Origin: a candidate division FCPU426 bacterium
GTDB taxonomy: Bacteria; Oederibacteriota; JAAXVQ01; JAUVAV01
Assembly: GCA_030591525.1 (NCBI GenBank)
Contig: JAUVAV010000016.1
Coordinates: 1-63,271 of the forward strand
Length of the DNA: 63,271 nucleotides
Direction of reading: 5' to 3'
The translations under genes were made by a program, and so were the position numbers. Positions within the stretch are counted from its first letter, which is position 1; every line of letters starts with the position of its first letter. Positions 1 through 63,271 of this stretch are shown one piece after another. A model generated the notes under the pieces. It had not been told where the DNA came from. It worked only from the letters and a program-made list of their open reading frames with translations, and did not search any database.

Positions 1-1
1 T

Positions 2-3000
2 GACATGAAGATGAATCAGGAGAACGGACTGCCGGAAAACATGACGGCAAAAAGCGATAATAAGACGGTGACGACGGACGTATTCAACGCGCAGAGCGGC
101 ACGCCGGAGCACTCAATCACGGACAATAATTTTGGTTTGGGCGGGGACGCAACAGTCGACACGGACATGAAAATGAACCAGGCGAACGGGTTGCCAAAAT
201 GGATGCAGGCGATAAGCGATAACAAGACCGTGACCACGGACGTATTTGACACGCAGAGCGGCACGCCGGAGCACTCGGTCTCGGACAATAATTTTGGTTT
301 GGGCGGAGACCTGACAGTTGATACGGATATGCTGATGAATCAGGAGGATGGACTGCCGGAATGGATGCAGGCGGTAAGCGATAACAAGATCGTGACCACG
401 GACGTATTCAACGCGCAGAGCGGCACGCCGGAGCACTCAATCTCGGACAACAATTTTGGTTTGGGCGGGGACGCGACCGTCAATACTGACATGAAGATGG
501 ATCAGGAGAACGGACTGCCCACGTGGATGCAGGCCCTAAGCGATAACAAGACAGTGACGACGGACATATTCAACGCGCAGAGCGGCACGCCGGAGCACTC
601 AAACACGGACAACAATTTTGGTTTGGGCGGAGACGCGACCGTCAATACGGACATGAAGATGAATCAGGATAACGGTCTGCCCACGTGGATGCAGGCCATA
701 AGCGATAACAAGACGGTTACAACGGACGTATTCAATGCGCAGAGCGGCACGCCGGAGCACTCGGTTGCGGACAATTATTTTGGTTTGGGCGGGGACCTGA
801 CCGTCAATACGAACATGGAGATGGATCAGGCGAACGGGCTGCCGGAAAAGATGACGGCAATAAGCGATAACAAGACCGTGACCACAGACGTATTCAACGC
901 GCAGAGCGGCACGCCGGAGCACTCGGTCACGGACAATAATTTTGGTTTGGGCGGAGACGCTACTGTCAATACTGACATGAAGATGAGTCAGGACAACGGG
1001 CTGCCGGAATGGATGCAGGCGGTAAGCAATAACAAGACCGTGACGACGGACGTATTCAACGCGCAGAGCGGCGCGCCGGAGCACTCGGTCACGGATAATA
1101 ATTTTAGTTTGAGCGGGGATAAGATAGTAAATACGAGTATGCGGGTAAACCCGGCAACCGGACTGTCCACCTGGACGCAGGCAATAAGCGATAACAAGAC
1201 CGTGACGACGGACGTATTCAACGCGCAGAGCGGCACGCCGGAGCACTCGGTCACGGACAACAATTTTGGTTTGAGCGGAGATAAGATAGTCAATACGGAT
1301 ATGGGGATGAATCAGGAGAACGGCCTGCCGGAAAGCATGACGGCCATAAGCATAAACAAGACCGTAATCACGAGTATGTTCAACAAACAGACCGGCACGC
1401 CGGAGTTCTCGGAAACGACGAACAACTTTGGTTTGACCGGTGACACGGACGTGGATACGACTATGCGGATGAGCCAGGAAAACGGCCTGCCGGAATGGAC
1501 ACAGGCCGTCAGCGATAACAAGACCGTGACCACGGACGTATTCAACGCGCTGACCGGCACGCCGGAACAATCAATCACAGTAAGTAATTTTGGATTGCTC
1601 GGTGCAAAAACGACCACGTCTATAAGTACCGCCAGCCAGAAACACGGAATCATCTCGCACACCTCGGCAAGTAATGCGCTTGGTACCACGGAAACTGATT
1701 ACCACAAAGATGTGGGGAATGCCTATGAATCCGTGAATACCAGCGAATACGGGTTTGCCAGCGCCAAAGTTACGACCACGGGGATTACCTCAAGCAGTAC
1801 TCACGGTATTACATCCATGACTTATGCCTCAAATGGGTTGGGTTGGAAAAAAACCAATTATGACCCGGACGTAGGTAATGCCCTCGACGGAAATGGGCAT
1901 AATAATTACGGGCAGTTAAGCTCGCGGGATTTTGACGTGGGTTTCACTTCCAGTGAGGCCACCGGAATTGTATCGCAAAGCGTGAATAAGACTGCGCTGG
2001 GAACCACTACTACGTGGTGCTATGAACAAACCGGGGCGGCTTATTACTCCGAATCAGGCTCGGCCGCCGGCGGCAGCAGTTCCGGGAATGGCGGCATAGG
2101 CGGCGGTATAACCAAGACCACGATTAAAGCCAGCGATTTTTCCGGCATAATATACTATACCTTCTCGGAAAATTACGATGGAGGCGGCAGCATGGTGGCG
2201 ACGACGGCCACGAATTACAATTCCCGCACCGGAGTTTCAAACCATGCTTTAACCAGCTACACGCTAGGCGCCACTTATGATTGGACCTATACCGACGGCA
2301 CGGAAGATCCGGTGCATACCCGGGCGAGTATAAAGTACTCGGAGTACAAGGGCATACACAACGGCAGCGGGGAAGAAACTTATGATGGCTCGACCGGAGT
2401 ATTGACCACCCAGAAATTGCTGCAGCCAGACAGCATGGATGAGCGGATAATATTTGAAAACAACGGCGATTTCGTAACTTCTGCGGTGGGAGCGCGGGAG
2501 GACGGGGAGCGTATCACATACACCTTCTTTCCCAAGAGCAATGAGATTGAAACCATGAAGAACGATAAAGGCACAACGTACTGGGGTTCGGCGGCATCCA
2601 TCCGGCACCGGGTATATACCGAAGGCGACAAGGCGTTGTTCTACGAATATACTTATTCCGGGGATACCATCGAGTCAATATACGGCCAGTCTAGAATGGA
2701 GGATGCGGGCGCGCTCATGGAACATGACAGGTATTTCAACCTGCAATGGTGGTTCGATACCCTGGACGTGAAGCATACTTACAGCGGAACCAGCTTTACC
2801 AAGGGGTCGTATTGGAATGAAGCGGATGAGAGCTTTACCGGCATGGACGGTAAATACTGGTCAGGCGAAGTGGTGTACGATAATTGGGGATTCTACTTTG
2901 AGAGCGAGATTCTCAAGGGGATAGACGCTGCCACCGGCGTGAAGGTGGACGGCACGGCCGCGAGAAATACCACGGAGATGCAGGTAACCAGCGGCGGGGG

Positions 3001-4924
3001 CAATCAGGGGGCATGGGAATTTATAAAAGACAGCATGGTTAGGCATCGAACTGCGAGAGAAACCTATACCTGGGATTCGCCGGCGGGAAAATACCAGCCG
3101 CATGGCAGTGGGAATAGATGGACTTTGGGAGCGTGCAAGTCCGAGGCCCTGCGGACCGACGAAATTACCCTGTGGGCGGATGTGATAATAGAGATCAACA
3201 GCGACCGGTCTACGACTTCCACTTTCTGGAACATACGCCACATGGCAACCCAATTCCACACTCGGACCCGGTGGGAGCCATATACCCAAAAATCAGGCAA
3301 GAAGTCGGGAAGAAGTCGTCCCTCGGCAACTTTTGATAAGGGTGATTATGATAACCCTTATTATTCGGGGTACTGCGGATTCAAAGTGCAAAAGGCCGGC
3401 TCCAAGTATATCTGCACCTCGCGCAACGAGTATGGAAATTGTACCGGAGGCTATACCAAGAAGTACTGGTATGAAATTAATTATTACAAGCAAAATGATG
3501 GATGGATATGGTGGCCCAACGGCGTGGCAGAAGGCACAAATAATTACGCTTGGAACCATGGCAGCGGTGATAGAAGTGAGGAGTTGTATGCCGATAAGTT
3601 GGAGCAGGAACTGGATGTCGAGGCCGTGGGCCCGATTGGAGCAAAAGATACCGGTGCAACTGCCAGCGCCGCCAGCGTCAGCTCGCCGGCAGTCCGTACT
3701 TCTTTCGGCAATAAGGCCCGGGGCGCCTCCCTGGCCGGCGGCAGTAGCAGTGAAGCGCAGCCGGCTAAGCAGCGCGGCATAGAAGGCACCGGGGTATCGG
3801 ATGGCGAGGGTGTCCAGGCGGCCAGCCGGGCGGAAGAGGTTCTCAAGGACGAAATAGTTGCGAAATTACAGAGTATAAAAGGCCTGGAAGACGCCTCGGA
3901 AGTTGTGCTGCTGGCGCTTTCCATGATGAGCCGTAAGGAGATTATCGCGTCACTGGAGGGTTCGGACGCCGGAATCGCCAAACTGATCGCGGCCCTGAAC
4001 GAGGCCGGGCAAGCTCTGTTTGGAGAGGAGTATGATAAGTCTTTGCCGGGACGTATACTAAATCTGGTCAGCCGGGCGGTTCAATTGGAACCGGCCAGGA
4101 TGGTCTTGCTGAGTGGGGAGAGTATTCCCGCGGATGTAAAGATGGCAGCCATAGACGCCCAGGAATTCCAGGATGCGCGTCAGATTTCGCGCGATGAGCA
4201 GGGAAGGATTATCGAAATGGTAGACCGGACCGGAGCCCGGCATACCTTTACTTACGAGACTTCCGGCGTCACCGAGACTATCACGGATGCTTGTGGCGGA
4301 ATTACAGTAAAACATAAGGATAACTCCGGCCGGCTGCTGTCAGAGGGCCGCGAGGGAGAAAACAAGACCTACAGTTATGCCCTGGACAGCCAGGGCCGGG
4401 TCAAGCAGACCACGGTGATAAAGCGCACGGCAAGAGGGACCATGGTTATGCAGTATGATAAGAGCGGACGGTTGATCTCCCAGGAAGCGGAGGGGAAGCA
4501 GAAGACCTTTGTATACCAGGGCCGGGGAGAAGCTGAGGGGGTAAGAACCACTACCTGTGATGAACAGGGAGAGGTAAAGGAACAAAAATATTTTAAGGCC
4601 GGGAGACTGGTCCAGGTTAAGCAGCAGGACGGTTCGGAGACGAAATACGAGTACCTGAAGGATGAGGCCGGAAAAGTGTTGGCTGTGACCATGCTGGTAA
4701 CGGACCGTGAGGGACAAACCACTATTCTAAAATATGACGGCAGCGGCAGGCTGATATCCGCCCTGGGCAAGCAGGCCAAGCGGTTTAAGAAGATAGCGCA
4801 GGAAAAAGGCATGGCGGAGCAGGCCTTGACATTTGAACTTGAGAAGCAGCTCTTCGGTGACCCGCGCATGGACGGCAAGCGTATCGACAAAAAGCAGCAG
4901 CTGAAAGGGCTTGAAAAGCAATGA
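2..4924 (+). CDS. Giant tandem-repeat protein with C-terminal YD/RHS-like repeats (5' partial)
   Basis: The reading frame is open at the left edge and the residues before the first visible Met fit the repeat, so the real start lies upstream. From base 5 there are ten 54-residue units (162 bp each, starting at 5, 167, 329 and so on to 1463) with no indel. Conserved pieces include NGLPEWMQAISDNKTVTTD, VFNAQSGTPEHS and NNFGLGGD. More degenerate units in the same register follow to about 2040, then a Gly/Ser-rich stretch, a long unrecognised middle region, a helical segment, and from about residue 1390 of the visible part YD/RHS-like strands (GRLISQEAEGKQKTF, YEYLKDEAGK). Such proteins are usually cell-surface or secreted. 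No toxin domain follows the YD repeats. Function unknown; an adhesin or wall-associated protein is an inference. Confidence 0.8.
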   Translation, partial: DMKMNQENGLPENMTAKSDNKTVTTDVFNAQSGTPEHSITDNNFGLGGDATVDTDMKMNQANGLPKWMQAISDNKTVTTDVFDTQSGTPEHSVSDNNFGLGGDLTVDTDMLMNQEDGLPEWMQAVSDNKIVTTDVFNAQSGTPEHSISDNNFGLGGDATVNTDMKMDQENGLPTWMQALSDNKTVTTDIFNAQSGTPEHSNTDNNFGLGGDATVNTDMKMNQDNGLPTWMQAISDNKTVTTDVFNAQSGTPEHSVADNYFGLGGDLTVNTNMEMDQANGLPEKMTAISDNKTVTTDVFNAQSGTPEHSVTDNNFGLGGDATVNTDMKMSQDNGLPEWMQAVSNNKTVTTDVFNAQSGAPEHSVTDNNFSLSGDKIVNTSMRVNPATGLSTWTQAISDNKTVTTDVFNAQSGTPEHSVTDNNFGLSGDKIVNTDMGMNQENGLPESMTAISINKTVITSMFNKQTGTPEFSETTNNFGLTGDTDVDTTMRMSQENGLPEWTQAVSDNKTVTTDVFNALTGTPEQSITVSNFGLLGAKTTTSISTASQKHGIISHTSASNALGTTETDYHKDVGNAYESVNTSEYGFASAKVTTTGITSSSTHGITSMTYASNGLGWKKTNYDPDVGNALDGNGHNNYGQLSSRDFDVGFTSSEATGIVSQSVNKTALGTTTTWCYEQTGAAYYSESGSAAGGSSSGNGGIGGGITKTTIKASDFSGIIYYTFSENYDGGGSMVATTATNYNSRTGVSNHALTSYTLGATYDWTYTDGTEDPVHTRASIKYSEYKGIHNGSGEETYDGSTGVLTTQKLLQPDSMDERIIFENNGDFVTSAVGAREDGERITYTFFPKSNEIETMKNDKGTTYWGSAASIRHRVYTEGDKALFYEYTYSGDTIESIYGQSRMEDAGALMEHDRYFNLQWWFDTLDVKHTYSGTSFTKGSYWNEADESFTGMDGKYWSGEVVYDNWGFYFESEILKGIDAATGVKVDGTAARNTTEMQVTSGGGNQGAWEFIKDSMVRHRTARETYTWDSPAGKYQPHGSGNRWTLGACKSEALRTDEITLWADVIIEINSDRSTTSTFWNIRHMATQFHTRTRWEPYTQKSGKKSGRSRPSATFDKGDYDNPYYSGYCGFKVQKAGSKYICTSRNEYGNCTGGYTKKYWYEINYYKQNDGWIWWPNGVAEGTNNYAWNHGSGDRSEELYADKLEQELDVEAVGPIGAKDTGATASAASVSSPAVRTSFGNKARGASLAGGSSSEAQPAKQRGIEGTGVSDGEGVQAASRAEEVLKDEIVAKLQSIKGLEDASEVVLLALSMMSRKEIIASLEGSDAGIAKLIAALNEAGQALFGEEYDKSLPGRILNLVSRAVQLEPARMVLLSGESIPADVKMAAIDAQEFQDARQISRDEQGRIIEMVDRTGARHTFTYETSGVTETITDACGGITVKHKDNSGRLLSEGREGENKTYSYALDSQGRVKQTTVIKRTARGTMVMQYDKSGRLISQEAEGKQKTFVYQGRGEAEGVRTTTCDEQGEVKEQKYFKAGRLVQVKQQDGSETKYEYLKDEAGKVLAVTMLVTDREGQTTILKYDGSGRLISALGKQAKRFKKIAQEKGMAEQALTFELEKQLFGDPRMDGKRIDKKQQLKGLEKQ
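5..1624 (+). repeat. Ten in-frame 162-bp tandem repeats
   Basis: Start codons of successive units recur at exactly 162-bp spacing (5, 167, 329, 491, 653, 815, 977, 1139, 1301, 1463). Units share long near-identical DNA stretches, for example around 'gcagagcggcacgccggag' and 'aattttggtttgggcgg'. Low nucleotide divergence between units indicates recent amplification or gene conversion. The array continues beyond the left edge. Confidence 0.95.
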
Positions 4925-5052
4925 TTTTATCATAAGCCGGGTAATATGTCAGTTATGGTACTAAAATCGCATTGTGATAGAGTAAACGTTGAGAATAGAA
5001 AATCGAAAATTGACCGCATTTGAATATATTATCTAAGTTTAAGGTTCAAATG

Positions 5053-5101
5053 CTTAGTAACCTATCAGTCATATTAGTACCATGACTGATAGGTTACTAA
5101 G
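5053..5101. repeat. Perfect 20-bp inverted repeat
   Basis: Arms 5053-5072 (cttagtaacctatcagtcat) and 5082-5101 are exact reverse complements around a 9-nt loop. It sits between the repeat-protein gene and a terminator-like hairpin. No T-tract follows, so it resembles a mobile palindromic repeat more than a terminator. Confidence 0.8.
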
Positions 5102-5116
5102 CCGGAGCCGACAGGG

Positions 5117-5157
5117 AAAAACCCGCCTTAGGTGTGAAAACCGGAGGCGGGTTTTTT
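5117..5157 (+). terminator. Rho-independent terminator
   Basis: Stem aaacccgcct / aggcgggttt (about 5119-5128 and 5145-5154) runs into six T's at 5152-5157. It lies 3' of the repeat-protein gene and 23 bp before the next start codon, so it separates the two units. Confidence 0.75.
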
Positions 5158-5179
5158 GCATTTATGATAATATATTACC

Positions 5180-6796
5180 ATGAAAAATATTTATTATGCT
5201 TTTAGTCTGGCATCTTTAAGTATAGTCATATTTGCATATCTGCTCTGGACCAATGCCGGATATGTCAATGACGATACCTATATTACTCTGCGTTATGCCC
5301 GTCACCTTATGGAAGGGAAAGGCCTGGTATGGAATCCAGGGGAGCCGGTAGAAGGCTATACCAGCTTTTTGACTACCCTATTGATTGCCATGCTCGGCAA
5401 ACTGGGCTGCGACTTGTTATTCGCTGCCCGCCTTATCAATCTCTCTTCATTTGTGATTCTAACCTGGTACTTGATCTATTTCTTAAAGCAACAGAATGCC
5501 CGGCATGAAAATAATGCGCTGGCCATAGTCCTGCCAATGGTTTTTGCGCTCGGTTCGCTCTCTTTTGCCGTATGGATCTGGGGCGGGTTGGAAGCGCCGT
5601 TTTTCGCGCTGGGAACAGCGGTCTGCGCCGGAACTTTTCTGGGCCTGCGGGAAGACAATTCTTCCGGTTCCTGCAAATACTGGTTAACCGGTCTGGGTTT
5701 GGGAATTTTACCGCTTATTCGTCCGGACGGACTAATCTTCACATTTATTACTTTCGGATTCGCGGCTTATCTGGCCTATCAGGCCCGTTGCCAAGGTCAA
5801 AGAAATTGGCAGCGCTGGATACATTTTAATTGGGCCATGTTGGTCCTGCCGGCTTTGCATATCGGAGGACGTTGGTGGTTTTACGGTGAGTTAATGCCTA
5901 ATACGGTAAGAGTCAAAGCGGTAGATGTTCCGCCGGGCCTGATATTTGCGGGCATCAATTATTTTATTCAATGGTGTCTGCGGCCGCCGTTTCTGCCTTT
6001 GGTGGCGATAATGGGAGCCGGTCTGGCATGGTTTAAGGGCGCCAAACGACTGCCGATTTTATACCTGAGCTTATGTATTATCACTTACGCTTTAATGGTA
6101 ATCCGGGTCGGTGGAGAATTCATGCCCCGGCATCGCTTGTTAATACCCCTGATGCCGCTCTGCGGCATTTTAAGTTTTTACGGTTTTGTACATTATTTAA
6201 AAAATGCTGAGGCGGCTAAAAAATACTTAATCATTATCTTAACATCTGCCTTGCTCGGTATGCAAATACTGGTTTCTTCCCATAAGGTTGATCCGGCAGC
6301 TTTTCTTGGCACCATTGTGGGAAAACATATAAATTGTTCCTGGCCCCCCGGCTCTGTCATCGCGCTCAATACCGCAGGTTCTACACCCTATTTTGCGCCC
6401 GACTATGTTTATATTGATATGCTGGGCCTGAATAACCGATACATTGCCCAACGCCGGGTTTCAAAAAAAAGATTAGGGGCGCAGTTTTGGCCCGGCCATG
6501 CCAAGGGCGACGGACAATATGTTTTGAATCAGCAGCCGGATTATATTATTATCGGATCAGCCGAGGGCATTCCGGTCAAGCGGATATCCTTGGATCCGGA
6601 TAAATTACTGCATTCCCATAATGCTCTGTTTTTAAGCGACCTGGAGCTGTTGGAAAATCCTGAATTCCGCCGGCAATATATCGAACAGACAGAATATATT
6701 AATGTAGAGCAGGATCCCAACCGCTTTGCTTACTTTCAAACCAGAGACGGGAGATTAAGCTTTACCTACTTTAAACGCCGCGATGCGCAGCCCTAG
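5180..6796 (+). CDS. GT-C type membrane glycosyltransferase (AftB-like)
   Basis: 538 residues, polytopic. The N-terminal membrane helix is followed by NDDTYITLRYARHL (Asp31-Asp32) and GLVWNPGEPVEGYTSFL. This paired-Asp plus 'WNPGE.VEGYT' signature is typical of polyprenyl-phosphate-sugar dependent GT-C enzymes related to AftB-type arabinofuranosyltransferases. Many hydrophobic segments follow, then a soluble C-terminal part from about residue 370. The donor would be a lipid-linked sugar used on the periplasmic side; donor and acceptor cannot be read from sequence. It overlaps the next, paralogous gene by 14 bp, suggesting an operon. Confidence 0.75.
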   Translation: MKNIYYAFSLASLSIVIFAYLLWTNAGYVNDDTYITLRYARHLMEGKGLVWNPGEPVEGYTSFLTTLLIAMLGKLGCDLLFAARLINLSSFVILTWYLIYFLKQQNARHENNALAIVLPMVFALGSLSFAVWIWGGLEAPFFALGTAVCAGTFLGLREDNSSGSCKYWLTGLGLGILPLIRPDGLIFTFITFGFAAYLAYQARCQGQRNWQRWIHFNWAMLVLPALHIGGRWWFYGELMPNTVRVKAVDVPPGLIFAGINYFIQWCLRPPFLPLVAIMGAGLAWFKGAKRLPILYLSLCIITYALMVIRVGGEFMPRHRLLIPLMPLCGILSFYGFVHYLKNAEAAKKYLIIILTSALLGMQILVSSHKVDPAAFLGTIVGKHINCSWPPGSVIALNTAGSTPYFAPDYVYIDMLGLNNRYIAQRRVSKKRLGAQFWPGHAKGDGQYVLNQQPDYIIIGSAEGIPVKRISLDPDKLLHSHNALFLSDLELLENPEFRRQYIEQTEYINVEQDPNRFAYFQTRDGRLSFTYFKRRDAQP

Positions 6797-8723
6797 CAAA
6801 ACCGGCCGGCTGATCCCGGTTATCATGCGAAAGGCTCTCAAGGCGAGGCTGGGCCGGGAATATTATGCCCCAGCGGTTGGTTTTGTTCTGGTTTTGCTGT
6901 TCAGTATCGTGGTTTTTAGAAGCGCCTGGGTATGCGATGATGCCTTTATTACTTTTCGAACTCTGGATAATTTATTCCACGGCTACGGATTGACCTGGAA
7001 CATATCAGAAAGGGTTCAGGCGTATACCCATCCTTTGTGGATGTTGCTTATAGCCGTGATCAGTTATTTTTCCCGCGATTTCTATTATACCAGTATACTT
7101 ATGGGCGCGATATTTACCCTGGCGGCACTTCTGATATTAGTGTTGAAAATATCGAAAAGTGTTAGCGCCGGTGTAATCGGGGTGTGCCTGCTGAGTTTTT
7201 CAAAAGCCTTTATTGATTATTCCACCTCCGGCCTGGAGAATTCCCTGACGTATTTAATTTTAGTGGTATTTTTCCTGATTTATTTCCTGTCCACCTGGAA
7301 TCATAAAACCCTTTTTTTACTGTCTTTAACCGCGGCGCTGGGAATTCTGAACCGCATGGATACCGCCCTGCTTTTAGTGTTTCCCCTGGCCGGGGTTATA
7401 TGGCGGGTGTGGAAAAATAGCGGATGGAAAATATTCGGTGGGGTTCTGCTGGGATTCATGCCATTGCTAATCTGGGAAATGTTTTCCCTGATGTATTATG
7501 GTTTTCTTTTTCCCAATACGGCCTACGCTAAAATCGCCACGGGAATTCCCCAGGCACATTTGATTAAGCAGTGCGGATATTATGTTTTGAACTCCCTGCG
7601 GTGGGATCCCATAACCCTTTTAGTTATAACTTTAGCCTTACTGCTGCCGTTTCTGGTTAAAGATAAAAAAACATGGCCGGTAATTCTGGGGATGCTTGCC
7701 TATATGGCGTATCTGTTTAAAATCGGGGGGGATTTCATGAGCGGGCGATTTTTAGCCGCCCCCTTTTTCTGCGCCGTGATACTGCTGGTGAGATCGTGTG
7801 GTTTTTCGGTGAAGACCGGCATAACCGCCTTGGGTATAATTATTCTGCTTGGTTGTATTTCTCCCTACAATCCCTGGAAGAGCAATGCGTGGTATAAAAA
7901 TCGCCTTTTCGATGAACACGGAATATGCGACGAACGCGGTTTCTACTATCCTTTAATGGGATGGCTGAGAGTTCCCAGCGGGCAAAATTATGCCGCATAT
8001 CCGCCGCATCCGTTTCACCTTTATATCAATCAGGGGAAGCAATACCGGAGGCAGGCGGTGCCGGTAATAATGCACAATTCGGTCGGCTTATTGGGATACC
8101 ATGCCGGTCCCCGTGTGCATGTCATAGATCAATACGCTTTGTGTGATCCGCTCTTGGCGAGGTTGCCGGCGGTTGCCGGCAACCAGCGGATAGGGCATTT
8201 TAAAAGAAAAATTCCCGGCGGCTATATGGAATCCCTTAGAACCAAAGAAAACCGTCTGACGGATAATCAATTGGCGATTTATCACAATAAACTGAAAAAT
8301 ATTACCCAGGGTAAAATATTCCGGTGGGTACGCTTAAAAGATATTATTAAAATGAACCTGGGGTATTACGAAGAGCTGATTGATAAAGCCTACTATCGCC
8401 GCCATCTGCATCCGCGCAGGTTGGCGGAAATATCCGGGCAAGATAAATATGCGGATTTTCTGAACGAAGGAAATAGGGCATATAAAACGGTGCAATACCG
8501 CCGGGCAGAAGAGCAGTGGCTTAAGGCGGTTAATCTGGAGCCGGCCCGCATGGAGGCGCGGGCCAATCTGGGAATTATGTACGAAAAAATGGGGGAATAT
8601 AATAAAGCTTTACGAGAGTATGCCTTGGCCGCAAAACAGGAGAATCCGCCGTGGGACAGTTACTATCAAGAGCTGTTAAATAATATTCATCGGGAAGAAC
8701 ATCGGGAGAAAGTTGCGCCGTAA
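6783..8723 (+). CDS. GT-C type membrane glycosyltransferase with C-terminal TPR
   Basis: 646 residues, a paralogue of the preceding gene. It has VCDDAFITFRTLDNLF (Asp52-Asp53) and LTWNISERVQAYTHPLW, then repeated hydrophobic helices to about residue 370. Unlike the first copy it ends in tetratricopeptide-like helices (about 560-635: GNRAYKTVQYRRAEEQWLKA, then LGIMYEKMGEYNKALREYAL). The start at 6783 overlaps the upstream gene; ATG 6825 is an alternative. The TPR could dock a partner protein. Substrate unknown. Confidence 0.72.
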   Translation: MRSPSKTGRLIPVIMRKALKARLGREYYAPAVGFVLVLLFSIVVFRSAWVCDDAFITFRTLDNLFHGYGLTWNISERVQAYTHPLWMLLIAVISYFSRDFYYTSILMGAIFTLAALLILVLKISKSVSAGVIGVCLLSFSKAFIDYSTSGLENSLTYLILVVFFLIYFLSTWNHKTLFLLSLTAALGILNRMDTALLLVFPLAGVIWRVWKNSGWKIFGGVLLGFMPLLIWEMFSLMYYGFLFPNTAYAKIATGIPQAHLIKQCGYYVLNSLRWDPITLLVITLALLLPFLVKDKKTWPVILGMLAYMAYLFKIGGDFMSGRFLAAPFFCAVILLVRSCGFSVKTGITALGIIILLGCISPYNPWKSNAWYKNRLFDEHGICDERGFYYPLMGWLRVPSGQNYAAYPPHPFHLYINQGKQYRRQAVPVIMHNSVGLLGYHAGPRVHVIDQYALCDPLLARLPAVAGNQRIGHFKRKIPGGYMESLRTKENRLTDNQLAIYHNKLKNITQGKIFRWVRLKDIIKMNLGYYEELIDKAYYRRHLHPRRLAEISGQDKYADFLNEGNRAYKTVQYRRAEEQWLKAVNLEPARMEARANLGIMYEKMGEYNKALREYALAAKQENPPWDSYYQELLNNIHREEHREKVAP

Positions 8724-8958
8724 AGCCTGCTTCGGCAGCTTTCCGGAAGCTTCGCTTTTGGTTTGTGGTTTTTTCAGAATAAATTTTCCGTGATATGGTA
8801 TACTTGCTAGGAGCATGAGCAATTAGTCGCTTTTAATATAAATAATTCCTCTCCCTTGAGGGGAGAGGTTAGGAGAGAGTGTTCATCCCCTTCCGTTCAA
8901 GGGAGGGGAATACTTGGATTTCGCAACAGAAAGTATATATAATCAACGAGGCGGAGCT
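8724..8958. repeat. Intergenic region with partial MITE-like repeat
   Basis: Bases 8807-8828 (ctaggagcatgagcaattag and the two bases after it) match the left end of the repeat at 39050-39204. Bases about 8901-8917 match, in reverse complement, the 'aagtattcccctccc' module inside it. The block between carries 'ctctcccttgaggggagagg', a stem-loop. The right end (gctcaggctcctag) is missing, so the copy looks truncated. The murA ribosome-binding site lies at its 3' side. Confidence 0.6.
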
Positions 8959-10221
8959 ATGGAAAGAATTATTATTAAGGGAGGAAAAAAACTGAGCGGA
9001 AGTGTGCGGGTAAGCGGATCTAAGAATGCCGCCTTACCAGTAATCGCGGCCTCTCTATTGGCGGACGGGGCCTGTCGGCTGGAAAACGCACCTAAGGTAA
9101 AAGATATCCAAACCATGTGTCAGATGGTCGGGGTTCTAGGCGGCCGGACCAAACGGGAAACGGATGTTCTGGTTATTGATTCTTCCGGCTTTTCCTGCCG
9201 CCCGGCGCCTTATGATCTGGTACGTACCATGCGCGCCTCGGTATATGTTTTAGCCCCGCTCTTATCCCGCTTTCGCAAGGCCAAGGTGGCCCTTCCGGGA
9301 GGGTGTGCGATTGGACTGCGTCCCCTTGACCAGCACTTGAAAGGGCTGGAAGCCTTAGGCGCTAAAGTAAAGATGGAGCATGGGTACATCCAGGCGGAAG
9401 CCGCACAGGGGCTGCACGGAGCTGAAATCTATTTAGATGTTGCCAGCGTGGGCGCAACTGTAAATATATTACTGGCGGCGGCGCTGGCCAAGGGCAGAAC
9501 TGTTTTAGACCACGCGGCCTGTGAACCGGAAATAGTTAATTTGGCCGGGTTTCTCAATGCCATGGGAGCCAGAATTCAGGGGGCCGGAACCAGCCGGGTT
9601 TTAATCGAGGGAGTGAAACGTCTGGCTCCGGTGACCTATCAAATCATACCTGATCGCATCGAGGCCGGAACCTTAGCTATAGCCGTGGCCATTACCCAGG
9701 GCGAAGCTTTGATAGAAGGATTTTTTCTAACGCATCTGGCGGCTCTGGAACGGAAATTATCCGCTGCCGGGGTAGAGTTGCGGTCTGAGAGCGAAAGCGC
9801 GGTCAGGGTAAAGTGTAAAAACGATGAGTTGTTGCCGATCGATATCGTAACCCTGCCATATCCGGGATTTCCTACTGATCTTCAGGCCCAATGGATGGCT
9901 CTAATGTGCCGGGCCTCGGGACGTTCCGTGATAACGGAAAGTATCTGGGAAAACCGCTTCATGCATGTGGCGGAATTGAAGCGCATGGGTGCGAATATCC
10001 GGATTGAAGGCAATAACGCCCTGATTCGGGGCGGAAGAGCGCTCTCCGGTGCGCCGGTTATGGCCTCGGATTTGAGAGCTTCGGCCGCCCTGATATTGGC
10101 CGGTTTGGTGGCGGAAGGCGAGACTTCCATCTCCCGAATTTATCATCTTGACCGTGGATATGAAAAACTGGAGGACAAACTCGCTGCGCTGGGCGCGGAG
10201 ATCAGACGGGAGACGGAATGA
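8959..10221 (+). CDS. murA: UDP-N-acetylglucosamine 1-carboxyvinyltransferase
   Basis: MurA transfers enolpyruvate from PEP to UDP-GlcNAc, the first committed step of peptidoglycan synthesis, in the cytosol. The 420 residues match the family. Lys22-Asn23 lie in VSGSKNAALPV, and the catalytic Cys116 is in LPGGCAIGLRPLDQHLKG; a Cys here normally means fosfomycin sensitivity. ATG 8959 is preferred over a TTG at 8914 because MERIIIKGGKKLSGSV is the usual MurA N-terminus and 'gaggcggag' lies just upstream. It is followed 132 bp later by hisD. In many proteobacteria the order is murA-hisG-hisD-hisC, so hisG is missing here. Confidence 0.96.
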   Translation: MERIIIKGGKKLSGSVRVSGSKNAALPVIAASLLADGACRLENAPKVKDIQTMCQMVGVLGGRTKRETDVLVIDSSGFSCRPAPYDLVRTMRASVYVLAPLLSRFRKAKVALPGGCAIGLRPLDQHLKGLEALGAKVKMEHGYIQAEAAQGLHGAEIYLDVASVGATVNILLAAALAKGRTVLDHAACEPEIVNLAGFLNAMGARIQGAGTSRVLIEGVKRLAPVTYQIIPDRIEAGTLAIAVAITQGEALIEGFFLTHLAALERKLSAAGVELRSESESAVRVKCKNDELLPIDIVTLPYPGFPTDLQAQWMALMCRASGRSVITESIWENRFMHVAELKRMGANIRIEGNNALIRGGRALSGAPVMASDLRASAALILAGLVAEGETSISRIYHLDRGYEKLEDKLAALGAEIRRETE

Positions 10222-10301
10222 AGGATTTTCTGCGCCGGAATTTATCCTTCGGCTAACTGACAGGTTACTCCCGAAAGACATTTTTACTTGCCGCGGAACA
10301 A

Positions 10302-10330
10302 TTGACATGCTATGATTTTTTTTCTAATTT
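10302..10330 (+). promoter_or_regulatory. Sigma-70-like promoter of the his-trp operon
   Basis: TTGACA at 10302-10307, a 17-nt spacer, then TAATTT at 10325-10330. The predicted start of transcription near 10337 leaves a short leader to hisD (ATG 10354), with 'caaggtg' as ribosome-binding site. No attenuator-like leader peptide fits in that space. Confidence 0.65.
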
Positions 10331-10353
10331 ATTTTTTCCAAGGTGCCTAATCC

Positions 10354-11700
10354 ATGCGACTGGTAAATCTACATACTCCAACCGGACAAAGAATTTGGCG
10401 TCAATACCTGGAGCGGCGCACCGGGGATTCGGATGCCACGCGACTGCGTCGTGATCCTTTAACGCTCAAGTTTTTTCGGCGGCCGGTTACGGCCTGTCAG
10501 GCCGTGACTGAAATTTTAAAGCAGGTACGCCGGCAAGGCGATGCGGCTCTGTTGAAATACGCGCGGGTTATGGAGGGCTGGAATCCCGGCTCCGGCGGGT
10601 TGCGAATTCCGGAGATTCAGCGGCAAGCGGCAGTACGCCGGGTTCCCCCACAACTCCGGCGCGCTTTGCAAACCGCGGCTAAGCATATCCGGGATTTTCA
10701 CCACGCCCAGCGGATAATTAAAAGAACCGGCCAACGCCGCCGCGGGGTTAGTCTGCGGGAGAGACGTCGTCCTTTGGACCGGATAGGAATTTACGTGCCC
10801 GGGGGAAGAGCGCCCCTGATTTCTACGGTATTAATGAATGCTCTGCCCGCCCAGGTGGCCGGCGTGCGCGAGATCGTGATGGCCACTCCGCCGGGGAAGC
10901 ACGGAGAGGTTCCACCGGCCGTTTTATATGCGGCCGAGCTCGCGGGCGTGCAGGACGTTTTCCGTATCGGCGGAGCCGCCGCTATCGGCGCTATGGCCTT
11001 GGGGACAGCAAGCATCAAAAAAGTGCATAAGATTGTGGGGCCGGGCAGCGTTTTCGTGGTGGAAGCCAAGCGCCAGGTAGTGGGCGAGGTAGGAATTGAC
11101 AGCCTGGCCGGTCCGAGTGAGATACTTATTATTGCGGATAAGAGCGCTAATCCGCGAAACCTGGCTTGGGATCTACTGGCCCAAGGGGAGCACGGCTCCG
11201 GGGCGGTGGGAATACTGCTCACGCCGGAGGAAAAGTTGATAGCTGCGGTGATCCGGGAAACCAGGGCCATTGCGCGTCAATCCCCGGAGTTGAAACCGGC
11301 CGGGCAGGAGAACGCGATTTTCAAAGTTCGGCATCTGGAGGAAGCCATGGCGTTGAATAATGCCTATGCGCCGGAACATCTTTCCCTGCAAGTACGGAAT
11401 GCCGGCACCTGGCTGAACCGGATACAATCTGCCGGTGCGGTTTTCTTGGGAAGCATTACGGCTCAGGCCATGGGAGATTATATCGCCGGACCGAATCATG
11501 TGCTGCCTACGGGCCGGACCGCCAACTGGGCTTCCCCGCTTTCAGTAGCGGATTTTGAGCACTGCACCAGTGTGGTGCAATATACCAGCGAGGGAATGAG
11601 GCGCGAAGGACCGGCGGCCATGGCGATTGCCGCGGCCGAGGGACTTACGGCCCATGTCGAATCCATCCGGCAGCGCATGGCAGCGTCAAAAAAAGTATGA
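10354..11700 (+). CDS. hisD: Histidinol dehydrogenase
   Basis: HisD performs the last two oxidations of histidine synthesis (L-histidinol to L-histidine, NAD+ and Zn2+ dependent). Family blocks are present in order: IYVPGGRAPLISTVLMNALP, RIGGAAAIGAMALGT, VGPGSVFVVEAKRQV, DSLAGPSEILIIAD, zinc-site LLAQGEHGSGAVG, GDYIAGPNHVLPTGRTA, and a C-terminal GLTAHVESI supplying a conserved His. 448 residues is slightly above the usual 430; the extra part is a basic, poorly conserved N-terminus. First gene of the his-trp operon. Confidence 0.95.
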   Translation: MRLVNLHTPTGQRIWRQYLERRTGDSDATRLRRDPLTLKFFRRPVTACQAVTEILKQVRRQGDAALLKYARVMEGWNPGSGGLRIPEIQRQAAVRRVPPQLRRALQTAAKHIRDFHHAQRIIKRTGQRRRGVSLRERRRPLDRIGIYVPGGRAPLISTVLMNALPAQVAGVREIVMATPPGKHGEVPPAVLYAAELAGVQDVFRIGGAAAIGAMALGTASIKKVHKIVGPGSVFVVEAKRQVVGEVGIDSLAGPSEILIIADKSANPRNLAWDLLAQGEHGSGAVGILLTPEEKLIAAVIRETRAIARQSPELKPAGQENAIFKVRHLEEAMALNNAYAPEHLSLQVRNAGTWLNRIQSAGAVFLGSITAQAMGDYIAGPNHVLPTGRTANWASPLSVADFEHCTSVVQYTSEGMRREGPAAMAIAAAEGLTAHVESIRQRMAASKKV

Positions 11701-11740
11701 AAGACAAATGATAATACTTAGTGCATAACCAGGAGAAAAA

Positions 11741-12820
11741 ATGGAGAGCCGGCTTAAGGTTCTGGAAAAATATATTAAAGCGGGGATACAGGAATTAGAA
11801 CCCTATGCCGCCGAAGCTGGCGGGCCGCCTGTCCGCCTGGATGCCAATGAGAGTCCTTTTGATATACCCCAGGATTTAAAACAGGAAATCCTGGAAGGTT
11901 TTCGCGCGCTTCCCTGGAATCGTTATCCGGATCCAGAGTGTTGGAAACTCCGGCAAGCTCTGGCCAAAAGGTCCGGAGTGACGGCGGAACAGTTGATAGT
12001 AGGCAATGGCTCGGATGAAATTATCAGAGATTTGCTGACCGCCTATGGCGGAACCGGAACGCAAACGGTGTTTCCCATTCCGACCTTTGGTATGTTTAGG
12101 ATTTTGACGCTGGTCACCGGCGGAAAACCGGTGGAAGTTCGGCTGAAAGATGACTGGTCTTTGGACATTCCGTCCCTGCTCCGCGAGCTTAAAGCAGAAG
12201 CAACTCGGATGCTCTTTTTGGCCAGCCCCAACAATCCCACGGGGAATGTTATTCCGGTCGAGCAAGTGGAAGAGATACTGAAATCCACGGACTGCCTGGT
12301 AGTAGTTGATGAAGCCTATGGTTTATTCGCCGGGCAAAGCATATTAAACCGGCTGGGGAAGTATCCTAATCTGGCGGTACTCTCAACTTTTTCCAAGGCC
12401 ATGTCACTGGCCGGCGTGCGGGTAGGATACCTGGCGGCTCATCCGGAAATCATCCGGGTTCTCAACCGCGTCCGACTGCCCTATAACTTGGATGCTTTGG
12501 CTCAGCACGCGGCTCTAAAAGTAATGGCCAATTTTGAGTTCTGGAAAGAGCAGGCCGGGAAGATCGCGGCGGAAAGAGAGCGGGTTTCCGGCCGGCTCTC
12601 CCAGCACCCGGAGGTCACGGTCTATCCCAGTCAGGCCAATTTTGTGCTTATCCGGGTTAAGCAAGCGCAGAGCCTCAAGCAGGAATTAGCCCGGAACGGG
12701 GTGGCGGTTCGCGGATTTCCCGCCCGGGAGAGGTTGCATGACTGTTTGCGGATCACTATCGGACGGCCGGAAGAGAACGACCAATTATTAAAATTATTGG
12801 AAACGGCCTTGGGCCGCTGA
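11741..12820 (+). CDS. hisC: Histidinol-phosphate aminotransferase
   Basis: A PLP-dependent fold-type I aminotransferase of 359 residues that converts imidazole acetol phosphate plus glutamate to histidinol phosphate. Seen: RLDANESPFDIP, the PLP-phosphate region VGNGSDEIIRDLL, SPNNPTGNVIP, VVVDEAYGLF, and the Schiff-base lysine in STFSKAMSLAGVRVGY. An 'aggagaaaa' ribosome site precedes ATG 11741. It lies 40 bp after hisD. Confidence 0.94.
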   Translation: MESRLKVLEKYIKAGIQELEPYAAEAGGPPVRLDANESPFDIPQDLKQEILEGFRALPWNRYPDPECWKLRQALAKRSGVTAEQLIVGNGSDEIIRDLLTAYGGTGTQTVFPIPTFGMFRILTLVTGGKPVEVRLKDDWSLDIPSLLRELKAEATRMLFLASPNNPTGNVIPVEQVEEILKSTDCLVVVDEAYGLFAGQSILNRLGKYPNLAVLSTFSKAMSLAGVRVGYLAAHPEIIRVLNRVRLPYNLDALAQHAALKVMANFEFWKEQAGKIAAERERVSGRLSQHPEVTVYPSQANFVLIRVKQAQSLKQELARNGVAVRGFPARERLHDCLRITIGRPEENDQLLKLLETALGR

Positions 12821-12833
12821 AGAGGTGGGAATT

Positions 12834-13430
12834 ATGAAAGGAACCAGGCGATTGGCCCGGGTAGACAGAAAAACCAAGGAGACCAGGGTTCAGGTTAAAA
12901 TCATTCTGGATGGTTCGGGATATTCCCGGTTGGATATCAAGCTGCCCTTTTTAGAACATATGCTTACTCTCTGGGCCGCGCACGGATTGCTGGATCTGGA
13001 AATAAAAGCGCGGGGAGACCTCGAGGTGGATCAGCACCACCTGGTGGAAGACATTGGCATCACTATGGGCCAGGCTTTGACCAAAGCCTTGGGCGATAAA
13101 AAAGGGATTCAGCGTTACGGTTGGAGTTTGCTGCCCATGGATGAATCCCTGGTGGCCGTGGCCCTGGATATCTCAGGCCGTCCTTATCTGGCGTTTAACT
13201 TGCGGTTACGCCAGAAGCGCCTGGGTGAGTTCGACACCGAACTAATACTCGAGTTTTTCCGGGCTTTTGCCACGGCAGCGGGACTGACCCTGCATATAAC
13301 CCAGCAGGCAGGGGGCAATACCCATCACTTGGCAGAGGCGGCGTTCAAGGGCTGCGGACGGGCTTTGCGCCAAGCTCTGGCCCGCGAGCCAAGACAAAGA
13401 GGTATTCCCAGCACCAAGGGAAGGTTGTAG
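12834..13430 (+). CDS. hisB: Imidazoleglycerol-phosphate dehydratase
   Basis: 198 residues, a monofunctional HisB dehydratase with the paired metal-binding motifs QHHLVEDIGITMGQAL and THHLAEAAFKGCGRAL and the LPFLEHML and PMDESLV blocks. It dehydrates IGP to imidazole acetol phosphate. There is no fused histidinol-phosphatase domain as in the enterobacterial protein. ATG 12834 is chosen over GTG 12825 because 'agaggtgg' then serves as ribosome site. Its stop codon shares one base with the hisH start. Confidence 0.95.
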   Translation: MKGTRRLARVDRKTKETRVQVKIILDGSGYSRLDIKLPFLEHMLTLWAAHGLLDLEIKARGDLEVDQHHLVEDIGITMGQALTKALGDKKGIQRYGWSLLPMDESLVAVALDISGRPYLAFNLRLRQKRLGEFDTELILEFFRAFATAAGLTLHITQQAGGNTHHLAEAAFKGCGRALRQALAREPRQRGIPSTKGRL

Positions 13431-14035
13431 TGGTTGCGATTGTTGATTACCGGATGGGGAATTTGCATTCGGTAAGCAAAGCCTGTGCTGCCGTTGGTTT
13501 GGAAGCAAGCATTGTTACCCGGGCTGGGGATATCCGCCGGGCCCGGGCGGTTATCCTGCCGGGAGTGGGTGCTTTTGGCCAGGCCATGAGGCATTTAAGG
13601 CGTCAGGGCCTGGTCAAGGTTTTGCGGGAAGCAGCCGGTTCCGGCAAACCTTTCCTGGGGGTTTGTTTGGGCATGCAATTGCTTTTCCAGGAGTCGCAGG
13701 AATTCGGCCGGCATGCCGGACTGGGGATTCTACCCGGAAGCGTACGACCTTTTTCCAAGCGGTTAAAAGTTCCGCACATGGGTTGGAACAGTTTGAATAT
13801 CAAGCGGCCCAGTCCGTTTTTGCGCGGAATCCGGAACCATACCTACATGTATTTTGTGCATTCTTTTTACTGTGATCCCAAAGATTCGGAGTTGGTCCTG
13901 GCTACGACTAATTACGGTTTGGAAGTAAGTGCGATCGTGGGCCGCGGCAATCTCTGCGCGACCCAATTTCATCCGGAGAAGAGCCAGACGCTTGGTCTTA
14001 AAATTTATTCCAATTTTGCGCGCCTGTTGGCCTGA
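13430..14035 (+). CDS. hisH: Imidazole glycerol phosphate synthase, glutaminase subunit
   Basis: A class I glutamine amidotransferase of 201 residues that supplies ammonia to HisF. Seen: IVDYRMGNLHSVSKA at the N-terminus, the nucleophilic Cys in FLGVCLGMQLLF, and the His/Glu of the triad in TQFHPEKSQ. The GTG start at 13430 overlaps the hisB stop by one base, implying translational coupling. hisF is encoded two genes downstream. Confidence 0.95.
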   Translation: MVAIVDYRMGNLHSVSKACAAVGLEASIVTRAGDIRRARAVILPGVGAFGQAMRHLRRQGLVKVLREAAGSGKPFLGVCLGMQLLFQESQEFGRHAGLGILPGSVRPFSKRLKVPHMGWNSLNIKRPSPFLRGIRNHTYMYFVHSFYCDPKDSELVLATTNYGLEVSAIVGRGNLCATQFHPEKSQTLGLKIYSNFARLLA

Positions 14036-14050
14036 TAGGAGTGATTAATT

Positions 14051-14773
14051 ATGATGGTTTATCCTGCGATTGATTTACGTAAAGGCCGTTGTGTCAGGCT
14101 TATCCGGGGGGATATACGGGATGAGACGGTATATTCCAAAGAACCCGCCTCCATGGCCAAACTTTGGCAGCTCAAAGGAGCCAAATATCTGCATGTGGTG
14201 GATTTGGACGGCGCTTTGACCGGGGTGCCTAAGAATTTAAAATATGTTTATCAAATTGTAAAAGCCGTCAAAATTCCGGTTCAATTCGGCGGTGGTGTCC
14301 GAAATCTGGAACTGATAAAGGAGTTGCTGGATAAAGGCATTAAAAGGGTGATTATAGGCACTAATGCCCTGGCCCTGGATTTCCTGGAAAAAGCCATAAA
14401 AGAATTCGGCGCTTCCCGGATCGTGGGAGGGTTGGACTCGCGGGATGGGAAGGTGGCGGTGCGCGGATGGAAGGATACTACGGATAAGCCGGCCTTGGAT
14501 TTTGCCAAGGAACTTGAGCAGGCCGGGGTTAAAAATATAATTTTTACAGATGTTAAACGGGACGGGTTGCTTTCCGGGCCCAATTTTAAAAGCATTAAAG
14601 CCATTGCTTCCGGTATTAAGGTTCCGGTAATTGCCTCCGGAGGAGTTTCCAGTCTGAAGGATATTCGGCATTTAAAGAATCTCGAGAAATACGGTGTAAG
14701 CGGCATGATTATTGGAAAAGCACTCTATACCGGAGCCTTGGATCTTAAGGAAGCCATTGCGGCGGCGGCCTAG
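14051..14773 (+). CDS. hisA: ProFAR isomerase
   Basis: A (beta/alpha)8 barrel of 240 residues that isomerises N'-ProFAR to PRFAR. Seen: YPAIDLRKGRCVRL with the catalytic Asp, VQFGGGVRN, and the second phosphate-binding region PVIASGGVSSLKD, with FTDVKRDG carrying the second catalytic Asp. 15 bp after hisH; ATG 14054 is an equally possible start. Confidence 0.95.
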   Translation: MMVYPAIDLRKGRCVRLIRGDIRDETVYSKEPASMAKLWQLKGAKYLHVVDLDGALTGVPKNLKYVYQIVKAVKIPVQFGGGVRNLELIKELLDKGIKRVIIGTNALALDFLEKAIKEFGASRIVGGLDSRDGKVAVRGWKDTTDKPALDFAKELEQAGVKNIIFTDVKRDGLLSGPNFKSIKAIASGIKVPVIASGGVSSLKDIRHLKNLEKYGVSGMIIGKALYTGALDLKEAIAAAA

Positions 14774-14782
14774 GATAATAAA

Positions 14783-15553
14783 ATGCTGGCAAAACGAATT
14801 ATTCCCTGCCTGGATGTAATGAATGGACGAGTAGTCAAAGGGGTTAATTTCGTGCATTTACGGGATGCCGGTGACCCGGTGGCCCAGGCTGTAGTCTATG
14901 AGCGTGCCGGGGCGGACGAACTGGTTTTTTTAGACATCACGGCCAGCGTGGAGAGCCGGCAAACCATGATTCGCGTAGTGGAAAAGTGCGCGGATCGAAT
15001 ATTCATGCCTTTAACCGTGGGAGGAGGTATCCGCACGGTGCGGGATATTCGGGTGCTGTTGCGCGCCGGAGCGGATAAAATCTCGATTAATACCGTGGCA
15101 GTCCAGCATCCGGAATTGATCCGGCAGGCTTCGGAAATATTCGGCCAAAGCTGCATAGTTTTAGCCATAGATGCCCGGCGCCGCAAAGGAAAGGCCGGAG
15201 GCTGGGAAGTTTACATCCATGGCGGACGTACGGCCACCGGGCTGGATGCCGTAAAATGGGCGCGCCGCGGGGTGAAGCTGGGAGTGGGTGAAATTTTGCT
15301 GACATCCATGGATTGCGATGGAACGCAAAACGGATATGACGTGGCATTAAATCGGGAGGTTGCGGAAGCGGTCTCCGTCCCGGTTATTGCCAGCGGCGGG
15401 GCCGGCCGGCTCAGTCATTTAGCCGAAGTTTTAGATCGAGGGAAAGCCGATGCAGTACTGGCGGCCAGCATTTTTCATTACGGTAAGTACTCCATTGGCC
15501 AGGCCAAGCGCTATTTGGCCCGCCGGGGAGTGCCGGTGAGATTGACTGGATAA
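14783..15553 (+). CDS. hisF: Imidazole glycerol phosphate synthase, cyclase subunit
   Basis: A 256-residue barrel enzyme that partners HisH to make IGP and AICAR from PRFAR. Diagnostic pieces: [20 protein letters not shown] at the N-terminus (catalytic Asp11), [27 protein letters not shown] (second catalytic Asp) and [14 protein letters not shown]. It starts 9 bp after hisA. Confidence 0.96.
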
Positions 15554-15576
15554 TAAGTAAGAGGAGAATATAAAAC

Positions 15577-15960
15577 ATGCCTATTCCTGAAGGAATGAAA
15601 TTTGATGATAAAGGTTTGATGGTAGCTATTGTGCAGGACGCGGAGAACGGCGAGATTCTTATGCAGGCATTTATGAACGAGGAGGCTCTGCGCTTGAGTC
15701 TGGAAACCGGTCTGGCTCATTACTATAGCCGCTCCCGGAAAAAGCTCTGGAAGAAGGGCGAATCTTCCGGACATATTCAGCAGGTGAAAGAGGTCAGAGT
15801 GGACTGTGACCTGGATGCTGTCATTCTTAAAGTAAATCAAATCGGGGGCGCCTGCCATACCGGATTTCGGTCCTGTTTTTACCGGGTAATAAATTCCGAC
15901 GGTTCACTGCGCGAGGAAGGTCAAAAAGAATTCGATCCCAGTCAGGTTTATAAGACATAA
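15577..15960 (+). CDS. hisI: Phosphoribosyl-AMP cyclohydrolase
   Basis: 127 residues, a stand-alone cyclohydrolase (PR-AMP to ProFAR). Zinc and magnesium ligands are visible in [12 protein letters not shown] and [14 protein letters not shown], with [19 protein letters not shown] ahead of them. There is no HisE (phosphoribosyl-ATP pyrophosphatase) domain fused and none encoded nearby, so HisE must come from elsewhere. Confidence 0.95.
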
Positions 15961-15983
15961 AATTACAACGGAAAGGGTGTAGT

Positions 15984-17498
15984 ATGTTTTCTCCCAGCCT
16001 CGGGGAATTTAAACAACGCTGCCGGAAAGGGAATTTAATCCCGGTTTATCTTGAGATGCCGGCGGACGTGGAAACGCCGGTTTCCGCGTTTTTGAAAATC
16101 GCCGGCCAGGCGCGCCGGGCTTTTCTGCTGGAGAGCGTCGAAAATGGAGAGCAAGTGGGGCGTTATTCCTTTCTGGGGGCGGATCCGGATGAGGTTCTAG
16201 CGGTCCGCCAAGGAGTGGTTGAGTATACCTGCCGGGGAAAAACCAGAGTGCTATCCCGGAGCAAGGATCCCATAACGGTTTTACGTAAGCTTATGCAGCG
16301 CTACCGGACAGTAAATGATCCCGCCTTACCCCCGTTTTTTGGCGGAGCTGTGGGTTATTTGGCGTATGACATGGCTCGCTATTTCGAGCGTCTGCCTGCC
16401 AAGAATCCTGATGATCTGAAGTTGCCCGAGGCTTTATTGATTTTTACCGAGAACCTATTGGTTTTTGATCATGTCAAGCATATCATTAAGATTGTAAGCA
16501 ATGCCCATATTACCGGAGACCCGGAAAAAGCTTATCGCCGGGCGCAAGGCGCGATTCGTTCCCTGGCGAAAAAATTAGCCGGATCTCTGCCGCGCTTACC
16601 GGTTCGGAGACGAGCCGGTAAAATTAAATTGGTATCCAATATAAGCCGGAAAGATTTCATTTCCAATGTCCGCCGGTCCAAAGCCTATATCCGCGCCGGG
16701 GATATTATCCAGGTTCAAATATCCCAGCGCGTCTCAGCCCGGTCAACGGCCGCTCCCTTTGATGTTTATCGCGCGCTGCGCGCGGTTAATCCTTCGCCCT
16801 ACATGTTTTATCTGCGGTTTCAGGAGTGCGAGCTGATCGGTTCTTCTCCGGAACTTTTGGTTAAGCGGGAAGGTCAGGTAGTGTCCACGCGGCCCATAGC
16901 CGGAACCATGAAAAGGGGAACGGATGCGGAAAGCGACCGGCGTCAGGCCGAACGGTTGTTAGGCGACCCCAAGGAACGGGCCGAGCATATTATGCTGGTG
17001 GATTTGGGACGCAATGATCTCGGCCGGGTTTGCACTTACGGGACAGTACAGGTTCCGGAACTCATGGTTATAGAGAAGTACTCTCACGTTATGCATATTG
17101 TATCCCAGGTTGACGGCCGGCTGGCTTCCGGCCAGGACCAGTTTGACGTCTTGCGGGCAGCCTTTCCGGCCGGAACTGTAACCGGAGCGCCCAAAATCAG
17201 GGCCATGGAAATTATAGAAGAACTGGAGACCTGCCGCCGGGGTCCGTATGCAGGAGCAGTCGGATATTTCAACTATTCCGGCAGCCTGGATACGGCGATT
17301 ACCATCCGGACTATTCTTTATACCCGGGGAAAATACTACCTTCAAGCTGCGGCCGGAATTGTGGCGGATTCGCAACCGGAGCGTGAATACCAGGAAACGC
17401 TGAGCAAAATGCAGGCCTTGGTCCAGGCTTTGGAACTGGCTCACCAGGGATGGCCCTCCCGCGGCACGCTTGGCTGGAAAGGCGGGCGTGGGAAATGA
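15984..17498 (+). CDS. trpE: Anthranilate synthase component I
   Basis: 504 residues of the chorismate-binding family; with TrpG it makes anthranilate. Motifs: [65 protein letters not shown] and [10 protein letters not shown]. Full length suggests TrpE rather than the shorter PabB, but PabB cannot be excluded because the other trp genes are absent here. The end overlaps trpG by 4 bp (ATGA). Confidence 0.9.
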
Positions 17499-18082
17499 TC
17501 TTGATGATAGATAACTATGACTCCTTTACATATAATTTAGTGCAGTATTTGGGGGAGTTGGGGAAAAAAATCAAGGTGGTCCGCAACGATGAAATCAAGC
17601 CGGAAGATATCGCGCGGTTGCGTCCCGAAAAAATTGTTATTTCCCCCGGGCCGGGTACGCCGCAAGAGGCGGGAATATCCGTGGAAGTAATTAAAACCTT
17701 TTGTTCACAGATACCCATTCTGGGCGTCTGTCTGGGACATCAATCCATTGCCGAAGCTTTCGGCGGCCGGATAGTGCGGGCGGCCCGCTTAATGCATGGC
17801 AAAACCTCGGATATTCAGCATGACGGCCGGGGAGTATTTAAAGGCTTGCCCCATCCCTTTACGGCTACCCGATATCACTCTTTATTGGTGGATCCCGGGA
17901 AACTGCCCAAGACGCTCAGGATTACGGCCTGGACGAAAGAAAAAGAAATTATGGGTATTCGCCATTGCCAATATCCGACCGAGGGCGTGCAATTCCATCC
18001 GGAATCGATATTGACTGAGGCCGGGAAGCAGATGCTGGCTAATTTTCTTAAATTCAAAAGTCCCACGCAAGAACGGAGATAG
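17495..18082 (+). CDS. trpG: Anthranilate synthase component II (glutaminase)
   Basis: 195 residues, a class I amidotransferase with [20 protein letters not shown], the nucleophile in [17 protein letters not shown] and [12 protein letters not shown]. It may also serve as PabA for folate synthesis. The start at 17495 overlaps the trpE stop (ATGA), so the two subunits are coupled in translation. A GTG/ATG further upstream would lie wholly inside trpE and is not needed. Confidence 0.93.
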
Positions 18083-18085
18083 GCC

Positions 18086-19597
18086 ATGGTTAAGTATTTA
18101 GGGTTGGCGCTGAGCGTAGTTTTTATCCCGGCCCTGGTGGTTTCAACCGTGGCAGCGAAAAAATTAACCCCTTTGGAAAAAGCCATGCGGGCTCTGTGCA
18201 AAAAAGAAGAACCAACCGGCCGGGTTGCTTCCAATGCCAATACGGAAGCCGCACAGTCGATAGCTTCTATGCCGGCTTCACCGGCCTCCGGGGGAGGGAC
18301 GACTCTGACCGCTATTAACCCATCCGGATGGCAGCCGGATCCCATGGGACTTACGGTTGCCGCCTCAGCGGAAGAAATTAAACTGAGTTGGTCCAACACG
18401 GCTACAGCGTGGAGCGGGTTTGCAGGATATCTGGTTTTAAAAGCCGAACCCGGAGGAAAGGCTGACGTGCTGAACGCTTTTCCTTTGGCCGGAAATTGGT
18501 ATCGGGATCTAACCGTTACGCCTCAAGTCCAATATACCTACCAGGTATCGGCTATAGACGCCAAAGGCACGACCCTGCTTTCATCGCGTCCTCTGGTTTG
18601 CAGCCTGGCGCCTTCCCTGCCGCCCAGGGTGCCACGGGATTTTGAAGTTGTTTCCGAGGAGGAGAAGGTTACTCTGAAATGGAAAAAGAACGTGCGTACT
18701 TCGCATGATGTAGCCGGTTATCTGGTTTACCGCTCCCCGTCCCGGGAAGACCAGGGAGAGTGTTTAACCAATACGCCGGTGGCCGGGACGCAATATAAAT
18801 ATGATGATGAACGCGGCGAATACGGACAAGAATATTTCTACCGCGTCACAGCGGTGGATGCCTGGGGTTTGACCGGAGAAGCCAGCGTGCCCTTGGCAGG
18901 CCTGGCCAGACCCCGCAGCCGCGATGGTTTGATATTGATGTCTACGGCTTATCGCGGTATGGGACGCGAGGAAAGGGGGTTGACCGGGAGTCTGCAATTT
19001 TGTTACTACATCGGCACGCTCTACGGGACGCAAGATCCCTCGCTCTCGCCATTGGCGCTTTTTTTGGATCCCATCAGTCTCTGGCTGCTGAGCGCGGATG
19101 CCAAGTATACCTTGCTGACAGAGCAGCAGGCCCCGCTAAGCCTGGCCGTGGGAGGCAAAGGCGCCATTCAACTTTTTGCCGGGCAACAGGACTCCAGCGG
19201 CGGAAGCTTTACCTTTTCTGAAAAGTCAAATATGGAGTATCTTTGGGGCACCTATCTTAGTTTGAGCCGGAGTTTCGGCAACTGGGGAGTGCACGGCGGG
19301 TACTTACAAGGGACCATGGGCGATGCGGTCTACTATCTTTCCAAGTATCTGGAGCCGGAAAAAACGCGAAATCTCTTTTTTGTGGGAGTGGATTTTCCCG
19401 TTGTCCGGCGTATGAATGCTGTCCTGGAAATTCTTTGTCCGCTGGATGCCGAACTTAAATCCCGGCAGCAGCCCCTGCTTCTCAATCTGCACGTAGACCG
19501 CTTTTTTAATTTTGATATATCGTTTCTGCATTGGAAACAGGGATGGGCGTTTCTGGGATATTTTAACGTCCGCGTTACCGTGTTTCCCGGGAGGTAG
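18086..19597 (+). CDS. Secreted protein: two FN3-like domains and a beta-rich C-terminal region
   Basis: 503 residues with an N-terminal signal peptide (hydrophobic LGLALSVVFIPALVVSTVAA, cleavage near AAA-KK). A low-complexity linker leads to two fibronectin-III-like domains (about 90-170, with IKLSWSNTATAWSGFAGYLV, and 180-275, with VTLKWKKNVRTSHDVAGYLV). The last 220 residues alternate polar and aromatic residues with many short strands (LQFCYYIGTLYG, GTYLSLSRSFGNWGVHGGYL) and resemble an outer-membrane barrel, an inference. It starts 3 bp after trpG, so it is probably cotranscribed with tryptophan/histidine genes although unrelated in role. No specific function recognised. Confidence 0.65.
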   Translation: MVKYLGLALSVVFIPALVVSTVAAKKLTPLEKAMRALCKKEEPTGRVASNANTEAAQSIASMPASPASGGGTTLTAINPSGWQPDPMGLTVAASAEEIKLSWSNTATAWSGFAGYLVLKAEPGGKADVLNAFPLAGNWYRDLTVTPQVQYTYQVSAIDAKGTTLLSSRPLVCSLAPSLPPRVPRDFEVVSEEEKVTLKWKKNVRTSHDVAGYLVYRSPSREDQGECLTNTPVAGTQYKYDDERGEYGQEYFYRVTAVDAWGLTGEASVPLAGLARPRSRDGLILMSTAYRGMGREERGLTGSLQFCYYIGTLYGTQDPSLSPLALFLDPISLWLLSADAKYTLLTEQQAPLSLAVGGKGAIQLFAGQQDSSGGSFTFSEKSNMEYLWGTYLSLSRSFGNWGVHGGYLQGTMGDAVYYLSKYLEPEKTRNLFFVGVDFPVVRRMNAVLEILCPLDAELKSRQQPLLLNLHVDRFFNFDISFLHWKQGWAFLGYFNVRVTVFPGR

Positions 19598-19605
19598 GGG
19601 CGGAT

Positions 19606-19761
19606 CCTAGGAGTTTAAGCAATTAGTCTATGACTAATTGCTTAAACTCCAGAGCAATAGAAAATTGAACAATAGAGCAATAAAAAAACTCAATTGCGGT
19701 CTATTTTCTATTGTTCAATTGCTCAGAAATTAAAAAATTAGACTAAATGCTCAGGCTCCTA
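19606..19761. repeat. MITE-like element with nested inverted repeats
   Basis: Left end ggagtttaagcaattagtc (19610-19628) is mirrored exactly at 19632-19650. A second, imperfect pair follows (gagcaatagaaaattgaac / caattgctc region), and the copy ends with gactaaatgctcaggctcct (19741-19760), which matches the right end of the copy at 39050-39204. It begins 8 bp after the FN3 gene stop. No coding sequence inside. Confidence 0.65.
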
Positions 19762-19811
19762 CGGGTCGGCATGATTGGCAAAGAGGTAATTTGTAAAAGC
19801 TGCTCTTTTCA

Positions 19812-19841
19812 TTGACGTAATTAAGGCCGCAATGCTAGAAT
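19812..19841 (+). promoter_or_regulatory. Sigma-70-like promoter
   Basis: TTGACG (19812-19817), an 18-nt spacer and TAGAAT (19836-19841), 32 bp ahead of the inositol-monophosphatase gene. Confidence 0.55.
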
Positions 19842-19873
19842 AACTTTTATTATGATGGTTTTTCAGTTTCGAT

Positions 19874-20716
19874 ATGAAACCTAAGGAAGACGATGCCCGG
19901 ATGGCGGAAGTTCTCCGCACCCTGTTGCTCAGGTCTGGGAACCTATTACGGCGACGCCTGGAAGCAACGCATCAAGTGGAATTTAAGGGAGAGGTCGACT
20001 TGGTTACGGAAATGGACCGGGAGGTTGAAGCCGGGTTTCTAAGGACGGTCCGCCGGCATTTTCCCGGGCATGAAGTGCTTTCCGAGGAAATGGAGGACGC
20101 CGAGAGGTGTGCAGTATGGCGGGAGCCGGCCCGGAAGAATAAAATTCGGTGGATTATAGATCCTCTGGATGGAACTACGAATTACGCCCACGGATTCCCC
20201 CATTTTGCGGTTTCGGCCGGTATTGAGAGACGGGGAAAAATAGTAATGGGCGGGGTTTACAACCCGATGCTGCGGGAATTATATTTTGCCGAAAGAGGCC
20301 GGGGGGCCTGGCGAAATGAAAAACGCATCCACGTTTCCCAAACCAGAAAACTAAAGCGGGCTTTACTGGCAACCGGATTTCCCTATGACTTTCGGACCAA
20401 CGAGCAAAATAGTTTTATGGATTTTCGTTTAATGTCAGGGCAGAGCCGGGCCGTACGCCGGGCGGGAGCAGCCTCGTTGGATCTTTGTGATCTGGCCTGC
20501 GGACGTTTTGACGGATTTTGGGAATTGAAATTGAAACCCTGGGATGTGGCCGCCGGGTCTTTGGTGATTGAGGAAGCCGGCGGACGAATAACTGATTTTT
20601 ACGGCCACCGGCTGGATATTTACGGAGACTCGTTTTTAGCCAGCAATGGTTATCTGCATGCCGCAATGGGCAAGGTATTAACAGGAGGTTATGGGAATTA
20701 TGTCGAAAATCAATAG
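19874..20716 (+). CDS. Inositol monophosphatase family phosphatase
   Basis: 280 residues, Mg2+/Li+ phosphatase superfamily. Metal-binding blocks are complete: EVDLVTEMDREVE, HEVLSEEMED (Glu), WIIDPLDGTTNYAHGFPHF and WDVAAGSLVIEEAGG. Substrates in the family include inositol-1-phosphate, fructose-1,6-bisphosphate, PAP and, in actinobacterial HisN, histidinol phosphate. Because the nearby his operon lacks a phosphatase gene, a HisN-like role is possible but unproven. It overlaps or abuts the next gene (ribosome site aggagg inside its 3' end). Confidence 0.85.
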   Translation: MKPKEDDARMAEVLRTLLLRSGNLLRRRLEATHQVEFKGEVDLVTEMDREVEAGFLRTVRRHFPGHEVLSEEMEDAERCAVWREPARKNKIRWIIDPLDGTTNYAHGFPHFAVSAGIERRGKIVMGGVYNPMLRELYFAERGRGAWRNEKRIHVSQTRKLKRALLATGFPYDFRTNEQNSFMDFRLMSGQSRAVRRAGAASLDLCDLACGRFDGFWELKLKPWDVAAGSLVIEEAGGRITDFYGHRLDIYGDSFLASNGYLHAAMGKVLTGGYGNYVENQ

Positions 20717-21128
20717 GTTTTCCCAGTATAAAAGTTCGATTATAACCACCTTAATATTAATGGGACTGGTCTTGGCGGTAATTATTCGGTTTGCCCAACT
20801 GAACGAAAAAACGCGGGAAGGCACTACGGTTGGGAGACTATATGAGTTGCGGCAGGCCGTACTGCTCTATTACCAGGACCATAACGGGATTTTTCCACGG
20901 GAGTTGAACCCTAATAGTCCGTTTGGCCGGTATCAGGAAGTTATACCGGAAGTGGAAAAGCTGCATCCTAAAAACGGTAAGCCCTCTCCGGCGGGAAATG
21001 AAGTTACCTATGGTTCCGGAAAGCCGGAAGGATACGGAAGAGGCTGGTACTATAATTACGAAAGCGGTCGGATATTTGTGAACTCTATTGGCAGGGATTC
21101 AAGAGGAATATCCTATACCACGTATTGA
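20700..21128 (+). CDS. Pseudopilin-like membrane-anchored protein
   Basis: 142 residues. A short basic N-terminus precedes one hydrophobic segment (IITTLILMGLVLAVIIRFA), then a helical stretch (VGRLYELRQAVLLYYQDHNG) and a soluble part with 'FPRELNP' and a C-terminal GWYYNYESGRIFVNSIGRDS. This layout is that of type II secretion GspG-like pseudopilins, but the prepilin cleavage motif (G|FTLIE) is absent. ATG 20700 fits the 'aggagg' at 20683-20688 better than ATG 20691. Role unknown. Confidence 0.55.
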   Translation: MSKINRFSQYKSSIITTLILMGLVLAVIIRFAQLNEKTREGTTVGRLYELRQAVLLYYQDHNGIFPRELNPNSPFGRYQEVIPEVEKLHPKNGKPSPAGNEVTYGSGKPEGYGRGWYYNYESGRIFVNSIGRDSRGISYTTY

Positions 21129-21166
21129 GATAACGCCTGTAGTTTAGACTCGGAGGAGGAATTTCC

Positions 21167-21760
21167 ATGGCATGGCGCAGACGCAATTACTTGATTAACC
21201 GGGATTTTCAGTTCCGCTATATCGCCCGCATGATAATTGGCATTATAGTTATGGCTATGATAGTTTCTTTTACGGTTTATTATACCACCTGGGCGAGAAT
21301 TATGGATGAATTTTACGATGTAGCCCGGATTGCTTCCCAGTATGCACCGCTTTTTAGCTCAATTAACCAGACTCTGCTTGTGATCTTGCTGGTGTTTTTA
21401 GTACTGGCTGCGTTTTTTTCCGTATTTATATCCCACCAAATCGCCGGACCGATGTATCGTTTCGAGAAAACTCTTCAGGCCATTGCCGGTGGGGATATGA
21501 CCATGCGGGTGGGTTTGCGAAAACGCGATGAATTCAAACAGCTGGCGGATACCATGAATGAAATGGTCGACGAATTAAGAAACAGCCTGTCATCCAATCG
21601 TACTTTGATTGAGGAAATGACAAGTATTTTCGAGCGTATCGAGGAAAGCGGGGCTCGGGAAGGAAGCAGTTTGCCGCCCGGCCTTGTTCAGGATATGGAA
21701 AAGATGAACCAGACCCTGCTGCGTTTGCAACAAAACATTCAGCGGTATAAATTGAAATAA
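21167..21760 (+). CDS. HAMP-domain membrane protein without output domain
   Basis: 197 residues with two membrane helices (about 20-42, MIIGIIVMAMIVSFTVYYTT, and 67-88, LLVILLVFLVLAAFFSVFIS). A HAMP domain follows (IAGPMYRFEKTLQAIAGGD ... RDEFKQLADTMNEMVDEL), then a coiled-coil tail. The periplasmic loop is only about 25 residues. There is no kinase, cyclase or methyl-accepting domain, so it may signal through a partner. A 'ggaggagg' site precedes the ATG at 21167. Confidence 0.75.
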   Translation: MAWRRRNYLINRDFQFRYIARMIIGIIVMAMIVSFTVYYTTWARIMDEFYDVARIASQYAPLFSSINQTLLVILLVFLVLAAFFSVFISHQIAGPMYRFEKTLQAIAGGDMTMRVGLRKRDEFKQLADTMNEMVDELRNSLSSNRTLIEEMTSIFERIEESGAREGSSLPPGLVQDMEKMNQTLLRLQQNIQRYKLK

Positions 21761-21770
21761 TTCTTAAGTT

Positions 21771-21798
21771 GTAGGGGCACGGCGCGCCGTGCCCCTAC
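21771..21798. repeat. 28-bp perfect palindrome
   Basis: Arms gtaggggcacggcg and its exact complement. It lies 10 bp past the HAMP gene stop and could act as a transcription end, but no T-tract follows. Confidence 0.85.
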
Positions 21799-21869
21799 AT
21801 AAACGCCGAAAAAATGTTTGATTAGCGCCATTCGAGACAGTCCCTTGATTAGAACATCGTCAGCAGTTG

Positions 21870-21895
21870 TAGGGGCGACGCATGCGTCGCCCCTA
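21870..21895. repeat. 26-bp perfect palindrome, dispersed family
   Basis: Arms taggggcgacgca / tgcgtcgccccta; the same sequence recurs at 35751-35778. The stop codon of the minus-strand FN3 gene lies inside its right arm. Confidence 0.9.
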
Positions 21896-24439
21896 TTGCT
21901 TGGGTGTAGTAACCTTGATTATTCTGCTCCAGGGACCAGCCCCTCCGCGGTTGATACTTCTTACTTTAACCGAATACCGAGTAGCCGGTTTACAATTACT
22001 GAAAATATACGGCGGAGAATTTGATGCTTGCGGAAGCCCCCAGTTAGTCCCCTGCGCATCCGTTCCCATACTGACTTCATATGAAATCGCTTCGGTAGAG
22101 GCCTTCCAGGTAAGGGTTATGAAATTCATCGTGACTTCGCTGATTTTTATTTTGGTGGGCGCTGTCAGCGGCGGAGTAGGCCGGCTGGTGACGAGCAGAA
22201 TGTCTGACCAGGGGCCTTCGCCCGTGACATTGTAAGCCCTGACCTTTACGAAATAAGTGGTATTCGGTATTAGACTTTTCAAGTCATAGGAAGTCAGGTT
22301 TAAAATTTTCTGTCCCAGATTGCTGGCATCAGTATTAGTTCCTATGTTCAAATGATAACCCTCGACTTTTTTCAGGGCTTGCCAATGGAGCGAGGCCGAA
22401 ATATCCGTGATATTTTTAACTGCCAGGTTTTGCGGAGCGCGATCCGGCAGAGCCGGAGGAGTTTGAAACGTAACGCCACTGCTCCAGGGACCCAAACCGG
22501 TGTTATTTTGAGCCCGGACTTGAACACGATAGTTAGTCTCGGGCTGGAGCCGGGACAAATTTAGGGTTTGGGCCGCGTAATTTGAAATCACCCGCCAGCT
22601 TTTTTTTGCGGGGCCTACCCGGATTTGATAAGTCGTGTGGGCGGTGCCGGAAATACCTTCCCAGGTCAGCATGGCTTCATGCGGGGAAACATTTGACAAT
22701 TTGAGATGGGACGGGGCGATTTCCGGCCGCGTGGTGAAGCTCAGGGGGAGGGACCAGCTTCCCGGGCCGCCGAGATTCACGGCGCGGACTTTTACTGAAT
22801 AATTGCTATTTTTTTTCAAACTCATCAGGTTGATATCGGGATGATTGCAAACTTGGGGCCGGTTTTGGTCCAACGTTTCGGCGGCAGACAGTAAAACCTC
22901 ATAAGTATTGATTTCTTCCGCCGGTGTCCAGGTGAGGTGAACATAGGTTCCGCCGATTTTGGCCAGGGATATGGTCTCCAGTTTTGGTGGGATGGAAAAA
23001 GTTGTAAAATTTATAATATTTGACCAGGCTCCGGGTTGGCGGTTTTGCATTAGGGGACGTACCTTGAGATAATAAGTCACATCCGGAATTAAGTCCTGGA
23101 TTTGGACCGGAGGACGGGAAAATTCATCCAACCGATGAGTTCGCGCCTCAATATCCGAACCGTAGGATATTTCATAAGCCTGGGCCGTGGGCAGGATAGC
23201 CCACTTTACTTCGGCCCAGTTTTGTTTGAGCTTGGAAATTTTGACACCGCTGAGGCCGGCGGGCAGAGTGGAAAAGCTGAGGACTTTACACCAGGGACTG
23301 GATCCGCTCCGGTTAACGGTGCGGATCCGGACATAGTAGCGCTGATTGGGTTTTAGACGGCTAAGAGTGTAGCTGGCGTTGGCAGTAACGGTTAAACCGA
23401 GACTGGTGCCTTGGGAATCGGTTCCCCAATTGATGTGGTAAAAGCGTGAAATCCGGGAGCCGGGCAAGGATTGCCAGCTTATAACGGCTTGGTCGGCGGT
23501 TTGAGCGGAGACGTTTAACCCGCGTGGTTTGGCCGGCAGGGTAAGCAGAGATTGGATGTCGCTCCAGGGTCCGGGCATACCCTTAGTGATGGAACGCACT
23601 TTAAAAAAATAACGGCTATTAGGGGAAAGTTTAAAAGTAAGGGTCTTCTCTTCCGTGGGAATGATGCCCATATTCTCGGCGAGGGGGTCGGTGCCGTGGG
23701 AAAGATCATAACTGGAGGCGGACCCAACTTTCTGCCAGCGAATAAGGATACCGGTTGGTCCCCCATCGCTGCTAGTCAGACCTTGGGGCGCGATTCCTGG
23801 CTTATAGGGGAGCGCGGTAAAAGAAATGGGGCTGCTCCAGGGACCAGAGACTCTGGGATTACGCGCCCGGAGTTTTACATAGTAAGTGGTCTCCGGTATC
23901 AGGTTGTTCAGAGTCATAAAATTTTTATCCGTGCTGCGCATACCAACAGAGCTGGAATCCAGATGCGTCCCATAGGAAACTTCATAATAAGTATCAGGGA
24001 GATCGCTGTAGCGGTCGCTCCAGAAAAGATGGACCGTGGTATCACGAATGTTGTCTGCGGCCAGGTCGGTCATGACAGGTATTTGGGTGTGAAATTCTTT
24101 AAGGGGACTCCAGTTGCCGGCTTGGCCGCCTACCACGGCTCTGATTTTTATCCGGTAACATGTATTGGGTAAAAGTTTAGTCAGGGTAGTTGAGGTTCTG
24201 GATAGGAAACGGCGCCCCCGGTTGGAAGCCTTGGAATCAGTTCCCAAAGACAATTCGTAACGGGTAGCGTTAGCGATGGATTCCCAATTAACCTGCACGC
24301 TGTTTTGAGTAACATTCACCAGGAAGAGATTCAGGGGACTGGAGAGAGAGGACGCTGATAGGTTAATGCTTCCGAGCGTGATTCCAGCAAGTAGAAAGAG
24401 GATGGCGGCAGAAATATTTTTATGTGAAAGCTGGCGCAT
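21893..24439 (-). CDS. Secreted protein of nine fibronectin type III domains
   Basis: 848 residues, the only minus-strand gene. A signal peptide (ISAAILFLLAGITLGSINLS) is followed by nine FN3 repeats of about 90 residues with little else. Each repeat has the usual core tryptophan in a 'V.L.W' strand (VQVNWES, VHLFWSD, ILIRWQK, AVISWQS, AEVKWAI, VHLTWTP, AMLTWEG, ASLHWQA, ITLTWKA) and the 'Y.VKVRA.N..G.GPWS' end. No enzyme or anchor domain is visible, so it is probably an extracellular binding or structural protein. Ribosome site gaggtga upstream of the ATG on the minus strand. Confidence 0.85.
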   Translation of the reverse strand: MRQLSHKNISAAILFLLAGITLGSINLSASSLSSPLNLFLVNVTQNSVQVNWESIANATRYELSLGTDSKASNRGRRFLSRTSTTLTKLLPNTCYRIKIRAVVGGQAGNWSPLKEFHTQIPVMTDLAADNIRDTTVHLFWSDRYSDLPDTYYEVSYGTHLDSSSVGMRSTDKNFMTLNNLIPETTYYVKLRARNPRVSGPWSSPISFTALPYKPGIAPQGLTSSDGGPTGILIRWQKVGSASSYDLSHGTDPLAENMGIIPTEEKTLTFKLSPNSRYFFKVRSITKGMPGPWSDIQSLLTLPAKPRGLNVSAQTADQAVISWQSLPGSRISRFYHINWGTDSQGTSLGLTVTANASYTLSRLKPNQRYYVRIRTVNRSGSSPWCKVLSFSTLPAGLSGVKISKLKQNWAEVKWAILPTAQAYEISYGSDIEARTHRLDEFSRPPVQIQDLIPDVTYYLKVRPLMQNRQPGAWSNIINFTTFSIPPKLETISLAKIGGTYVHLTWTPAEEINTYEVLLSAAETLDQNRPQVCNHPDINLMSLKKNSNYSVKVRAVNLGGPGSWSLPLSFTTRPEIAPSHLKLSNVSPHEAMLTWEGISGTAHTTYQIRVGPAKKSWRVISNYAAQTLNLSRLQPETNYRVQVRAQNNTGLGPWSSGVTFQTPPALPDRAPQNLAVKNITDISASLHWQALKKVEGYHLNIGTNTDASNLGQKILNLTSYDLKSLIPNTTYFVKVRAYNVTGEGPWSDILLVTSRPTPPLTAPTKIKISEVTMNFITLTWKASTEAISYEVSMGTDAQGTNWGLPQASNSPPYIFSNCKPATRYSVKVRSINRGGAGPWSRIIKVTTPKQ

Positions 24440-24474
24440 GCTTCACCTCGGATCTGAAATTTACCATTAATAAT

Positions 24475-24614
24475 GATTCTGCTGCAACCCCCTTTTGTTG
24501 TCTTTGCGAGGAGCGGCAGCGACGAAGCAATCTCGATTTTATAAGGATAAAATCAGATTGCCGCGCTCCCTACGGTCGCTCGCAATGACTTCTTAGGGGG
24601 TTTTGCAGCAGAAT
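24475..24614. repeat. 140-bp MITE-like element with nested inverted repeats
   Basis: Outer arms gattctgctgcaaccccc (24475-24492) and gggggttttgcagcagaatc (24595-24614) pair, and inner arms ttgcgaggagcggcagcgac ... gcgctccctacggtcgctcgc pair around a short loop. The inner module (gcaatct / agattgccgcgc) is of a type scattered in many environmental bacterial genomes. It occupies most of the gap between the divergent FN3 gene and hflX. Confidence 0.75.
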
Positions 24615-24752
24615 CGATAATTAATTTATCCTAACATAGAGAGTCGGGATGAGTCTATAAAAAGCTTAGCATTCAAAGGATATTTCGTATATAATCCGAT
24701 ATAATCCGGGAATGAAAGCAGGTCGCAGGTAAGGAAAATTTCAGGAGTTTAC

Positions 24753-26009
24753 ATGGGTGTTGAGAGAACCTTTTTGGTCAGCCTGAATTATACGGGCGGG
24801 TTACAGGATGCGGATTCCTCCCTGTCCGAATTAGAGCGCTTGACCTGGACCGCCGGCGGAGAGGTGGTCGGGGTAAAAAAATTTTCGCGTCCGCGTCCGG
24901 ATGCCGCCTTGTTTCTGGGTTCCGGACAGGTTCAGGAATTGAAAAATCTGGCAGCCCGGCAGGCTTGGGATTTATTGATCGTGGATCATGAGTTGCGGCC
25001 GATCCAGCAGCGCAACCTTGAAAAGGCTCTGACGCTGCGGGTTATTGACCGGACCCAGCTTATTCTGGATATTTTTGCCCGCCGGGCCAAAACGCATGAA
25101 GGAAAACTTCAAGTTGAAATGGCCCAGCTTTCATATCTTTTGCCCCGTCTTATTGGCAAAGGCGTTCTGCTATCCCGCCTGGGAGGCGGGATAGGTACCA
25201 GGGGGCCGGGTGAAAGTAAACTGGAATATGACCGCCGCCGGCTGCGGAACCGGATTGCGGTTCTAAAACGGCAGTTGGAAACGCTCAAGCGGACCCGCCG
25301 GCTGCATCGCCGGGATCGGGAAGCTGTTCCCCTGCCCCTGGTTTCCCTGGTGGGTTACACTAACGCCGGAAAATCGGCGCTGCTTTCCGCTTTGACCGGC
25401 AACCAGACTTTTATCGAAGATAAACTATTCGCCACCCTGGATCTTACTACCCGCAAACTGATTTTACCGCCCGCCCAGGAAGTGCTGTTGACTGATACCG
25501 TGGGATTTATCCGGAATCTGCCGCATCACTTGGTGGCGGCCTTTCGCGGGACCATGGAAGAAGTCGTGGCCGCGGACCTTCTTCTGCATGTGATAGACTG
25601 TGCTCACCGGTCCTGGGAAAATCAATCCCAGACCGTTAACCAGGTGTTAAAGGAACTGGGGGCCGGGTCCAAGCCCTGCCTCCCGGTTTTTAATAAAATA
25701 GATAAAATCGGACAGGCAACACGCCGCCGCCTGGACTATCAATTTCCCGAGGCTGTTCAGGTTTCGGCGCTTACCGGCGAAGGGCTGGATAAACTGGTGT
25801 CAACGGTTAAGCAACGCCTGGCCGGCGGGTGGAGGAAAATAACCCTTCGTCTCCCCTATGCACAATCCCATCTCCGTGCCCTGGTTTTAAGGCGGGGAAG
25901 GTTGCTTAAGGAATCCTATGGCCAGAAGATAATTACGCTGCAGGTTGAACTGCCGCCCAAGATCATCGGGCAGATTCAATATCAACGGAAATATGGGGAG
26001 AAACCTTAA
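24753..26009 (+). CDS. hflX: Ribosome-associated GTPase HflX
   Basis: 418 residues. The N-terminal HflX domain (FSRPRPDAALFLGSGQVQEL, VVDHELRPIQQRNLEKAL-like block, GGGIGTRGPGESKLEYDRR) precedes a TrmE-type GTPase with P-loop GYTNAGKS (201-208), switch region ATLDLTTRK, G3 LTDTVGFIRNLPHHLV and G4 NKID. HflX splits or rescues stalled ribosomes. Two TATAAT-like boxes (24690-24695, 24700-24705) lie upstream. 'caggagt' is the ribosome site. Confidence 0.95.
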   Translation: MGVERTFLVSLNYTGGLQDADSSLSELERLTWTAGGEVVGVKKFSRPRPDAALFLGSGQVQELKNLAARQAWDLLIVDHELRPIQQRNLEKALTLRVIDRTQLILDIFARRAKTHEGKLQVEMAQLSYLLPRLIGKGVLLSRLGGGIGTRGPGESKLEYDRRRLRNRIAVLKRQLETLKRTRRLHRRDREAVPLPLVSLVGYTNAGKSALLSALTGNQTFIEDKLFATLDLTTRKLILPPAQEVLLTDTVGFIRNLPHHLVAAFRGTMEEVVAADLLLHVIDCAHRSWENQSQTVNQVLKELGAGSKPCLPVFNKIDKIGQATRRRLDYQFPEAVQVSALTGEGLDKLVSTVKQRLAGGWRKITLRLPYAQSHLRALVLRRGRLLKESYGQKIITLQVELPPKIIGQIQYQRKYGEKP

Positions 26010-26061
26010 CTGGAAAATCGTTGCCGACCACAAAATTAGAGTTTTTACCAGTCTGCGAATG

Positions 26062-26115
26062 ACCCCTTAAGCTCGAATTTTTGTCGTTGACGTACTATTC
26101 CAGCTTTTGCTACAC
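26062..26115 (+). repeat. Dispersed repeat, copy 1 (cgttgacgtaNtattccagc family)
   Basis: Matches 48563-48616: the 31-nt core (26085-26115 against 48586-48616) differs at three positions, and the preceding 'accccttNagc' stretch is also shared. Both copies lie within about 120 bp upstream of an accessory gene. Confidence 0.65.
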
Positions 26116-26158
26116 CATCCCTACTAAAGCAATTTCTTGTCAATGGCTAATTTAAAAC

Positions 26159-26188
26159 TTGACTTTGAATTAGCAATAAGAATATAAT
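26159..26188 (+). promoter_or_regulatory. Strong promoter, apparently leaderless
   Basis: TTGACT (26159-26164), an 18-nt spacer and consensus TATAAT (26183-26188). Only six bases separate the -10 box from the ATG at 26195, so transcription would begin at or near the start codon. No ribosome-binding site precedes the ATG. Confidence 0.7.
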
Positions 26189-26194
26189 ATCCCT

Positions 26195-27355
26195 ATGATT
26201 AAAAGAAAAATTACTGAAAAATGTAAAAAATTAGCTCAAAAATTTCCTGTGATTACCATAACAGGCCCCAGGCAATCCGGAAAAACCACGCTAACGAAAA
26301 TGCTTTTTCCAAACAAGATTTATATTAGCTTGGAAAATCCAGATCAACGGCAACGGGCACTGGAAGACCCAAAAGGGTTTTTACGGACACTAGCCAAAGG
26401 CGCTATTTTGGATGAAATCCAGCGAGCTCCTGATATACCTTCGTATTTACAGCAGATGGTTGATGATGATCCTAAGCCAGGTCGATTTATTCTTACCGGA
26501 AGTCAACAATTTGAAGTCTCACAAACTATCAGCCAGTCTTTAGCAGGACGTACGGCGATTATTAGACTGTTGCCCTTTAGTCTGGAGGAACTCAGAGGCA
26601 AAGTGAACCTACAGGATGTGGATGAGATAATGCTGAAAGGTTTCTATCCCCGGGTGTTTCATGATCATCTGGAGGCAAAAGATTTTTACGCAGGATATTT
26701 TTTTACGTATATCGAACGTGATTTGAGGCAGCTCAGCCAGATCGAAAATCTAGCCACCTTTGAACGGTTTGTCCGGATTTTGGCTGGACGAATAGGACAA
26801 TTGTTCAATGCCAACAGTCTGGCCAATGACTTGGGTGTATCTCAGCCTACTATTCGGAACTGGCTTTCCTTGCTGGAAGCCAGTTATATTATCTACCAAC
26901 TACCCCCCTTTTTCAGAAACATTGGGAAGCGTCTTATTAAAACATCGAAAATATATTTTTATGACATCGGTTTGGCTGCATACCTCTTGGGGATCGAAAC
27001 CAAGAAGGAACTACGTCAACATCCGTTGCGCGGAAATCTCTTTGAAAATATGCTGGTCATGGAACTGATCAAAGCGCGCTACAACCGGGGTGAAAGGCTA
27101 AACCTGTATTTCTATCGCGACCGGACAGGCAATGAAGTAGACATTGTTGTGGAAAAGGCTTTGTCCCTGCTGCCGATTGAGATCAAGTCCGCGGAAACAG
27201 CCAATATGAACTGCTTGAAAATATTCAAGCAATTCAAAAACCTATTTAAGGAAACAGAACCTGGGGTTGTACTTTATGGAGGCAGTGAAACCAGAAAACA
27301 GAGTGACGGGGCCTTCATGTCCTGGGATTCTGAAGAAGTGGCGGGATTGGTATAA
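26195..27355 (+). CDS. AAA-type ATPase with DUF4143 domain
   Basis: 386 residues. The N-terminal ATPase (AAA_14 type) has P-loop GPRQSGKTT (24-32), Walker B-like AILDEIQRAP and ILTGSQQF. A winged-helix-like part (LANDLGVSQPTIRNWLSLLE) leads to the C-terminal DUF4143, which contains NEVDIVVE ... LPIEIKSA, a PD-(D/E)XK-like EVD...E.K pattern. The family is common in accessory regions; cellular role is unknown. It is a distant paralogue of the gene at 50376. It is transcribed from its own promoter, apparently without a leader. Confidence 0.85.
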   Translation: MIKRKITEKCKKLAQKFPVITITGPRQSGKTTLTKMLFPNKIYISLENPDQRQRALEDPKGFLRTLAKGAILDEIQRAPDIPSYLQQMVDDDPKPGRFILTGSQQFEVSQTISQSLAGRTAIIRLLPFSLEELRGKVNLQDVDEIMLKGFYPRVFHDHLEAKDFYAGYFFTYIERDLRQLSQIENLATFERFVRILAGRIGQLFNANSLANDLGVSQPTIRNWLSLLEASYIIYQLPPFFRNIGKRLIKTSKIYFYDIGLAAYLLGIETKKELRQHPLRGNLFENMLVMELIKARYNRGERLNLYFYRDRTGNEVDIVVEKALSLLPIEIKSAETANMNCLKIFKQFKNLFKETEPGVVLYGGSETRKQSDGAFMSWDSEEVAGLV

Positions 27356-27437
27356 TGGACGGGTTCCTGCGGCCTTTCATCTTGACAGCAATGCAAGCAA
27401 ACGGCATAATTTCCTTAATATTTCCAGGAGGGGAAGC

Positions 27438-28421
27438 GTGAAAACATCTGCGGAAGACCTAAAGCCCCTGCGGGCGGCAGTTATCGGGGTGGGAAACCTG
27501 GGGCAGCATCATGCGCGGGTTTATACTCAATTGCCCGGAATTGTGCTGACCGGCGTGGCGGATAGCAATCCCCAGCGGGCCAAGGAGGTTGCCAAACGCA
27601 ATCACTGTCAGGCTTTCACGGATTTCGGTGAGTTATTGGGCCTGGTTGATTTAGTCTCGATCGTAGTTCCGACTGTCCATCATTTTAATGTTGCCCGGGA
27701 ATTCCTGCGGCAGGGAGTGGCGGTAATGCTGGAAAAGCCCATGACCCGTACCGTGGAAGAAGCGGATGAATTGATTCAGCTTTCCCGCGAGCGGGGAGTT
27801 GCCTTACAAATCGGACATATTGAGCGGTTTAATGAGGCTATCCAGGAATTGAAACACGTACTGAAGAGTCCGCGATTTATAGAGGTCCACCGACTGGGAC
27901 CGTATTCCCAGCGGAACACGGATATCGGCGTAGTTCTGGATCTGATGATTCATGATCTGGACATTATTATGGATCTGGCGGATTCGCCGGTAGAGCGCGT
28001 TGAGGCTGTGGGCGTTAAAATTCTTTCCGAGCACGAGGATATAGCCAATGCGCGCGTAACCCTGGCCAGCGGCTGCGTGGCTAATGTTACCGCCTCCCGG
28101 GTGACGGTGGATGCCAAACGTAAGATTCGGATATTTTCCCCGGAAAGCTACATTAGTATTGATTATCAGAAGCAGGAACTGTATATCTACCGGTTAAAGA
28201 AGGATTTGCCTCTGGATGAAAATAATCTTATGCGCATGATAAAACGGGAACGCCGGGTTTTCGGCCGGAAAGAACCCTTGCTGGCCGAGCTGGATTCATT
28301 CGTTGCCGCTGTGCGCGAGCGACGTGAGCCGGAAGTTACCGGGGAAGCGGGCCGCCGGGCCCTGGCCGTGGCTTTGGAAATCAGCGGGCAAATCCGGGCT
28401 CAAAAATATTCAGCCGCATGA
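27438..28421 (+). CDS. Gfo/Idh/MocA family NAD(P)-dependent oxidoreductase
   Basis: 327 residues. Rossmann motif AVIGVGNLGQHHARVY, then VSIVVPTVHHFNVA, MLEKPMTRTVEEADELI (the conserved EKP) and the C-terminal alpha/beta domain with VLDLMIHDLDIIMDL. GTG 27438 with 'aggagggg' is chosen; upstream in-frame codons lie inside the preceding gene. Its last codons overlap lpxB (ATGA), tying it to lipid A synthesis. One known family member in such a context is GnnA, which oxidises UDP-GlcNAc for 2,3-diamino lipid A. The partner aminotransferase GnnB is not in the window, so this is a hypothesis. Confidence 0.85.
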   Translation: MKTSAEDLKPLRAAVIGVGNLGQHHARVYTQLPGIVLTGVADSNPQRAKEVAKRNHCQAFTDFGELLGLVDLVSIVVPTVHHFNVAREFLRQGVAVMLEKPMTRTVEEADELIQLSRERGVALQIGHIERFNEAIQELKHVLKSPRFIEVHRLGPYSQRNTDIGVVLDLMIHDLDIIMDLADSPVERVEAVGVKILSEHEDIANARVTLASGCVANVTASRVTVDAKRKIRIFSPESYISIDYQKQELYIYRLKKDLPLDENNLMRMIKRERRVFGRKEPLLAELDSFVAAVRERREPEVTGEAGRRALAVALEISGQIRAQKYSAA

Positions 28422-29563
28422 ATACGCCGAGAATTATGCTGGTGGCCGGCGAGGCGTCCGGGGATCAACATGCCGCCGACTTGGTCCGGGAGTTGCGGTC
28501 CCGGGTTCCGGAAGCAATCTGTTTCGGGTTAGGCGGGGAAATGATGGCTTCCAGCGGTGTGGAGGTTGTGTATAATCTTGTTTCCCACGCGGTTATCGGA
28601 TTTGCCGAGGCGGTTCGTAAACTAGGGGATTTTTTTAAAATTCTTCAGGTAGCGGGAAACCTGCTGCAACAACGCCATCCGGATGTCCTGGTACTGACGG
28701 ATTTACCGGACTTGAATTTTCGCATTGCGGCCAAGGCCAAAGCTTTAGGTATTCCGGTGGTTTATTATATCAGTCCCCAGGTATGGGCTTGGAGGCGGGG
28801 AAGGGTTAAGACGCTTAAACGCCTGGTTGACAAGATGATCGTAATATTTCCTTTTGAGGAACCAATCTATCAAAAAGCCGGCGTGCCGGTAGCTTTTGTC
28901 GGTCATCCGCTGCTGGATATTGTGAAAACCGAGAGTGATCCGAATCAGACGCGCCATCGGTTTTTAAACGGGTCAGCCGGTCCCTTGATAGCCTTGGTGC
29001 CCGGAAGCCGCTCTCAGGAGATTGAAACGATGCTGCCCATTATGCTGCAGGCCGGGTTAAATTTGCGCCGCAAATTTAACCGGATTCGGTTTTTTCTACC
29101 CCTGGCAAAAACCGTTTCGCGCCGGCGCGTAGAAACTATTTTAGCGGAATCCGGATTGGCGGTCGAGATTGTGACCAAGGAGCCGTACGCGGCACGTGCG
29201 GCAGCTGACCTGGCTATTGTTTCATCCGGAACCGCTACCTTGGAAACCGCTATCCTGGGCATTCCCATGCTGATCGGCTACCGGATGCACGTTTTAAGTT
29301 ATATTTTAGCCCGGATTTTTGTTAAACTGCCATATTTTGGTCTGGCCAATCTGGTGGCCGGTGAGAAAATTGCCCCGGAATTTCTGCAAAACGATTTTAA
29401 TTCCCGAACAGTGGCTGAGGCTGCCTGCCGCCTGCTTACGGATTCCCAGGCGGCGGAGAACCAGCGCCGCAGCTGGATACGCGTTCGTGAACGCCTGGGG
29501 GGGGCCGGAGCCGCCGGCCGCGCGGCCGAGGAAGTTTTGAAATTTGTGAGAAAAGAGCATTAG
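28418..29563 (+). CDS. lpxB: Lipid-A-disaccharide synthase
   Basis: A GT19 enzyme of 381 residues that joins UDP-2,3-diacylglucosamine to lipid X on the inner membrane face. Seen: LVAGEASGDQHAADLV, GLGGEMMASSGVE, LVSHAVIGFAEAV, DLPDLNFRIAAKAKALGIPV, YYISPQVWAWRRGRVK, VGHPLLDIV, LVPGSRSQEIETMLPIML and SSGTATLETAILGIPM. Start shares ATGA with the upstream oxidoreductase. Confidence 0.96.
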   Translation: MNTPRIMLVAGEASGDQHAADLVRELRSRVPEAICFGLGGEMMASSGVEVVYNLVSHAVIGFAEAVRKLGDFFKILQVAGNLLQQRHPDVLVLTDLPDLNFRIAAKAKALGIPVVYYISPQVWAWRRGRVKTLKRLVDKMIVIFPFEEPIYQKAGVPVAFVGHPLLDIVKTESDPNQTRHRFLNGSAGPLIALVPGSRSQEIETMLPIMLQAGLNLRRKFNRIRFFLPLAKTVSRRRVETILAESGLAVEIVTKEPYAARAAADLAIVSSGTATLETAILGIPMLIGYRMHVLSYILARIFVKLPYFGLANLVAGEKIAPEFLQNDFNSRTVAEAACRLLTDSQAAENQRRSWIRVRERLGGAGAAGRAAEEVLKFVRKEH

Positions 29564-29594
29564 TGTAAATTGAACCCAATAGAAACGAGGCAAA

Positions 29595-30980
29595 ATGTAT
29601 TTTTTATATAATATGCTGCTAAAAGCCGGGACCTTGCTGCTCTTGCCAATATTTCCCGGTATGCTGCTCTGCTGGCCAAAGTGCCGCCGGCGTTTGCGCG
29701 ATCGCCTGGGTTTTCCGAGCCGCCGAGTACGTGACGCTTTTCAAACCGTGGCCCGGCCACGCATCTGGTTTCATGCCGCCAGCTTGGGAGAACTCTCGGC
29801 CGTGGAGCCGATAGTCGGCGCTTTAAAGGAACGCAATCCGGATATCGGGATTGTGATTTCAACCACTACGCTGACCGGTCTGGAACAAGTTAAACATAAA
29901 ATTCCCCTGGCGTCCCGCGCCCTGCTTTTACCTTTGGATTATCCCGGGGCGGTTAAACGGATTATGAAAATGGTAGAGCCTAATCTGTTGGTTTTAACCG
30001 AGACGGAACTCTGGCCTAACCTGATAAGGCAAACCAAACGCTTAGGCATCCAACTGGCCATGGTCAATGGCCGGTTGTCCCAGCGCAGTCTCCGGCGTTA
30101 CCAATGGATAAGCCGGCTTATCTCCCGCATGCTGAAAAGTTTTGACCTGATGGCGGTGCAGTCGGAAAAAGACGCAGAAAGGTTCAAACTCCTGGGCGCC
30201 AATCCTCAACGCCTGAAAGTGACGGGGAACGTCAAGTTCGACACGGGTGCCCGGTCCCAGCTGAAGGTTTTACGTTCCGAATTGCGTATGGATTCCCCTC
30301 GTCCGGTCTGGGTGGCAGGCAGCACCCGGCCCGGAGAGGAAGAGATTATTCTCCAGGCTTTCAAGGAAGTCCAGGAGCGCATTCCGGATGCGGTATTAAT
30401 TTTAGCGCCGCGGCACTTGGAGCGTCTGCGGGAAGTGGAGCAGTTGCTGGTCCGGCAGCGCACGGCGTTTACTTATCGTTCCCGCGTGTCTAAAGAATTG
30501 TTGGATTTTCCCGTGATTATTCTGGATAGTATAGGCGAGTTGGCCGAGATTTATGGATTGGCCCGGGTGGCTTTTGTAGGCGGGAGCTTGGTGCCTTTAG
30601 GCGGGCATAATCCCCTGGAGCCCGCCGTGCTGGGAGTGCCGGTCCTGATCGGCCCGCATACCGAGCATTTCGCCCGGCCGGTTGAAATTCTTTTAAAAAG
30701 TGGAGGCGCCCGGGTGATTACTACGGCGGAGGAACTGGCAGCGGCCGTAATAAATATGCTTTCCCATCCCGAGGAGGCCCGCCAGTGTGGGGAACAGGCC
30801 CGGCAGAGTGTTTCCGCCTATCAGGGCGCGGCCGGCCGGACGGTTGATCTATTGCAAAAATTATTATTGATCAAGCGATGGGCCGGGGAAGAGAGAAACT
30901 GGCGCGAGGAATCGCTTAAAACCAACCCCGATTCCTTTGCTTCCAAAGAGACCATATCGGATGACTGGCTTGAAAGGTGA
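29595..30980 (+). CDS. waaA: 3-deoxy-D-manno-octulosonic acid (Kdo) transferase
   Basis: A GT30 enzyme of 461 residues that adds Kdo to lipid IVA. N-terminal membrane anchor (LLKAGTLLLLPIFPGMLL), IWFHAASLGELSAVEPIV with the catalytic Glu, TTTLTGLEQVKHK, LTETELWPNLIRQTKRLGI, MVNGRLSQRS and VGGSLVPLGGHNPLEPAVLG are all present. A C-terminal extension of about 35 polar residues goes beyond the usual length. The stop overlaps lpxK (GTGA). Confidence 0.95.
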   Translation: MYFLYNMLLKAGTLLLLPIFPGMLLCWPKCRRRLRDRLGFPSRRVRDAFQTVARPRIWFHAASLGELSAVEPIVGALKERNPDIGIVISTTTLTGLEQVKHKIPLASRALLLPLDYPGAVKRIMKMVEPNLLVLTETELWPNLIRQTKRLGIQLAMVNGRLSQRSLRRYQWISRLISRMLKSFDLMAVQSEKDAERFKLLGANPQRLKVTGNVKFDTGARSQLKVLRSELRMDSPRPVWVAGSTRPGEEEIILQAFKEVQERIPDAVLILAPRHLERLREVEQLLVRQRTAFTYRSRVSKELLDFPVIILDSIGELAEIYGLARVAFVGGSLVPLGGHNPLEPAVLGVPVLIGPHTEHFARPVEILLKSGGARVITTAEELAAAVINMLSHPEEARQCGEQARQSVSAYQGAAGRTVDLLQKLLLIKRWAGEERNWREESLKTNPDSFASKETISDDWLER

Positions 30981-32011
30981 GCAGGCTGACCGGTTTCATG
31001 ATACCCGCGGCCTGGATTTACGGCGGATTAGTGAGTCTCCGGCGTGCCTGGCTGCGCCGCCGTCCTCCAGTCCGGCTGCCGGTTCCCGTGATTTCAGTGG
31101 GAAACCTGACAGTCGGTGGAACCGGTAAAACCGAAGCGGTATTTTTGATCTGCCGGCAATTGCGTGAACTTGGCCGTTCTCCCGGCATTCTTTCACGCGG
31201 CTATGGCCGCCGGAGCCGCACACCAATGCTGGTGGTGTCGGATGGTTCCGGTCCCCGGGTCCGGGTTGAAGAGGCGGGTGATGAACCATATCTGTTAGCC
31301 GGCCGGCTTCCGGGAACTGTTGTAGTGGTGGGTAAAGACCGGATAGCTTCAGGGACTAAAGCGGTTCAGGAATTAGGTTGCAATGTCCTGGTTCTGGATG
31401 ATGGTTTTCAGCGGCGCGACCAAATCCACCGTGACCTGGATATACTGCTGATAGATGCCGGAGATCCCTGGGGCAGAGGAAGAATGTTGCCAGCCGGGCG
31501 TTTAAGAGAGCCGCTAAGCGGATTATTAGAGGCGGACTTGATTATTCTTACCCGGGCAGACCAGCATCCTATCCGGGGAATCATTGACCAACTGGCCAAA
31601 TTGGCTCCCGGGAAACCGGTCATACTCGCCCGGCATGCGCCTAAAGCTCTGATTTCCCTGGAGACAGGAACCAGGCATGAGCCGGAAAGCCTGGCCCGGC
31701 GCCGCGTGCTGGCGGTTTCCGGAATTGCCCGGCCGCAGGCTTTGGCAGCGACGCTTGAGGCGCTGGGAGCCGAGGTTGTCCATACGCTGGCTTTTCCAGA
31801 CCATTACTGGTACCGGGATAAAGATCGTGAATACTTGCGTCAGCAGGCAGAGGATTGGAAGGCCGAGATTGTAACCACGGCTAAAGATGCCGTCCGGCTG
31901 AGGTGGCCCCCGGAAGGGACGGTTCCGGTCTGGATACTGGAAGTGCAATTTGAAATTGTAAATCCGGAAGAAGGTTTGCTGCCATGGTTAGAAAAACTTA
32001 ATAAGGATTAA
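30977..32011 (+). CDS. lpxK: Tetraacyldisaccharide 4'-kinase
   Basis: 344 residues; phosphorylates the 4' position of the lipid A disaccharide. P-loop GGTGKT (47-52) in ISVGNLTVGGTGKTEAV, then GILSRGYGRRS, GDEPYLLAGRLPGTVVVVG, VLDDGFQRRDQIHRDLDILL and FPDHYWYRDKD. GTG start at 30977 overlaps the waaA stop. Makes the order lpxB-waaA-lpxK. Confidence 0.94.
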   Translation: MSRLTGFMIPAAWIYGGLVSLRRAWLRRRPPVRLPVPVISVGNLTVGGTGKTEAVFLICRQLRELGRSPGILSRGYGRRSRTPMLVVSDGSGPRVRVEEAGDEPYLLAGRLPGTVVVVGKDRIASGTKAVQELGCNVLVLDDGFQRRDQIHRDLDILLIDAGDPWGRGRMLPAGRLREPLSGLLEADLIILTRADQHPIRGIIDQLAKLAPGKPVILARHAPKALISLETGTRHEPESLARRRVLAVSGIARPQALAATLEALGAEVVHTLAFPDHYWYRDKDREYLRQQAEDWKAEIVTTAKDAVRLRWPPEGTVPVWILEVQFEIVNPEEGLLPWLEKLNKD

Positions 32012-32014
32012 ACC

Positions 32015-33016
32015 ATGGATTCTGTTTTAGTTATACGTTTTAGTTCGTTGGGTGACATTGTGCTTACCCAGCCGGTTCTGGCCCAAATAAGAAGCGAAGG
32101 ATATTTTGTTGATCTGCTGGTGAAGCCCGAATACGGGATCCTGGGATCCATGCTTCCGGGAGTCTCCCGGATTATCACTTCGCAAGCTTCCCTGGCGCCT
32201 GAATACAAACTGGTTCTGGATCTGCACGGGACCCTGAAATCACGGCAAGTCACGGCTGCGGTCAAGGCCAAGAAGGTTATCCGCTATCATAAACGTTCGC
32301 TGGCCAGGCGCTTGTTGGTTCGTCCGTCCGGGCGCAGAGTATTTTGGAACCGCTGGTCAGGCCTTGACTCATCGCAGCAGGTTACTGACTGGTATGCGGC
32401 GGCCGCGGTCCGGGCGGGTTTTCAACGAACCGGCCGATTCCCCCAAATCCGGCCTGCCCCGGAGGCTGAAAAATCAGCCGCCCGCATGCTGAGGGATCAT
32501 GGCATACCGGCCAAGGAGAAGATAGCCGTATTGGCGCCGGGCGCCAGGTGGCCGACCAAGCGCTGGCCGGTTGAGTATTTTGCCCGGACAGCCGAGATTT
32601 TAAGAGAACGCTTGCATATGCTTCCGGTGTTTATCGGCTGGGCTGAGGATACGCTGCTTTGCAAGACCGCGGCCCAAATGTCCAATGGCCGGGCGGTTTC
32701 TTTAGCCGGTGCTACAACTATTTCCACCCTGACCGCGATTCTCAAAAGGGCCGCCATACTGATAACCAATGATACGGGTCCCATGCATTTAGCCCTGGCC
32801 GCCGGCGGCCGGGCGGTCGCGCTTTTTGGTCCTACAGTACCGGAGTTTGGTTTTGCTCCGCTGGATCACCCCCGGGCCCGCGTGCTGGCGCGTAAGTTGG
32901 AATGTCGTCCCTGCTCGCTGCACGGAAATCTCGAGTGTCCTTGGGAGCATCATAATTGTATGCGCCGGATTTATCCTGAGGAAGTTATTTGCGCCGCTAT
33001 GGATTTAATTACTTAA
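32015..33016 (+). CDS. GT9 heptosyltransferase-family protein
   Basis: 333 residues. The N-terminal VLVIRFSSLGDIVLTQPVLA and the C-terminal ITNDTGPMHLALAAGGRAVALFGPT (donor-binding, read in two parts) place it in GT9, the ADP-heptose:LPS heptosyltransferases. PGARWPTKRWPVEYFA fits WaaC/WaaF-like donor pockets. A Cys-rich tail (ECRPCSLHGNLECPWEHHNC) is common in this branch. It starts 3 bp after lpxK. Which heptose it adds cannot be told. Confidence 0.85.
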   Translation: MDSVLVIRFSSLGDIVLTQPVLAQIRSEGYFVDLLVKPEYGILGSMLPGVSRIITSQASLAPEYKLVLDLHGTLKSRQVTAAVKAKKVIRYHKRSLARRLLVRPSGRRVFWNRWSGLDSSQQVTDWYAAAAVRAGFQRTGRFPQIRPAPEAEKSAARMLRDHGIPAKEKIAVLAPGARWPTKRWPVEYFARTAEILRERLHMLPVFIGWAEDTLLCKTAAQMSNGRAVSLAGATTISTLTAILKRAAILITNDTGPMHLALAAGGRAVALFGPTVPEFGFAPLDHPRARVLARKLECRPCSLHGNLECPWEHHNCMRRIYPEEVICAAMDLIT

Positions 33017-33030
33017 GCCGGAAGGATTAA

Positions 33031-33807
33031 ATGTCATCACCTATAACTGCTGTGATCATTGCCCGGAATGCGGAAACCACGATCGGCCCTTGTGTCCGGG
33101 CCCTGGCTTTTTGCGACCGGATTATGGTAGGCGAGAACAATTCCCAGGACCATACGGTGGAACAGGCCCGGGCCGCCGGCGCGCAGGTCCAGGCGGTAGT
33201 CTGGCAGGGGTACGGGAGAACTAAGAATAAGCTGATAGCCCAGGTACCAGCGGGATGGATTCTTTCTATTGACGCGGATGAGATAGTAACTTCCAGCCTG
33301 GCGGAAGAAATCCGGGAAGCAACCGCACAGGAGAACGGGCCGGGAGCTTACTGGATAGCCCGGCGTAATTATTATTTAGGGCGGGAAATCAAACATGGAG
33401 GATGGGGTTCAGACTGGCAGCTTCGGCTTTTTCGGGCAGGTCTCGGCCGCTTCGAGGAACGCCGGGTGCATGAAGCCCTGCAGGCGCCGGGCCGTCAGGG
33501 CCGGCTGAAGCAGGCGATGGAGCATTATTCTTATGCCGGGCTGGAGGATTACCTGCGGCGTTTAAATCACTATACCGGCTTGGCAGCCAGCGAAAGGATG
33601 GAGCGGGGAAAAGACAGTTCTGGGCTCAGGCTGGTTTGCGATCCGGTCTGGACTTTTCTTAAGATGTATATGTTTAAAGCCGGATGGCGGGATGGATTTC
33701 CCGGATATGCCTTGAGTGTGCTTTCCGCCTTAAACACTCTGGTTAAGCATGCCAAGCATTGGGAGCTGCACAGGGCGCGGCAAAACCGGGAGCCAGGCAG
33801 ATTATGA
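33031..33807 (+). CDS. GT2 glycosyltransferase (WaaE/KdtX-like)
   Basis: 258 residues of the GT-A fold. ITAVIIARNAETTIGPCV, VGENNSQDHTVEQARAAGA, ILSIDADEIVT (the DxD site) and a C-terminal YLRRLNHYTGLAASERMERG with a terminal amphipathic or membrane-near helix match LPS core glucosyltransferases of the WaaE/KdtX type. 14 bp after the GT9 gene; its stop shares ATGA with the next gene. Confidence 0.82.
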   Translation: MSSPITAVIIARNAETTIGPCVRALAFCDRIMVGENNSQDHTVEQARAAGAQVQAVVWQGYGRTKNKLIAQVPAGWILSIDADEIVTSSLAEEIREATAQENGPGAYWIARRNYYLGREIKHGGWGSDWQLRLFRAGLGRFEERRVHEALQAPGRQGRLKQAMEHYSYAGLEDYLRRLNHYTGLAASERMERGKDSSGLRLVCDPVWTFLKMYMFKAGWRDGFPGYALSVLSALNTLVKHAKHWELHRARQNREPGRL

Positions 33808-34939
33808 ACCCGGCACCCATACTTTTCGTTAACTATCACGGTACCATGGGCGGGGGACAGAACCATTTGCTCGCGATATTAAACGGCCTGGACCGAAAAA
33901 AATTTACTCCCCATGTGGTCTGCTGTCAGGAAGGGAAATTCGTGGAAAGACTTAGGGAGCAGGGATTAGAGCCGGTGATGATACCTTTTGGCAAGGGCAA
34001 GGTCCGTTATCTGAGCGTCTCGCTTCCCGCGTTTTGGAAAATGTATACTCTGCTGAAAAGCCTGAATATCCGCCTGGTGCAAGTCAATGGTTTGCAGGAG
34101 GCCAAGCTGGCGGCTTATCCCTGCGCCTGGGCAAAAATACCTATGGTTTGGGTGGTAGCGCCATGAGCACCGGCGCCCGCGGCTATGTGGGCCGGAACAT
34201 GCGCCGCTTGGGCCGGCGGACCCGGACTTTTATCTGCATCTCGGATTATGTGGGCCGGTTGGTTAAAAGCTATGGCGTTCCGGAAGAAAAAACCCATCGC
34301 ATCTATTGCGGGACCGACCTGCAAGTCAAACGGCAATTTCCTTCCAGCTTGCGGGAGGAGCTAGGAATTGATTTTGATGAGCAGGTGGTCGGTACGACCG
34401 GGATCTGGCGACCGAATAAAGGTTTTACTTATTATATCGCCGCCTGCGAGATGATAAATAAATGGCTGCCCACGGTAAAATATTTGCTCGGCGGCAAGGC
34501 GTATAGATCTGATTATGCTTATGGCACTGCTCTCTGGATGCGGGGGAAGTTTCTGCGTGCTTTAAAAACTCTGGAGTATACCGGATATGCCCCGGATGTG
34601 GGGAGATTCATGTCTGCCCTGGATGTTTTTGTATTGCCGAGTGATTGCGAACCGTTCGGCCTGGTACTTATCGAGGCTATGGCACGCGGTATTCCGGTAA
34701 TCGGGACTAAGGCCGGAGGGGTACCGGAGATCATTACCCACGGAGAAACCGGACTGCTGGTTCCTCCGAAGCAGCCTGAGGCGCTGGCGAATGCCGTGTA
34801 TAATTTGCTCTGCCGTCCTGAGAAGCGCATGCAGATGGGAGAAGCCGCGCGGCTTCGCGTGGAGCAGCTTTTCGACCGGTGCAACATGGTTAAAGAATAT
34901 GAGGCGCTCTATACCCGGATAATTTCAGAAAAGTCATGA
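33804..34939 (+). pseudogene. GT4 glycosyltransferase interrupted by a frameshift
   Basis: The N-terminal part (33804-34166: LFVNYHGTMGGGQNHLLAIL ... AKIPMVWVVAP) stops at 34164-34166. The C-terminal part continues in the -1 frame without its own ribosome site (GARGYVGRNMRRLGRRTRTF, FICISDYVGRLVK, GIWRPNKGFTYYI, and the GT4 E-x7-E region in DCEPFGLVLIEAMARGIPVI). Together they make a normal GT4 of about 378 residues. The junction lies near 34150-34175. The start ATG overlaps the previous stop and the end overlaps the next start, so the reading frame was once intact in a coupled operon. It is either a real mutation or an assembly indel; no convincing slippery heptamer was found. Confidence 0.8.
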
Positions 34940-35751
34940 CCATTTCTGCCATAGTTCATACCTATAACGAAGAAAACAATATCCGCGCCTGTCTGGATAC
35001 TTTGCGTTTCGCGGACGAAATAGTAGTGGTGGATAATGAGAGTGCGGACCGTACGGTGGACCTGGCCAAAAAAGCCGGAGCCCGGGTTCTGAAATACCCG
35101 GGTCAATACGGTTATCCTGAGCCGGCCCGCGTTTACGGACTGACCCAGTTGCACAGCGACTGGGTTTTTATTCTGGATGCGGACGAGAGGGTTACTCCGG
35201 AGCTGCAAGCTGAATTGCTGCGGATAAAGACCCAGTCCAACGCCTGCGATGGATATTGGATTCCCATCCGAAATCACCATTTCGGACGCTGGTTGAAACA
35301 CGGGGGCCTTTACCCGGACTGGCATCTACGATTTTTCCGGCGGGAGAAAGGGACCTATCCGGAAGTGGGCCTGCACCGGGGGATTCGGGTCAACGGCACG
35401 AGCGGACGAATAAAAGGTGAAATCCTCCATTACTCCTACCGTGATATTACTCATTATTTCGAGAAATTCAATATTTATACCACGCTGGAAGCTGAACGCA
35501 TTGTCCGCCAGGCGCGCCGGCCCACTGGCTATGATCTGATTCTGAAACCCGGGCATCGTTTTATAAAAGCCTATGGGTTTCATGCCGGTTTCCGGGATGG
35601 CCTGGCCGGACTGCTTTTTCATCTGTTTTCCGCGGCCTATGTCTTTGTCAGCGAGGCCAAGGCCTGGGACGAGTACCGGAAGCAGGGGGAAACCCTGCCG
35701 GTATTAAAGACTTTGTTTAAAAGAAAAAGGGGTAATATCCCGCCGCAATAG
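34936..35751 (+). CDS. GT2 glycosyltransferase (WaaE/KdtX-like), second copy
   Basis: 271 residues, a paralogue of the gene at 33031. ISAIVHTYNEENNIRACLD, VVDNESADRTVDLAKKAGA, DWVFILDADERVTPELQ (DxD) and LKHGGLYPDWHLRFFRRE are clear. Core or outer polysaccharide glucosyl or related transfer is likely. It is followed within one base by a palindromic repeat, then waaF. Confidence 0.82.
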   Translation: MTISAIVHTYNEENNIRACLDTLRFADEIVVVDNESADRTVDLAKKAGARVLKYPGQYGYPEPARVYGLTQLHSDWVFILDADERVTPELQAELLRIKTQSNACDGYWIPIRNHHFGRWLKHGGLYPDWHLRFFRREKGTYPEVGLHRGIRVNGTSGRIKGEILHYSYRDITHYFEKFNIYTTLEAERIVRQARRPTGYDLILKPGHRFIKAYGFHAGFRDGLAGLLFHLFSAAYVFVSEAKAWDEYRKQGETLPVLKTLFKRKRGNIPPQ

Positions 35752-35778
35752 TAGGGGCGACGCATGCGTCGCCCCTAC
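35751..35778. repeat. 28-bp perfect palindrome, dispersed family
   Basis: Arms gtaggggcgacgca and its complement; identical in core to 21870-21895. It starts on the last base of the preceding GT2 gene stop codon. Confidence 0.9.
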
Positions 35779-35822
35779 TTACTGGGTATCTTGTATGATT
35801 ATTTCCGAGGGATAAGCAACGA

Positions 35823-36875
35823 ATGAGAGATAAAACCAAGCAATCCTCAAAAATATTAATACGCAGCCCGAACTGGGTAGGGGACGCGGTTATGGCTACG
35901 CCAGTACCGCGCGCCCTAAAACGTACCCTGCCGGATTGCCAGGTTCACATACTGGCCAAATCCTGGGTAGCTCCCATCTGGGAGAAGCATCCGGATGTTG
36001 ACCGGATCATAGTCATGGATCCTGAAAAACGCCGGGGATTTTGGCGCTGGATTTCTTTGGCCATGTCCTTGAGGAATTTCCAATATAATTTGGCAATTAT
36101 CCTGCCTAATTCATTTTCTGCGGCCTGGCTGGCTTTTTGGGCCGGGTGTCAGACCCGGGTGGGTTATAGCAGCGATCATCGCGGATGGTTATTAAATATA
36201 AAATTGCCGTGGACCAATGGGACCCGGCATCTAGCCAGGCCCCAAATTTACCTGAACCTGGCCCGCGCCGCCGGTGCGGATGTGGATCTATGCCAGGAGA
36301 GGATTTTTACCCTAAAGATCAGTGCCGAAGAGTCGGCCAGGGCGGATAAGTTGCTGGGGCCAAAAACCTCTGGACCTCGAATAGGTCTGGCGCCGGGGTC
36401 GGTGGCGTTGAGCCGGAGATGGCCTGCGGAGCGCTATGCGCAACTGGCTGACCGGTTAATTAAGCAGGGATATCAAGTAGTGTTAATAGGCAGTGATGAA
36501 GACCGCCGGGTGGCCCTGGCCGTAGCCCGGAAAGCAAGGAATAAACTATTAGTTCTGGCCGGAGAGACCAATTTAAGGGAAGGTCTGGCAATTATCCGCC
36601 GGCTGGACCTGCTGGTCAGCAATGATTCCGGGGCCATGCATCTGGCGTATGCGCAGGGAACCAAGGTGTTGGTATTGCAGGGCGCGGCTGATCCCCGGGT
36701 GACCGGCCCTTTTGGCAATTGCGGATTTATCCTGCGCGATGAAAATTTGAAATGCTCACCCTGCATGCGCAATGAATGCCCGCGCAAGGACTTGAAATGC
36801 ATGCGGAATATTTCCGTGGCTCAGGTCTGGCAGAAGATTCAAGCCATCCTGTCCGGGCCGGATAAGAGCGGTTAG
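35823..36875 (+). CDS. waaF: ADP-heptose:LPS heptosyltransferase II-like
   Basis: 350 residues, GT9. ILIRSPNWVGDAVMATPVPR and FWAGCQTRVGYSSDHRGWLL are characteristic of WaaF. Donor-site blocks PGSVALSRRWPAERYA, VLIGSDEDRR and LVSNDSGAMHLAYAQGTKVL follow. C-terminal cysteines (CSPCMRNECP, DLKCM) also match. It would add the second heptose of the inner core. The next gene starts 4 bp on. Confidence 0.9.
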   Translation: MRDKTKQSSKILIRSPNWVGDAVMATPVPRALKRTLPDCQVHILAKSWVAPIWEKHPDVDRIIVMDPEKRRGFWRWISLAMSLRNFQYNLAIILPNSFSAAWLAFWAGCQTRVGYSSDHRGWLLNIKLPWTNGTRHLARPQIYLNLARAAGADVDLCQERIFTLKISAEESARADKLLGPKTSGPRIGLAPGSVALSRRWPAERYAQLADRLIKQGYQVVLIGSDEDRRVALAVARKARNKLLVLAGETNLREGLAIIRRLDLLVSNDSGAMHLAYAQGTKVLVLQGAADPRVTGPFGNCGFILRDENLKCSPCMRNECPRKDLKCMRNISVAQVWQKIQAILSGPDKSG

Positions 36876-36879
36876 TAGC

Positions 36880-37836
36880 GTGAACTTTACTAATATACTG
36901 GTAATAAAAATACGGGGCCTGGGGGATACTTTGCTGGCCACTCCGGCCTTGCGCGCTCTGCGCCGGGCTTTTCCAGAGGCACGTCTGACCATGACCGCAG
37001 CGCCGCCGGGCTGGGAAGTGTTGGAAAACAACCCGGATATAGATGAAATCCGGGTTTATGACAAGCATGCCTCCAGCTGGATATATCACCTGAATTTCAT
37101 GCGTAGATTAAGGCAGAGCCGGTTTGATCTGGCCATAGCACTGCACGCTTCTTTTCGCACGGCCTGGCTGGCCCGGGTTTCCGGCGCGCCGCGCCGGGTG
37201 GTGCATAATCACAGCGGAAAAAATTATTTTTCCACCATGGACATTCCGGCCAAGAAAGAATCCAAGTCCGCGATTCAGCGGGATCTGGATGTCGTCCGGG
37301 CCTTGGGCATACCAGAGGCCGGGGAGAAATTGGTTTTTCCTCTGGAAGAGCGTCATTTTATTGGGGCGCGCACTTTTTTGGAAAAGCACGGCCTGCTGAG
37401 AGCCAAGCGCCTCATGCTTCTGGCGCCGGGCGCGGGCAAAAAGCGCAAACAGTGGCCGGCTGATGCGGCCAAGGCTTTTTTAAATCAGAGTCCTCAGGAT
37501 ATTGCCTGGGTTATTGCGGCCGGGCCGGGGGAGCAGGAAATGATGGCGGATATCAGCGCCCGCGTTAAAGATTGCCCCCCGATATTCCAGGGGAATATAA
37601 AAGAGCTGGGAGCATTAATGACCTTGAGCAAGGGAGTAGTGACCGCTGATTCCGGGCCCAAGCATGTGGCCGTGGCAGTCGGCGTGCCGACCTTGACCCT
37701 CTGGACCGATGAGCCCGAAGCGGAATGGCATCCCTATGACCTGGCCCGTCACGCCCTGGTTCGTCCCCCTTCCGGCATAGTCGCGGACATTTCACCCCAA
37801 GCAGTTGCCCGGGCGGTAGAGCGGCATTTTGGATAG
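36880..37836 (+). CDS. GT9 heptosyltransferase-family protein (WaaQ-like)
   Basis: 318 residues. ILVIKIRGLGDTLLATPALR, LAPGAGKKRKQWPADAAKA, VTADSGPKHVAVAVGVPTLT and LWTDEPEAEWHPYD match heptosyltransferase III/WaaQ-like proteins. GTG start at 36880. The last 105 bp of this gene and its flank recur, degenerate, at 38953-39056. Confidence 0.83.
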   Translation: MNFTNILVIKIRGLGDTLLATPALRALRRAFPEARLTMTAAPPGWEVLENNPDIDEIRVYDKHASSWIYHLNFMRRLRQSRFDLAIALHASFRTAWLARVSGAPRRVVHNHSGKNYFSTMDIPAKKESKSAIQRDLDVVRALGIPEAGEKLVFPLEERHFIGARTFLEKHGLLRAKRLMLLAPGAGKKRKQWPADAAKAFLNQSPQDIAWVIAAGPGEQEMMADISARVKDCPPIFQGNIKELGALMTLSKGVVTADSGPKHVAVAVGVPTLTLWTDEPEAEWHPYDLARHALVRPPSGIVADISPQAVARAVERHFG

Positions 37837-37998
37837 TTTGTTCCCTAGGAACCAGTCGGACTTTGTTGTTGACTTATGATATACTGACAGCAGTTTCCCC
37901 CTTTTCAAAAAGGGGGATTTTATAAATGGCACCATGGGGGATGTTGCTGAAATAGTGGCGCAGAGGGATATTGATAGTATTATGACCAAAATTACCGA

Positions 37999-38027
37999 GT
38001 AGAGACGCCCAATTTGGGCGTCTCTAC
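37999..38027. repeat. 29-bp palindrome
   Basis: Arms gtagagacgcccaa and ttgggcgtctctac around a single base. Same style as the palindromes at 21771, 21870 and 35751 but a different sequence. Confidence 0.85.
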
Positions 38028-38068
38028 AAATAATGCTATCCGGAAAATCCGGACAGTTCAGAAACAAT

Positions 38069-38184
38069 GAATCCGGGACGTTGATTAGTCAGTAAGTGAG
38101 CGCAATTTACATGAGCCCGTATTACCGAACAACGTCCCCCATCACAGAAGATCATAGGGCAGCTTATCCATTGAGAAGCAGGGA
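38069..38184 (+). repeat. Island repeat copy A (right-end type 1)
   Basis: Left end gaatccgggacgttg, core ttagtcagtaagtgagcgca, right end accgaacaacgtccccc (to 38140). GGGACGTTG (38075-38083) and CAACGTCCC (38130-38138) are inverted ends. The trailing 'atcacagaagat ... gagaagcag' (to 38184) recurs at 47800-47839. Confidence 0.85.
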
Positions 38185-38191
38185 CATCAGC

Positions 38192-38220
38192 TTGACAATA
38201 ATGTTGGTGTAGTGTATTGT
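38192..38220 (+). promoter_or_regulatory. Promoter of the toxin-antitoxin operon
   Basis: Consensus TTGACA (38192-38197), a 17-nt spacer and TATTGT (38215-38220). The ribosome site aaaggagg lies between it and ATG 38238. Autoregulation by the RHH antitoxin is usual in the family. Confidence 0.7.
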
Positions 38221-38237
38221 AGTAAAGGAGGTTCGCC

Positions 38238-38456
38238 ATGAGATCAGTACTGTCAATAAGCCTGCCCGACAAGATTGCCCGTGAGCTCGACCGGTTCGCA
38301 AAGAGCCAGGGAAGGAACAAGAGCGACGTGGTCAAGGAATCAATCGGCATTTATCTTTGGGAGTCCCGGTTTGAGGGCGCGCGGAAAAGCCTCGGCGCGC
38401 GGGCAAAGAAGAAGGGCATGGTAACAGACGAAGATATTTTTAAGGAAGTGTCGTGA
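38238..38456 (+). CDS. Ribbon-helix-helix antitoxin
   Basis: 72 residues. MRSVLSISLPDKIARELDRF then GRNKSDVVKESIGIYLWE is a CopG/RHH DNA-binding fold; the basic C-terminus (GARAKKKGMVTDEDIFKEV) would bind the toxin. It shares GTGA with the downstream PIN gene. It likely represses its own promoter and neutralises the PIN nuclease. Confidence 0.85.
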   Translation: MRSVLSISLPDKIARELDRFAKSQGRNKSDVVKESIGIYLWESRFEGARKSLGARAKKKGMVTDEDIFKEVS

Positions 38457-38857
38457 AGGCGGTATTCGACACCAATGTACTCCTCGCGGCCTTTCTCACT
38501 GAAGGCGTCTGCGCAAAGCTTCTGACGCGGGCGCGGAAACAACAATTCAACCTTATCGCCTGTCCCTTCATCCTGCATGAATTCGAGCGAATCCTTTCCA
38601 AGAAATTCTCAGCGACAAAACCGGAAAAGAAAAACGCACTGGCGTTGATCACCGAGGCGGCCCAGGACATCGTGCAGCCTTCAGAAACTCCGACCGGGGC
38701 TTGCCGGGACAAAGATGACGACAATGTTCTGGCCTGCGCTCTGGAAGCAGACGCTGATTATCTTGTCACGGGAGATAAGGACCTTCTTCACTTGAAAGTG
38801 TTCAGGGGGATACACATGATCACTCCCCGGGACTTTGAAATGCTTTTTGATAATTGA
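38453..38857 (+). CDS. PIN-domain toxin (VapC-like, COG1569 type)
   Basis: 134 residues. The four acidic positions of PIN ribonucleases are visible: Asp6 in VFDTNVLLAA, the Glu in PFILHEFERIL, DKDDDNVLACALEADADYLV and TGDKDLLHL. GTG start overlaps the antitoxin stop. Family members cleave RNA (often tRNA) when the antitoxin is lost. Target unknown. Confidence 0.85.
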   Translation: MKAVFDTNVLLAAFLTEGVCAKLLTRARKQQFNLIACPFILHEFERILSKKFSATKPEKKNALALITEAAQDIVQPSETPTGACRDKDDDNVLACALEADADYLVTGDKDLLHLKVFRGIHMITPRDFEMLFDN

Positions 38858-38952
38858 GGACGGCATCGTTGAACAAGACGATAAAAGTGGGGGAGAAACT
38901 GGTTCAAGACCGTGATCTAAAGCTACTAAGCTAACTCCGTCACTCACATGAA

Positions 38953-39056
38953 CCGTCACGCTCTGGTGCGTTCCTCTTCCGGCGTGGTCGCGGATATCTC
39001 ACCCAAGCGGTTGCCCGGGCGGTAGAGCAGCATTTCGGATAGTTTGTTCCCTGGGA
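38953..39056 (+). pseudogene. Remnant of a GT9 gene 3' end
   Basis: About 88% identical to 37746-37850, the last 30 codons and 3' flank of the GT9 gene upstream, with about twelve substitutions and one deleted base that breaks the frame. Half or more of the coding changes are synonymous, so this seems to come from a once-functional paralogue. Together the two copies bracket the toxin-antitoxin pair. Confidence 0.75.
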
Positions 39057-39204
39057 GCTTGAGCAATTAGTCCGAAATTCAAGTATTCCCCTCCCTTTTT
39101 GACGGGAGGGGATAAAAGCCTTTAAAATCGCACCCTCACCTAACTTTTCCCCTCGTTGAGGGAGAGGGATTATTCATATCAAAATCTAATTGCTCAGGCT
39201 CCTA
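39050..39204. repeat. MITE-like element, complete copy
   Basis: Terminal inverted repeats ctgggagcttgagcaattag (39051-39070 region) and ctaattgctcaggctcctag (39185-39204), two mismatches in 20. Internal hairpins include cccctccctttttgacgggaggggat. Partial copies lie at 8807 and 19606, and a right-end scrap at 50178-50190. No coding sequence. Confidence 0.75.
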
Positions 39205-39294
39205 GAAATGACACCTGATGAAAAACAAAGTTTGAGAATTTTAGCACGTATTCTTACTCGCTAAATTTTAAAGGATAATAAAAAAGAGCGTATT

Positions 39295-42200
39295 ATGGTT
39301 CAAAACAACAATGAATATTTTATTGAACGTTTCCTCTATCCTTGCGACTCCTCTAAAGAGATCACCCTGGAGGTCGATGGATTACTTCGAATTAATGAGG
39401 AAAACCGCCAAAATGCAAAATTGGTAACATTTGATGAATTTGTGAAACTACCCGGCGCCATTCTATTAGCCGAAGGCGGCATGGGTAAATCGAGAGTGAT
39501 GCAACAACTTGAAAATATCTTTCCTGGAAAGTCGTTTTTACTGGAAATGGACCGATTTATCAAAGACCCTCAAGGTTTAAGGGGAGCTATTGATGCATTT
39601 CTCAGCTTGCCATTCGGTCCCGAGGATATCAATAGGGCCATACTTATTGATGGATTGAATGAAACGCCAGATCTCGTTGGACCGCTTTTACACAAAATTA
39701 GTAACATTCCACCTGCGATCACGATATGGATTGCTTCGCGCGATTTTGACGGCATGCGGAAAATTCAAAAGGGATATCCACAACTGCAATCTTTTGCGCT
39801 TGCGCCCTTGCGTGAACCGGATATTGTCGAGTATGCCAATCAAGCCGGCGTGGATGGTTTTCGATTTATCAAAGCGGTTCACCAACAAGGTATTGCTCCG
39901 ATTTGTGCCAAACCAATCGGGTTAAAGATGGTGCTCTCCGTTTTTAAAGAAAATGACACCCTGGAAGGTCTGGGCCAAGTTAAACTATGGCATAAGGGCA
40001 TCCAACATCTCTGCGATCAAACTCCATCCGCAACAGGAATATCGGGCACGTATATGCGCGATGATATTGTTGCCTGTGCCGCCTGGATGGCCGTCTGTTT
40101 AACTTTATCAGATAAACAAGTGATATGGACTGGTATTGAAAGTAATTGCCCTGAGAAACAATGTGTCTCCATTTCGGCGATGGTGACCGAAGGCTGTCTA
40201 CCTGAGAAAATTCAAGAAACCCTCACGCGTGGTGTATTCTCACCCTTGAGTGATGGCCGCGTTCGTTTCACACATGCACTCTACCAGGATTATCTGGCGG
40301 CTTATGGATTTAAACAATTTATTCCGCAAATTCACTGGCCGTCTTTGTTGATGAATCATGACAGAAGTGGTACTTTGCCGCAGCGGAATGGAATTGCTGT
40401 TTGGCTTGCGGGTTTTGACAAAAACTTTTGCGATGCTTTATTTGATATTCAACCCGAAATCTTACTCGCGTCCGTGGATGCAATTCAAACGATAGGTCCT
40501 CAAACAGTTTGTACTGCGCTATTCGATCGGGCAATCTCGATGAGTTATCACCAACGTCATCGAAAAGCATTTGAACATAATTTATTTCGCCTGGCGTGTG
40601 CCGAAACGTCATCTGCACTTCATGAACGGTTGCGAAAAAGGGATGCCAGTGAATCAGAAATTGAATTGGCTATTGAAATCGCTGAAGCTTGTCACTGCCG
40701 CGAACTTTCCGATGCTCTTGCGGATAGGGTACTTGACCAATCACTGCCGCTAATGCAACGTGTAGATGCCGCATATGCGATTGACCGCTGGGATAATGAA
40801 ACAGCCAAAGGACGGCTTAAAGCGCTTCTGCCCATCAATCCAGCAACTGATTCATACGACCAACTTCGTGGAATCTTATTGCAATGCTGTTGGCCAGAGC
40901 ATCTGACAGCGGAAGAGCTTCTTCATCAACTCATTCAACCGCAGCGAAGCAGTTTTACTGGTTCTTATGAAATGTTTCTAACACGTGGATTGCCACATAC
41001 CTTTGAAGCCACGATCAATGCGTCAAATGCTCTGGTATTTTTAGAGTGGAGCTTGCTTCACATTACCGAGAATGACCCGTATGATTCGCTTGGGGTGTTA
41101 GCACGTAGGATTTATTCTCACTGTTGGCAATGGACTTCAAATCCCGATATACGGGCGTTGCTGGCACGAGGATATTTGAAAGCTTCAAAAGAATATAGAG
41201 CGCCTTTTTTTGCGGAACGCTATCGTGGTGAGTTGGAGTTGGAAAAAGTTTTATCGCGAGAAAATATTTTTCAAGATCGCACTGGACGTTTGTTGGTGTT
41301 GGAAGAAATCATCCGAATGGATGCGAATGCTCAGGGTATCGTACATATTTCAGGCAATGATTATCCACTTTGTGGATTAGGCGATGAAAATGTTATTTTT
41401 GAAAAGATTTTGGGAAATCCTACAAGTTCCTTGGCCAGTTCTTGGGTGGCATATCTTAAAGTAATCCTTCGAAATGACGAAATAGATAAGTTCGCTGAGC
41501 AAGTAAGTCTGCTTCATAACCTGCGTCCTGATCTAATGGATTCTATTGATACACTTAAAACAATGGCTCTGGAAGCTGTAGCGCAAAGACAAGAATGGGA
41601 ACGACAATGGAAAGTAGATGGGGAAGCCCGCGAATTAAAAGAACAGGCCAAACAAGTTGCTATTGACTCCGAGATTAAATCCAAACTTCAACAAACCGAT
41701 TTGGCAGCGAACCATTTTGGACGGCTAGCTAGATTGCTTTGTTTCGAGAACGGACAGCTTTTACTACATACATTAGATTTAACTCAATCACCAGGATGGA
41801 GTAAACTCCAACCTGACGTGCAAAATTCTTTAGTTACATTAGCGGAACACTACTTAAAAGAGGCAGTGGAAACATCCAGTGGTCCCGAGAAACTACTGTT
41901 TTCATATGCCCAAGCGCTCACACTTCTTCACATTAAAAAACCAGGTACATATGAAGCTTTAAGTGGGAATGTATGGAATAAAAGCGGGGTAGAAGTACTA
42001 AAATTAGCTGGATTGTCGGATTTGAGCCCCAGTGAGTGTTTGGTAACGTTGCTAAATACTTTTTCCAATAAATTTCCGGATATTGCCGAAAACGCTTTAA
42101 TCCAAACGGTGCGCCAGCAATTACAAAACGGATATATTTCGATTTTAGATTATTGGGGAGAGCGTTTGTCAGATAAACAAGCTCAAGCCATTTTAAACAT

Positions 42201-43419
42201 AGTGGGAGATCCAGTGATTGGAACGATTAAAAGCGGTCATATTCTCGACGCGTTGGTGCAAAACGGAAAAGAAACTTTAGTCAGGGAATATCTAAAAACG
42301 TTGCTCGTGGAGGTTTGGAGCCCGCATCCGCATAACAATCTAAATCATCACGTGCATTTAGCGCTTGTTCTAAATCCGAACCATTACTCGTCCCGTTTTC
42401 TCACTGCATTGCAGACAGACCGAGCGTGGGGCAGACAGTGGTTTGAATCAATAGGATTGGATCGGGAAGGACACCTAATCGATGCTTTAGGATCCTGTTC
42501 ACCTGATGTCATAGCCGAAGTATATATCTGGTTGCATACGGAGTATCCGGCCAATACAGAACCCGACCATGAAGGCGGTTTTATGGGCCCACTGGATTAT
42601 ATTCATTTATTCAAACCCCGACTCATTAATCTCTTAGTAACCGGTGGTGAAGAAGGTTCTGCCGCCGCTCTGGAAAAAATACAGGCTCAGTTTCCAGATA
42701 ACGGGTGGTTGCGAGACTGGTGTATTGATGCTAGGAACAATGAACTAGCAGCAAAGTTGCCAGTGCTTAGTTTTGAGATTATCAAAGTATTGCGCGAGGA
42801 AAAAAGTTCGGCGCGTAGGTTGGTAAACTCGATTTCGGATTTAAAAGAGATCATAATCGAAAAGCTTGATGGCTATCAGTCCTATCTTCAAAAAGATATA
42901 GTACCTGCTGTGCGTGATTTATGGAACACTAAAAAAGACGGATCATCGTGCTGGCCCAAAAAAGAAGAAGATCTTTCAGACCATCTGTGTCGCTATTTGA
43001 ATCTCACCTTGAGAAGCGGTGTGGTTATTAACCGCGAGGTACAGATCAGTCGCAAACTTTTTGAAGACGGCGCACAGGGATCCAAAACTGACCTGTGGGT
43101 CCAAGCTTTTCCTCCAGAGGGCAAACCTGTGACGCTTTGTATCGAGGTGAAGTGTAATTGGAATCCATCAGCAGAAACTGCCCTTGAAAAGCAATTGATT
43201 GATAAGTATATGCCGGGAAACAGGGCCGAAGCAGGTATTCTTCTGCTCGGATGGTTTGAATGCTCATCATGGGATAAAAACGATAATAGACAAGCAAATT
43301 CAATTCGCATATGGAAAAATAGCATTCTTGCGAAAGAAGATCTAGACAGTCAATGTGAACAAAAGAGAGCAGCAGGTCATTTGGTCTATAGCCGAATCAT
43401 TGATTGTAGTTTGACTTAA
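39295..43419 (+). CDS. STAND-type NTPase with helical-repeat core and C-terminal PD-(D/E)XK nuclease-like domain
   Basis: 1374 residues. The NTPase lies at the N-terminus: Walker A AEGGMGKS (59-66), Walker B AILIDGLNE (115-123), and ASR (147-149) in WIASRDFDGM, the pattern of NACHT/STAND ATPases. Residues about 350-1200 are helical with HEAT/TPR-like composition. The C-terminus has NREVQISRKLFEDG, Asp1266 in KTDLWVQAF and Glu1284-Val-Lys1286 in LCIEVKCNWNP, the D-x17-ExK order of PD-(D/E)XK nucleases. STAND proteins with nuclease effectors defend against phage (Avs family), but those carry the effector at the N-terminus. Lower GC than the LPS genes and its place in a repeat-rich accessory region suggest transfer. 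Defence is an inference. Confidence 0.75.
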   Translation: MVQNNNEYFIERFLYPCDSSKEITLEVDGLLRINEENRQNAKLVTFDEFVKLPGAILLAEGGMGKSRVMQQLENIFPGKSFLLEMDRFIKDPQGLRGAIDAFLSLPFGPEDINRAILIDGLNETPDLVGPLLHKISNIPPAITIWIASRDFDGMRKIQKGYPQLQSFALAPLREPDIVEYANQAGVDGFRFIKAVHQQGIAPICAKPIGLKMVLSVFKENDTLEGLGQVKLWHKGIQHLCDQTPSATGISGTYMRDDIVACAAWMAVCLTLSDKQVIWTGIESNCPEKQCVSISAMVTEGCLPEKIQETLTRGVFSPLSDGRVRFTHALYQDYLAAYGFKQFIPQIHWPSLLMNHDRSGTLPQRNGIAVWLAGFDKNFCDALFDIQPEILLASVDAIQTIGPQTVCTALFDRAISMSYHQRHRKAFEHNLFRLACAETSSALHERLRKRDASESEIELAIEIAEACHCRELSDALADRVLDQSLPLMQRVDAAYAIDRWDNETAKGRLKALLPINPATDSYDQLRGILLQCCWPEHLTAEELLHQLIQPQRSSFTGSYEMFLTRGLPHTFEATINASNALVFLEWSLLHITENDPYDSLGVLARRIYSHCWQWTSNPDIRALLARGYLKASKEYRAPFFAERYRGELELEKVLSRENIFQDRTGRLLVLEEIIRMDANAQGIVHISGNDYPLCGLGDENVIFEKILGNPTSSLASSWVAYLKVILRNDEIDKFAEQVSLLHNLRPDLMDSIDTLKTMALEAVAQRQEWERQWKVDGEARELKEQAKQVAIDSEIKSKLQQTDLAANHFGRLARLLCFENGQLLLHTLDLTQSPGWSKLQPDVQNSLVTLAEHYLKEAVETSSGPEKLLFSYAQALTLLHIKKPGTYEALSGNVWNKSGVEVLKLAGLSDLSPSECLVTLLNTFSNKFPDIAENALIQTVRQQLQNGYISILDYWGERLSDKQAQAILNIVGDPVIGTIKSGHILDALVQNGKETLVREYLKTLLVEVWSPHPHNNLNHHVHLALVLNPNHYSSRFLTALQTDRAWGRQWFESIGLDREGHLIDALGSCSPDVIAEVYIWLHTEYPANTEPDHEGGFMGPLDYIHLFKPRLINLLVTGGEEGSAAALEKIQAQFPDNGWLRDWCIDARNNELAAKLPVLSFEIIKVLREEKSSARRLVNSISDLKEIIIEKLDGYQSYLQKDIVPAVRDLWNTKKDGSSCWPKKEEDLSDHLCRYLNLTLRSGVVINREVQISRKLFEDGAQGSKTDLWVQAFPPEGKPVTLCIEVKCNWNPSAETALEKQLIDKYMPGNRAEAGILLLGWFECSSWDKNDNRQANSIRIWKNSILAKEDLDSQCEQKRAAGHLVYSRIIDCSLT

Positions 43420-43471
43420 TAAACTCATTTGTAATAAGAAAAATATTTTATTCGAACCGTATAATCGAGTA

Positions 43472-43559
43472 GAATCCGGGAGGTGGGTTAGTCAGTAAGT
43501 GAGCGCAATTTACATGAGCCAGGTTAACTTGACAAATTGACTCCGTCCGTGTGCCACGA
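43472..43559 (+). repeat. Island repeat copy B (right-end type 2)
   Basis: Left end gaatccggg, core ttagtcagtaagtgagcgca, right end aggttaacttgacaaattga then ctccgtccgtgtgccacga. Starts 53 bp after the STAND gene. Confidence 0.85.
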
Positions 43560-43571
43560 AACAATACACCC

Positions 43572-43600
43572 AAGGCGCACTTAACCCGTGCGCCTTTTTT
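43572..43600 (+). terminator. Rho-independent terminator
   Basis: Stem aaggcgcac / gtgcgcctt (43572-43580, 43588-43596) with a 7-nt loop, followed by T's to 43600. It would end transcription of the STAND gene. Confidence 0.8.
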
Positions 43601-43623
43601 GTTTTAAGCGTTGGTGGTGGCTG

Positions 43624-43647
43624 GCCCTGCACCGCATGGTGCAGGGC
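43624..43647. repeat. 10-bp-stem hairpin
   Basis: gccctgcacc / ggtgcagggc around gcat. No T-tract; lies between the terminator and the DUF4365 gene. Purpose unknown. Confidence 0.6.
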
Positions 43648-43736
43648 TTGCACCTTTCGCCCAACCTGGAACGGTTGAAATGGCAAGTTAAGAAACGTCC
43701 CGGTTCAGAGGACAAGCAAGGTTAATATTAGTAGCG

Positions 43737-45566
43737 ATGAGAATCGAGAACAAAATGAAGAGACCCAGGCAACACATAATAGATGCAGAGGCGGAAAAAA
43801 TATTCCGGAGTTCTGTTCCTTCGACAGAGTGGTTAATTAGAGATATTGGAAAAAATGATTATGGAATAGATTTTGAATTAGAATATTTCAATGATAAAAA
43901 GTCGACCGGGATAATCATTAAAGTGCAATTGAAGGGAACAGAGAATCTAAAAATAAATAAAAGTGGTTCTTTTATTTCCCGGGTTTTTGACATCGATAAT
44001 ATTAAATATTATCTCGAGGAGATAAATATCCCATTAATAATTGTGATTGTTGATATTGAATTGTCAAAGATTTACTGGCACAATCCGAAATTGGACGATG
44101 TATTGCAAAATGATTACTTAGAAGCGATGAAAAATAAACAAAAAAGTGTCAGTTTGCGTATTAACACAACACATATACTACCGAACGATTTTCCGTTGCT
44201 TAAATACGAATACTATAGGACGCAAACGCTTCTTTCGGCAAACACTCTTTCGAGAAATAATGAGAGCTATTTTTCCGAGATACTAGGATTTCTAGATAAA
44301 GAGAAGGCAATAGGTGGTCTTCAAAATAAAATAGAAATAGTGAAACTAGCTCATGTCCGTGATTGTTTAGAGAAATTTAATCCGGAGAAATTCAACGAAA
44401 TACTAGCACGAATTGATTCGCTGATAATATCTGCAGATTGTAATTTAGATACGAAATATCAGGCGATGCTTTACCGAAAAGAAACCGAACTTAAAAAGGA
44501 TATCCATTTAAATCAAGGGAAAAACATTGATAAAATCTATCTTGACTATGCTTTGCGATTAAAAAAAATATCAGACAAGGGCCCTGCACATCTTAGGATG
44601 ATAAGCCTTGCTCTGCATAAAACAGCTAAATTGCAAATACTTGTTAACAGAGAATATAATATTTACCTTAATCTGAAGATAAAGAGTGGCCAAATGGCGG
44701 AATTTTGGAAATATTCTGTTCTGTCAAATAGAATTATGATAAACAAAAAAATACAAATATTATTCAAACAATTAGATCAGCTAATTTTCATTTTGATTAA
44801 GCTACATCAGGCATATTCTTTGCCTTCTCTCATTCGTGAAATTATATTAAGTTTCAATAAATATATTGTAAGATTGAGGTCGGAAAAACTTAACGTGGCA
44901 GCCAATGTGTACTGGGGAAAGTTGTTTGACCTTATTGAAGTAGCTTTCAGAGTAATAGAGTTTTATAAACTGTATGAAATGTATGAGGTGATTAATTTTA
45001 TCGTACCTGCTATGAATTATGAAAATGAAATCGAATTAAATAAAGAATTAGAAAAAGCAATAGCGCTGATATTGGATATAAAGCATGAAGAGTATAAAAT
45101 TAAAACAAAAAAAGAATTTGTGCAGAATGTGAATGAATACAGAAATATATCAAGCAAAAAAGGAAAAGAATTCAGCATAAAAGATGAGATTGAATTTTAT
45201 AAAGAACAAGCTAAAACATTTGGTGTCGATTTAGATGATCAGGAGGATGAAATATCTAGAATAGTTAATATTGGCATATTGGATTTAAATCCCGAGAGAA
45301 TATTAAAAAAGTGTTCTTATCTTTATGTGCGCGGGACTGGTCATGGATTGGTTGCGGAGATGCTACATTTACCAACAGCGGGATTTAAACGGCTAGTCTG
45401 CACTAAGCTTGGATATTCGGTAGAAGGTTTGTCGCTTGATAGTATTTACCAGTCTATAGAAAAGCAATTTTGTAGCAAATGTATAAGTAATCATCCCCAC
45501 CCACCAAATTGGAAATGGTCTCGAAAATGGCAACGTGAACAAGATAAAATATTCTTTAACACATAA
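43737..45566 (+). CDS. DUF4365 (PD-(D/E)XK-like) protein with long helical C-terminal part
   Basis: 609 residues, strikingly AT-rich. The N-terminus is a DUF4365 domain: KRPRQHIIDAEAEKIFRSSV, WLIRDIGKNDYGIDFELEY (Asp41, Asp45) and IIIKVQLKG with Gln64-x-Lys66, the QxK variant of the nuclease active site. Residues 200-520 look helical and lack a recognisable family. The end has CSKCISNHPHPPNWKWSRKW, a possible metal-binding or nucleic-acid contact. DUF4365 domains are frequent in phage-defence loci. ATG 43737 has no good ribosome site; ATG 43755 is possible. Function not established. Confidence 0.65.
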   Translation: MRIENKMKRPRQHIIDAEAEKIFRSSVPSTEWLIRDIGKNDYGIDFELEYFNDKKSTGIIIKVQLKGTENLKINKSGSFISRVFDIDNIKYYLEEINIPLIIVIVDIELSKIYWHNPKLDDVLQNDYLEAMKNKQKSVSLRINTTHILPNDFPLLKYEYYRTQTLLSANTLSRNNESYFSEILGFLDKEKAIGGLQNKIEIVKLAHVRDCLEKFNPEKFNEILARIDSLIISADCNLDTKYQAMLYRKETELKKDIHLNQGKNIDKIYLDYALRLKKISDKGPAHLRMISLALHKTAKLQILVNREYNIYLNLKIKSGQMAEFWKYSVLSNRIMINKKIQILFKQLDQLIFILIKLHQAYSLPSLIREIILSFNKYIVRLRSEKLNVAANVYWGKLFDLIEVAFRVIEFYKLYEMYEVINFIVPAMNYENEIELNKELEKAIALILDIKHEEYKIKTKKEFVQNVNEYRNISSKKGKEFSIKDEIEFYKEQAKTFGVDLDDQEDEISRIVNIGILDLNPERILKKCSYLYVRGTGHGLVAEMLHLPTAGFKRLVCTKLGYSVEGLSLDSIYQSIEKQFCSKCISNHPHPPNWKWSRKWQREQDKIFFNT

Positions 45567-45571
45567 ATTGT

Positions 45572-45676
45572 GAATACGGAACGTTGGCTAGTCAGTGAAT
45601 GGAATCCGTGACATTGGTTAGTCAGTAAGTGAGCGCAATTTAAATGAGCCAGTATTACCGAACAAAGTCCCTCATC
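45572..45676 (+). repeat. Island repeat copy C (one partial, one full, in tandem)
   Basis: A partial unit (gaatacggaacgttggctag, 45572-45591) is followed by gaatccgtgacattgg ... accgaacaaagtccctc from 45602, right-end type 1. Starts 6 bp after the DUF4365 gene stop. Confidence 0.8.
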
Positions 45677-45816
45677 CCGCTGCATCTCCTTGTCGCGCCG
45701 AAGCGTTAGCGAAGGCGGAGGCGGTGAAAAAACCGCATGAACTCCTCCGGAATCCGGTCTAACCAAATATGGCTTGCCAATACCACTTGAGCCATATTAC
45801 AATTCTGGAGGTAGAC

Positions 45817-46140
45817 ATGACGGAAAAGAAGGTGATAACATTGTCGGAGTTGAAAACGGTTATGGAAGAAGTCGCAACGAACTATAAAAAGATCATAGAA
45901 GTTGTACAACACAATCATTCGGAAACCCAGGCGGAATTTCAAATTATAAAAGGGGATATTCGCTCCCTGAAGGAACAAGCTGGCGTATTGACGGTGGATG
46001 TTCATGGATTAAAGGGGCAAGTCGCCCTTTTGCACGAAGGCCAGACGGAAATTAAGAATTCATTGAAACAGAAGGTGGGCCGGGACGAATTCGCCGCACT
46101 GGAGATGCGTGTGGCCAGGTTAGAAAACAAAGCGGCCTAG
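45817..46140 (+). CDS. Small coiled-coil protein
   Basis: 107 residues from ATG 45817, which follows 'ctggaggt'. Heptad-rich throughout (LSELKTVMEEVATNYKKIIE, IRSLKEQAGVLTVDVHGLKG, LHEGQTEIKNSLKQKVG, FAALEMRVARLENKAA). No enzymatic motif. Such proteins are common beside mobile elements and have no assigned role. Confidence 0.7.
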   Translation: MTEKKVITLSELKTVMEEVATNYKKIIEVVQHNHSETQAEFQIIKGDIRSLKEQAGVLTVDVHGLKGQVALLHEGQTEIKNSLKQKVGRDEFAALEMRVARLENKAA

Positions 46141-46148
46141 TGTATTAC

Positions 46149-46239
46149 GGGACGTTGACGGTTATCTTTGTAATTCTTTGTGCTTTTTTCATTAATGTTA
46201 TTAATTTTTACCTACCCGTATTACCGAACAATGTCCCCC
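46149..46239 (+). repeat. Island repeat copy D (degenerate)
   Basis: Left gggacgttg at 46149-46157 and right accgaacaatgtccccc ending at 46239, but the usual core is replaced by AT-rich sequence. It directly precedes the RAYT relic. Confidence 0.6.
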
Positions 46240-46246
46240 ATCACAG

Positions 46247-46432
46247 GCTAAAAAGGCTTGGGTGCTGGTAGCATATTGGGGCAAAAAGTTGGAGATTTCC
46301 GGGATCGAAATAGCGAAATATTTAGGAGTCAGCAATGCCGCAATCAGCTATCTGGTACGCCGTGATGAGCAGTATGCCAGGGAAAGAGGAGTTAACTTGT
46401 TATTTTACCACGTCCCCAAAGTTCAAAAGTAG
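46247..46432 (+). pseudogene. C-terminal relic of a REP-associated tyrosine transposase (RAYT)
   Basis: 61 codons with no start, ending TAG at 46430. KKAWVLVAYWGKKLEISGIE then IAKYLGVSNAAISYLVRRDE is the DnaA-like helix-turn-helix that closes IS200-type Y1 transposases of the RAYT group. The Y1 catalytic domain (HUH, Tyr) is missing entirely. RAYTs mobilise palindromic extragenic repeats, and this scrap lies inside a copy of the island repeat, linking the two. Confidence 0.7.
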
Positions 46433-46546
46433 TTGGCAGAACAGGTAAGAAAGCCAGACGTTTTTCAGGCAAGTGTACCAACTAAGCGGCAAGGGTCAAA
46501 ATTCCATTTCACGCTGAACCAATACATGAATCGTTGAGAATCATTT

Positions 46547-47629
46547 ATGAAATTAATAAAGCCGAAAAAAAAAGTAGTTATTGTTTTCTTTATTATATTA
46601 AGTGGACTTGTATTTCTTTTTTTATGGGCATGCGGTGGCATACAGTTACCCGGAATCATAAAAGGACAGGTGTATGACTTTGGTACTGGTCATCAATCAA
46701 AGTTTCAAACAAATAACAAAATAATAATACTAACATGGAATATTGCTTATGCCCATGGATTTGGTTCAGAAGGTAAGAGATATATCCCGCAGAATGCAGA
46801 AGAGATGAGTAATCGTATCAAACGTATTGGTGATATAATCCGCAATAGCAGAGCTGATGTGGTGTTATTACAGGAGATTGACTTTGATTCACATCGTAGT
46901 CATAATGTTGATCAGTTAAGAAAATTATCGTGTATTACTGGTTTGCGTTATGCTGCTCGTGCAGTGACTTGGAAAGCTGGATACGTTCCATTTCCATACT
47001 GGCCACCTAATCATCATTTTGGTGCTATGTGTTCGGGCGGAGTTGTGCTTAGTCGCTATCCTATTACTATTAATCATGTAACATTACACCCAAAGCCTAA
47101 AAAAAATCCCTGGTGGTACAATGCTTTTTCTTTGTTTCGGTATACCCAGGAAGTGAAGATCCATTGGGGTAAAAAAATCATTTGGGTAATAAACAATCAC
47201 TTGGAGTCATTTAATCAAATCAATCGTGTAAAACAAGCCAATGCTTTAGTTGAAATAGTTGGTAATTACACTAACTTTGCAGGGATGGTAATTGTTGGTG
47301 GTGATATGAATACTATTCCACCTGAAGCGACTGTACATCACGGTTACCCAGATGGTACAGGTGATGATTATCGTGGTGATACTACAATGTATATACTTAG
47401 GAGTATGTCCAAGTTCAAAGAAGTAGTGAAGAAAGAGAGCTGCCAGAAAAATGAGTCAGCTTTTTTTACATTCCCAGCCCATGCACCTAATCGTCGCCTT
47501 GATTATTTATTTGTTCCAAAAAATGTGTTGGTAAAAGATGTACGCATGATATCTACTGGGGATCTATCAGACCATTTACCGGTCCGAGCTGAATTGATAT
47601 GGCTAAAAGTCATTAAGGAAGGTTTTTGA
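46547..47629 (+). CDS. Endonuclease/exonuclease/phosphatase-family protein, membrane-anchored
   Basis: 360 residues. One N-terminal hydrophobic segment (VVIVFFIILSGLVFLFLWAC) ends in WAC-GG, which could be a lipobox. The EEP fold is complete: IILTWNIAYAHG, ADVVLLQEIDFDSHRS, GGVVLSRYPI, VINNHLESFNQ, VIVGGDMNTIPPEA and STGDLSDHLPVRAEL. Members cleave phosphodiesters of DNA, RNA, inositol or sphingolipids. An extracytoplasmic site argues against DNA repair. Low GC. Confidence 0.82.
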   Translation: MKLIKPKKKVVIVFFIILSGLVFLFLWACGGIQLPGIIKGQVYDFGTGHQSKFQTNNKIIILTWNIAYAHGFGSEGKRYIPQNAEEMSNRIKRIGDIIRNSRADVVLLQEIDFDSHRSHNVDQLRKLSCITGLRYAARAVTWKAGYVPFPYWPPNHHFGAMCSGGVVLSRYPITINHVTLHPKPKKNPWWYNAFSLFRYTQEVKIHWGKKIIWVINNHLESFNQINRVKQANALVEIVGNYTNFAGMVIVGGDMNTIPPEATVHHGYPDGTGDDYRGDTTMYILRSMSKFKEVVKKESCQKNESAFFTFPAHAPNRRLDYLFVPKNVLVKDVRMISTGDLSDHLPVRAELIWLKVIKEGF

Positions 47630-47721
47630 TTTTGATGCTTATTCCGCTCAAGACGGCAACCCATTCCAGTCATGGCGGCCACCTTCTCCCACTGAACAAA
47701 ATCTAATGAACGAAGTGGGAT

Positions 47722-47786
47722 GTAGGTTAGTTAGTAAGTTGAACATGTCTGACCGTAATTTTATGCTAACTTACTAGCTAACCTAC
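47722..47786. repeat. 19-bp inverted repeat
   Basis: Arms gtaggttagttagtaagtt (47722-47740) and aacttactagctaacctac (47768-47786), one mismatch, 27-nt loop. The arm resembles the 'ggttagtcagtaag' core of the island repeat, so it may be a member folded on itself. Confidence 0.75.
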
Positions 47787-47793
47787 TGGAGTT

Positions 47794-47906
47794 CCCCCAT
47801 CACAGAAGATAATAGGGCAGCTCATCCGCTGAGAAGCAGTACAACTGAATCCGGGACGTTGGTTAGTCAGTAAGTGAGCGCAATTTACATGAGCCAAAAC
47901 GTCCCC
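47794..47906 (+). repeat. Island repeat copy E with shared 3' tail
   Basis: 'cccccatcacagaag ... gagaagcag' (47794-47839) matches the tail of copy A. It is followed by gaatccgggacgttgg (from 47847), the core, and a shortened right end aaaacgtcccc at 47906. It ends 16 bp before the DUF1801 gene. Confidence 0.8.
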
Positions 47907-47922
47907 GTTGAAAGGTTAAGAA

Positions 47923-48285
47923 ATGAAAAGTAAAGATGTTGACAAATATATAGGTAAGTTTGATGGTGAGAAAAAGGTAGTTCTGAAAAAACTCAGGACT
48001 ATTATTCTGAAGACTTTTACCAATATAAAGGAAGAGATGAAAATGGGTGTTCCATGGTATGAAGACAAGTATTACTTAGTTGGTTTGAAAGACCATGTGA
48101 ATATTGGTTTTTCTATAAATGGTTTATCAAAAAAAGAAATGGGTCTTTTTGAAGGTGCTGGTAAATTGATGAGACATATTAAGGTTTTTTCTGTTGAAGA
48201 TATAGATGAAAAGAAGTTGGTTAAACTTCTGAAAGTATCCAATAAATCAATATGCCTCCATTCAAAAAAGAAAGGAATGAAATGA
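47923..48285 (+). CDS. DUF1801 (YdhG-like) protein
   Basis: 120 residues. VDKYIGKFDGEKKVVLKKLR, EEMKMGVPWYEDKYYLVGL and HVNIGFSINGL, with a Lys-rich C-terminus, match the DUF1801/YdhG fold. Molecular role unknown. AT-rich, like its neighbours. The ribosome site is 'gaaaggtt'. Confidence 0.72.
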   Translation: MKSKDVDKYIGKFDGEKKVVLKKLRTIILKTFTNIKEEMKMGVPWYEDKYYLVGLKDHVNIGFSINGLSKKEMGLFEGAGKLMRHIKVFSVEDIDEKKLVKLLKVSNKSICLHSKKKGMK

Positions 48286-48313
48286 ATGTATCGTGAATAC
48301 GTGAATAACGAGT

Positions 48314-48400
48314 GAATCCGGGACGTTGGTTAGTCAGTAAGTGAGCGCAATTTACATGAGCCAGGTTAACTTGAAAAATTGACTCCGTCCGTGTGCCGTG
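48314..48400 (+). repeat. Island repeat copy F (right-end type 2)
   Basis: gaatccgggacgttggttag at 48314, 28 bp after the DUF1801 stop, ending gtccgtgtgcc near 48397. The next 'acgaggctgtacgagagatg' is also found after copy J. Confidence 0.85.
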
Positions 48401-48681
48401 TGCAACGAGGCTGTACGAGAGATGAAGGCAGCGATACTCGGCATTGGTTTACACGAGCAGGTGCCAAACCGTCTTGAGCTGCTGTGTTCAAAAGGCATGG
48501 TGGTGAGCGTCAAGGCAAGACGAAGTGGAATGTCTCCCCCCATCCCCATGATAACTGATACAACCCCTTCAGCCTGAACTTATCTCGTTGACGTAGTATT
48601 CCAGCTCTTGTTACACTTGCCTTCAAATATAATTTCTATCAGCCGGATAATTTGATGACATTGAAAGGAGAAGTGGAGGAT
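48401..48681. other. Intergenic region before the PPC-repeat gene
   Basis: No gene recognised. Holds the second copy of the cgttgacgtaNtattccagc repeat (48563-48616), otherwise unremarkable sequence. The PPC gene ribosome site 'gtggagga' is at its end. Confidence 0.55.
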
Positions 48682-50025
48682 ATGTTGTGGAAAAAGATAT
48701 CAACCGTGGGAGTTGGGATGTTAGCCTGGGGATGCCTTTCAGGCGGGATGGCAGAGGCGAAACGCAACGTACTTGAAATGATAAAAACAGACGTAAAAGC
48801 CGATATTAGTAGTTCCGGGAATATAACCGGCGAGAAGGAACCAAACGATGATTTGCTTTCTCCACAAAAGTTGGAATTAGGCGCGGTCATTAAAGGACGT
48901 ATAAATAAAAAAGAGGATATGGATGTTTATCATTTTGCGGTTGCATCCAACAAGCGGGAAGTAATTATGATCACTTTGGATAACACCGCTGCCAAGTTCA
49001 GTCCGCATATCGTAGTATATAGTCACAATAGAGAGCCCGTGGGATACATCGCTTCGCAACGCGCCGGTGTCAGGACTTTGCGGGCTAAAATGACAGTCGG
49101 GCCTAAGGAAGAATATCTCATTCAAATATTCAGCAGCAAGATTGGCTATGGTCTTGAGTATGCCCTGAAGAAGATAGATGAAATAAAATCCACAAAACCG
49201 TATTTCCTTGAAGTGAGAAAGGCCACTTTAAAGGATGGGATACTGATAGATAAACATGAACCGAATGATGATCTTCTGCAGCCTACAAGCTTGGAGTTGA
49301 ATACGTCGGTAAAGGGGACTATCGAACCGCTGAGAGATGTGGATTATTATAAATTTCACTTAGCGTCGAATAAAAAGGAAGAAATAGAAATAAATATTAC
49401 AAATCAGGCGAAAAATATTGCCCCTAATATTATTGTATATGATGGAAATCGGGAAGAACTTGGTTGGCGCGGAACGGAAAAGGGAGCGGCATCGGTTGGG
49501 GCAAAATTGGTGGCGCAACCAAACCGGGATTATTTCATTGCCGTATTTAGCGGTACCTTTGGCATAAATGCTGAATATGCGCTTGAGAACCGGCATAAAG
49601 AAAGATCGGATAAATATTATTCTTTAGAAGTGAAATTAGTATCCACGGCTGCGGATAAATATGAACCGAACGATGATTTGTTGAAAGCGACTCAGGTATC
49701 GCTGGGGAAGATTAAAGGCACTATCAATCCGCCTTGGGATATTGATTGTTATAAATTTAAGGCTCTGAAATCTGGGAAAATGCATATACAACTATTAAAT
49801 CCCGCATTGGAAATTACCCCGAGGTTTATAGTATATAATTCTAAACGTATAGAAATTGGAAAAGCTACTACGAAGCAAAAAGGCGCGGCAAAAATTGGAA
49901 TGCGCGAAAATATCAAGGCAGGAAGAGAGTATTATGTAAAAATATATAGCGGGGGGTTATACGATTCAAAGCCGGATGACGCCCATTCTGATAAGGAATA
50001 CACCTTGAAAATAGAAGTGAAATAA
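48682..50025 (+). CDS. Secreted protein with three PPC-like domains
   Basis: 447 residues. A signal peptide (ISTVGVGMLAWGCLSGGMAEA, cleavage after AEA; read as two parts) precedes three repeats starting near residues 52, 192 and 327. Each begins EPNDDLL, then 'G.IKG.I....D.D.Y.F' and a beta-rich remainder (HIVVYSHNREPVG, NIIVYDGNREELG, RFIVYNSKRIEIG). This is the bacterial pre-peptidase C-terminal fold, normally attached to secreted enzymes; here no enzyme is present. ATG 48682 with 'gtggagga' is chosen over 48652. Confidence 0.75.
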   Translation: MLWKKISTVGVGMLAWGCLSGGMAEAKRNVLEMIKTDVKADISSSGNITGEKEPNDDLLSPQKLELGAVIKGRINKKEDMDVYHFAVASNKREVIMITLDNTAAKFSPHIVVYSHNREPVGYIASQRAGVRTLRAKMTVGPKEEYLIQIFSSKIGYGLEYALKKIDEIKSTKPYFLEVRKATLKDGILIDKHEPNDDLLQPTSLELNTSVKGTIEPLRDVDYYKFHLASNKKEEIEINITNQAKNIAPNIIVYDGNREELGWRGTEKGAASVGAKLVAQPNRDYFIAVFSGTFGINAEYALENRHKERSDKYYSLEVKLVSTAADKYEPNDDLLKATQVSLGKIKGTINPPWDIDCYKFKALKSGKMHIQLLNPALEITPRFIVYNSKRIEIGKATTKQKGAAKIGMRENIKAGREYYVKIYSGGLYDSKPDDAHSDKEYTLKIEVK

Positions 50026-50188
50026 AAAACATGGGAGAAGGGGATGCAGGGGGATTTGCTGAAAAAACGCACAACTATTTATTCAAAATCCCCCGTAATC
50101 CCCCTTTTAAAAAAGGGGGAAGTTATATAAAAATGCAATTTAAACGCAGATTAGTTTTTTCAACGTTGTTAAGTCCGACAGGCTCCTA
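50026..50188. other. Intergenic repeats after the PPC gene
   Basis: Contains 'aatcccccgtaatccccc' with the hairpin cccccttttaaaaaaggggg (about 50098-50119) and the MITE right-end scrap aggctcctagg at 50180-50190. No gene. Confidence 0.55.
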
Positions 50189-50259
50189 GGACGTTAATTA
50201 GACAGTAAGTGAGCGTAATTTACATGAGCCCGTATTACTGAACAACGTCACGTCCCCCC
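50189..50259 (+). repeat. Island repeat copy G (right-end type 1)
   Basis: ggacgttaattagacagtaa, then gtgagcgtaatttacatgag, then ttactgaacaacgtcacgtc. The right end is slightly rearranged. It follows the MITE scrap directly. Confidence 0.8.
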
Positions 50260-50341
50260 AACTCATTGAGCCCGATTGATTCGACAAGCTCAGCAACCGG
50301 TTCAACATCATGGGGTTCCCAAAGTTCGCTGGAAAATGTTA

Positions 50342-50369
50342 TTGACAAGCCCAGGATTTATGGTATATA
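50342..50369 (+). promoter_or_regulatory. Promoter, apparently leaderless
   Basis: Consensus TTGACA (50342-50347), 16-nt spacer, TATATA (50364-50369); a TATATG at 50366 with 18-nt spacer is the alternative. The ATG at 50376 follows within 4-6 bases and no ribosome site is present. Confidence 0.65.
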
Positions 50370-50375
50370 TGGAAT

Positions 50376-51551
50376 ATGAGTGTCCAAAAATACCAAAAAA
50401 ATGGAGAAATAATACCCAGAATACTCAGCCATCCGGAGACTTCTTTTTTTCTTTTTGGGCCTAGAGGCACTGGGAAATCCACTTGGCTTAGAGCTAAATT
50501 TGCTCAAGCTTTATGGATAGACTTATTACAACCCGATCAATTTCAGAAATTCATGGCACATCCAGCTTACCTGCGAGAGCTAATTGAAGGCCAACCTAAT
50601 AAATCTGTCATAATTATCGATGAAATTCAGAGGATTCCGGAACTATTAAGCTTAATTCATGCCCTCATTGAAGAGAAAAAAGAAAAGCAATTTATTTTAA
50701 CCGGGTCAAGCGCAAGAAAGTTAAAACGAACCGGAGTAGATCTTTTAGCCGGCAGAGCGATATTATGTCAGATGCATCCATTTATTGCCGCTGAACTTGG
50801 AGATGATTTCAATTTGGACCAGGCGCTTGAACTTGGATTACTACCTTTAGTAGTTACTGCTAAAAATCCTTCAAAAATACTAAAGGCTTATCTGGCGCTA
50901 TACATTCGTGAAGAAGTTCAGCAAGAAGGCTTGACCCGTAATTTAGCCAATTTCACCAGGTTTTTAGAAGCCATATCCTTCTCGCAAGGATCAGTAATCA
51001 ATACAAACAATATATCCAGAGAATGCCTGGTAGAAAGAAAAACAGTTGAACGCTATATTGGCATTTTAATAGATTTATTAATAGCTTTTCGTTTGCCGGT
51101 TTTTACTAAAAGAGCCAGAAGGGAAATTATAGCGCATGATAAATTTTATTTCTTTGATGCCGGCGTGTATAGATTTTTACGCCCGCAAGGCCCTTTGGAT
51201 CAACCTCAGGAACTGGATGGAATAGCTTTAGAGACTTTAGTATTTCAGCATTTAAAAGCCTGGAATTCAACTATTGATGATGAGCATAAAATATATTATT
51301 GGAGAACCAAGCATGGAATAGAAGTGGATTTCATTATCTATGGTAAAAAATATTTTTTGGCTATAGAAGTAAAAAATACTTCCAAAATACGTCAGGAAGA
51401 TTTAAAAGGTTTAAAAGCTTTTTTAAATGATTATCCTGAGAGTCGAGGTGTTTTTCTATACCGTGGGACCGATCAAATTTTACGAGACAAAATATTATGT
51501 ATGCCTTGTGAATCGTTTTTAAAAAAATTAAATAAAAATTTCAAACTATAA
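50376..51551 (+). CDS. AAA-type ATPase with DUF4143 domain, second copy
   Basis: 391 residues. P-loop GPRGTGKST (28-36), VIIIDEIQRIPELL, ILTGSSARKLKRTG, and a C-terminal DUF4143 with HGIEVDFIIYGKKYFLAIEV, again an EVD...E.K nuclease-like pattern. It belongs to the same broad family as 26195-27355 but is clearly diverged. Low GC. Own promoter close to the start codon. Role unknown; the ATPase may act in stress or conflict responses, as inferred only from context. Confidence 0.83.
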   Translation: MSVQKYQKNGEIIPRILSHPETSFFLFGPRGTGKSTWLRAKFAQALWIDLLQPDQFQKFMAHPAYLRELIEGQPNKSVIIIDEIQRIPELLSLIHALIEEKKEKQFILTGSSARKLKRTGVDLLAGRAILCQMHPFIAAELGDDFNLDQALELGLLPLVVTAKNPSKILKAYLALYIREEVQQEGLTRNLANFTRFLEAISFSQGSVINTNNISRECLVERKTVERYIGILIDLLIAFRLPVFTKRARREIIAHDKFYFFDAGVYRFLRPQGPLDQPQELDGIALETLVFQHLKAWNSTIDDEHKIYYWRTKHGIEVDFIIYGKKYFLAIEVKNTSKIRQEDLKGLKAFLNDYPESRGVFLYRGTDQILRDKILCMPCESFLKKLNKNFKL

Positions 51552-51568
51552 GTATTACTGGACGTTGG

Positions 51569-51652
51569 GAATCCGGGACATGGTTAGTCAGTAAGTGAGC
51601 GTAATTTACATGAGCCAGGTTAACTTGACAAATTGACTCCGTCCCTGTGCCA
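51569..51652 (+). repeat. Island repeat copy H (right-end type 2)
   Basis: gaatccgggacatggttagt at 51569, right end gactccgtccctgtgccac. A fragment 'tattactggacgttggg' (51553-51569) precedes it, directly after the ATPase gene. Confidence 0.85.
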
Positions 51653-51723
51653 CTGCGAGCGTCTAAAGGGGAAGGTCCTTTGGCCGACTCACCTCAATTA
51701 AAGGGTGAAAACTGGAGGATAAT

Positions 51724-53832
51724 ATGAAATTTAAAAAATGTCTGATAGTGGCAATATATATTGCAATGTTTATAAAGGGAATAAGTATAGCAGAAGCAGG
51801 AGACGCGAAAATCTGGGATACCATGAAAAATTATACTGATAGGCTCTACACCTTTCAAGCATGGCCAGACCGAGCCGATTGGATACAGGTACCATATGGA
51901 AATACCGATTATCAATTTGTAGGAGACCCGGTAATTGAAAATGGTAATTTCTGGTTATTTTTACAATCAATTATAGCTGAATCTCCGTTTTTATACGCAA
52001 ATATCGAGGGGAGACCGGGAACAGTTGGTGAACTATATGGCACCCAGTTTCCAGGTTGGAGAAGGAATTCGATAAGCGTTTCTACTGAAATAATTACCAA
52101 TACAGCAGAAGAAGTGACTGTAAAGTATACGTCACAACATTATAAACCAGAATATCCTGGATATAATACGGTAACATATAGGATAAAAAAGAATTCTGGT
52201 TGGATAGAAGTTAAACCCATTGGCGATCCTTTGTATAGTAAATATATTCATTCTGCGCCTAATCGTTTTGCAGCTGCGCCCAGCAATGATGGAACGGGCA
52301 ACGATTTTATTGTAGACCCACACAAAGATTGGGTGGATCTTCCACCCCAGCGGATCACGCATTATCCTCCTAATACTAATAACGATTTCATGTTATACCA
52401 AATGTTTCAAGGTACTGACGACTATAGTATGGACATGGTGACTTATCTAAATCCAACTGCATCTAGCCCAAGAATAAATAGTATTACCAATGAAACTACA
52501 CCTCGCCTTAGCACTATAGGGGCATACATGAATGAAGACAATCGTGCTATATATTTAGGTGTCATCAATCATAAAAATGTATTCCGTCACGAAGATGTTG
52601 GGGGATGGAGTTATACAAATCCCGCTGGTGGATTGAATGTCAATGTGGGGGATACCTATACGACTTCATTTATCCCTCCTATCCCAGGCAGATGGCGTAT
52701 ATCAGGCAGGGTTGGTGGAAAGTACTACACCAGTGATGTATATGATGGCGACTTTACTTTTACAAGTCCGGTTAGTGGCAAGTTAGAGGTTGTGGTAATG
52801 TATCTTTATGACAGAACTGCGGCTACCCCTGCAGAGGTAAATACGCCAATGGATATTTATCGTGAGACTGTGGATACTTCAACTTTAACTCCAACACCTA
52901 CACCAGTAAAGCCAACCATTGATATCAGTTACACTTCAATCCCAGTAATCGACGGGCTTAAAGATGATTGGGCAGGAATGAGCGGAGTTTCGTTTAAAGA
53001 TGACTCAGGTCGCGGCAGTGCAGATAACACTGCTAGTGTGAAGGCGGCATGGGATGATAGCTATCTCTACTTTTCATTCGAGGTTACCGATACCAACCTT
53101 CAAGCAGTTGAGACGGTCAGGGATGGTGCGCTTTCCCTGGATGATGTAGTTGAGGTATACATTGATACCTTGAATAACGATGGTGCTCTGATGCAGACGG
53201 ATGACTATCATTTTCTTGTCAACTTGAATAATGCAGTAGGAGAAAAGCAGGGGACTGGAAGCGGAAAGGATGCCAGCTGGGATTGCAGCGTAGTCTCTGC
53301 GGTTACGGTCAATGGAACAGTTGGAGATGATAGCGATATTGATACGGGATATTTTGTTGAGCTGGCTATCCCCTGGGCTGATATAGGAGGAACGCCCCTG
53401 AAAGGGAGTGTCATGGGACTGGATCTTGCCATTGGAGACCGGGACAGTATAGCTGATGGGTACCAATATTTCGACTGGAGCGACCTCACCAGTTTTGCCT
53501 ATCCAGACGGATGGGGTGATGCCGTCATTTTACCAAAGGGTGACAGGGAAAATACAGGTGCCGATGGGAATAGAACGGTTATCGTATGTCCCAATCCGTG
53601 GATTATAAGTAAAGGATATTCGGAGAAAATAGTTTTTAGTGAGTTGCCTCAAGCGGCGACCATAAGGATTTATGATGTATCCGGAAAGTTAGTAAAGACT
53701 ATAAAGCATAAAAGTACAGCAGATGGTGGGAGCGAGGAGTGGGATGTATCTGGGATAGCGAGTGGGGTGTATATATATTGCATTGAATTATCAGAAGGAG
53801 TGGAGAAAGGGAAGGTGACTATAGTAAAATAA
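51724..53832 (+). CDS. Secreted protein with CBM9-like domain and type-IX-like C-terminal domain
   Basis: 702 residues. A signal peptide (CLIVAIYIAMFIKGISIAEA) leads to an unrecognised beta-rich region of about 360 residues, a Thr/Pro linker (STLTPTPTPVKPT), a CBM9/DOMON-type carbohydrate- or heme-binding-like domain (about 395-610: SIPVIDGLKDDWAGMSG, AWDDSYLYFSFEV, DDVVEVYIDT), and a C-terminal domain (about 618-702: VCPNPWIISKGYSEK, IRIYDVSGKLVKTIK, GIASGVYIYCIELSEG). The last part has the shape of type IX secretion sorting domains (TIGR04183-like). Ribosome site ggagg. Probably exported and surface-attached. Binding target unknown. Confidence 0.72.
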   Translation: MKFKKCLIVAIYIAMFIKGISIAEAGDAKIWDTMKNYTDRLYTFQAWPDRADWIQVPYGNTDYQFVGDPVIENGNFWLFLQSIIAESPFLYANIEGRPGTVGELYGTQFPGWRRNSISVSTEIITNTAEEVTVKYTSQHYKPEYPGYNTVTYRIKKNSGWIEVKPIGDPLYSKYIHSAPNRFAAAPSNDGTGNDFIVDPHKDWVDLPPQRITHYPPNTNNDFMLYQMFQGTDDYSMDMVTYLNPTASSPRINSITNETTPRLSTIGAYMNEDNRAIYLGVINHKNVFRHEDVGGWSYTNPAGGLNVNVGDTYTTSFIPPIPGRWRISGRVGGKYYTSDVYDGDFTFTSPVSGKLEVVVMYLYDRTAATPAEVNTPMDIYRETVDTSTLTPTPTPVKPTIDISYTSIPVIDGLKDDWAGMSGVSFKDDSGRGSADNTASVKAAWDDSYLYFSFEVTDTNLQAVETVRDGALSLDDVVEVYIDTLNNDGALMQTDDYHFLVNLNNAVGEKQGTGSGKDASWDCSVVSAVTVNGTVGDDSDIDTGYFVELAIPWADIGGTPLKGSVMGLDLAIGDRDSIADGYQYFDWSDLTSFAYPDGWGDAVILPKGDRENTGADGNRTVIVCPNPWIISKGYSEKIVFSELPQAATIRIYDVSGKLVKTIKHKSTADGGSEEWDVSGIASGVYIYCIELSEGVEKGKVTIVK

Positions 53833-53887
53833 TGCCTGAAAAAGTGCCAGGCACTAGGCAGTTGAAATGGTAAAAAACGGGGGTGGA

Positions 53888-55405
53888 ATGATGAATAAAC
53901 AATTAGCCGTCGGTAACAAGTTGAGTATATTCGGAGTAATATTTTGTCTGAATCTGCTATTCGGAACCAGCGCGAAATGCGATTGGGTGCAGGCTGGCGG
54001 AATTTTGAACATGAACATAAACGAGAACGGTACTACTCCGAGTATGGCCATGTTTAATGGCACGCCCTATGTGGCTTGGCGGGAGCCTAGCGTTGTTCAA
54101 TATCAAATATTTGTTAAGCATTACGATGGCAGTAGTTGGATCCAGGACGGCGCGAGTCTGAATGTGAATCCGAGCATGGGTGCGGCAGATCCGCATATGG
54201 CCATGTACAATGGCACGCCCTATGTGACTTTTTGGGAAGTAAATATTGCTGCGGGCGGGAATCAGGTCTATGTGAAGCATTATAATGGCGTAAGCTGGGT
54301 GTGGGACGGTGGGAGCCTGAACGTGGATCCGGGCCAAAACGCATATCAACCTTTTATCGCTTTTTCCAATAGCACGCCCTATGTGACTTGGGAGGAACGC
54401 AATGGCGCTCCTACTCCTAAAAGTCAAATTTACGTCAGGCATTACAATGGCAGTAGTTGGCTCCAGGACGGCGGGAGTTTGAATGTGAATACCAACCAGG
54501 ATGGGTTTTGGCCCAGTATGGCTGTTGCCAATACCACTCCCTACGTAACGTGGTATGAATCCGATGGCACTCACTATCAAATCTATGTAAAGCATTACGA
54601 TGGCAGTAGTTGGATTCAGGATGGCGGGAGTCTGAATATCAACACCAGCCAGCACGCATATTGTCCTGTCATGGTTATGTCAAATAATACGCCCTATGTA
54701 ATCTGGCGGGAATATTTTAGCCCGGGAACGCACATCTTCGTGAAGCATTGGAATGGCAGTGACTGGGACCAGGTTGGAGCGGGGAGTTTGAATGTTAACG
54801 CAAATCAAGGCACCAAGGCTCCTGATCTGGCGGTTTACAATGGTACGCTCTACGCCAGCTGGATGGAATGGAACGGAACGACCGAGCAAATCTATGTGAA
54901 GCATTACAATGGCAGCACTTGGATTCAGGACAACGGGAGTTTGAACGTGAATATGGACCAGGATGCCTACAGCCCCAGTATCGCGAATTCAAATGGAATT
55001 CCGTATGTAAGCTGGCAAGAAGGCAATGGTTTGCAAGATAAAATTTATGTAAAACATTTTGACATTGCCTTTACGCCTGTACCCACTGCTACACCTTATG
55101 GCACTCCGACGAAAGCAGCGGATGAAAATAGCGGAGGAGTAAAAGCCTATCCTATGCCGGCGCAGGGCAAGGATGTGTGGTTTTCATATCCGGTTGCCGG
55201 CCCTTCGCAGGTGATTATCGAAATTCGGAATGTTTCGGGGAAAAAATGCGCCGAAATAAAAGATACCGTCGACGCGGTGGGATATCACCAGACGCATTGG
55301 GACATCCAAAACATTGGCTCCGGAGTGTATCTTTACCGCATACAGGTGGAAAACGCGCAAGGTAAAAGGAATTTCGGATGGCAAAAACTAGCGATTAGTA
55401 AATAA
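53888..55405 (+). CDS. Secreted seven-repeat propeller-like protein with type-IX-like C-terminal domain
   Basis: 505 residues from ATG 53888, which follows 'gggtgga'; ATG 53891 or 53867 are alternatives. Signal peptide LSIFGVIFCLNLLFGTSA. Seven repeats of about 53 residues cover 35-385, each with a 'GSLNVN' start, 'NGTPYVTW' and 'QIYVKHYNGSSWIQDGG', so a seven-bladed propeller is likely. The end (about 417-505: VKAYPMPAQGKDVWFSY, EIRNVSGKKCAEIKD, IGSGVYLYRIQVENAQG) again resembles a type IX sorting domain. It follows the CBM9-like gene by 55 bp and may be cotranscribed. Confidence 0.72.
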   Translation: MMNKQLAVGNKLSIFGVIFCLNLLFGTSAKCDWVQAGGILNMNINENGTTPSMAMFNGTPYVAWREPSVVQYQIFVKHYDGSSWIQDGASLNVNPSMGAADPHMAMYNGTPYVTFWEVNIAAGGNQVYVKHYNGVSWVWDGGSLNVDPGQNAYQPFIAFSNSTPYVTWEERNGAPTPKSQIYVRHYNGSSWLQDGGSLNVNTNQDGFWPSMAVANTTPYVTWYESDGTHYQIYVKHYDGSSWIQDGGSLNINTSQHAYCPVMVMSNNTPYVIWREYFSPGTHIFVKHWNGSDWDQVGAGSLNVNANQGTKAPDLAVYNGTLYASWMEWNGTTEQIYVKHYNGSTWIQDNGSLNVNMDQDAYSPSIANSNGIPYVSWQEGNGLQDKIYVKHFDIAFTPVPTATPYGTPTKAADENSGGVKAYPMPAQGKDVWFSYPVAGPSQVIIEIRNVSGKKCAEIKDTVDAVGYHQTHWDIQNIGSGVYLYRIQVENAQGKRNFGWQKLAISK

Positions 55406-55447
55406 TTGCCGCACTTTATTTAAAGTGCCAGGCGCCAAAAACTCCGT

Positions 55448-55527
55448 GAATCCGGGACGTAGGTTAGTCAGTAAGTGAGCGCAATTTACATGAGCTAGGT
55501 TAACTTGACAAATTGACTCCGTCCGGA
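55448..55527 (+). repeat. Island repeat copy I (right-end type 2)
   Basis: gaatccgggacgtaggttag, right end ttgacaaattgactccgtcc, 42 bp after the propeller gene. A 'aaagtgccaggcgcc' scrap lies just before it. Confidence 0.85.
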
Positions 55528-55648
55528 CGAAAATTATCGTTAACTTGTGATTTTAACCGCGTCCCCCTTTCCAGGAAAACACAAAACATAGTCTTGCCAG
55601 GACCGATCCCTTTGATATAAAATTTGATAAAAATATAAGAAGAGTGAA

Positions 55649-56383
55649 ATGCAAAAGAAACTTGATTTATTTATCTGGGTGAGTTTGGTTCTGATTTTAA
55701 CTGGTTGTGCCACCACCACCTCTGATCTGGTTGGCGGCTCGGCTGGATTAGCTGCCAGTGGCAGTATTGATGGCCCGGAATTATTGGAGGCAGAAAATCC
55801 CGCGCGTTGGTTGTTGAATGTGTCCGCCGGGGGTGGTCGTTATGCTGGCACTGTACCCAGGCTCCGGTATGATTTTAAATTAAAGCCAGACCGGGATTTA
55901 GGGCTTTCCGCCGGGTTTTTTCAGGATAATAAAATTAGCTCCGGCCGTGGCGCACTATTGGGTGCTGTCTATAAGATGGGTTTAGCAGATACTGCCAAGG
56001 GATTTCATGGGTTAACCATGGCTCCGGAATATGCTTTTATGTTTACCAATTACCCGAAGGGATACCCGATTTATGAACAAGGGGAATTTATTAATTTATA
56101 TAATTCCTTTTTAAACCAACTGGGTTGCGATTTTATTGTAGGATTTAAAATATGGATAATTGAACTGGATGCCCATGTGGGCCCTTATTTTGGATGGTAT
56201 TCCTTTCATGCCGCAGAAGATGAAACGCTCGCTTACTTTGCTTGGAAATATGCCGTGCGACTAGCTTTAGATATTGCGAAAGTGGAACTAGGTTTGGCCT
56301 TGAATTTGTTCGTCGGAGAAACCAGCGAGAGTCGGGGTTTTGTGGATGAGATTCTAAATCTGGGAATCAGTTATACTTTTTAA
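55649..56383 (+). CDS. Predicted outer-membrane lipoprotein
   Basis: 244 residues. The N-terminus LFIWVSLVLILTGC ends in the lipobox LTGC (type II signal peptide), so Cys is lipidated. The remainder is beta-rich (LLNVSAGGGRYAGTVPRLRY, GRGALLGAVYKMGLAD, LGCDFIVGFKIWIIELDAHV) and may fold as a small barrel or lectin-like body. No named family recognised. Ribosome site is weak ('agaagag'). Confidence 0.6.
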   Translation: MQKKLDLFIWVSLVLILTGCATTTSDLVGGSAGLAASGSIDGPELLEAENPARWLLNVSAGGGRYAGTVPRLRYDFKLKPDRDLGLSAGFFQDNKISSGRGALLGAVYKMGLADTAKGFHGLTMAPEYAFMFTNYPKGYPIYEQGEFINLYNSFLNQLGCDFIVGFKIWIIELDAHVGPYFGWYSFHAAEDETLAYFAWKYAVRLALDIAKVELGLALNLFVGETSESRGFVDEILNLGISYTF

Positions 56384-56555
56384 AAAAAATCAGCCGTATC
56401 TTATCCGCGTGGACCATTGCAGCGCCGGACGGAATTGGTTAGAAAAGGCAAATTGAGACTTTCAAAGTTCACTTGGCAACCAACAGCTCGAAAAACCAAA
56501 GCGGTTTATCAGGAAACAATAAATTCATTTAATATAGAATAACGGAGAGCATTAA

Positions 56556-57983
56556 ATGGTATTTTCTTCTCTGTATTTTTCATTTATATTTATGCCGATT
56601 TTTTTTCTGCTATATTATTTAACCAAAGACTGCTACAAAAATTATGTTGCTCTGGCTGCGAGTATAATGTTTTATTTTTGGGGAGCTCCCCAATTTGTAC
56701 TTTTAGTATTTATAACAATGCTTATTGATTGGCATCTGGGCAAGATGATCTATCTTGCTGAAAGCAAAAAAGAGAAAAAGTATTATTTAATCCTAAATAT
56801 TGCAATGAACGTAGCGCTATTGGCCTACTTTAAATATGCGAATTTTTTTGTGGAAAATGTATACACTCTTATGGAAACGTTTCATATCGGCCATCCCGGA
56901 AAATGGACAGCCGTAGTATTGCCGATTGGGATTTCATTTATTGTTTTTGAAAAAATAACCTATTGTGTTGATATTTATCGTGCGGTAACCAAACCGGCTG
57001 AAAAAATAACCAATTATCTTCTCTATGTTTTTTTATTCCCGCAACTGATTGCTGGACCAATTATTCAATATCATCAAGTTTCCCGTCAGTTGTCTAAAAG
57101 AAGGCATCATTATCTAAATTTTAAATATGGACTTTTTCGGTTTGCCAGAGGATTGGTCAGAAAAGTATGGATTGCGGATATTCTGGGAGGGGTGGCGAAT
57201 AAAGTCTTTGCCGTACCGGCATCAGAGTTATCCATGGTTTATGCCTGGATAGGTGTATTGTGTTATGCCTTGCAAATATACTTTGATTTTTCAGGTTATG
57301 CCGATATGGCCATTGGCATGTTACGCATGATGGGCATCAAAATTGGCGAAAATTTTAATATGCCATATATCTCAAAAAACATAACAGAGTTTTGGCGGCG
57401 CTGGCATATTTCATTGGGGAATTGGATGAAAACCTATCTATACATCCCGTTAGGTGGGAATCGGGTATCTAAAAATCGAAATTATTTTAATTTAGTATTT
57501 GTGTTCTTCATTTCCGGTATGTGGCATGGGGCCAATTGGACATTTATAATTTGGGGAATTTACCATGGACTATTTTTATTATTAGACAGAGTTTTTTGGG
57601 TTAAATTGTCATCTAAATTCCCTAAATTGATTAATGTCATGATTACATTTTTTGTCGTTAATATTGGCTGGGTGTTGTTTAGGTCGGAAAATATCGGCTA
57701 TGCCTGGCAATATATGGGAAGTATGTTTGACTTTACGAATATAAATAATGTGTTGCCTCAATATACCCTGGTATTAACCAAAGACATTATTGTTGTATTT
57801 ATAATCGCCATGGCGATTATAGCGATCCCGGCGGCAAGCGTATTCTGGGATGTGTACAATAAATTTAGAAAGATATATAAAGGACCCTATGTTTATGAAG
57901 GGTTGACCATTATATTGTTGATATTGGCTTTTTGCAAAATGGCGAATACTGCATACAGTCCGTTTATTTACTTTCGATTTTAA
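56556..57983 (+). CDS. MBOAT-family O-acyltransferase (AlgI-like)
   Basis: 475 residues, about ten membrane helices. VALAASIMFYFWGAPQFVLL, LPIGISFIVFEKITYCVDIY and GMWHGANWTFIIWGIYHGLF, with His324 as the conserved catalytic His of the family, mark an AlgI/DltB-type transferase. It moves acyl groups, usually acetyl, across the inner membrane for polysaccharide O-acetylation. The next gene encodes a matching AlgJ/AlgX-like protein, 20 bp on. Ribosome site 'cggaga'. Confidence 0.85.
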   Translation: MVFSSLYFSFIFMPIFFLLYYLTKDCYKNYVALAASIMFYFWGAPQFVLLVFITMLIDWHLGKMIYLAESKKEKKYYLILNIAMNVALLAYFKYANFFVENVYTLMETFHIGHPGKWTAVVLPIGISFIVFEKITYCVDIYRAVTKPAEKITNYLLYVFLFPQLIAGPIIQYHQVSRQLSKRRHHYLNFKYGLFRFARGLVRKVWIADILGGVANKVFAVPASELSMVYAWIGVLCYALQIYFDFSGYADMAIGMLRMMGIKIGENFNMPYISKNITEFWRRWHISLGNWMKTYLYIPLGGNRVSKNRNYFNLVFVFFISGMWHGANWTFIIWGIYHGLFLLLDRVFWVKLSSKFPKLINVMITFFVVNIGWVLFRSENIGYAWQYMGSMFDFTNINNVLPQYTLVLTKDIIVVFIIAMAIIAIPAASVFWDVYNKFRKIYKGPYVYEGLTIILLILAFCKMANTAYSPFIYFRF

Positions 57984-58003
57984 GCATTGAGTAAACCGAG
58001 GTA

Positions 58004-59164
58004 ATGATGAAAGAAATTTACTTGAAACATTTTTACATAGTAATAATAGTAATCCTGTTTTTTCTTCCGCTAGCCCAGATGAAATATAAAGTGTTTGAGG
58101 AAATCAAGCTGGCGGGGGTTGAGTATGATGCAAAAAAACCGGAATTGAGTTGGAAAAAAATATTTACTGGCGAAACTCAAACGGAATTTGAGAAATGGTT
58201 TGCGCAAAACATCGGGTTGAGAGGTTGGATGGTTAAAACGAATAATCAACTTTATTATAGCTTGTTTCGGGCGGCTTCTCCGGAATTGGATGTTATTATC
58301 GTTAAAAAAGACGAATTCTTAGTAAAACGCCAGATTGAAGATTACTTAACGATTAAGCCGGCTAAGTCTGTGGGGGAGTTGGAAGCCAAGATTATTAAAA
58401 TGAAAAAAGTTCAAAATATATTAAAGGAAAAGGGGATGGCTTTTTTATTATTGCTAACCCCTAATAAAACTTCCGTATATCCGGAATATATCCCCGGTTT
58501 TTACAATTCCGAAAATAGACGCACATTAAATAATTATGAAAAAATAATACCTTTGCTGGAAAAACACCAAGTTGATTTTATCGATGGAAAAAATGTATTG
58601 CTGGATGTAAAAAATGAAGCCGGTAAACCGGTATTTGGCAAAGGGGGCGCACATTGGAACGGATTTGGTGTTTTTTGTGTAGCTAAAAAAATTATTGATA
58701 AATTAGAAAAGGTATGTGGGAAAGATTTGACAGAACTGGAAGTTGACACAATAGTTGTGGATGACAATCCGGATAAGGCGGATTATGAGCTGGTTGATTT
58801 AATGAATATATGGTTTGCTGACAGAAACTATGAAACCCAGCATGTGAAACCAATTGAGTATGAAGATGAAAATAAATTTCGGCCGGATGTGGTAGTTCTG
58901 GGGGGCAGTTTTAATTGGTCAATGAATAGTATAATGATGGATAACCAAATCTACAATAGCATAGATTTTTACTATTATTATTCATCGTTGAATAAATATT
59001 TGTCCAGTGGTGAAATGAAAAGTCTGGGTAAAACGTGGAAAATGAACTGGGAAGAGGATGTGTTTAAAAAAGACTTAATAATACTTGAAGTAAACGAAGA
59101 GCATATTCCTGTTTTTGATAATGGATTTTGTGAAGATATATTAGACGCGATATCTCGGCAATAA
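58004..59164 (+). CDS. AlgJ/AlgX-like acetyltransferase with altered SGNH motif
   Basis: 386 residues, one N-terminal signal anchor (FYIVIIVILFFLPLAQM), then an extracytoplasmic SGNH-like domain. AFGKGGAHWNGFG-type block holds His217-Trp218. The nucleophile block normally reads GDSF; here it is VLGGSFNW with Gly300-Gly301-Ser302-Phe303, so the usual Asp is Gly while Ser remains. The partner of the MBOAT gene: it would put the acetyl group on the exported polysaccharide. Whether the altered motif is active cannot be told. Confidence 0.72.
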   Translation: MMKEIYLKHFYIVIIVILFFLPLAQMKYKVFEEIKLAGVEYDAKKPELSWKKIFTGETQTEFEKWFAQNIGLRGWMVKTNNQLYYSLFRAASPELDVIIVKKDEFLVKRQIEDYLTIKPAKSVGELEAKIIKMKKVQNILKEKGMAFLLLLTPNKTSVYPEYIPGFYNSENRRTLNNYEKIIPLLEKHQVDFIDGKNVLLDVKNEAGKPVFGKGGAHWNGFGVFCVAKKIIDKLEKVCGKDLTELEVDTIVVDDNPDKADYELVDLMNIWFADRNYETQHVKPIEYEDENKFRPDVVVLGGSFNWSMNSIMMDNQIYNSIDFYYYYSSLNKYLSSGEMKSLGKTWKMNWEEDVFKKDLIILEVNEEHIPVFDNGFCEDILDAISRQ

Positions 59165-59299
59165 CCGTGCTTGGTAAAAAGATGAGGGAAAATAGAACGG
59201 AAAGCGATTTTGGATTAAGGTGCGAATAGTATAGGGTTCTTAGGGTAATTGACGGAATGGGCTGGTGTGATGGTTTTATAAAATATATGCCATCTGAAG

Positions 59300-61138
59300 A
59301 TGGATCGGAAAAATGATGATGAGGAGCTATATAAAATCATGCTATTTATTCTATACAGTTTGATTTTTATTATGTTGTTGAATTTTCAGGGAATCGGAGT
59401 ATCTATTTTTGTCATCCCGAAAGCATTAAGAAAATACGCGGTTTTCATAATACCTATAATCGGATATTGCGTCACATGTGTTTTGGGGTGGTATTGTTAT
59501 TTTTTCAATCTTCCCGGCACGGATACTTATGCCAAGTATCTGTTGATGCCTACCGGTGCATTATTGATATATCATTTGATTAGGAAAAATCGAACCGCTG
59601 TCTTTAGTGAATATTTTAATAGTTTAAAATTTAATGTTATTCCAATACTAATTGGTCTTGTTATCGTTTTTCTTTTTTCAGTGCCTTTTTTAAATCATAA
59701 AGACGGGCTTACTTCGATATCCTATTTTAACAATGATATTGTCAATACAGCTTCAGTATCCAAATATATAAAAGAATTTTCCAGACACGACAAAACCGGG
59801 TTGCTAGGGGAGCTGAATTCTTATAAATATCTGGCTCAAACTGAAATATTTGGCGGCCCGTTTTATAATTCGTTTTTTTCATCACTGATGAATTTGAAAC
59901 CATATCAAGTTCAAAACCTGAGTTTTTCGGTATTTTTTCTTTTCGGTATTTTTATGGTCTATATCCTGGCCCGGGAATTATTTGGGTATAATAAAAAAGC
60001 TGCTTTGGTAATCATGGCGATTTTTGGCCTCAATCCTATGTTGTTTTTTAATAATCATCTAAGTTTTCAAGGACAAATTATATCTCTGAGTTTGGCCCTT
60101 TGCTCATTTTTTATTTTGATTAAAGTGGCGATGGAAGCAACGGAATTGAAAAAAATGTGGCCATATTTGTCTTTATTTGCATTAATTAATTGCGGGATTG
60201 CTTTGACATATAATCATATTTTCCCTTTGATATTCATTCCGGTTGTTTTGATGTTGGTCATTCGAGTGAGCGTCGAGAAAAGCTATCGTAACGGATGGAA
60301 TTGGTTGATTTTTGCATTTGTCGGCATGGCTTTGTTGGTTGTTTTGTTACCTTATAACTCCCTAAAGATTATTGAAATGACGCTACAAAGACTAGGGGGA
60401 ACACAGGGCTGGTATTTCCCGTTGTTTACACCGGATACCATATTTGGATTTACCTTAAACCATGTCAATTTGGAGGCGCATCACTTATCTAAGCGCATTC
60501 TGTTGTCATTAATCCCCTCGGCGGTTGCGGTTTGGGGATTGCTTCGTTGTTATCGGAAAGACAAACAAACATTCTTTCTGTTATTTTCTGTTTTCTTTAC
60601 AACCCTTGTTTTGTATTTGATATATGCCTTTGGGGGACCGCATGAAGAAGGATGGGGAGGTTATAGGAGTTACAAAATATTATCTTTTTATCTGCCTTGG
60701 ATAATTCTTTCCGGTCTGCATTTATTTAGTGAAGTGGAGTTTTCATCGCGCACGCCAAAAGCGGTGTTGCTTTCTTTGGTTTGCTGCGTGTTTTTGCTAA
60801 TGAATATTTATTCGACAGTTATGATCACCAAGATGGTTATGAAAAAAAATCAATCAGCGACACTCGATATGGCGGACCTGGAGAAAGTGGAAAAAATGCC
60901 TGAGGTACAATCCATTAATATTCTGTCCAATACGTATTGGGATATTTTATGGGAGACGCATTTTTTATATAGAAAAAAATTACATTTTAAAAATCAAATA
61001 TCATATCATGGAACCTTCGTTGGTACCAAAGGAGAGTGGGATTTAATCAATACAAAGAAAAGCGACTTGGAAAGAAATGATGAAATGAAAATCATTACTA
61101 TTAATGATACATACAGTTTGGTGAAAATCAAAAATTGA
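59300..61138 (+). CDS. Polytopic membrane protein (GT-C-like)
   Basis: 612 residues with many hydrophobic segments (LFILYSLIFIMLLNFQGIG, PILIGLVIVFLFSVPFL, FSVFFLFGIFMVYILARELF and more). The first large loop (GLTSISYFNNDIVNTASVSK) and the layout resemble GT-C glycosyltransferases or ligases of cell-surface sugars, but the DDxxY signature of the genes at 5180 and 6783 is absent. A soluble C-terminus follows (about 530-612). It may serve the same surface polysaccharide as the two genes upstream. A start at 59339 (M14) is also possible. Confidence 0.5.
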   Translation: MDRKNDDEELYKIMLFILYSLIFIMLLNFQGIGVSIFVIPKALRKYAVFIIPIIGYCVTCVLGWYCYFFNLPGTDTYAKYLLMPTGALLIYHLIRKNRTAVFSEYFNSLKFNVIPILIGLVIVFLFSVPFLNHKDGLTSISYFNNDIVNTASVSKYIKEFSRHDKTGLLGELNSYKYLAQTEIFGGPFYNSFFSSLMNLKPYQVQNLSFSVFFLFGIFMVYILARELFGYNKKAALVIMAIFGLNPMLFFNNHLSFQGQIISLSLALCSFFILIKVAMEATELKKMWPYLSLFALINCGIALTYNHIFPLIFIPVVLMLVIRVSVEKSYRNGWNWLIFAFVGMALLVVLLPYNSLKIIEMTLQRLGGTQGWYFPLFTPDTIFGFTLNHVNLEAHHLSKRILLSLIPSAVAVWGLLRCYRKDKQTFFLLFSVFFTTLVLYLIYAFGGPHEEGWGGYRSYKILSFYLPWIILSGLHLFSEVEFSSRTPKAVLLSLVCCVFLLMNIYSTVMITKMVMKKNQSATLDMADLEKVEKMPEVQSINILSNTYWDILWETHFLYRKKLHFKNQISYHGTFVGTKGEWDLINTKKSDLERNDEMKIITINDTYSLVKIKN

Positions 61139-61140
61139 AG

Positions 61141-61228
61141 GAATCCGGGACGTAGATTAGTCAGTAAGTGAGCGCAATTTACATGAGCTAGGTTAACTTG
61201 ACAAATTGACTCCGTCTGTGTGCCACGA
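61141..61228 (+). repeat. Island repeat copy J (right-end type 2)
   Basis: gaatccgggacgtagattag at 61141, 3 bp after the stop of the membrane protein; right end ttgactccgtctgtgtgcca. Followed by 'cgaggctgcacgagaaatga', a tail shared with copy F. Confidence 0.85.
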
Positions 61229-61587
61229 GGCTGCACGAGAAATGAGAACGGGCACGGAACCCCGGAAAACTGAACAGCTCACGGAAAGAGGTTTTAGTTT
61301 TCATGCCAAAAATCTTACTGCGATCAAGATAAACGTGTCAGGTTTTTAAAGAACTAAAGTCGCAGAAAAAGTTTTAATTGCTTGCATAAAAGCAAACAAG
61401 CCTCTCCTTTTTAGGCACTTCAAATGAAGAAGACCCACTATTTTTTGATTATTACTATTAATAATAATGCAAATCTGACGATAATAGAATTAATGGTTAT
61501 TGCATAATCAGTATAGGATATAAAAAATGTGATATTACATGACATTAGTGTTTTTTTGAATAAAAAAATATGCGAGGTGATGAAAAA
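61229..61587. other. AT-rich intergenic region ahead of the HATPase-PP2C gene
   Basis: No gene or clear RNA recognised. AT-rich, likely to hold the promoter; the nearest boxes (TTGCAT at 61500, TATAAA at 61519) are too close together to be sure. Ribosome site 'gaggtga' lies at 61574-61580. Confidence 0.45.
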
Positions 61588-62610
61588 ATGGCTGATAAAG
61601 ATCAGGATGAGTTTGATGACAAACTGCATAAAACAGAGATAAATATTGATAAACCCACTGATATTCTAAAGGTGGAAAAAGTCTTCGAAAAATTGCAGCA
61701 ACGTTATAACATGTGTGAGAAAAAGATACATGAAACAGCAATCATTGCCGGTGAATTGGGCGAAAATATCATCAAGCACGGTAAACATGGAAAAATGACT
61801 ATCCTCTATCACGAGCACAAAACAATGACGTCCTTCATTGAAATCATCTCTGAAAACGTGGGCGTATTACCGTCAAGAGCCCAAGAAAAGGGCATGACAA
61901 CCAAGCATAATAGCTTGGGTATCGGATTAAATGTTATCTCGCGCTTTTCTGATATCTTAACTTATGAGCAGGAGGGCGATATTCTGCGTATTCGTTCCTT
62001 CAAATATTGCTGGGATTTCCCTGCCCGCTCAGAGGTGGCTGTATTGTCCTATCCGACGTCGATGTGCATCCAGAGCAATGGTGACAGCTATTTCATCCAT
62101 AAAAGCGAGTCGGAACTCTTATGTGTTATCGATGCTTTAGGGCACGGGACTGAAGCTTACAAATCTGCCTCTGCGGTCATCAATTTTTTGCAAGATATAC
62201 ACTACCACAAGTTAGACGACCTGATATATGAGGTTCATAATTATATCAAAGCTAACCGCCTACGGGGTGTAATGCTCTCGAGCGTCCGGCTGGATTATAA
62301 CTCTAACACAATTTTATTCTGCGGGTTGGGCGACGTTACGACAAAAATATTTCTGCCCGAAGGAGACAAGATTTTATACCCCTTCCCTAAGGAAGGGATC
62401 GTCGGCGATATCTATCGTACGGCAAACATACAGGAATTCCCGTTAATCAAGGGATCTATCATCGCCATGTTCAGCGACGGACTATCCAGTAAACTAACGA
62501 TTTCTTCTGCGACGCGGACAAATAGGCTTGTTCATCAAGTAAACGATTTAATGAATAAGTACGGAAGAGCTCACGATGACCGAACCTTGCTGCTGGCGAA
62601 GATTTTATAG
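61588..62610 (+). CDS. HATPase (RsbT-like) fused to a PP2C/RsbX-like phosphatase
   Basis: 340 residues. The first half is a GHKL ATPase of the anti-sigma/RsbT type: N-box AGELGENIIKHG, a weak G1 region (IISENVGVLP) and G2 NSLGIGLNVISRFSDIL. The second half is a serine phosphatase of SpoIIE/RsbX type with VIDALGHGTEA, IAMFSDGLSSKL and HDDRTLLLAKI, the metal-binding acids complete. It could set the phosphorylation of STAS-type partners, though none is in the window. ATG 61588 fits the 'gaggtga' site better than 61570. Confidence 0.8.
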   Translation: MADKDQDEFDDKLHKTEINIDKPTDILKVEKVFEKLQQRYNMCEKKIHETAIIAGELGENIIKHGKHGKMTILYHEHKTMTSFIEIISENVGVLPSRAQEKGMTTKHNSLGIGLNVISRFSDILTYEQEGDILRIRSFKYCWDFPARSEVAVLSYPTSMCIQSNGDSYFIHKSESELLCVIDALGHGTEAYKSASAVINFLQDIHYHKLDDLIYEVHNYIKANRLRGVMLSSVRLDYNSNTILFCGLGDVTTKIFLPEGDKILYPFPKEGIVGDIYRTANIQEFPLIKGSIIAMFSDGLSSKLTISSATRTNRLVHQVNDLMNKYGRAHDDRTLLLAKIL

Positions 62611-62739
62611 GCTGCCGGGAGGATGGATAGATTAAGAATAACTGAAAGAGGGGGTGATCAGGCGACACAAGCAAGGTCCGGATTTTCAAATTTCCCGTCC
62701 CTGGTGGCGGGATAAATACTTATTCCAAGGAGACATATC

Positions 62740-62967
62740 ATGGCCACAATAAGCATGGATTTAACAAAACTTCGTTGTCCCCAGCCCATTCTGAAGATTA
62801 CAGCCAAATCTGCTGAAATGAAACCCGGCGAGGTGTTGGAGGTTATGGCAGACTGCCCCACTTTTGTGTCGGATATCAAGGTATGGTGCGAAAGACTCAA
62901 CAAAAAGTTGATTTCCATCAAAAAGGATGAATCCTCAGGGGCAACCACCTGTCAAATAGCATTTTAA
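62740..62967 (+). CDS. TusA-family sulfur-carrier protein
   Basis: 75 residues with TKLRCPQPILKITAKSAEM; Cys13 in the CPxP motif is the persulfide-carrying residue in TusA. Family members relay sulfur for tRNA thiolation, molybdenum enzymes or reverse dissimilatory pathways. A second Cys in MADCPTFVSDIKVWCE is also common in this subgroup. 'caaggaga' is the ribosome site. It lies between the HATPase-PP2C gene and the partial HAMP-like gene. Confidence 0.9.
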   Translation: MATISMDLTKLRCPQPILKITAKSAEMKPGEVLEVMADCPTFVSDIKVWCERLNKKLISIKKDESSGATTCQIAF

Positions 62968-63113
62968 CCAGCAGGTTTTGACCAGAACCAAGAAGCAATT
63001 TATTGTCAGTTGCTCCAGGTTTCTTCTGAAAAGCAGGACTAATGGGTGTTTGCATATATAGTAGGGGAATACGCTATAGGCCTATTCGTTACTTTAGAGA
63101 GGGGTGATACATA

Positions 63114-63271
<158 letters not shown>

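Follow-up and report, generated by a model that had tools for sequence, protein, structure and literature searches.

Passages of Di Nocera et al. (2013, PMC3733652) describe TIRYT elements, or TIRtrons, as Y1 transposase genes lying between long inverted ends that also occur as dispersed repeats; the right end may overlap the gene, and the end motif given there is GGGGWSAS. According to part of the account by Quentin et al. (2018, PMC6006769), TnpA_REP subclass 2.1 has a C-terminal helix-turn-helix (HTH) related to Bac_DnaA_C and holds most published TIRYTs. Classical REP-associated tyrosine transposases (RAYTs), in passages of Nunvar et al. (2010, PMC2817692), go with REPs that are headed by GTAG. 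Here we analyse a locus at 46149-46432 of the window, which is the whole 63,271-nt stretch of contig JAUVAV010000016.1. The locus is very probably what is left of a dead TIRYT-type RAYT copy, truncated at its 5' side and belonging to an end family that we call C; directly on its left lies a decayed, non-autonomous element from a second end family, B. Other genomes, contigs and loci are denoted by G, C and L numbers, respectively.

The + strand has an open stop-to-stop frame of 75 codons at 46205-46429, followed by the stop TAG at 46430-46432 in the translation of the window. Within this frame, 46241-46429 comprises the C-terminal HTH segment of a RAYT-type Y1 (HUH) transposase together with the right end, assigned to family C on DNA identity and a profile match; translation and alignment to the profile place the HTH peptide IAKYLGVSNAAISYLVRRDE at 46310-46369 (+ strand). 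The profile was made from 15 RAYT proteins, using the last 110 residues of each and leaving out the relic and its nearest relative; the 15 members are not all independent, as close pairs such as L067/L068 and L043/L144 are included. We ran it against the 1463 stop-to-stop frames of at least 25 aa in the window plus two stubs from contigs C21 and C66 of the same genome. The relic frame was the sole one reported among the 1463 window frames (E 7e-13), and the C21 and C66 stubs scored 3e-13 and 1e-4. In a BLASTP search of the collected RAYT proteins, the relic peptide matched the G001 protein at 85% over 26 aa, that is, up to the stop of the G001 contig, followed by G004 (44% over 52 aa), the protein on C8 of the window's own genome (41% over 44 aa) and the RAYT on G005:C349 (37% over 51 aa); there was no convincing match for L143 or L068, and the listing did not include L067, L134 or L138. 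Thus, the C-terminal HTH does survive, as had been proposed from the letters alone. The proposed loss of the catalytic part is likewise borne out: the relic is without the Y1_Tnp (HUH) catalytic domain of Pfam, no Y1/HUH sequence lies beside it, and a genome-wide search with Y1_Tnp found four places, none on the contig of the window.

The relic is closed by a second right end, CCACGTCCCC, which differs from that of its left neighbour. The family-C right end as a whole, GTTAACTTGTTATTTTACCACGTCCCCAAAGTTCA at 46391-46425 (+ strand), is the inverse of the end upstream of a RAYT gene in G001 (L062 991-1017), where the corresponding sequence reads GGGACGTGGTTAAAATAACAAGTTAAC. G001 is Candidatus Firestonebacteria bacterium CSMAG_1793, which shares its genus with the window's genome, and the gene lies on the minus strand of its contig C109 (DAOVYW010000147.1). 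The relic is 91% identical in DNA to this gene over 85 nt and 86% identical to a stretch of G005:C67 over 163 nt. The G001 gene, the nearest relative of the relic, has the catalytic domain (Y1_Tnp 27.0 bits against a cut-off of 23), but the contig ends before its HTH is complete. An inserted GTAG...CTAC palindrome marks the position of its frameshift. A broken copy on C50 of the window's own genome has the same palindrome in the same place; this copy also carries about 0.7 kb of further inserted sequence and is deleted as far as the last codons. The window itself contains such a palindrome, GTAGAGACGCCC..GGGCGTCTCTAC, at 37999-38031; about 14 places in the same genome are among the matches listed for it, it also occurs in G001 and G005, and it is this sequence by which the C-type RAYT genes of G001 and C50 are interrupted.

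A search of six family genomes with the 1020-nt G001 element returned at least 75 rows, many of which are the palindrome or coding sequence common to other RAYTs; G001 aside, none of the matches listed exceeds 338 nt. Other end-anchored fragments of family C are right-end pieces on C50 of the window's genome, G005:C67 and G005:C60, and a left-end piece on G005:C8. The right end of the relic is likewise the inverse of copies on C50, in G003 and in G005, and the window has a further family-C right end at 55539-55566 (+ strand; 89% over 28 nt and 89% over 36 nt), behind one of the A+D island repeats treated below. No intact family-C gene was found among these genomes; the G001 gene is frameshifted, and because the contig stops inside it, G001:C109 shows the family-C left end but not the right one.

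The differences between relic and relatives show no preference for the third codon position. Over 78 nt the relic differs from the G001 gene at 3/2/2 first, second and third positions, with four of seven changed codons non-synonymous, and from the G005 homologue at 6/7/7; that homologue has an in-frame TAG and a one-base insertion. Together, the absent third-position bias and the broken homologue suggest a dead remnant, and the small counts indicate that the relic would be under no constraint at the protein level. A frame kept open for 75 codons could be imagined to encode a small DNA-binding protein, a regulator or an inhibitor of transposition. The evenly spread differences and the disrupted G005 reading frame speak against such a protein, as does the absence of any ATG-, GTG- or TTG-started ORF of at least 60 aa among those listed at the relic, and we regard it as very improbable. 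Even less credence, next to none, can be given to a chance frame or to a non-transposase HTH, the latter named in the preliminary description as a refuting outcome. Four Pfam HTH models do match the relic weakly (E 0.005-0.14), but all remain below their cut-offs, RAYT C-termini match far better, and the DNA of the relic continues the same-genus RAYT gene; we therefore reject this candidate.

The point at which the relic begins raises a separate alternative. The stubs in the window and on G005:C67 begin within about 5 nt of each other (positions 936 and 931 of the G001-element query), in surroundings whose genes differ, and the stub of another RAYT on C21 of the window's genome begins at the same codons as that of the window. 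The C21 stub (L035 1690-1829) is an HTH segment that starts immediately after a C21-type right end and extends as far as the contig does; two of the three coinciding stubs abut the right end of another element. The stub might thus itself be a non-autonomous mini-element, composed of the HTH segment and the C right end and moved in trans. IS200/IS605-type enzymes normally need both ends, however, and by reading of the sequence no C left end lies upstream of either the window stub or the G005 stub; moreover, the window's own genome yielded just a single long C stub. A mobile stub is therefore unlikely in our estimate. Plain random decay does not predict that three stubs should start together, which counts against the explanation that we prefer, as do the lack of an intact family-C gene and of a Bac_DnaA_C match in the relic; the coincidence may reflect recombination favoured at this site, mobility of the stub or chance.

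In the preferred reading, a truncated and dead family-C copy, the HTH, the C-type right end with its inverted partner before a same-genus RAYT, the B identity of the left piece and the RAYT between B-type ends in G005 are direct observations. The parent would have been a family-C RAYT ending in the HTH of the relic and in CCACGTCCCCAAAGTTCA. By analogy with known families, its transposase, while alive, would have acted on single-stranded DNA through a Y1/HUH active site, with specificity coming from the inverted ends and perhaps from the HTH too. Fragments anchored at the right end would keep the HTH because it lies next to that end, and the HTH of the relic would now have no function of its own.

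The left neighbour, at 46149-46238 (+ strand), is a decayed family-B mini-element. It is 76% identical over 46158-46238 to an intact 103-bp B element on C21 of the same genome and has lost about 9 nt at its left end (GGGACGTTG-ACGGTTATC against GGGACGTTGTTCGGTAATACGGTTATC). The repeat-type ends noted beside the relic in the preliminary description are present: GGGACGTTG starts at 46149 and the other end is CAATGTCCCC, with one mismatch to CAACGTCCC. Counting both strands, the window has five matches to GGGACGTTG, where 0.33 would be expected; a count of five or more is not seen in any of 100 shuffles. The reading of 46149-46238 as a copy of the common island repeat does not hold, and we discard it: only about the right 28 nt are shared with the island copies at 38116 (97% over 32 nt) and 45649 (89% over 28 nt). 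The intact C21 element forms a long hairpin (z -12.2); the fold of the window copy has z -1.9, with 10 of 200 shuffles as good.

Family B is tied to a transposase gene in another genus: on G005:C349 a 340-aa RAYT lies between B ends. B copies are numerous in G005, where five places match the whole 103-nt element at 92-98%; the 44 rows of the B-element search count both strands and both arms. The right B end on G005:C349 is without the final GTCCC, so this copy may not be mobile. A candidate empty site of B is found in G005, GTGTATTACAGTCTAAAA, compared with GTGTATTAC-B element-CATCACAGGCTAAAA in the window. This comparison is suggestive of insertion 3' of TTAC without target duplication, and only suggestive, since the shared stretch is 9 nt and ATCAC also occurs on the B right end at 38138.

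The genome of the window (96% complete, 91 contigs) has four Y1 genes, three of them open through the HTH and one, L003, with a stop before it. None has inverted ends equal to A (the family that begins the island repeats), B or C; the ends of the C21 gene (L002) have the first 12 nt, GGGACGTTGGTT, in common with A. No RAYT with A, B or C ends was found in this genome, which fits the earlier proposal that the copies here need an enzyme encoded elsewhere or are immobile. Elements of this kind tend to break assemblies, and with that completeness and contig number the result does not amount to proof of absence. In the lineage, RAYTs with such flanks, which had been named as a check, do occur: a C left end on G001:C109, B ends on G005:C349 and an A-like end on G002:C55.

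We tested the inverted flanks of such genes against 200 shuffles in two locus sets, of 15 and 27. In the first, 10 of 15 loci beat every shuffle (L001, L002, L003, L004, L066, L067, L068, L069, L074 and L043); the five that did not pass were L070, which has another C-terminus, the fragments L071, L072 and L073, and L045, which was scored on the wrong strand and passes as L144 in the larger set. Exact GGGGACG is present in seven of the ten passing genes, L003, L004 and L043 differing. In the 27-locus set, where L140 and L144 repeat the genes L043 and L045, all seven full-length HTH-bearing frames (337-346 codons with the stop; L134, L138, L139, L140, L143, L144 and L148) beat every shuffle. L129, L135, L136 and L149, which are not of this kind, did so as well; L125 and L145 had no match to score, and 14 loci did not exceed the shuffles, among them the G001 parent L131, whose right end lies off its contig.

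The island repeats have a different make-up. The 49-nt consensus of their left part, A, is found at nine places between 38069 and 61189, matching 40-49 of the 49 positions and always on the + strand (38069, 43472, 45602, 47847, 48314, 50182, 51568, 55448 and 61141). The A end is about the first 38 nt of each repeat. The right part is D in five copies (43472-43549, + strand, and those at 48314, 51568, 55448 and 61141), B in three (38069-38140, + strand, and those at 45602 and 50182) and another in one. The relic ends in C, its neighbour is B and the nine island copies begin with A, and on these grounds we rule out the relic as the source of the island repeat. Of the overall interpretation in the preliminary description, the RAYT HTH without its catalytic part and the dependence on an enzyme elsewhere, or immobility, are retained, whereas the origin of the repeats in the relic is not.

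With at most two mismatches, the A end occurs in 2 of 145 related genomes, the window's own (13 places) and G005 (one place). The A left part with the extension TTTACATGAGCC was not found on the other contigs of the window's genome, where matches stop at about query position 41. On C78 and C66 of this genome the A end precedes RAYT-like gene starts that are 81% (over 59 nt) and 83% (over 41 nt) identical, respectively, to the start of the G001 gene. On C66, a RAYT HTH fragment is also enclosed in a short element bounded on either side by A ends (L034 775-935), which sits behind what seems to be part of a different Y1 transposase. About 175 nt downstream of the Y1 gene on C8 there is an A-like element that has both its ends. 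No complete A-type RAYT was found in our searches, the nearest being the A-like end on G002:C55.

All nine island repeats are intergenic, 3 to about 230 nt past the preceding listed stop codon. Four of the nine were folded: three A+D copies show no folding beyond that of shuffles (z +1.1, -0.1 and -0.4), and one A+B copy has z -2.6. GC content drops from 0.48-0.55 before 40 kb to 0.37-0.42 beyond, and GC skew is positive throughout; the long genes there also run on the + strand, so the skew is no indicator of replication direction. Genes of the low-GC island at 38453-51551 include PIN_3 (38453), DUF4365 (43737), DUF1801 (47923) and an AAA_14/DUF4143 ATPase (50376), and glycosyltransferases lie upstream of the island at 34936-37836. 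A known RNA family behind the repeats was rejected, as Rfam searches of 36000-63271 at gathering thresholds and of 37800-63271 at E <=0.5 returned only a piece of a group II intron (RF01999, 62.6 bits, 48433-48526), which lies just behind an A+D repeat. Several A+D copies run on into GTGTGCC, which resembles the 5' end of an intron.

The joining of A to B, D or another right part could mean that ends of different TIRYT families recombine. The copies have spread within the island only and share one orientation, and their left end is fixed while the right extent varies, as would be expected of single-strand transposition that is one-ended and strand-biased. We put this forward as a tentative and unlikely reading; if true, the mixed ends would fit an enzyme that needs only one cognate end.

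The relic is ordinary genomic debris, the broken tail of a known enzyme type. Its analysis records TIRYT-like elements, and the debris they leave, in Candidatus Firestonebacteria and links two end families, B and C, with transposase genes. It also shows that ends from different families are joined in the island repeats. Before mobility is inferred from such repeats, it should first be checked which enzyme owns their ends.

Judged from its sequence, the relic resembles TIRYT/TIRtron elements and TnpA_REP subclass 2.1. The right end on G005:C349 overlaps the gene, as in the TIRYT elements covered by the passages of Di Nocera et al. (2013, PMC3733652), whereas the relic is a truncated stub and not a whole element. 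The GGGGWSAS motif given in those passages is not matched by the C end, GGGGACGT, whose seventh base is G where the motif has A, and compares with GGGGACG in the 7 of 10 genes tested here. The relic shares a C-terminal HTH tail with subclass 2.1, but unlike the part of the subclass description cited above, Bac_DnaA_C is below its cut-off in four of five genes scanned and has no Pfam match in the relic itself. The best NCBIfam match of the genes scanned is NF047646, with scores of 78.2, 68.0 and 76.2, just under the cut-off of 80, and 51.4 for the partial G001 gene. A gene between inverted ends that recur as small repeats is shared with the classical RAYTs of the passages in Nunvar et al. (2010, PMC2817692); the GGGAC termini of the A, B and C ends differ from classical REPs in having no GT(A/G)G head.
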